A DNA stretch of 25,580 nucleotides. It comes from Conidiobolus coronatus NRRL 28638 (lineage: Eukaryota; Entomophthoromycota; Entomophthoromycetes; Entomophthorales; Conidiobolaceae). Location of the stretch: NCBI GenBank assembly GCA_001566745.1, contig KQ964424.1:147748-173327 (forward strand), given 5' to 3'. The notes under the pieces are model-generated. The model worked only from the letters and a program-made list of their open reading frames with translations, searched no databases and was not told the DNA's origin. Shown piece after piece: positions 1 through 25,580 of this stretch. Position numbers and translations under genes: made by a program. The number at the start of each line of letters is the position of its first letter. The first letter of the stretch is position 1.

Positions 1-39
1 TCATTTATACAAAAAACTAACAGAAATATTCTCGACTTG

Positions 40-279
40 CTATCTGAAAACTATTTGACTACACTCCGTATAATTCGGCGGCGAAGGCCGGGGAGGCTCA
101 TATCTAGGCAAAGGCTCTATAAACTCTCTACTCAATCTCCTCTCGTTATACCCATAACCATCTTCATCATCAAGATAACCACCAAACCATTTATCAAACT
201 TCGAGTAGCTAAATGCTAAAACGATGATTATAATGAATACTATAAGTAAAAAAACTCCTAATATTATAAAATCTATCAT
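40..279 (-). CDS. PY-tail single-pass membrane microprotein, paralog 1 (79 aa)
   Basis: Small membrane protein of no named family I recognise. Residues 4-24 form one continuous hydrophobic helix. Lysines follow it (K27, K30) and no basic residue precedes it, which predicts the C-terminus in the cytosol. A Gly/Asp/Tyr/Glu linker (35-48) leads to a tail with LPRY (57-60) and PPNY (67-70), the two forms of PY motif bound by WW domains of Rsp5/NEDD4 ligases. The protein ends soon after TECSQI (71-76). The start is the only ATG before the helix. Four paralogs follow at 1681, 3166, 4545 and 7147. Shared tail sequence despite different codons argues for selection on the protein. A role as ubiquitin-ligase adaptor, like yeast Sna3 or Rcr1/Rcr2, is inference. 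Confident it is a real gene, unsure of function. Confidence 0.82.
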   Translation of the reverse strand: MIDFIILGVFLLIVFIIIIVLAFSYSKFDKWFGGYLDDEDGYGYNERRLSREFIEPLPRYEPPRPSPPNYTECSQIVFR

Positions 280-342
280 TTATATGTATATTAATTATTA
301 TATGTATTTTTATTTTTATTTTTATTTTTTATTGTTGATATA

Positions 343-359
343 GAGCTTGTATTTATACT
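343..359 (-). promoter_or_regulatory. TATA element of PY paralog 1
   Basis: On the minus strand this reads AGTATAAATACAAGCTC and lies about 70 bp upstream of the ATG at 279. The nonamer TATAAATAC occurs at a similar place upstream of all five PY-tail genes, and the AAGCTC extension is shared with the copy at 7147. A (TTTTTA)-type tract at 306-330 lies between it and the start codon. Confidence 0.6.
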
Positions 360-377
360 CTTTAAAATTTATTAATT

Positions 378-592
378 CAAATTACTTTTAAAAGCCAATT
401 AGTAATGTTATTTTGTTTGTTGTTTAAAATAAATTATTGAGGAAATACTACATTAGTAACATAGAAATAATAAGTACTTTAATTGACTAAATTGGAATAT
501 TAACTTGGCATAAATTAAATAATTAAAATCTACATATTTTTGCCAAAACTAACTTGTATATGAATAAGCAGATAAAAGTTAAACGATTAATT
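378..592 (-). promoter_or_regulatory. Distal upstream region of PY paralog 1, partly conserved
   Basis: Short blocks match the upstream regions of the other paralogs. CAAATTACTT at 378-387 resembles a block 25-29 bp beyond the TATA element in paralogs 2 and 3. TTTTTGCCAA near 537-546 matches the TTTTTGCCAA block of the 3166 gene. GCAGATAAAAGTTAAACGAT at 568-587 resembles the GCAG...CGATAAT block of the 3166 and 7147 genes. Spacing is shorter than in those genes, so the match is partial. Confidence 0.35.
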
Positions 593-742
593 ATAGGGTA
601 AAAGCTAGCGATATGTGGCTATTATTAATATAAAAGCATTGTTAATATTCAAAATTTTAATTAAAGCGGATAATCTTATAATACCATATCTATACATTAC
701 CAAATATAACTAGTAGCATTGATAATTTAATACTCGTGAAGA

Positions 743-1025
743 AAAAAATTAATATGAGAGGTTCTGGTTAACTTGACTTAAATTTGCGTGAGCTCAGTTC
801 AAATTTTTAATTTTAAAATAAGCTAGTTATTATCTTATATATCCATTATTTAAAAGAGAAAACTTAGTAATAATACACTAAAATACTATATTACCAATAA
901 TATCTAAAAAAAGATATTATTTAATACAATATAAATTATAAAAATAGAAAAAATTTAAACTTGCCCTAAAAAAATTTTGGACAAATTTTCCTTGCTTTAA
1001 CCAGAATCTTTCATATTATTTTTGA
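743..1025. repeat. Dispersed repeat copy A with terminal inverted repeats
   Basis: The ends form an imperfect inverted repeat of about 25 bp: AATATGAGAGGTTCTGGTTA at 752-771 pairs with the reverse complement of TAACCAGAATCTTTCATATT at 999-1018. A second copy in opposite orientation lies at 21578-21833. Its ends align with this one over about 30 bp (AGATTCT..GTTAAA..AAGGA) and about 48 bp (a block containing TGAGCTCAGTTCAAATTTTT here). There is no open reading frame of note. Size and ends fit a MITE-like non-autonomous element or a diverged repeat, but no clean target-site duplication is visible. Confidence 0.5.
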
Positions 1026-1680
1026 ATAATATTTCTTCAGGTTAATTGGAATTAATATGTCATTTTATTAAAAAAATCATTTTTTTTATTATTTTGATCT
1101 AATTTTGCAAAAACTCTCTCATTAGTATATATAAATTATTATATATTGGCTTTTATAGTTCAAATTTTTTTATCTTATCATCTATTATTCAACACAAAAA
1201 CATGTCTAAAATACAAATTAAAAAGCATAAAAACTATCCATATAAATTTAGTAGTTAATAGTTAACTCCACATTAATAATATTCACTATGCAAAAGAACA
1301 GTGCTCCACTAACTCATTCCATGAATAGGCCATTCTATTAAGAAAAACTATTTAGATAGTTAATATTTTCTTATATATTTTATAAACTTTATCTATAATA
1401 TTCTATTGTTATAAACTAAATTAAACCCATGAAATTTGTAGGTTAATATATCATTTAATCGATATATACTGTCTATATGTGCAATATGCAAACTAATAAG
1501 CTGATTTTTAATTTTTTGAACGTTGCATTACATAGAAACAGCCACTAGGGACGCAGAATAGGAATTATTTATCTTTTAAAAAATAAACTTTTAAAAGTTT
1601 CGGTTAATCTTATGTTTTATTTTATAAAATACATGATTTAAATTATATAAATATTATTATTAGATTATATAACTCTATAA
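1026..1680. other. Gene-free AT-rich spacer
   Basis: This spacer has no ORF, tRNA or coding-like composition. It contains short palindromes such as AAACTTTTAAAAGTTT near 1586. It covers the 3' flank of PY paralog 2. I see nothing functional that I can support. Confidence 0.5.
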
Positions 1681-1926
1681 TTAACTACTACTGCAAACAA
1701 TTTGACTACACTCTGTATAACTTGGCGGTAAGTACCGTGAAGGTTCATATCTAGGCAAAGGCTCTGTAAACTCTCTACTCAATATCCTCTCATTATAGCC
1801 ATAATCATCTTCTGTATTAAGGTAATAGGCAATAGATTTGTCTAGCTTCCAGTAAGTAAAAGCTAAATAAATTAGTACTAATACTAATATAAATATTAAA
1901 AATACAAGTGCTAACAACTCTATCAT
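1681..1926 (-). CDS. PY-tail single-pass membrane microprotein, paralog 2 (81 aa)
   Basis: Paralog of the gene at 40-279. The first ATG is at 1926; the frame stays open seven codons further upstream to a TTG, but that is not a credible start in yeast. The membrane helix covers residues 4-24 and is followed by lysines at 27 and 30, predicting a cytosolic tail. The linker DDYGYNER matches paralog 1 almost exactly, and the tail carries LPRY (57-60) and PPSY (67-70) ten residues apart, then TECSQIV. Outside the tail the helix sequence differs from the other copies. Probable partner of an Rsp5-type ubiquitin ligase by motif; function is inferred. Its promoter has TATAAATAC about 50 bp upstream. 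Confidence 0.82.
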   Translation of the reverse strand: MIELLALVFLIFILVLVLIYLAFTYWKLDKSIAYYLNTEDDYGYNERILSREFTEPLPRYEPSRYLPPSYTECSQIVCSSS

Positions 1927-1971
1927 AGTGTTGTAGATATTAATCAATTATCTAGTTTTACTGCTATGATA

Positions 1972-2023
1972 TTTGTATTTATACTATTATTATTGGAATA
2001 ATATGAGTTACTAATAAAGTTAA
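1972..2023 (-). promoter_or_regulatory. Core promoter of PY paralog 2
   Basis: Contains TATAAATAC on the minus strand (plus-strand GTATTTATA, 1975-1983), about 50 bp upstream of the ATG at 1926. About 29 bp beyond it lies GAGTTACTAATAAAGTTAA (2005-2023), which resembles GAATTACTTAATAAAGCAAT at the same spacing upstream of the 3166 gene. Confidence 0.55.
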
Positions 2024-2106
2024 ACATATTTATTAGTTTTATTGCATGCTTTATAATAAATAATAACTATAATTTTGTTTTTGTTTTTATAAATAATAAA
2101 AAAATT

Positions 2107-2249
2107 TATGCAAATTATTAAAAAACCAATATTCCGAAAGTTAATGTTAGACAGTTTGTCAATAAACTCAAAAATTATTTTTAACACTTCCAAATAAAAA
2201 CAATTTGGTATCGTATCAAGTGTTTATAGTCTAGATTATCTAACTCTTA
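2107..2249 (-). promoter_or_regulatory. Conserved distal upstream block of PY paralog 2
   Basis: Aligns with the upstream regions of the 3166 and 7147 genes. The plus-strand segment contains ATGCA, an A-run, then GTTAGACAGTTTGTCAATAA (2146-2165), against GTTAGACATTTTTGCCAATA in the 3166 gene. Further on, GTGTTTATAGTCTAGATTAT (2220-2239) aligns with the TTTAATA..CGCAG.TATCA block of the other two. It starts about 180 bp upstream of the ATG. Whether it is a shared activator site or residual duplication homology cannot be told from one genome. Confidence 0.45.
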
Positions 2250-2743
2250 TTTAATAACCATTATAATATTATTAAACTCACTTTACGTCGAAGTTATTAT
2301 TTATGCTAATTTTAGCTTATCTTTAAACTAATTTCGGATATAACACGTGCATGCATAGCAGAATAAGTGCTACTCTTTTGCATAATAAATATATAGTTTA
2401 AATAACATTTAATTAACTATTCTCACTTTCTCTAGTCCAATAATTGTCCAAATTAAAAAAATCAGTTTATAATGCTGTGCACTGTAATTTAAAATTCATT
2501 TTATCAAGTTTTTATATCTAATTTAATAACTCAAACCATACGTTAAAATCGGCATAATGACCGCTACAGTATAAGTTTTTGTTTATTTTAAAATCTTCTG
2601 GCATAAAGTAAAATAAATAAATAAAAAATGTTTTTGGGTAAAAGAATTCTAAAAAAGCAATATAATAAAGATAATTAGAGAATAAAGAAAAGAGCGAAAG
2701 GAATAGTATATAAATTTTAAATGAAAAAAGACTGGTATATTAG

Positions 2744-2789
2744 AAATAATAATAATAATAATAAAAATAAAAAAAATAAATAAATAAAA
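2744..2789. repeat. AT microsatellite
   Basis: A run of about six AAT units followed by A-rich TAAA-type repeats, in the 5' flank of the first tRNA-Leu gene. It is a simple sequence of no further evident role. Confidence 0.7.
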
Positions 2790-2891
2790 CAAATTTATTT
2801 GTCAAAGTCAATAAAAAATTTTATTTGTTATTATGTTTGACTTATTTGTTTATTATGAGAACTATTAAATTTGAATCAAGTTAACTAACAA

Positions 2892-2973
2892 GCTACTATG
2901 GCCGAGTGGTCTAAGGCGGGTGACTTAAGATCCCCTCTCGAAAGAGGCGTAGGTTCGAACCCTACTGGTAGCA
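2892..2973 (+). tRNA. tRNA-Leu(UAA), copy 1
   Basis: Seven-base-pair acceptor stem (GCTACTA with TGGTAGC), discriminator A, D arm GCC/GGC, anticodon loop CTTAAGA with UAA, long class II variable arm closed by a GAAA loop, and T arm GTAGG-TTCGAAC-CCTAC. No intron. A run of six T at 2978-2983 is the Pol III terminator. The 82 nt are identical to the copies at 6050, 7917 and 21965. All have an unpaired position (T29 opposite C41) in the anticodon stem. It reads UUA, expected to be a very common leucine codon in such AT-rich DNA. Confidence 0.96.
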
Positions 2974-3165
2974 TTTCTTTTTTGCTAATAGCTTCCTATT
3001 TCTATCAACTACCTTTATTAATCTCCATTCCCACTCATCCTAAAATGCTGCCAAATTAGTAATTTTATTATGTATATTACTTTCAAATATTCTGTTTAAT
3101 TTTCAAAATTTTGCGGTTATTTTACATTATATGGTATTATGAATTAAGTTAATATCTTCTCAGCG

Positions 3166-3432
3166 CTAATCACTATTACAAATGATTTGACTACACTCAG
3201 TATAATTTGGTGGCAAAGATGAAGTACGCTGATATCGTGGCAAAGGCTCTGTAAACTCCCTACTCAATCTCAGTACAGTATAGTCATTATAATTATCATT
3301 TCCGCGGATGGCATCGTTGTCGTTAGTGTTATAATCCATCCACTTACCCATCCTTGAGTAAGTTAAGGCTATACCGCCCAGTATAAATATTATAATAAGT
3401 ATTAAAAATATTAATGCTAGTAATTCCGACAT
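3166..3432 (-). CDS. PY-tail single-pass membrane microprotein, paralog 3 (88 aa)
   Basis: Same family as the genes at 40 and 1681. The N-terminal MSELLAL closely matches MIELLAL of paralog 2. The hydrophobic helix spans about residues 4-24 and is followed by R27 and K30. The linker is longer here (Asn/Asp-rich, 33-50) and accounts for the extra length. The tail has LPRY (64-67) and PPNY (74-77), ten residues apart as in paralogs 1, 2 and 5, then TECSQII. The residues after LPRY (QRTSS) differ from the EP..P of paralogs 1 and 2. tRNA-Leu copy 1 lies 190 bp past the stop on the other strand. Upstream sequence is the best conserved of the family. A ubiquitin-ligase-binding role is inferred from the motifs only. 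Confidence 0.82.
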   Translation of the reverse strand: MSELLALIFLILIIIFILGGIALTYSRMGKWMDYNTNDNDAIRGNDNYNDYTVLRLSREFTEPLPRYQRTSSLPPNYTECSQIICNSD

Positions 3433-3481
3433 CTTTTTTGTATATATTAACTAATTTATTTTTGTTATTGGTATTGAGTTT

Positions 3482-3525
3482 GTATTTATACTTTGATTTT
3501 AGTTTGAATTACTTAATAAAGCAAT
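3482..3525 (-). promoter_or_regulatory. Core promoter of PY paralog 3
   Basis: TATAAATAC on the minus strand (plus-strand GTATTTATA, 3482-3490) sits about 50 bp upstream of the ATG at 3432. GAATTACTTAATAAAGCAAT (3506-3525) lies about 25 bp beyond and has counterparts in paralogs 1, 2 and, less closely, 4. Confidence 0.55.
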
Positions 3526-3630
3526 TTAATAACAGTTTCTGAGCTTTATATTGTATAGATAAACTTAATATCAACTGATAACTGTTCTAATTTTTCTTAA
3601 TGGTAAAATAAATTAGCATTTTTAAAATTT

Positions 3631-3768
3631 AATGCATATCTGAAAAAACTTTTATACCGAGGAGTGTTAGACATTTTTGCCAATAAATTTTCTGCCAAGT
3701 AAAAGTAAAATCTGGGCTCTGTATTGAGCATTTAATAATCGCAGTTATCAGAACTTTTATCGATAATT
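3631..3768 (-). promoter_or_regulatory. Conserved distal upstream block of PY paralog 3
   Basis: This block of about 137 bp aligns end to end with the reverse complement of 6807-6941 upstream of the 7147 gene. It starts with AATGCA, then has an A-run, TTTTATACC, GTTAGACATTTTTGCC, a variable middle, and AATCGCAGTTATCAGAAC followed by TATCGATAAT. The two ends are far better conserved than the middle. It begins about 200 bp upstream of the ATG. The arrangement fits an upstream activating region, or recent duplication. Confidence 0.55.
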
Positions 3769-3831
3769 AGGTATTTTACTTGAATTTATTACATCACCAT
3801 TATTCAAAGTCAATAATTATTCAGAAAGAAA

Positions 3832-3987
3832 TACACCCATTTTTTGTTATAAGAAAAATGTTGTAATCTTGAATTTCGCCAAAACTAAGTAATATGCTCC
3901 TTAAAATGTGCTTTTACTCAAAATCTATTGGATAATAGGCTCCGATTCATGATGACAGCATTTTTCTTATAACGAAAAACGGGTGTA
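3832..3987. mobile_element. TA-flanked terminal-inverted-repeat element (MITE-like)
   Basis: Arms of 29 bp at 3832-3860 and 3959-3987 are inverted repeats with 27 of 29 matches. Each arm has TA at its outer end, then CACCC, and an inner TTATAAGAAAAATG. The 98 bp between the arms carry no ORF. A TA at both outer edges is what insertion by a Tc1/mariner/pogo-type transposase leaves, and TTATAACGAAAAA-like ends recall pogo/Tigger elements; both points are inference from family knowledge. The pair could instead be a hairpin RNA or a terminator. Only one copy is seen in this window. Confidence 0.5.
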
Positions 3988-4544
3988 ATTTGATGCAATG
4001 GATAATATAGGCAAGTTAACCACTGCTATATACAAACGGTTTAATGTAAATCAAGCTCCATTAATTGACTAGCTTTTTTAATCAATTGATATTTAATTTA
4101 ACTACAGAACATTGAGTTTATCATTTAATTGTTAACATTCTAATCATAACTATATAATAAATTAATCAATTTTTTATATTTTTCATTGATCTATTAACTA
4201 ATATTTTACTTTTTTGGATAATTATCACACTTATGCAAGGTATATATAACTGGTATATTAACTGAAAGAATTTTATTAAAAATTAATTTAAACTTTAGCA
4301 GAGTTCAACTGTTTTTATCAAAAAGATACTGTAAGCGTTAATAGATATGATAGCTTTTATATTAGTCAATCAATTGACTAATTTAATTAATTTTTCATTT
4401 TACATTAATATTTTTGGTATATTTCATTATAATTTGAAATTAATCACATAATATATAATATATAATATATAATATATTGTATCTCATATTAAAATTTAAA
4501 CATTTATATTGCTAATAAATAATCACATATATTTTTATTGTATA
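3988..4544. other. Gene-free AT-rich spacer with a 7-bp tandem repeat
   Basis: No ORF or RNA gene is visible. At 4448-4475 the heptamer ATAATAT is repeated four times in tandem. The region lies between the inverted-repeat element and the 3' end of the 104-residue gene. Confidence 0.5.
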
Positions 4545-4859
4545 CTAATTAATAACTCTAACTTCGATCCTTTCTGTTTCATTTGCAACTCCTTCGCGAT
4601 CACCATCACCATTCCTCCTACTTTCCTGTGAACTTTCTGCACAATAATCCGGTGGCGCTTCATAAACTGGTAAAGGATCCAAAAACTCTAAATTCAAATC
4701 ATGTAAATTCCCCTCAGCCTCTCTATTCTCTCTTACAATCCTCCTCAGCTTCTTATTTTTATACCAATTTAAACTCAACAAACCAACGATAGCAACAACT
4801 ACAACGCTAAGGGATATTAATACTAGATCGGATATACTGGTCCCTGGTATGTATGACAT
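4545..4859 (-). CDS. PY-tail single-pass membrane protein, divergent paralog 4 (104 aa)
   Basis: A divergent member of the PY-tail family. A short polar N-terminus precedes a hydrophobic helix at about residues 11-32. The strongly basic KNKKLRR (34-40) follows, giving a clear N-out, C-in topology. The tail has the shared core L..EF..PLPVYE, with LPVY at 63-66 and PPDY at 69-72. The two PY motifs are only six residues apart, against ten in the other four members. TECSQI is not kept, although CAESSQE may be its remnant, and an acidic/polar tail of some 30 residues is added. Composition is less AT-biased than in the other four. It could be the older form from which the short copies arose, or a separate adaptor. 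Topology and motifs are seen in the sequence; Rsp5 binding is inferred. Confidence 0.8.
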   Translation of the reverse strand: MSYIPGTSISDLVLISLSVVVVAIVGLLSLNWYKNKKLRRIVRENREAEGNLHDLNLEFLDPLPVYEAPPDYCAESSQESRRNGDGDREGVANETERIEVRVIN

Positions 4860-4900
4860 TGTTTTTTTTGTGAAAAAAGTTTAGTTTTGATGAAGGGAGG

Positions 4901-4967
4901 GTATTTATATGGATCTGTAAGCATGATTGTTTTAAGTCATATGAATTTTAGCTCCAAATTACTTAAT
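4901..4967 (-). promoter_or_regulatory. Core promoter of PY paralog 4
   Basis: TATAAATAC on the minus strand (plus-strand GTATTTATA, 4901-4909) lies 43-51 bp upstream of the ATG at 4859. CAAATTACTTAAT near 4956-4968 resembles the block found beyond the TATA element in paralogs 1-3, but at twice the distance. Confidence 0.45.
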
Positions 4968-5257
4968 TATTAGATAATATTATTAATTTTCATAATGATA
5001 ACTCCTTGCATTTTAATATTCTATTATTAATATTTTTTACACTAGTGAATGTTCTATATTTAGTATATTTGAAATATAAAAAATCTAATATTCGGATAAA
5101 TTGTTCAATTTAATCAAGTTTAAGCGGTGTAAGATTTTGAAAAAAGAACAAAAAGCTGATTAGAAGATATATATTAAGTAAATAAATTAATCGAGGTATA
5201 ATTTGCTAAAACAAAATATGTAAAAATAGAGACATATTAGCAAAAAGTATGAAGAAA

Positions 5258-5330
5258 CGCCCAATGTGGGGCTCGAACCCACGACCCTCAGATTAAAAGT
5301 CTGATGCTCTACCGACTGAGCTAACCGGGC
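5258..5330 (-). tRNA. tRNA-Lys(UUU)
   Basis: A 73-nt cloverleaf with acceptor GCCCGGT/ATTGGGC (two G-U pairs), D arm TTAGCTCAGTCGGTAGAGC, anticodon stem TCAGA/TCTGA, loop CTTTTAA with UUU, T loop TTCGAGC and discriminator G. It has no intron, unlike the Saccharomyces tRNA-Lys(UUU). An A-run at 5242-5246 is the T5 terminator on the minus strand. Confidence 0.96.
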
Positions 5331-6049
5331 TTGCACTTTAGAAATTTTTTTAAAATATAGCTAATTTTTTTGCTTCCAATAACACTGTTTTCCTATATCA
5401 TTAACTTTTATATACTCATTTACCATAATCTTTTTTCAATTCATTACTCATTCAATAACAATATTCTATATTTTTTACGCTCTCTGTACTTACATTCACT
5501 TAATTCCCATTATTAATAATTTATTATTCTACTATGTATAATACTTTTCAATTGTTGATTATACTTCAAAATTGAAATGGAATTTCTCACCCATTCCTAA
5601 CAATAACATTGATATTAAGCTATAATATAAAGCGCTTTACTGTATATAATATCGTATAATTTTATTTATTATAGCTAAAACTTAGCATGAAAATTTAACA
5701 TAATACTAAAAACTACAACTCATTTTTACAACTAACTATGCTACTTTAACTGGATTATTAATGAAATATAAAACCAATTTTCTGGAGTCCATTATCAGTA
5801 TACTAATATTAGTATAACTAGTAAATTTAAAATTATTTGCAAAGCTATATAAATAAATAATAGCAAAGAAAAATTTCTGAATATTTATATACAAAACCGC
5901 TAAATAAAAAGTATAGTGATTTAGCATAAAAAACTGGCGCATTATAACAAAATTTTTAAATACATAGATAAATTAATTATTAGTCATTAAACTTAAGCTA
6001 AATATAATTAAAAAATATGAATAGAGATATAATTAAGCCAAAAAGTAAT
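5331..6049. other. Gene-free AT-rich spacer
   Basis: Lies between tRNA-Lys and tRNA-Leu copy 2. It holds one 68-codon open frame (5736-5942, minus) rich in Phe, Ile and Tyr that looks like chance in AT-rich DNA. No other feature can be supported. Confidence 0.5.
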
Positions 6050-6131
6050 TGCTACCAGTAGGGTTCGAACCTACGCCTCTTTCGAGAGGGGATCTTAAGT
6101 CACCCGCCTTAGACCACTCGGCCATAGTAGC
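6050..6131 (-). tRNA. tRNA-Leu(UAA), copy 2
   Basis: Identical over 82 nt to copy 1 at 2892, with the same anticodon UAA, class II variable arm and T29/C41 mismatch. The 3' flank, read on the minus strand, is ATTACTTTTTGGC, with the T5 terminator at 6040-6044. This short flank is shared with copies 3 and 4, showing that duplication or gene conversion reached slightly past the gene. Confidence 0.96.
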
Positions 6132-6806
6132 TTATTAGATAAATATACTCAAATTTGATATATAATTATTTATTATTTTTATATTTTATTATATCATTTT
6201 AGTTCAATTTTTACTCTTTTCTTTATTTTTCTTTTTTCATCTCTTTATTTATATATATCACTATATAATTTTTCCATTATTATATTTCTATTTTTCATAT
6301 TATAACAACATTTACAGCAATTATATATCATAAGTAATATAAATTTGGCAATAAATATTAATAATATCTTTAAACTATTGAAATTATTTGAATGATATTA
6401 TAGATATCATAGTTTATAGTCTCATAATATTTATTTCTATCAGAGTTACTTGGATTATTTCAATTTTTATATTGCAAATGTACATGGCAATTAATCAAAT
6501 AACATGACGTCAAATAGTTATTTTAAAGAGCATAGTATTAAATTTATGTTAATTGATTAGAATTTTAGCACATAGAATAATTTAACAAATATTACTATTG
6601 TGGTTAATATATATAATTCTTTGAGTAAAAAGCTAGTTAACTTTCGAATATGTTTGTATCAACCGCTGCATAATGAGGTACTTAATATACTCCTCAATTA
6701 AATAATAAATATTTTTGTACTGATTTGTATACTTATATCACGCTACTTTCACTCAATTATTGATGCTAATAATTATAATGAAATTAATTTAAGCAAATAT
6801 CTATCT
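6132..6806. other. Gene-free AT-rich spacer
   Basis: Lies between tRNA-Leu copy 2 and the conserved upstream block of the 7147 gene. No ORF or RNA gene can be supported. Confidence 0.5.
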
Positions 6807-6941
6807 ATTATCGAAAGAGTAATGATATCTGCGAATATTAAACACTCTTTACAATAGTGGCAAAGATATTTTTTTTGTTATAATTTATATGAAAAATGTC
6901 TATCACTCTACTTGGCATAAAAAGATTTTTATGGTTTGCAT
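6807..6941 (+). promoter_or_regulatory. Conserved distal upstream block of PY paralog 5
   Basis: Collinear with the block upstream of the 3166 gene, in the orientation expected from gene direction. It holds ATTATCGAAAGAGTAATGAT and TCTGCGAATATTA (6807-6840), then AAAAATGTCTATCACTCTAC (6892-6911), TTGGCATAAAAAG and TGCATT. It ends about 205 bp upstream of the ATG. The inner part of the block is poorly conserved. Confidence 0.55.
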
Positions 6942-7083
6942 TAATTAAATTTTATTTTATGCTAAGCTAGTTTGCCATTAAGCATATACAAAATTTATTA
7001 GTTTATTTGTTAATTACTGGTTATAAAACTAAAAAATTATTTTTAATTTACCTTTTAAGCAACCCAAGTTATTTTTGGCAACA

Positions 7084-7101
7084 GTATATAAATACAAGCT
7101 C
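7084..7101 (+). promoter_or_regulatory. TATA element of PY paralog 5
   Basis: GTATATAAATACAAGCTC includes TATAAATAC and the AAGCTC extension shared with paralog 1. It lies about 53 bp upstream of the ATG at 7147. Confidence 0.6.
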
Positions 7102-7146
7102 CATAACACCATCTTAATAATAAAGATTAATTAATATTTACAAAAC

Positions 7147-7389
7147 ATGCAAAATTTACTAGTATTTGGATTTTTAACAATTGTATTAATGTTCATGCTT
7201 TTTAGCTTAGTTATTACTTGCTCGAGGTTAGATAGACGAGTAGGTTATTACACTGGTGATAGTGACTATGATTATAGCGCAAAGAGATTGACTAGCGAGC
7301 TTACAGAGCCTTTGCCTAAATACGAGCTTCCCCAGCCTGTACCACCAACCTATACGGAGTGTAGCCAAATAATTTGTATTAACAATTAG
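7147..7389 (+). CDS. PY-tail single-pass membrane microprotein, paralog 5 (80 aa)
   Basis: The only family member on the plus strand. A hydrophobic helix spans about residues 4-24, followed by a basic cluster (R27, R30, R31) that places the tail in the cytosol. The linker is Asp/Tyr-rich (GDSDYDYS). The tail has EPLPKY (54-59) and PPTY (66-69), ten residues apart, and YTECSQII. Sequence identity outside the tail is low, so this copy is older than, or under different constraint from, paralogs 1 and 2. Its promoter shares both the TATA nonamer and the distal block with the 3166 gene. tRNA-Leu copy 3 lies about 530 bp past the stop in convergent orientation, mirroring the 3166 gene and tRNA-Leu copy 1. 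Function is inferred from the motifs. Confidence 0.82.
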   Translation: MQNLLVFGFLTIVLMFMLFSLVITCSRLDRRVGYYTGDSDYDYSAKRLTSELTEPLPKYELPQPVPPTYTECSQIICINN

Positions 7390-7916
7390 TTTGAGAGTCA
7401 TAAAATTTAATTAGAATATGCATATAATTATAATCGTGATTATTTAAAATAATCACAAAAATCTTTAAAACTACTTACTATAATAGATAAACCTTAGAAG
7501 ATAATTAAAGAATCATTATTTCTGTATAATAAATTTATTAATAGAAATTTAACATTAGTGCAAATTTATAAAAAAATAATAACTTTATGGCTTATATTTA
7601 AGTTTATATGACAGTTTTTTGAGATTTTAGTAATCTAAAACTAATATTATTTGTTTAAGCTTCTGCAGTTATTGCACTTTAATTAACGAGTATGCATATA
7701 AATTTGTTAAAATATGTCAGATTGTTATGAGTAATTTTGATATTTACGTTTTTATTAGCATTGCAAAAACATAATATTACAGCATTATAATAAATTAAGA
7801 TTTTTATTTTATAATTAATAGGCCTATTTTGTTTTCACCAAATTTAAATTGCTAATTGTAAAAGTTTAAATAAAAAAGAATTATAAAATAACGAAAAGAT
7901 TGGACAAAAAAGTAAT
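7390..7916. other. Gene-free AT-rich spacer
   Basis: Lies between PY paralog 5 and tRNA-Leu copy 3. No ORF, RNA gene or repeat can be supported. Confidence 0.5.
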
Positions 7917-7998
7917 TGCTACCAGTAGGGTTCGAACCTACGCCTCTTTCGAGAGGGGATCTTAAGTCACCCGCCTTAGACCACTCGGCCATAGTAGC
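7917..7998 (-). tRNA. tRNA-Leu(UAA), copy 3
   Basis: Identical over 82 nt to copies 1, 2 and 4. The 3' flank on the minus strand is ATTACTTTTTTGTCC, containing a T6 terminator. No intron. Confidence 0.96.
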
Positions 7999-9583
7999 TT
8001 AATAAAAAAGCGACTAAAATATTAATAATTTTTATTAAATTCAAACTTTATATCTATATATCATCTTTACCATTTTATTTTTCATTCCCTTCCTCCTAAA
8101 CTTTATCATTTTTTTTAATTATCTCTCACATTTTTATTAATAATTCCTTATACATTAATTGCTTCTATAATGAAGTATATCTCATATTTTGAATTTTTCT
8201 TAAAAATGGATTGAATTAATATTTGACAATATGGTATAAATCTTTAAAATAATATAGTATATACTTAATACAATTGTTAATAACCAAGTTAAATATTGAA
8301 GGGGCGAAACGAAGTTATTGGCTCAATATTGCCTATAGCTATATATCTAACATGAATAATAATGGACTTAATTAATTGACATGGGCATTTTATTTGAAAT
8401 TAGCTTAAATTTCAGTTTTAGTTAATTTTAAGTTAATTTTAATGTATATTATTTTTTAATAGTCGCTACTGATAGCTTAATTATATAATTAGCTTTAAAA
8501 TATATTCACTAATAGATATAATTGCATTTATGTATTTGCATTATATAAGTTAAGCTATTATGAAGCTGAACCTAGTTATTAATATTTAGATATTTAAATG
8601 AAATTTAATAAATATTTTAAACATCAATAAATTATTATAATTTTTAACTAAATATAGTTATAATGAGTATAATGGATATACTTTTATATTAGAATAATAT
8701 ATATTTGTGTATCTATGATCAATAGCAATCATTACAATACAAGCGAGATATTTTAAGAATCTAGTTACTTATAATTGAATATTTGCTAGGTCAAAAAATG
8801 GTTTTTTTAGTAATTTATGTGCAACAGAAAACTTGATCGTTGTCAACAAAAAATATTTGAAAAAGGTTTTCCAGTAATTAATAATTAATCAAAATTTAAT
8901 AAATAACAATTCAAAATTAAAAAATTGAATATAGTAAGTGTATTTCAAAGCTAGAGAATAATACTGTTAGAGGAAGAGATATCGATAGTGAATATAACTA
9001 TTTAAACATTAATAAACTTATGTCCAGTAAAAACAAAATTTGATTGAGATCTGATCTGATTTATTAAAATCTTGATAGTAGAGATCTATAATGATTTGCT
9101 TAAAAGTAGAAAATAAATTGATCTCTACATCTCATAAATTCGATAGAATCTTTTTATATTTAAATAAATATTTCGCCTAACCTATATAATAAAATATCTA
9201 AAATTTTTATAATCAAAAAAGATCCAAAGATTTAGAGATCTAAGTTCTGATCTAAATTGAAATAATAAATATTCAAATTATCCAAACCAGAAAAAACTAG
9301 AATAACAAAACAGATCTAGATCTGCTTTATTCTAGAAATTCTAAATAGTATTAATAGAAACATATCTTAGATATAAACTTACTTGATAAACAGTAGAGAG
9401 TTATACGCAAATAATATGATAGAGAGTATTCTAAATATAAAGTTAAATAGATTATCTTACACTAAATAGCTATGAATATAGTACACTTTGGGGGCAAGAA
9501 AGAGTGAGTTTGGACAAAATGATATTTCGCTTTTTGAAGCCTCGATGGGAGAGAGCTCGATGATTTTATTAACAATGGATCGT
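7999..9583. other. Gene-free region with a GATC-rich segment
   Basis: About 1.6 kb between tRNA-Leu copy 3 and the 3' end of RPP1, without a credible ORF. From 9048 to 9322 there are nine GATC sites, mostly as AGATCT or TGATCT. They include the perfect 14-bp palindrome CAGATCTAGATCTG (9311-9324) and a hairpin with arms GTAGAGATC (9078-9086) and GATCTCTAC (9120-9128). Their origin is unknown. Confidence 0.5.
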
Positions 9584-9910
9584 TTAATCGAAAAGACCGA
9601 AACCCATATCGTCATCTTCTTCTTCTTCTTCTTCAGCGGGGGCAGCGGCAGCTTCTTCAGCAGCGGCACCACCAGCGGCAGCAGCACCACCAGCAGCGGC
9701 GGGGGCAGCACCACCGGCACCAACGTTCATGAGTAATTCACCAACGTTCTTACCTTCGAGGGCCTTAGCGAAGATGGAAGCCCAGATGGGTTCGATTTCA
9801 ATACCAGCGGCCTTGATGAGGGTGTTTAATTTGTCGGCAGTGATTTCGACGTTGTCATCTTGAAGGATGAGGGCGGCGTAGACGACGGCTTGTTCGTTGA
9901 TAGAAGACAT
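9584..9910 (-). CDS. RPP1: 60S acidic ribosomal stalk protein P1
   Basis: A 108-residue protein matching the eukaryotic P1 family over its whole length. The helical dimerisation domain covers residues 1-65 ([16 protein letters not shown] and [19 protein letters not shown]). A Gly/Ala hinge follows (66-90), then an acidic run and the invariant C-terminus [11 protein letters not shown]1 pairs with P2 on uL10 to form the ribosomal stalk that recruits elongation factors in the cytosol. The start gives [14 protein letters not shown], the usual P1 beginning; no intron is needed. Codon use is strikingly GC-rich (GCC, GCG, GGC, GAG) compared with every neighbour, as expected for a very highly expressed gene. 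A CT-rich leader precedes the ATG. P1 is preferred over P2 because P2 normally begins MKYLAAYLL. Confidence 0.95.
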
Positions 9911-10229
9911 TATTATGTGTGCGGAAAGTAATTTAACTCGGTGAGAACTATACGCCTACACAAAATTAAGTAAGAGGAAGGACAATTAAATACTAGTTTG
10001 ATTTTTAAAAAGTTTGTAGATCTGGCCATATTAAAATTGTGGGATTCAAAATTTTTCCTATTGTTTTTACATTTTAAACGAATAAATTTAATGGGATTAC
10101 ATTAAGAATATGGAGAAAGAAAGCTTAGTTATATCTATTCAATGCTTAACTGAATGTATACTGCGAAATATTAATATAATAAAGAATCTCTAAATAGTTT
10201 ACATTTTAATTTCAATAAATACAAAAAGT

Positions 10230-10772
10230 TTAATTAACTTTATTCTCTTTATAGTAAACAGCCCAGTCGTTTTTATTAATCTGGTTCCTTTTAATTAGTA
10301 ATTGATCAATATTCTTAATAGTTTCATTATTAAAACAACATTCTGTTAACTCTTCTCTCTCGCTATCTATAATGCAAAGCATTAAGTTTAGCGAACTTGA
10401 TTGAAATTGCTCTATAGCTTTTTTTGAAAATCCTAAATTACTAACTAATACTCCCAAGTATAGCAAATTTTTATGATGTATCCTATTCTTATATTGAAGT
10501 AAACTACCCTCAAATTCTCTAACTCTATGGGGTCCTAGTAAGCGTTTTTCATGCTTACACTGTCCTACAATATCCAAGTTTAGCTTTTGTGTAAGCTTTA
10601 AATACCCTAAAAAATCAACACCTTTATCGTTACACTGTCCTGTTCTAACGCTTTTTATATTCAATTTAGTCTTAAGGGTTTCAATAGTTAAGTGCTCAAA
10701 TTTTGTCCCTTTTTCAACGTTGCTCATAGGAACTGTAGTGTATCTCCTTATTAAATGCCTCATCATCATCAT
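10230..10772 (-). CDS. RRG7: RRG7-like mitochondrial protein with restriction-endonuclease-like fold (180 aa)
   Basis: Resembles the fungal Rrg7/DUF2034 family, mitochondrial proteins required for respiratory growth. The N-terminus is basic with little acid (RHLIRRYTT, 5-13), as in a matrix-targeting presequence. Residues 20-100 show the fold's signature: E26 in the first helix, G-x-x-x-D-K-G-V-D53-F-L-G, then V-G-Q71-C-K73, and later GPHRVREFEG (80-89). This is the D-(Q/E)xK arrangement of PD-(D/E)XK nucleases, with Q71 in place of the usual acid. Yeast Rrg7 is longer (about 240 residues), so this is a compact form. The gene opens with four consecutive ATG codons, and a further Met at 16 would remove the presequence; the first ATG is chosen. 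Nuclease activity is not established for the family as far as I know. Confidence 0.72.
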   Translation of the reverse strand: MMMMRHLIRRYTTVPMSNVEKGTKFEHLTIETLKTKLNIKSVRTGQCNDKGVDFLGYLKLTQKLNLDIVGQCKHEKRLLGPHRVREFEGSLLQYKNRIHHKNLLYLGVLVSNLGFSKKAIEQFQSSSLNLMLCIIDSEREELTECCFNNETIKNIDQLLIKRNQINKNDWAVYYKENKVN

Positions 10773-12355
10773 TATTGTTATTATTATTGTTTTTTGGCTA
10801 TGACTTGCAATTAAAAATTCAGGGTTAGTCTTTTATATAAATTAGACTATTTGCTATTATGGGACAAAGTTAATATTTATATTATCAATATTAAACTGTT
10901 GAGTATTTATTGGTACTTGTATAGAATTGACAGTTGTTAAACTGTTAGCTATCATATATAGTAATACAGTATAGATATTGTTGTATAGATGATAATTAAC
11001 ATTAAAGTCACATAACGAATATATAAATATCAAGAAATAACGCTTACCTAAGTTAACAAATCTAGCAAGCTATCTAAAATAGCTCTGTGATATTATCTTA
11101 ACCTAATAGAATAAAAATCTTTAAGTATATATGTTGACTCATTAGACTCTAGATTCGTATTCTGAAGATTTCAATTTGTTCGAAAGTTATCAATATTATG
11201 GTTTTAGCTTGATATATTTAATAATAAAATGATATTCAATGTGTTTCATTGTACATCTATTTAAGCCAAATATAAAAATGCTTAAATGCTGAATATGCAG
11301 AATTAAAATATATAAAACTGATAGTTGTAGAATTGAGATGAAACCTTCAGAACCTGGATCCAAAGCCAAGAGTATTATAATGTCCGCGTATGCATTCGAA
11401 AATAATGAAGCCCATAACCAGTTTTTTATTTAAAAATTTAAATTGAAAATGGAAAGCAAAAATCGGTCAAATTAGAGCTTTTAGTACGATTTTTAGTGCA
11501 TATTTTATTAAATATTTTGCTAAGTTTTATATTTAAATGCTGTTTAAAGAGAAAAAATATATAGAAATATTGTGGATATTTATGAGGTTTATATACAATA
11601 TCCTCAATATTTGCTTAGTTTTATCTCTTTTGAACTATAATAGATGTGTAAGTTACAGACAGAATTAAACATTAAAACTTGGCACAAGAATAAATATAAA
11701 ATATTAGCTATTATTAGTTAACTAACAATATTGTAGTTTTCAAATATTACCTTCTTCAAAACTTTCACGAATAATTCACTGAGGTATACATAATTAGTTA
11801 AATTAATACTCTAAACTTTAACTAGCTTATAAAAGTTAGTTAATAAGTATATTTGTCAAATATCCTCATCGTCATTTTATTACTATCAAAGTTATTATAA
11901 ACTCGCTTTAAAGTTTAATAAAACAACTTTTAAAAATAGACAAAAAAAAAGTTATATTTTCACATGAATATAATATATAACAATTTTAGCTAATATATCC
12001 TTCATATGACTTGTTCATACCTTTTAGAGTTAACCTGAATTGGGGCGCGTCGTCACCACTATCAATTAATTGTGAAGTAATTAAATACTTAGAATATCAT
12101 ATTCTAATAATCGGCTATTTTTACTTAGTTTTAAAGAGTTAGTACAATATTTATAAGTATCAATAATACGGAGTAACTTATACTCTTAAAGTATAAGTAA
12201 TAAATAGAAAGAAAGAAAAATGAGTAGTACTTTTATTTAATATATTTTTTTCGTATATAAGAAATCAGAATATAGTTAAGCAAATTAGTGTATGGTATAA
12301 AAGTAATAAAAATATCTTAGCTCACTTCAATGTGTGTATAATTAATAATATTCAA
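10773..12355. other. Long spacer upstream of RRG7
   Basis: About 1.6 kb with no credible gene. A less AT-rich stretch at 11338-11433 reads as a 31-codon ORF on the plus strand without recognisable homology. A GC-rich island, TGGGGCGCGTCGTCACCACT, lies at 12041-12060 in otherwise AT-rich DNA. A palindrome with arms ACTTATACT and AGTATAAGT is at 12176-12198, in the 3' flank of the next gene. Confidence 0.45.
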
Positions 12356-12958
12356 TCATTTTCTAAACCATTTATCCTGTAACTTGTCAAATACGGAGGA
12401 TAATAGCTGAATACCTTTGAAGTCTCTCCCATATTGAATAAAGTCTGTTAAGAATTTGGTTTGTTTACCACTTGAAAAGCTTTCAATGTATTGATCAGTT
12501 AACTTCATACTGGGTTTAAAAATACTAGCTACAGCGATTAATGCGGTATCGACATGATCTCCAACCGATAAGTTTATGTGCTGGTTTTGAGTAGTTTGTT
12601 GGAAAGATTGTTGGAAAGGGTCGTCATTTATGTGATTTACATAGTCTTCGCAGTCTTTATAGCCTTTAATAAACTTAATTGATACGCCGCTTAAAGGGTT
12701 AAATCTAGAGGACTTTTCTTCATCTTTGTGATCTTTAGCAAAGCAAAGCATATAAGAAGCTAATTCTCTTTCCTTATTAAATTTAGTTGCACTTTCTAAA
12801 TATCGGAAACAAACTTGATCAATTGAGGATTTTTGTATTGTACTAGTTGCAGAGGAGAGAGGAGGTAATAGTTTAGGAACCGTAGGAATTGTTCTGGCAT
12901 CTAATGTGGCATAAGGACTAAGGCGGGAAGCAGGAGTGGGATTTGATTTCAAAGTCAT
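12356..12958 (-). CDS. Unrecognised soluble protein (200 aa)
   Basis: I do not recognise this protein. The first ATG is at 12958; the frame continues two codons upstream to a TTG, which is not used. Residues 1-42 are rich in Pro, Ser and Thr and look disordered (NPTPASRLSPYATL, IPTVPKLLPPL). Residues 44-75 look helical and charged. A Gln/Asn-rich patch lies at about 114-126 (DDPFQQSFQQTTQNQ), and about 130-200 look like an amphipathic helical domain ending in DKLQDKWFRK. There is no signal peptide or membrane segment. Composition and length support a real gene. The pyrimidine-rich leader typical of yeast promoters lies just upstream. Its 5' flank is an unusually long 1.5 kb spacer, which suggests complex regulation or a missed gene. 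Confidence 0.7.
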   Translation of the reverse strand: MTLKSNPTPASRLSPYATLDARTIPTVPKLLPPLSSATSTIQKSSIDQVCFRYLESATKFNKERELASYMLCFAKDHKDEEKSSRFNPLSGVSIKFIKGYKDCEDYVNHINDDPFQQSFQQTTQNQHINLSVGDHVDTALIAVASIFKPSMKLTDQYIESFSSGKQTKFLTDFIQYGRDFKGIQLLSSVFDKLQDKWFRK

Positions 12959-14502
12959 GTTCAAAGTAAGTTAGTTTTTTTTGTTAGGATAAGAGTAAAA
13001 GTACAAAGGAGCGAAGCGGAAGCGGATTATTTTAAGTTATAAAGAAAGTTAAATGAAGCGAAATGATAATTCGTAGTGATTAGCTTCAGCTCAACTGAAA
13101 GTAAAAAGAGCAGTCCAATAATAAATGAATGTGTTAGTTTTATAAATGTAACCTAATAAAATAAGCAGCTATAAAGAGCTTTAGGTTGTATTGGGTTGAT
13201 TATAGAGTAAAGGGAAAGGATTTAACACTGAAAAGATAAAGAGTGAGAGAAGCGATATTTAAATACAGGGTTTAATTAGATTATAAAAATAAAAAATTTT
13301 CTCCCTATGTTATCTAAAACCAAATCAATTTCCATTCAGCATAATTAATTTCACCTCTGCTAAATTTAGTAACTTAGCCAAATTTCCCCCTCTAATTGAG
13401 CCAATTAAGTTAAAGGGAAGAGTTATGGGAAAAAACTTGGGTCAATTTTTAGAAATTTGGGCCCATTGATATGGTAATTTCGGTCATATGATTGGACTGT
13501 GGCCCCATTAGACCAGAGGATCAGCATTTATGATTATCAGTGAAAGTGAAAAGAACACTTGAAACAGCTGTCAAAACTAGTGTTTACCACCTGTAATAAG
13601 CGCAATGAAATCACAATTTATATGTCTTATAGCTTAACCTCCTAACTTTAACCAATAGTGAAATTATCCAAAAGTTGATTATGACCCCAATAATTCAAAC
13701 AATAGAATAATAAACTGTTTCAAAATCAAGTGTAAGCAAAATTAACAGACTCCGTTTAATATAAATTAATTGATATGATAGGTCAAATCTGATAAACTAA
13801 GTAAAAATTATCGACTCCAGATTATTTGTTCTATTGGCGAGAATAAGAATAAAAGATTTAGGGGGAGATACTGGCAGATATTGGGGAGAATCTTATTCAA
13901 AAGGTTCAGATTTATTTATTACAAGTGGTGTGAAGGTTTCAAGGTTAATACAAGTGGTTAATATTATAGTGGTTCATATGGATACTGCTCAAGACGGATA
14001 AATTTATAGCTATAGTCGTTAGACTTATTATTAGCTATGGGATAACAGTTTAATAAACGCCCCGTTTTTTAAATAAAATTTAAGCAAGTGACAATTAATT
14101 TTAAATTATGCCCATTGATAGTGAATAATTGGCAAGTGATCTAAAAATCAATTGAGAAAGATTTTTACAAAAGATAAAAATAGGTAAAAATATATTAATA
14201 ACAGGTAATAAGGTATATAGTTTAATTTGATATATTTGATAGATAGGGTTTTTCTCGTTAAGAATAATGGTTTTTAAAAAGGGGGAGAAAATACGAGATT
14301 TTATTGATAGTAGAGGCCTGATCTTGATGGATCTCTTTAATTCGAAATTTAATTAATTATAGGTTTATTCTAAATATTATCTAGTTTTTTCTTAAGTACT
14401 AAGAGCTATTTAATCAGTTATAATTCGTATCTAAACCAATAATCTAGACATTTTAAATATACATCATATAGTGGAATATACATTAATTAATTAATGCATA
14501 CT
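12959..14502. other. Long spacer upstream of the 200-aa gene
   Basis: About 1.5 kb between the start of the unrecognised gene and the 3' end of ARL2. The part at 13380-13620 is less AT-rich than the rest (for example GGGCCCATTGATATGG and GTGGCCCCATTAGACC) but has no ORF, tRNA fold or snRNA motif I can identify. It may hold regulatory sites or an unrecognised RNA. Confidence 0.4.
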
Positions 14503-15213
14503 TTAATCAAATAGATAAATTCTAGTAGCAATATCCTTTATAATCCAGTCTACAGCGTCTAATACATTATCACCTGTTACACCAGAGCAGGGGTAAATAG
14601 CCCAGTGATGCTTTTCAATTTTTTCAAGTTCTAAGTAGGTTTGAATTTCTTCAGCTGTGAGTGCCCCCTTAATATCTTGTTTATTAGCTAGAATTAATAC
14701 TGTTGCACCTGCTAATCTCTATGAAAATCTAGATTAATATACGTGCTAAATGAGAGATAATATGCCACTTACTTCTTGGTCCATAAGTTGAAATAACTCA
14801 GTTTTACAGTCTTGAAGTCTAGTTAAATCAGAGCTATCAACTACCCAAATTAAACCCTCAGTATTTTCAAAATAATTTTTCCAATAAGCTCTAATACTCT
14901 TTTGACCACCAATGTCCCAAAAATCAACGGTATAGCTAAGGAAACAATGAATGTTTTGTATAAACAAATTTCTGTTATATACTTACCCGTCATAGTCAAA
15001 ACTTTGAATATTAAACCCTAAAGTAGGAGAAATTTCGCTAATATCTTCTCCTTTTAATTTTTTTACTATAGTAGTTTTACCAGCATTATCTAAACCCCTA
15101 GAATATGTTAGTAAATTTAAATTAGAATTATGGAATAATGTTAGTTACAAAATCAAAACTCTCATTTGTTTTTCTTTTAGCTTTTGTTTACGAATAATGG
15201 TTAGTAATCCCAT
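14503..15213 (-). CDS. ARL2: ARL2/CIN4-family small GTPase, four exons (184 aa)
   Basis: ADP-ribosylation-factor-like GTPase that, in the ARL2/Alp41/Cin4 family, works with tubulin cofactors in making microtubules. Exons are 15149-15213, 14987-15097, 14773-14935 and 14503-14718. Introns are 51, 51 and 54 nt with GTAACT, GTAAGT and GTAAGT donors; intron 1 has a perfect TACTAAC branch site. Splicing gives 184 residues, exactly the length of human ARL2. It starts [11 protein letters not shown] and has the P-loop GLDNAGKT (23-30), switch I PTLGFNI (46-52), WDIGGQ (65-70), NKQD (125-128) and CSGVTG. Gly2 is present, but ARL2 proteins are generally not myristoylated. It matches ARL2 far better than Saccharomyces Cin4 does. 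It diverges from the MMS22-like gene, with tRNA-Val between. All splice junctions keep the frame and the family alignment. Confidence 0.95.
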
Positions 15214-15374
15214 ATTTAGAATATATATGTTATAATAGAGCGTGTAAATGTAAAAGAATATGTATTGATGATTGAATAAAAGATGAAGTCATCAATATAA
15301 ATTTATAAATGTTAAATGCTAATAACTATTATGGGATTGAATAAATTTAAATTTTAATCATTGATTAATTGTAA

Positions 15375-15448
15375 GATCTCGTGGTGTAGTTGGTTATCAC
15401 GTCTGTCTAACACACAGACGGTCCTCAGTTCGAATCTGAGCGAGATCA
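15375..15448 (+). tRNA. tRNA-Val(AAC)
   Basis: A 74-nt cloverleaf with acceptor GATCTCG/CGAGATC, D arm TGGTGTAGTTGGTTATCA, anticodon stem TCTGT/ACAGA with loop CTAACAC (AAC, read as IAC), T arm CTCAG-TTCGAAT-CTGAG and discriminator A. No intron. A T-run follows within 15 nt. It lies in the shared 5' region of ARL2 and the MMS22-like gene. Confidence 0.96.
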
Positions 15449-15730
15449 ATAATGTAAGTTTTTTGATGTTTTTTATTAGCTATTTAAAAAGTTATTTTTA
15501 TATATTTTATTCTTTGTAATATTATTCAATTATATTGCTTTTGCTTATATTTTCTCCTTGATAACTAAGTATTTAAATTTTTAAACATTTATCCCATAAA
15601 TTAGTATTATTAGTAATACGATAATAAATTTAGGATTAAATCCCTAATTTTTGGTGAGAATAGTAAAGTTAAAATTATAAATGTATTACTAATTAATCTT
15701 CCTTTAAAATAAAATTATATGTAAGCTAAT

Positions 15731-18700
15731 ATGAGTGGTAAAAAGAGAGTTTTTGTATTAAGTAGTAGTCCTGATAACAATGAATTTGTATTGAACAGCG
15801 ATGATGAAGATAATATTCCTATTGCATCCGTTATCAATAACAGTAATAGCAAAAAGTCAGCTGAAAAAACATTATCTAATAAAAAAAAGTCAGCTGAAAA
15901 GAAGAGTAGAAAAAATCCAGAGTCGAATGCAGCTCAAGATGAGGAAAGTACTCCAAGAAAAAAGTACTCATTTCGAAAACGCGACCCTCAAAAGATACAA
16001 TATTACACGAATACTACATGGGTAAATCCTAGCACTATACCTGATGATCCTCGATTGGACTTAGATATTTTACTCGAGCCGGTCGAAGGCTTTGACTTTG
16101 AAGCAAAAACTAAGCTAAAGCATAAAGATCAAAGAGATGATGATTTTGTTCCTCCGACATTACCTACATCTCCAAACTCTCGTCCAAGAAAATATAGAAG
16201 ATTATTTAAAAGGAGCCTCTTATCTCCACCTCCTACAACGCCTCAAGCTAAGCAAAAGAGGACATGGGGCAAGAACCCTACTCGACTTAGGCTATCTGCA
16301 TTGAATTCAGAGAAAAACATATCAAAGTCTCAAACAAGAGAGTTTGATTATGACTTGCCATCTCCAACGCTACCATCAGTTGAAGAGCTACTAAGAATGC
16401 CTAACAACTCTCGAGATATTATGAGAACTCCAAAAACAAAACACTCATCAACACAATACACAATACCAAGAAGTCCTCCACTTCCATCAACGCGTCCCTT
16501 ATTATACTCTCCACCCAATACATTCGACAACCCTTCCGAATTCACATTTTCAGACTCTGAACTAGATTACAGACTTCCTTCCTTTGCTCTACCACCCCCC
16601 AAAAAATCCCAATCAAAAACTAGATCACGTCACTTAAATTTTTTCAAATTTTATGAATCGCAACTCCCAGAGCTTTATTACGTCCCTCAATGGCTAAGAT
16701 TAGTTAAACGCGCATATAAAACTAGAGAACGTTTAAATTTAACTATTTCGGATAGTCCTTGGGATAAGATAATAATTGAAGAAAGTGGAAAAACCAATGA
16801 ATCCCACTTAATTAGATTTAGACACCATTTCGGTCCTAGACAGTTCCCTAATGGATTACATATAAATAGATTTAAAATGCCAAAGTTAAGAAATTCCAGA
16901 ATAACTCCAGATAATAGAGGTAATAGGAATAATTCTTCTAATAAGGGCGTTGGTAGCGGTAATAGTAGAAATAGAGTAACATTCTCTAATAGGCAAACCA
17001 TTTCTGAATCACCAAGTTATTTGGCTAAGTCTATGTTTAAAGTTGTACCTCCTAAAATTTCAATTCAAACTTCTATGTATAAGCCACCAGCGGTTAATAA
17101 GTCTAAAACTGATAGTTTGAATATTAAGAAATTTCGAACAAGTGACAAATCAATGTCAATTAGCAGTACATCTGATATTATAGCGACAGCAATTCATTCT
17201 AATACTACTACCAGCGGAATTGGATCTATCAGTATTAATACTACTGCAAATTCTATACCGAATAATCAGTATACACTGGAAAGCAATGGTTCAAGTACAA
17301 GCAATATCCAGAATCATTCGGCTAATGTAAAGCATATATCAGCTGAGAATCAAGAAACCGTAGCTGATATATCTTCATCAGACGGTATCATTGTTAACCA
17401 TATAAAACCTTCTAATGGTTTACGTTCACGTCAAAATTTAAATACTGATAATGATACTGAAACTAATAATGCCAGCTCACCTAAGAATCTAATGGGTAAT
17501 GATAACTTTATGCGTGAAAGTGATGCTAATAAAGGGGCTGAAGATATATTGGCAAGGTTAGGATTTACTACCAGTAATATTAGTACCAATGTCGGCGTTG
17601 ATACTAGTAATTTGGAGAACTCGTTAACTAACAGAGGGATAAACTCGAGCTCGAATACTGCTTTATTTAAGAATTCTAACAATATTCAGACCAATAATAA
17701 TAACGTGGGATATAATTCCAATATACCAACTCATTCAAACTACACCGCGTACAATCCAAATTCCACATTTCACAATCCATTCCCTTTGCCAACGCGAAAT
17801 GATAATTTATTCACTCCTGCAATTACTTCGATTTCATCTTCAACTAATCATCAAAACCAAACATTCTCAACCCCTTTAAATCCTATTGAGTTTAACGATG
17901 TTGAAAGTGATCCTGTACCAGAAAAAAGTTTAATAGAAAGAAAATCTTGGTTAAATAAATTTAGTCAAAAATTATGGAAAATACACCACCCTGAGCAGCC
18001 AAAGTTACCAAAGTTAAAACGTGTTGAAGCTATGGCAATAGATTCTGTACAAAATATTCAAAAGTTTGAAGATTCTGCTGTTAGGAAGAATAATATTTTT
18101 AATTTTAATTTGGAATTTGAATCAGATAATGAAGATGAAGTTGAAGAGGTGATAGAGGATGTGATATTGCCTAGAGATGGTATTACAGGAGGTGATGGGA
18201 TTCAGTTTGAGTATTCAAGACCTGTCAAATCGTCTGGTACTAATTTGTTAGTGGAACCATTAGAAATTTCTAGCGATAACGAATCAAACAAAGACAATGA
18301 TAATGATGATGATGATCATTGGACAAATGATACATCAACACAATCTAGAAGTCGCTTAAGCAGGTCCTTGGTATTGCGATCATCTTCAAATTCTCCTCTG
18401 CAATCACCCATCAAAGATTTTGATTTGAGTAGGGAGTTATACTCTGACCACGTTGAAGCAGAGCCTAAAGTAATAGATATTAATAATTTCAACTTTAATG
18501 AATTAGATAGTTTAGGCGATGACGAGTTTGAATTGATGTCAGAAACTTGGACTGATAACAACGATGAAGACACTGAATTGGATTATGTTACTCATGGTGA
18601 TTTAAACGACTTTGATGGGGATGATTTGAATATAAGCAACGCCAATACCAACGATAATGAAACAATATATTTTATGGGCTCTGATTATAAATTAAAAATT

Positions 18701-20689
18701 CCTAAGCATATAACCAATTTAATAGATTTAGCAACTTCAACCCTAATCCAAACATTATTCAAAATTAATCAGAACTCAACCATAAATCCTAGTAATGTTA
18801 AATTTATTTTTGATTATTTGAATTTAATAGAGAAGGATAAATTGGAGGGATATTTTAGGGATAAAAAGGGATATGTATTGGAAAGTTTTATGAGTTTGCT
18901 GAATAATTTGAATACGCTGTTAAATAACTTAATTAATAGAAATAATGCCAATAGGGCAAACTACTTAAACTTAGTATTCGACCTATACTTGAAGATCTTG
19001 CAAATAGTCAAAAGTTTAAATAGTTTAGATTACTCAACCAGGTTGAAAAACTTTTGTAAAATCTTGCTAAAATTTGAATTAAATGAAATCTTACAATCAT
19101 GGGAAATCCGAAGATTGCAAAGTAGAAATAATATATTGGAAAAGGTTTGGATTAAATTATCTAAATTATGCAATCATAATGATAATAACTCATGGTTAAC
19201 TAATAATTGGTCTTTATATTACGAATTCATAGCAGATTGCTATGATGAAGTTAGTGGGAAATTAAAGGTTATTATGGAGTATGGCAACGGTAGTAGTAAT
19301 GGATTACCGAGCTGGGCTAATACGCATTGGTCTAGAGAGTTTGGAATGACTATTCTTGAGCGCTCATTATTACCATTTTCTAAAACACCCAATATTAACG
19401 AAATTGAGGGCATTGATCACTGGTTACAATTTTGTATAGGTGTCAAATCAACAAACGCTAAGTTAACAGACAAACTACCAGAAAAAGTTAAGGATTTAGT
19501 AAAAATAGGGGATGATACAAATTATTTTATACATTGGCAGGATAGGGTTGAGGTTTTTATTAACCAACTAGGGTGGAAGCCCTCCGAATCTTTCCTAATA
19601 AGTTTACTCCAGTTTTATAAAGAGCGCAACTATATCCAACTTGCGCCACACTATGAAGTTTCAAACTTTCAATATATCAAAGAATTCTATACTTGTACAA
19701 GTTTCTTGAGTACACGATCATCAGATTATTTCACTTTACTCAACTGGTACAAAGCTTATTTAACAAAAAATACAGATTCTTTAACCAATAGAAGTTTACT
19801 AATCTTCTTATCAAAAGTATTCCCTACACAACCACTCAAATTAAAATCAACACATCCGTCTTCAAACTACCAATCATTTATAAACCGCGTATCATTACTA
19901 ATAACTTTAGGGTTGGCATGTTCGACAGGACTAATTAATTTGGGAACGTTGTTAAAAAGGTTAAAAGTTGTAATTGTACCAGAATGGGAGATGTTTGATG
20001 CTAAAACTCTGTATATAATAGGTGTATCCTATATAGATTTAATCGGAATTAGAATGGTGAAGTTTAGCGATGAATATATTGAACTAGATAGTTTTAGGTA
20101 TATTCAGAAAGTTATTAGTCAGTTGCATTTAAATCAGGCAAATTTGGACAATGGCAGTGGTAGTAGTAATAATAGCTCATTATTAGAACAGAAACCATTA
20201 GCTGAATTATCAGAAAATTTTCAAATTTTAATCAAATTGTATTCAAAGTTATCACAATTAGTTTCAAGCTTAAATACTTGCACTCAACCTGGAAACTCGG
20301 ATCAATGTAAACTATCTACATTTACGCAATTTTTAGATTCTATAAAAGTAAAGAATATGATAAGTCCACTCACTCGACTTCCTCATCAACTTAGATTCTT
20401 CTACCTGTCCCTATTTAAGAATTTACTCCAAAAATTGGACACTTCATCGGAATCTGGTTCAACTCCTCAATGCACTCACCACTCTCAAGCTAAATCTCTT
20501 ATACTTAATTTTATTAAAGAAGATAATTGGAGGAATCAGTTAAGATTTTTAAAGACTCATTTGGAATTAGATTTGGGAGAGGAAGCTGAAGATGAAGAAA
20601 ATGATAGTGTTGATGATGATGATGGAAAGATTAATTTAGGTGAATTTAATAGGGTTATAGTGTATTTTTTGGAATTACTGAATGAATGA
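15731..20689 (+). CDS. MMS22: MMS22/Mus7-like replication-repair protein (1652 aa)
   Basis: Resembles fungal Mms22/Mus7, the substrate adaptor of the Rtt101-Mms1 cullin ligase that helps stalled replication forks in the nucleus. The first 980 residues look disordered. They contain basic and Ser/Pro stretches, an Asn/Ser/Thr-rich zone (about 480-720) and an acidic run near 855. Two hydrophobic-then-acidic segments at the N-terminus (VFVLSSSPD, 7-15; FVLNSDDED, 19-27) look like SUMO-interacting motifs, with a possible third near 840-850 (PLEISSDNES). Residues 980-1652 are predicted helical and hold the family-like region: DYFTLLNWYKAYL (near 1332), FPTQPLKLKS (near 1364) and NRVSLLITLGLACSTGLINL (near 1384). 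An acidic tail follows (near 1616). Yeast Mms22 has about 1450 residues and fission-yeast Mus7 about 1890. The family is weakly conserved, so the name is probable, not certain. Confidence 0.7.
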   Translation: MSGKKRVFVLSSSPDNNEFVLNSDDEDNIPIASVINNSNSKKSAEKTLSNKKKSAEKKSRKNPESNAAQDEESTPRKKYSFRKRDPQKIQYYTNTTWVNPSTIPDDPRLDLDILLEPVEGFDFEAKTKLKHKDQRDDDFVPPTLPTSPNSRPRKYRRLFKRSLLSPPPTTPQAKQKRTWGKNPTRLRLSALNSEKNISKSQTREFDYDLPSPTLPSVEELLRMPNNSRDIMRTPKTKHSSTQYTIPRSPPLPSTRPLLYSPPNTFDNPSEFTFSDSELDYRLPSFALPPPKKSQSKTRSRHLNFFKFYESQLPELYYVPQWLRLVKRAYKTRERLNLTISDSPWDKIIIEESGKTNESHLIRFRHHFGPRQFPNGLHINRFKMPKLRNSRITPDNRGNRNNSSNKGVGSGNSRNRVTFSNRQTISESPSYLAKSMFKVVPPKISIQTSMYKPPAVNKSKTDSLNIKKFRTSDKSMSISSTSDIIATAIHSNTTTSGIGSISINTTANSIPNNQYTLESNGSSTSNIQNHSANVKHISAENQETVADISSSDGIIVNHIKPSNGLRSRQNLNTDNDTETNNASSPKNLMGNDNFMRESDANKGAEDILARLGFTTSNISTNVGVDTSNLENSLTNRGINSSSNTALFKNSNNIQTNNNNVGYNSNIPTHSNYTAYNPNSTFHNPFPLPTRNDNLFTPAITSISSSTNHQNQTFSTPLNPIEFNDVESDPVPEKSLIERKSWLNKFSQKLWKIHHPEQPKLPKLKRVEAMAIDSVQNIQKFEDSAVRKNNIFNFNLEFESDNEDEVEEVIEDVILPRDGITGGDGIQFEYSRPVKSSGTNLLVEPLEISSDNESNKDNDNDDDDHWTNDTSTQSRSRLSRSLVLRSSSNSPLQSPIKDFDLSRELYSDHVEAEPKVIDINNFNFNELDSLGDDEFELMSETWTDNNDEDTELDYVTHGDLNDFDGDDLNISNANTNDNETIYFMGSDYKLKIPKHITNLIDLATSTLIQTLFKINQNSTINPSNVKFIFDYLNLIEKDKLEGYFRDKKGYVLESFMSLLNNLNTLLNNLINRNNANRANYLNLVFDLYLKILQIVKSLNSLDYSTRLKNFCKILLKFELNEILQSWEIRRLQSRNNILEKVWIKLSKLCNHNDNNSWLTNNWSLYYEFIADCYDEVSGKLKVIMEYGNGSSNGLPSWANTHWSREFGMTILERSLLPFSKTPNINEIEGIDHWLQFCIGVKSTNAKLTDKLPEKVKDLVKIGDDTNYFIHWQDRVEVFINQLGWKPSESFLISLLQFYKERNYIQLAPHYEVSNFQYIKEFYTCTSFLSTRSSDYFTLLNWYKAYLTKNTDSLTNRSLLIFLSKVFPTQPLKLKSTHPSSNYQSFINRVSLLITLGLACSTGLINLGTLLKRLKVVIVPEWEMFDAKTLYIIGVSYIDLIGIRMVKFSDEYIELDSFRYIQKVISQLHLNQANLDNGSGSSNNSSLLEQKPLAELSENFQILIKLYSKLSQLVSSLNTCTQPGNSDQCKLSTFTQFLDSIKVKNMISPLTRLPHQLRFFYLSLFKNLLQKLDTSSESGSTPQCTHHSQAKSLILNFIKEDNWRNQLRFLKTHLELDLGEEAEDEENDSVDDDDGKINLGEFNRVIVYFLELLNE

Positions 20690-21245
20690 TAACTAACTTG
20701 TAGAGTAGCCGTTATTGTGGCATGTTTATAAACTATTATTTATTTATTTTTATGTATTAATTTACTATATAAATAATTATACATATACATAATTACAATA
20801 TATTAAGATTAAATAAAATTAACACTATTAACAATAATTAATCCAACTTTTTATTTTTCACTTTAATAAAGTATATATTTTTTGGAAAATACATAAAATT
20901 TAATAATTAATTAAACAAATCTATAATATATTATATTAAGCAATTCAGTCAAAATAGCAAAATACTATGCTGTTTATATATAAAAACAAAGCTAGTTGCA
21001 AAAATATTTACCAATTGACTTTATTTAAATTAGTGATTGGAATGCATAAACAATTTCATTTTTGCAATTTAGATTAAATATTACAAAAGTTTATGAACGT
21101 ATTTCTAAAAACCATATATTTCACTAAAATGTGAAAAAATTAACCAAACTGAAAGTATGCTAGCTCATAAATTAGTGAAATAAAAAATAAGATAATAAAA
21201 TTATCAGACTAGTTGTATTTGATAAATACTTTGCTAGATTTAAAA
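20690..21245. other. Gene-free AT-rich spacer
   Basis: 3' flank of the MMS22-like gene up to tRNA-Pro. Nothing supportable is present apart from AT-rich sequence suitable for transcript ends. Confidence 0.5.
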
Positions 21246-21317
21246 GGGCTCGACTGGGAATCGAACCCAGGACCTCTCCCACCCTAAGGGAGAATTATAC
21301 CACTAAACCATCGAGCC
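21246..21317 (-). tRNA. tRNA-Pro(AGG)
   Basis: A 72-nt cloverleaf with acceptor GGCTCGA/TCGAGCC, D arm TGGTTTAGTGGTATAA, anticodon stem CTCCC/GGGAG, loop TTAGGGT with AGG (read as IGG), T arm CTGGG-TTCGATT-CCCAG and discriminator C. No intron. A T4 terminator directly follows the 3' end on the minus strand. Confidence 0.96.
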
Positions 21318-21577
21318 TTGATTGGAGAGATTATTTTATGGTTATTTTCTAATAGACAAAGCTTAGCAAATTTTCAAATATACTTTTTATAGCTTATTCA
21401 TCATCGCATTATTGAATATTAATTTTATATCACTAGTTATTTTAATATTATTTTTACCTTTACTTATTGTGATTTTCCAACACTTTATAGCTAATTATAT
21501 AAGTCCCTATCAAACTTTAACAATTGAATTATATCTTAATGTATCCCAGCATAAGTCCAAAATTTAGTTTATATAAG

Positions 21578-21833
21578 AGATTCTAGTTAAAATAAGGATA
21601 CTTTTCCAATAAATTTTATATGGTAAATATGCAATATAATTTTATTATTGGTTCCTTAAAGCTTATTAAAGAGTAACTTTTATTAAATTTAATTGATAAT
21701 ATATTATTTTAATATGGCATTATCATCATTTATCCATTTAATAATAACTATAAACAATGAAAACTTGGTTACAAAAAAATTAAAATTTTGAACTAAGCTC
21801 ATACAAAATTTTAACCAAGTTAACTATAATCTT
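21578..21833. repeat. Dispersed repeat copy B
   Basis: Second copy, in opposite orientation, of the repeat at 743-1025. The left end AGATTCTAGTTAAAATAAGG (21578-21597) aligns with the reverse complement of copy A near 990-1009. The right part, AAAATTTTGAACTAAGCTCA (21782-21801) through TTAACCAAGTTAAC, aligns with copy A near 768-818. The middle is much less alike, but total length is similar. Inside it, a hairpin is formed by AACTTGGTTA (21762-21771) and TAACCAAGTT (21812-21821), with an inner pair AAAATTTTG/CAAAATTTT. Confidence 0.5.
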
Positions 21834-21964
21834 TAAAATAACAACAGCGAAAAATAGTATAAAGCATTATATTAGAATATCAATTATAACATAACCTCAG
21901 TATATAGCTATATATAAAGTTGATAATAAAGACGCTATAATAAAAGAATAAGGCAAAAAGCAAT

Positions 21965-22046
21965 TGCTACCAGTAGGGTTCGAACCTACGCCTCTTTCGA
22001 GAGGGGATCTTAAGTCACCCGCCTTAGACCACTCGGCCATAGTAGC
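21965..22046 (-). tRNA. tRNA-Leu(UAA), copy 4
   Basis: Identical over 82 nt to the three copies at 2892, 6050 and 7917, although it lies 14 kb away. Its 3' flank ATTGCTTTTTGCC is close to that of copies 2 and 3 and includes the T5 terminator. No PY-tail gene lies beside this copy. Confidence 0.96.
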
Positions 22047-25000
22047 TTATTAAACATATTTGTTCAAAATTGATATTTTATTTTATTTCTATTTTATATA
22101 CTATATCTCTACATATTTTATTCATTATATTGATATCATTTTTTTCAAATTTTTATAATTAGTTATTTTTTATTCTAAATTCATGTATTTCTATTCTCTA
22201 TTTATTAACTTATTTATATTTATCATTATATATTTTTATAACATTTGTTTAAATTTTACATACTCATCTATAATTAATAATTATATTTTTCATTCAAGCA
22301 TCAATAATTCCACTAAAATTTAATTAATTTATAAGTTTTATTTGAATTAAATCTTTCCATACTAATGATACAATCTAATTAATTTATGTTCACTTCCAGT
22401 CTGGATCAATTGTTTTGAAATATAGTAATTGGTATTAAAGTAATATCCATACATTTAATATAAATTGTAGATATTAATCATGAAGATCAATGTTAATAAA
22501 AAAGGTGACTACATTTATATATATTATTATTTTACTAAATAATTGAATAATTGAATCTATTCACAATAAAGTTATAGATATATACGTATTTTAATAAATA
22601 ATTGGTTTATAATAATGATGTATTAAATTTATTAGTACTAAAATATAATAGTAGAATAATACACCTTGCTTCGATTCTTATTACTGATATATGATTTATG
22701 CATTTAAATAATGACTATCTATTCTATTCTAATATAAATGTATTATAGATTTTAGTGCTATTAACTTGAAATTTAGATAAATAGGTTTTAAAATTAATTA
22801 ACTAAACAACTTAGATACGCATCTTAAACTAACAATAAAACTAATTAAATTGATCGCTTTATATAACTTTTTACTTATTCATAATGCTAACTAATAAAAA
22901 TTGGAACATTATATATATGGATGCATTAGAGCTAAATTTTTTATTATTATATAGCATTAATTTTAGATTAATAAAACCAATAAATTTATATATTAATTTT
23001 AATTAACTAATAAAAGTTAATAAATTAATTTAAATTAATTAACTCACGCTTTACTATAAGAAAGTAATACCATGAAAATCACTTATAGGTTTAACAAGAA
23101 ATTATACTAAACATTAAAAGCGCTAATTTTAATAATTCAGAATAAAGATTCAGTTTTTAGATTCTATATGGATTGCCAGTTAATTTTGAAAGAGCAAAAA
23201 AAATTGGACAAAATGGTTAATACTGAAAGTAAAATAATTAATAATGACATCTAGGCTACAGTTATCATGATCTAATGTACGGAAATTATTTTAATAATTA
23301 CCATTTATTAATTTTTTTTATTTATGCCGCGAGTTACTAAAATAGATTTCTAATTTTATTGTTTTTAAAAAATCTCTTTTTAAAATTTTAATTAATTGCA
23401 AAATAAATACTATTTGGACTGGCATAATAAAAATAATTTTTATAAAATAATGATTATAATATTGTTATTTTGTTTATAAAATAAACAAAATTATTTTAAT
23501 ATTATAAAGAAATGCATAAGTTTTACTTTTTATTTAATTATGATATTTTAAACGGTAAAATAGTTATAATTATTTAGTTTTAGGTAATAGTATAAAGAAT
23601 TCCTAGTCATTAATTAATTAATAATATTATTATTAGTAAAATAATCTAAAATGCCAATAATAATTAATTAATTAAAATTTAAACTTAAGATAAATTTCAA
23701 AATATTTTATAATAAGTAGTAATTAACTCAAATTTTATCTCAAACTCTCTCAACAGCTAAAAGTACTAACAATCCATTGCAAATGCCATTATCTTATCAC
23801 CATCATCAATAACATTCCATAAGTCAAAAAACCAATCAACAGCATAAACTTAACAACATAAACATACGAATTTTACCAATTCAAGTATAATTTATAGCAA
23901 TGAAGGGGGAGATTAATGCAAATTTAATTTTCGGATTAAATTAAAGTTTATATCAAAATTGACTGATTATGCATTACAGTAAAAAAATTGAACGTTAGTT
24001 ACCATTAAAATGCTAATATTAGTTAGTTTTTCGTTTATTGAAAGGATTATGATTAAGTTTTGCGTAAACAGGAATTTTTTAAAGTTTAAAATGGTTTATA
24101 TTAGATCAAATAATGTAACAATACATTTGGTAAGCTCCGCTACTTTTATTGCTGATTTGTAATTTTATTAATTATTGTTTTTTTTGTTTCAAGTTAATTA
24201 TATGCTTTTTTCCCTCTTTTTTTACTATTGTTTCTAGTTAATTTAATATTAATTTTATAGTAATAAAATAATTACAGTGAAGAATATTGAAATTGTATAA
24301 TATTATTATTGACGTTTTTATATATTAATGTTATTAAGAGATTACTCATGCATTATCTAGCTAAAATTACCTTTTCTGTAGAAATGTTTATTTGAATATA
24401 TTAACTAGTAACTTATAATACTACTCCTTTAATTCAAATTTTTTATAATTTCAATTAATCGCTAATTTTTAACCAACAATTACCATAAACCTAAAACCTA
24501 ATTTATCTCCTTACAATAGCCACTTCATCATGATAATTAAACGTCTACTAAACCATTAAAATTACTTAGTTATATCTTTACTTTTTCTTCTTTTTATATT
24601 TTTTTAAGTTTATTTTTATTTGAGAACATTTGTGCTAAAAAAATTTTCGCGTAAGCTCAATACATTACATAAAAATTAAAAAATTTCCGAAAATTACACA
24701 CCAACTTAAAATTTACTGTGTAATAAGAATTGAATCAAATTTTGCTAAAAGTTAATAAATAATTTGGCTAAACTGGCATATTTACCCTCTATAAAACTCA
24801 TCTAATCTAACATGATCAGTATTATAACTCGGTTAATTAATTAATCCCTTATTACCAAATAACGCTATTAATAATCGCATTTAATCGATATCACAAAGCT
24901 ATCAAAGTTCACCATTAATCCCTCTTTATCCTATGACTTTGAGAATAATTATTCTTTGGTTATTTTATTAACCTATTATTACCTAATTTTTTTACAATTT

Positions 25001-25580
25001 AATAATTTAACGTGGTTCTATAATTAATCTAGTTTAAAAATAAGGAATATTACTCAGTTTTAAAGTAATAAAGTACTAGTGATATGTTATAACTTGCATA
25101 TGTTAATGAAATTTGACAGGCTTTTTGCATTAAATTGATTATTTAATATAATCCAAAGCTATACTGTTTATATAGTAATAGTATAATATAGTAAAAGAGT
25201 TAGTTAGCGGAGTAAAATCGGGTAAGCGGCAAATTTGTTAATGATAAATTAAGTTGAGCTGCTAGTAGTCATTGGTATAAATTAACGGGTTCGAAGTAAT
25301 TTGTATATAATATATACATTTTAGTCAATTTAAAAATTATCTCGCAATTTATAGTTCTTTATGTTACATTATTACCTGCTTAACATGTTAAATAACAAAG
25401 TATTCGTAATCAGAATATTTTCTACTAACCAGCCTATTATTCAACAAAGCTAAATAGCGTGATTTATTTGTGTGGAGACATGCACTCATGAGTGGATTTA
25501 AAGTATAATCGTTAATTATCGGAATATAAACTACATACTGATTACTTTAATAACCTTCGAATTATTAATACTTAAGTTTG
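22047..25580. other. 3.5-kb gene-free AT-rich region
   Basis: No open frame, tRNA, intron-bearing gene or strong repeat is visible on either strand. The stretch near 23745-23880 is biased toward A and C on the plus strand (for example ATCACCATCATCAATAACAT), unlike its surroundings, and may be a leader or promoter region. A short GCGTAAGCTCA block at 24650-24660 resembles part of the dispersed repeat. It could be ordinary spacer, an origin or a centromere-type region; nothing in it decides. Confidence 0.4.

What the first reader, a model, noticed from the sequence alone, without database searches (positions are those of the whole stretch)
40..7389. A clustered family of five tiny membrane proteins with a dual PY-motif tail
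Five genes in 7.4 kb encode a single membrane helix, a short linker and a cytosolic tail with LPxY then PPxY. Tail residues are kept (EPLPxY, PPxYTECSQI in four copies) while the helix, linker and codons have drifted, so selection acts on the tail. PPxY/LPxY are established ligands of WW domains in Rsp5/NEDD4-family ubiquitin ligases, and small PY-bearing membrane proteins such as Sna3 and Rcr1/2 act as Rsp5 adaptors in budding yeast. The inference is a lineage-specific, expanded set of Rsp5 adaptors or decoys controlling membrane-protein sorting. I know of no described family with this architecture, but could not search.
Basis: partly seen in the sequence, partly recalled or inferred. Interest (0 to 1): 0.85.

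Follow-up and report, generated by a model that had tools for sequence, protein, structure and literature searches.

The report
Tiny membrane anchors for ubiquitin ligase
A fungus of the insect-pathogen lineage Conidiobolus carries a cluster of five tiny one-helix membrane proteins that end in the same double docking signal for a protein-tagging enzyme, probably so that this enzyme can be brought to different proteins in its membranes.

Summary
They belong to Conidiobolus coronatus (Entomophthoromycotina), not a budding yeast: joining pieces of the window reproduces CONCODRAFT_2579 exactly. Four relatives from unnamed sources exist; all 9 known members keep LPxY followed by [LP]PxY. That the helices merely drifted is half right: between paralogs they are 31% identical, between three putative core ortholog pairs 63%, though one pair is no higher than a paralog pair; the tail is about 70% in both. 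So: a common tail on largely copy-specific helices.

The held part of the genome encodes one WW3-HECT (Rsp5-type) ligase 21.5 kb away, a Bsd2/NDFIP homolog starting with EPLPNYD, and clustered short alpha-arrestins, 13 of 15 ending in LPxY then PPxY. Best explanation: single-pass membrane adaptors that recruit the ligase, the helix choosing client or place. Binding, expression and clients are untested. The architecture is a known kind (Commissureless, Rcr1/2, PRRG), but no Pfam model reaches its cut-off. Deposited models fuse or truncate four copies and lose three helices.

The parts
40..279 (-). copy 1 (c1), 79 aa: helix + linker + LPRY/PPNY tail
   Evidence: ORF; tblastn and alignment to the other copies; part of it lies inside deposited CONCODRAFT_2579
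1681..1926 (-). copy 2 (c2), 81 aa: helix + LPRY/PPSY tail
   Evidence: ORF; relative P0002, 64% identical
3166..3432 (-). copy 3 (c3), 88 aa: helix + LPRY/PPNY tail
   Evidence: ORF; relative P0006, 53% identical
4545..4859 (-). copy 4 (c4), 104 aa, divergent subtype: helix + LPVY/PPDY with 6-residue spacing and a longer polar C-terminus
   Evidence: ORF; relative P0007, 81% identical, tree support 100/100
7147..7389 (+). copy 5 (c5), 80 aa, opposite strand: helix + LPKY/PPTY tail
   Evidence: ORF; relative P0003, 61% identical, tree support 98/96
202..276 (-). membrane helix of c1 (residues 2-26)
   Evidence: hydropathy
1849..1923 (-). membrane helix of c2 (residues 2-26)
   Evidence: hydropathy; AlphaFold2 helix 2-52, mean pLDDT 92 and 96 in residues 1-10 and 11-20
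3355..3429 (-). membrane helix of c3 (residues 2-26)
   Evidence: hydropathy
4770..4826 (-). membrane helix of c4 (residues 12-30)
   Evidence: hydropathy
7150..7224 (+). membrane helix of c5 (residues 2-26)
   Evidence: hydropathy; 20 of 25 residues identical in P0003
70..111 (-). dual PY segment of c1: LPRY (111-100) and PPNY (81-70)
   Evidence: motif positions
1717..1758 (-). dual PY segment of c2: LPRY (1758-1747) and PPSY (1728-1717)
   Evidence: motif positions
3202..3243 (-). dual PY segment of c3: LPRY (3243-3232) and PPNY (3213-3202)
   Evidence: motif positions
4644..4673 (-). dual PY segment of c4: LPVY (4673-4662) and PPDY (4655-4644)
   Evidence: motif positions
7312..7353 (+). 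dual PY segment of c5: LPKY (7312-7323) and PPTY (7342-7353)
   Evidence: motif positions
343..358 (-). shared TATA-type upstream element GTATAAATACAAGCTC of c1; its TATAAATAC begins 78 nt before the ATG
1975..1983 (-). upstream element of c2 (TATAAATAC at -57)
3476..3491 (-). upstream element of c3 (GTATAAATACAAACTC; TATAAATAC at -58)
4901..4909 (-). upstream element of c4 (TATAAATAC at -50, flanks differ)
7086..7101 (+). upstream element of c5 (ATATAAATACAAGCTC; TATAAATAC at -60)

Best explanation
These are five (at least) duplicated genes for minimal Rsp5 recruiters. A single N-terminal helix sits in the membrane with almost nothing outside. The cytosolic tail carries LPxY and, six or ten residues on, [LP]PxY, which dock WW domains of the cell's Rsp5-type WW3-HECT ubiquitin ligase. 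Bringing the ligase to the membrane lets it ubiquitinate membrane proteins that have no PY motif of their own and send them into the endosome/vacuole route. The tail is alike in all copies. The helix differs between copies and is on the whole kept between species, so it most likely sets the client or the compartment. Shown: the ORFs, the hydrophobic segment, the dual motif, selection on the tail, presence of the ligase gene, and the same ordered motif pair on an independent adaptor family (arrestins) of this genome. Inferred: cytosolic side of the tail, WW binding, ubiquitination of clients, and helix-based client choice. My step probabilities: real genes 0.97; tail in the cytosol 0.9; tail binds the Rsp5-type ligase 0.85; acts as adaptor rather than decoy or mere cargo 0.6.
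For: Five ORFs with a common tail. 9 of 9 aligned members (5 window, 4 from elsewhere) have LPxY then [LP]PxY; spacing of the starts is 10 in 7 of 7 core members and 6 in 2 of 2 of the c4 type; P0006 has LPSY in place of PPxY, a swap that keeps the L/PPxY form. Over the six core pairs, tail dN is 0.12-0.24 with dS 0.41-0.92 and helix dN 0.36-0.66 with dS 0.28-0.94; tail dS is not lowered, so recent gene conversion does not explain the tails. Tail identity is 63/90 in three putative core ortholog pairs and 125/180 in six paralog pairs; helix identity is 47/75 against 47/150; the c4-P0007 helix is 22/25. In 9 of 9 members no basic residue precedes the hydrophobic run and basic residues follow it, which by the positive-inside rule (recalled) puts the tail in the cytosol. 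Three WW domains over the Pfam cut-off and a HECT domain lie in one gene at C7:124475-126276; no other contig has both among 4 WW and 8 HECT matches. The NDFIP/Bsd2 homolog has EPLPNYD, like EPLPRYE here. 13 of 15 arrestin-like ORFs of the C8 cluster carry LPxY then PPxY at or near the C-terminus. In Comm the PY motifs cooperate and are needed for Robo1 ubiquitination (PMC12101832, passages).
Against: No binding, expression or localisation data. With c4 included, tail dN is 0.44-0.53 (dS 0.9-2.1, near saturation), so the strong tail conservation is that of the four core copies. Orthology is supported in the tree for only 2 of 4 pairs (c4-P0007, c5-P0003); the c2-P0002 helix (12/25) is no more alike than the c2-c3 paralog helix (13/25); for c5-P0003 the tail (18/30) is less conserved than the helix (20/25). 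The origin of the four outside proteins is unknown. The tails are short of lysine, which also fits a decoy. The Bsd2/NDFIP homolog shows one such motif, not the pair. The closeness to the ligase gene is a single post hoc observation. In Comm itself the need for Nedd4 in midline crossing has been disputed (PMC5578492, section 6).
Confidence: 0.52

Rival explanations
1. Decoys or rheostats: the membrane-tethered dual-PY tails compete with arrestins and other adaptors for the WW domains, lowering or relocating ligase activity, without bringing clients.
For: The cytosolic part is lysine-poor: 18 K of 67 K+R in 9 members against 532 of 843 in 15 other ORFs (the members are related, so the Fisher p of 8e-9 overstates it; the background is a convenience set, and the ligase piece itself is also low, 15 of 49). 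The same motif pair is on 13 arrestin-like ORFs that would be the competitors.
Against: A decoy needs no copy-specific helix kept between species, though that point rests on few pairs.
Confidence: 0.2
2. Regulated cargo or ligase activators in the manner of NDFIP or Sna3: proteins that position or open the ligase and are themselves carried to the vacuole, with no specific clients.
For: Sna3 of yeast is listed as an Rsp5 adapter and MVB cargo (PMC4276913, passages); a reference title there reports ubiquitin-independent sorting of Sna3 by direct Rsp5 binding. NDFIP proteins share Comm's PY-motif region (PMC12101832, passages).
Against: One helix only and no NEDD4_Bsd2 match; a separate Bsd2/NDFIP homolog exists. 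Does not explain copy-specific helices.
Confidence: 0.13
3. Secreted peptides: the hydrophobic segment is a cleaved signal peptide and the PY-rich part works outside the cell.
For: Small size, N-terminal hydrophobic stretch.
Against: Hydrophobic run of 19-24 residues with no basic residue before it and basic residues after it in 9 of 9; motif change from PPxY to LPSY in P0006 that keeps the WW-binding form.
Confidence: 0.04
4. Copies 1-3 are exons of one gene (CONCODRAFT_2579): one helix followed by three PY tails.
For: The deposited 182-aa model is reproduced exactly by GT-AG joins; the annotators may have had transcript support, which I could not see.
Against: The introns would be 1317 and 1527 nt and the first spans a tRNA-Leu gene (2892-2973); P0002, like c2, has its own N-terminal hydrophobic run (19 residues) in the part that the model cuts out; c1, c2 and c3 each have their own ATG and TATA-type element.
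Confidence: 0.04

Closest known systems
Commissureless (Comm), Drosophila; Pfam PF15957
   Same: Short single-pass protein with two cytoplasmic PY motifs, PPCY at 220-223 and LPSY at 229-232, which cooperate and are needed for Robo1 ubiquitination (PMC12101832, passages). It is the Pfam family that most members match weakly, 3 of 9.
   Different: At most 14.0 bits against a cut-off of 27; motif order is reversed; Comm is at least 232 residues long.
Rcr1/Rcr2 of budding yeast; Pfam PF12273
   Same: Fungal proteins with an overall structure resembling Comm and two PY-type motifs (PPSY, VPEY); VPEY binds Rsp5, with PPSY cooperating; likely in membrane-protein trafficking (PMC5578492, section 6).
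   Different: No RCR match in any of 9 members and none in the held part of the genome (no positive control rang, so absence is not shown); different motif spelling.
PRRG1-4 (vertebrate proline-rich Gla proteins)
   Same: Short single-pass proteins with LPxY followed by PPxY, the same order as here (PMC5578492, section 6 and passages).
   Different: A Gla domain, which is missing here.
Sna3 of budding yeast
   Same: Membrane protein listed as Rsp5 adapter and MVB cargo (PMC4276913, passages).
   Different: Recalled: two helices, Pmp3-type domain, one PPxY. No Pmp3 match here.
NDFIP1/2 and Bsd2; Pfam PF10176
   Same: Membrane-bound NEDD4/Rsp5 recruiters; the C. coronatus homolog begins with MEDGPPDEPLPNYD.
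   Different: Three-helix domain (recalled) with no match in these proteins.
Alpha-arrestins (ARTs)
   Same: Adaptors with PY motifs; 13 of 15 arrestin-like ORFs of the C8 cluster have LPxY then PPxY at or near the C-terminus.
   Different: Soluble arrestin fold, no helix anchor; spacing of the motif starts 18-25 residues instead of 10 or 6.

Membership tests
Commissureless (PF15957) | Score over the curated cut-off (27 bits) | tested here: not met
   14.0 bits (P0006), 13.1 (c2), 12.7 (c1); the other 6 of 9 members gave no match at E up to 1
Commissureless (PF15957) | One hydrophobic segment and two L/PPxY motifs after it | tested here: met
   9 of 9 members; cytosolic side inferred
Commissureless (PF15957) | PPxY before LPxY | tested here: not met
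   LPxY comes first in 9 of 9
RCR (PF12273) | Match to the RCR model | tested here: not met
   No match at E up to 1 in 9 of 9 members
NDFIP/Bsd2 (PF10176) | Match to the NEDD4_Bsd2 model | tested here: not met
   No match in 9 of 9, while the genome has a homolog at C5:209488-209850, E 5.7e-26
Shisa-like / STMC6 | Cysteine-rich domain outside the membrane | tested here: not met
   At most 15 residues precede the hydrophobic run in 9 of 9 (3-4 in six of them), none of them cysteine
Rsp5/NEDD4 adaptors (functional class) | Carries L/PPxY motifs of the form known to bind WW domains | tested here: met
   Ordered pair in 9 of 9; sequence form only
Rsp5/NEDD4 adaptors (functional class) | Physical binding to the ligase | not testable with these tools
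   Needs a peptide or pull-down assay
Rsp5/NEDD4 adaptors (functional class) | Ubiquitination or sorting of a client depends on it | not testable with these tools
   Needs cells
Rsp5/NEDD4 adaptors (functional class) | A WW-HECT ligase encoded in the same genome | tested here: met
   Three WW and HECT on C7

The most novel reading that the evidence does not exclude
An 'address code' of ligase recruiters: one common dual-PY tail mounted on a set of diverged, copy-specific membrane helices that are each conserved between species, so that each copy brings the same ligase to a different class of membrane protein or compartment by helix-helix recognition, in parallel with an equally expanded arrestin set bearing the same tail code.
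Probability: 0.3. Interest if true: 0.75.

Novelty: new variant of a known kind. Interest (0 to 1): 0.55.

Why it matters
How NEDD4-type ligases pick membrane clients that lack PY motifs is, to my knowledge, still an open question. Here is a small natural series of recruiters in which the docking tail is nearly constant and mainly a 20-25-residue helix and a short linker differ, each about 80-100 residues long. That is close to a ready-made test of whether the helix alone chooses the client. It would also extend PY-tail membrane adaptors, described in animals and budding yeast, to an early-diverging fungal lineage, alongside a large expansion of arrestins with the same tail pair. Practically, it points to deposited gene models that fuse or truncate these genes and lose three of the helices.

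Tried and rejected
Single-sequence search of 5.8 billion proteins with c2 found nothing. The five-member alignment found 7 proteins at E up to 10 among 779 candidates; the nine-member alignment found 6 among 1171 (P0002, itself a row of that query, was not listed), with no more distant relatives. So in that search, which needs shared short words, the family is confined to C. coronatus and four proteins from unnamed sources. Scans of viral contigs (33 pattern stretches, 0 confirmed) and of prokaryote contigs (10, 0 confirmed) gave no relatives; tblastn of c2 against plasmids gave none. Profile search of solved structures gave only chance matches, best E 0.76. PHROGs matches of the five window proteins are weak and scattered, best E 0.014. 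Chance-level Pfam labels (SHP, which at E 0.018 and 15.1 bits is the best single match of any member; Anthrax-tox_M, LapA, Apq12, ATP synthase 8, TMIE, EphA2_TM, DUF4636) were rejected: all are under their cut-offs, each in one member only, on stretches made mainly of the hydrophobic segment and linker. The source name 'HAMP domain-containing protein' of P0003 has no support in Pfam. A viral origin was considered; nothing found speaks for it, but phage and eukaryotic virus records were not searched apart from the viral-contig scan. AlphaFold2 gave one helix (2-52), high confidence only in the first 20-30 residues, and no structure in the tail; mean pLDDT 67.9, pTM 0.34, so no fold search was run. 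Positive selection on the helices is not claimed: helix dN/dS in the six core paralog pairs runs from about 0.4 to 2.2 on 14-16 synonymous sites. The upstream element was considered as a regulon marker and dropped: with one mismatch it occurs at 4 places in the held genome and its reversed control at 5.


Full report
WHAT IS THERE. The five ORFs are at the stated coordinates and align over helix, linker and tail. c1, c2, c3 and c5 are close relatives (38-58% identical in pairs). c4 is a divergent member, 25-29% identical to them. Within the window c1 finds it at residues 45-75 (E 8e-4), c2 at residues 17-75 (E 0.045), and c4 as query finds c2 over residues 4-78 (E 1e-4); in the whole held genome the same match has E 0.135. 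Eight columns are invariant in the 9 known members, in c2 numbering L49, E52, P56, L57, P58, Y60, P68 and Y70. None of 300 chance sequences gave such an ORF.

WHOSE GENOME. An alignment search returned CONCODRAFT_2579 and CONCODRAFT_2581 of Conidiobolus coronatus NRRL 28638. Joining pieces of the window at GT-AG sites gives the 182-aa CONCODRAFT_2579 letter for letter, so the window is this species or something very near it: Entomophthoromycotina, far from budding yeasts. The genome held here has 17.5 Mb in 186 contigs, against 39.9 Mb for the NRRL 28638 assembly (PMC12387763, passages and part of table 2), and some stretches are withheld, among them most of both flanks of the window. In the held part only this cluster shows members: 4 of 4 matches for c2, c4 itself plus a weak match to c2, and the 4 exact matches of a tail pattern; two further pattern matches elsewhere have 2 and 3 mismatches. 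The protein search found no further annotated copies, but divergent ones could be missed.

DEPOSITED MODELS ARE PROBABLY WRONG. CONCODRAFT_2579 fuses c3 with parts of c2 and c1 over introns of 1317 and 1527 nt, removing two helices and one PPxY; its first intron spans a tRNA-Leu gene. CONCODRAFT_2581 (P0004, 62 aa) lacks most of the helix of c5, although P0003 shares 20 of 25 residues of that helix. Each copy has its own ATG and a TATAAATAC 50-78 nt upstream. The longer element GTATAAATACAARYTC, with up to one mismatch, occurs at 4 places in the held genome, 3 of them in front of c1, c3 and c5; the reversed control pattern had 5 places, so the element marks common descent of these promoters rather than a wider regulon. 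I saw no transcript data.

SELECTION. In six pairs of core copies, tail dN is 0.12-0.24 and helix dN 0.36-0.66, with comparable dS (tail 0.41-0.92, helix 0.28-0.94); whole-ORF dN/dS is about 0.4-0.9; the four pairs with c4 are near saturation, with tail dN 0.44-0.53. Against the reading that the helix merely drifted, helix identity is 47/150 among core paralogs but 47/75 in three putative core ortholog pairs and 22/25 in c4-P0007, while the tail is 125/180, 63/90 and 35/48. This is not uniform: the c2-P0002 helix (12/25) is no more alike than c2-c3 (13/25), whereas c3-P0006 has 15/25 and c5-P0003 20/25. Tree support exists for c4-P0007 (100/100) and c5-P0003 (98/96); c2-P0002 and c3-P0006 rest on best identity only, and P0006 is open in the tree. 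The linker is little conserved in the core family in either comparison (45/129 and 27/65).

MOTIFS AND TOPOLOGY. 9 of 9 members have LPxY first and [LP]PxY second; the spacing between their starts is 10 in 7 of 7 core members and 6 in both c4-type members. The cytosolic part is lysine-poor: 18 K and 49 R in 9 members, against 532 K and 311 R in 15 other ORFs (members are not independent, the background is a convenience set, and the ligase piece L004 is also low). No basic residue precedes the hydrophobic run in 9 of 9 and basic residues follow it, which points to an anchor with a cytosolic tail rather than a cleaved signal (positive-inside rule, recalled). The model shows one helix and an unstructured tail.

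THE PARTNER AND THE OTHER ADAPTORS. The held genome has 8 HECT matches on 5 contigs and 4 WW matches on 2. Only contig C7 has both: three WW domains and a HECT in one gene, C7:124475-126276, with the HECT split by short introns (frames). Copy 1 starts at C7:147787, about 21.5 kb away. The one NEDD4_Bsd2 match is a protein with EPLPNYD near its start and no second L/PPxY in that ORF. Arrestin_C gave 20 matches, all in C8:242797-314958. Reading C8:240000-316020 (64,331 of 76,021 bases not withheld), 18 intact ORFs of at least 250 aa are listed; 19 of the 20 matches lie in 14 of them (339-354 aa), one match (269172) lies in none, and a fifteenth ORF (262389-263429) has the same tail but no listed match. 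13 of these 15 carry LPxY then PPxY at or near the C-terminus; the other two (270835, 311105) have LPxY followed by SPVY or APVY. Thus three unrelated protein types of this genome carry LPxY-type docking sites, two of them as the ordered pair. This is the best sequence evidence that the pair is a local ligase-docking code.

MECHANISM. Two L/PPxY motifs could engage two WW domains of one ligase. The eLife study of Comm shows what such a tail does: the motifs cooperate and are needed for Robo1 to be ubiquitinated and routed away from the surface (PMC12101832, passages only); the same field also holds a contrary report that Nedd4 binding is not needed for Robo control at the midline (told in PMC5578492, section 6). 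That paper treats short single-pass proteins with L/PPxY motifs, including yeast Rcr1/2, as functionally comparable. I therefore take these proteins as minimal recruiters, with the helix as the copy-specific part. A decoy role is the main rival, because the tails themselves offer few lysines.

NOVELTY. No Pfam model reaches its cut-off for any of the 9 members. Commissureless is the family matched by most members (3 of 9, at most 14.0 bits against 27), which I read as shared form rather than descent; the single best match is SHP with c3 (15.1 bits, cut-off 27), taken as chance. Literature searches 'Conidiobolus'+'PPxY' and 'Conidiobolus'+'Rsp5' returned no paper in the held open library, which lacks most subscription journals. 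The family appears undescribed, but the kind of protein is known: new variant of a known kind.

Noticed in passing
G000:C8:242284-315066 (L036-L043): Cluster of at least 15 short arrestin-like ORFs (14 with Arrestin_C matches), 13 of which carry LPxY then PPxY at or near the C-terminus; both strands, partly withheld. A large arrestin expansion.
   Followed up: partly
G000:C7:124475-126276 and window 40-7389: The only WW-HECT (Rsp5-type) gene in the held part of the genome lies about 21.5 kb from the PY-protein cluster, with ORFs between that read like adrenodoxin reductase, UDP-glucose epimerase and a DEAD-box helicase (names by reading of L014). Could be chance.
   Followed up: partly
window 2892-2973, 6050-6131, 7917-7998, 21965-22046: Four copies of tRNA-Leu(UAA), three of them interspersed with the duplicated genes and alike with some flank (90-97% over 94-123 nt), plus tRNA-Lys, tRNA-Val and tRNA-Pro.
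   Followed up: no
window 9047-9323: Five of the window's eight AGATCT sites lie within about 280 bases downstream of the acidic ribosomal protein gene.
   Followed up: no
window 10230-10772 (-): 180-aa ORF matching RRG7 and, separately, an Mrr-type restriction endonuclease domain.
   Followed up: no
window 14500-15215 (-): What looks like an intron-containing small GTPase of the ARF/ARL type, by reading only.
   Followed up: no
window 15731-20689 (+): 1652-aa ORF without introns and with no Pfam match at E up to 1.
   Followed up: no
window 3829-3990: Imperfect inverted repeat with 46-nt arms, 87% complementary, 70 nt apart, between c3 and c4.
   Followed up: no
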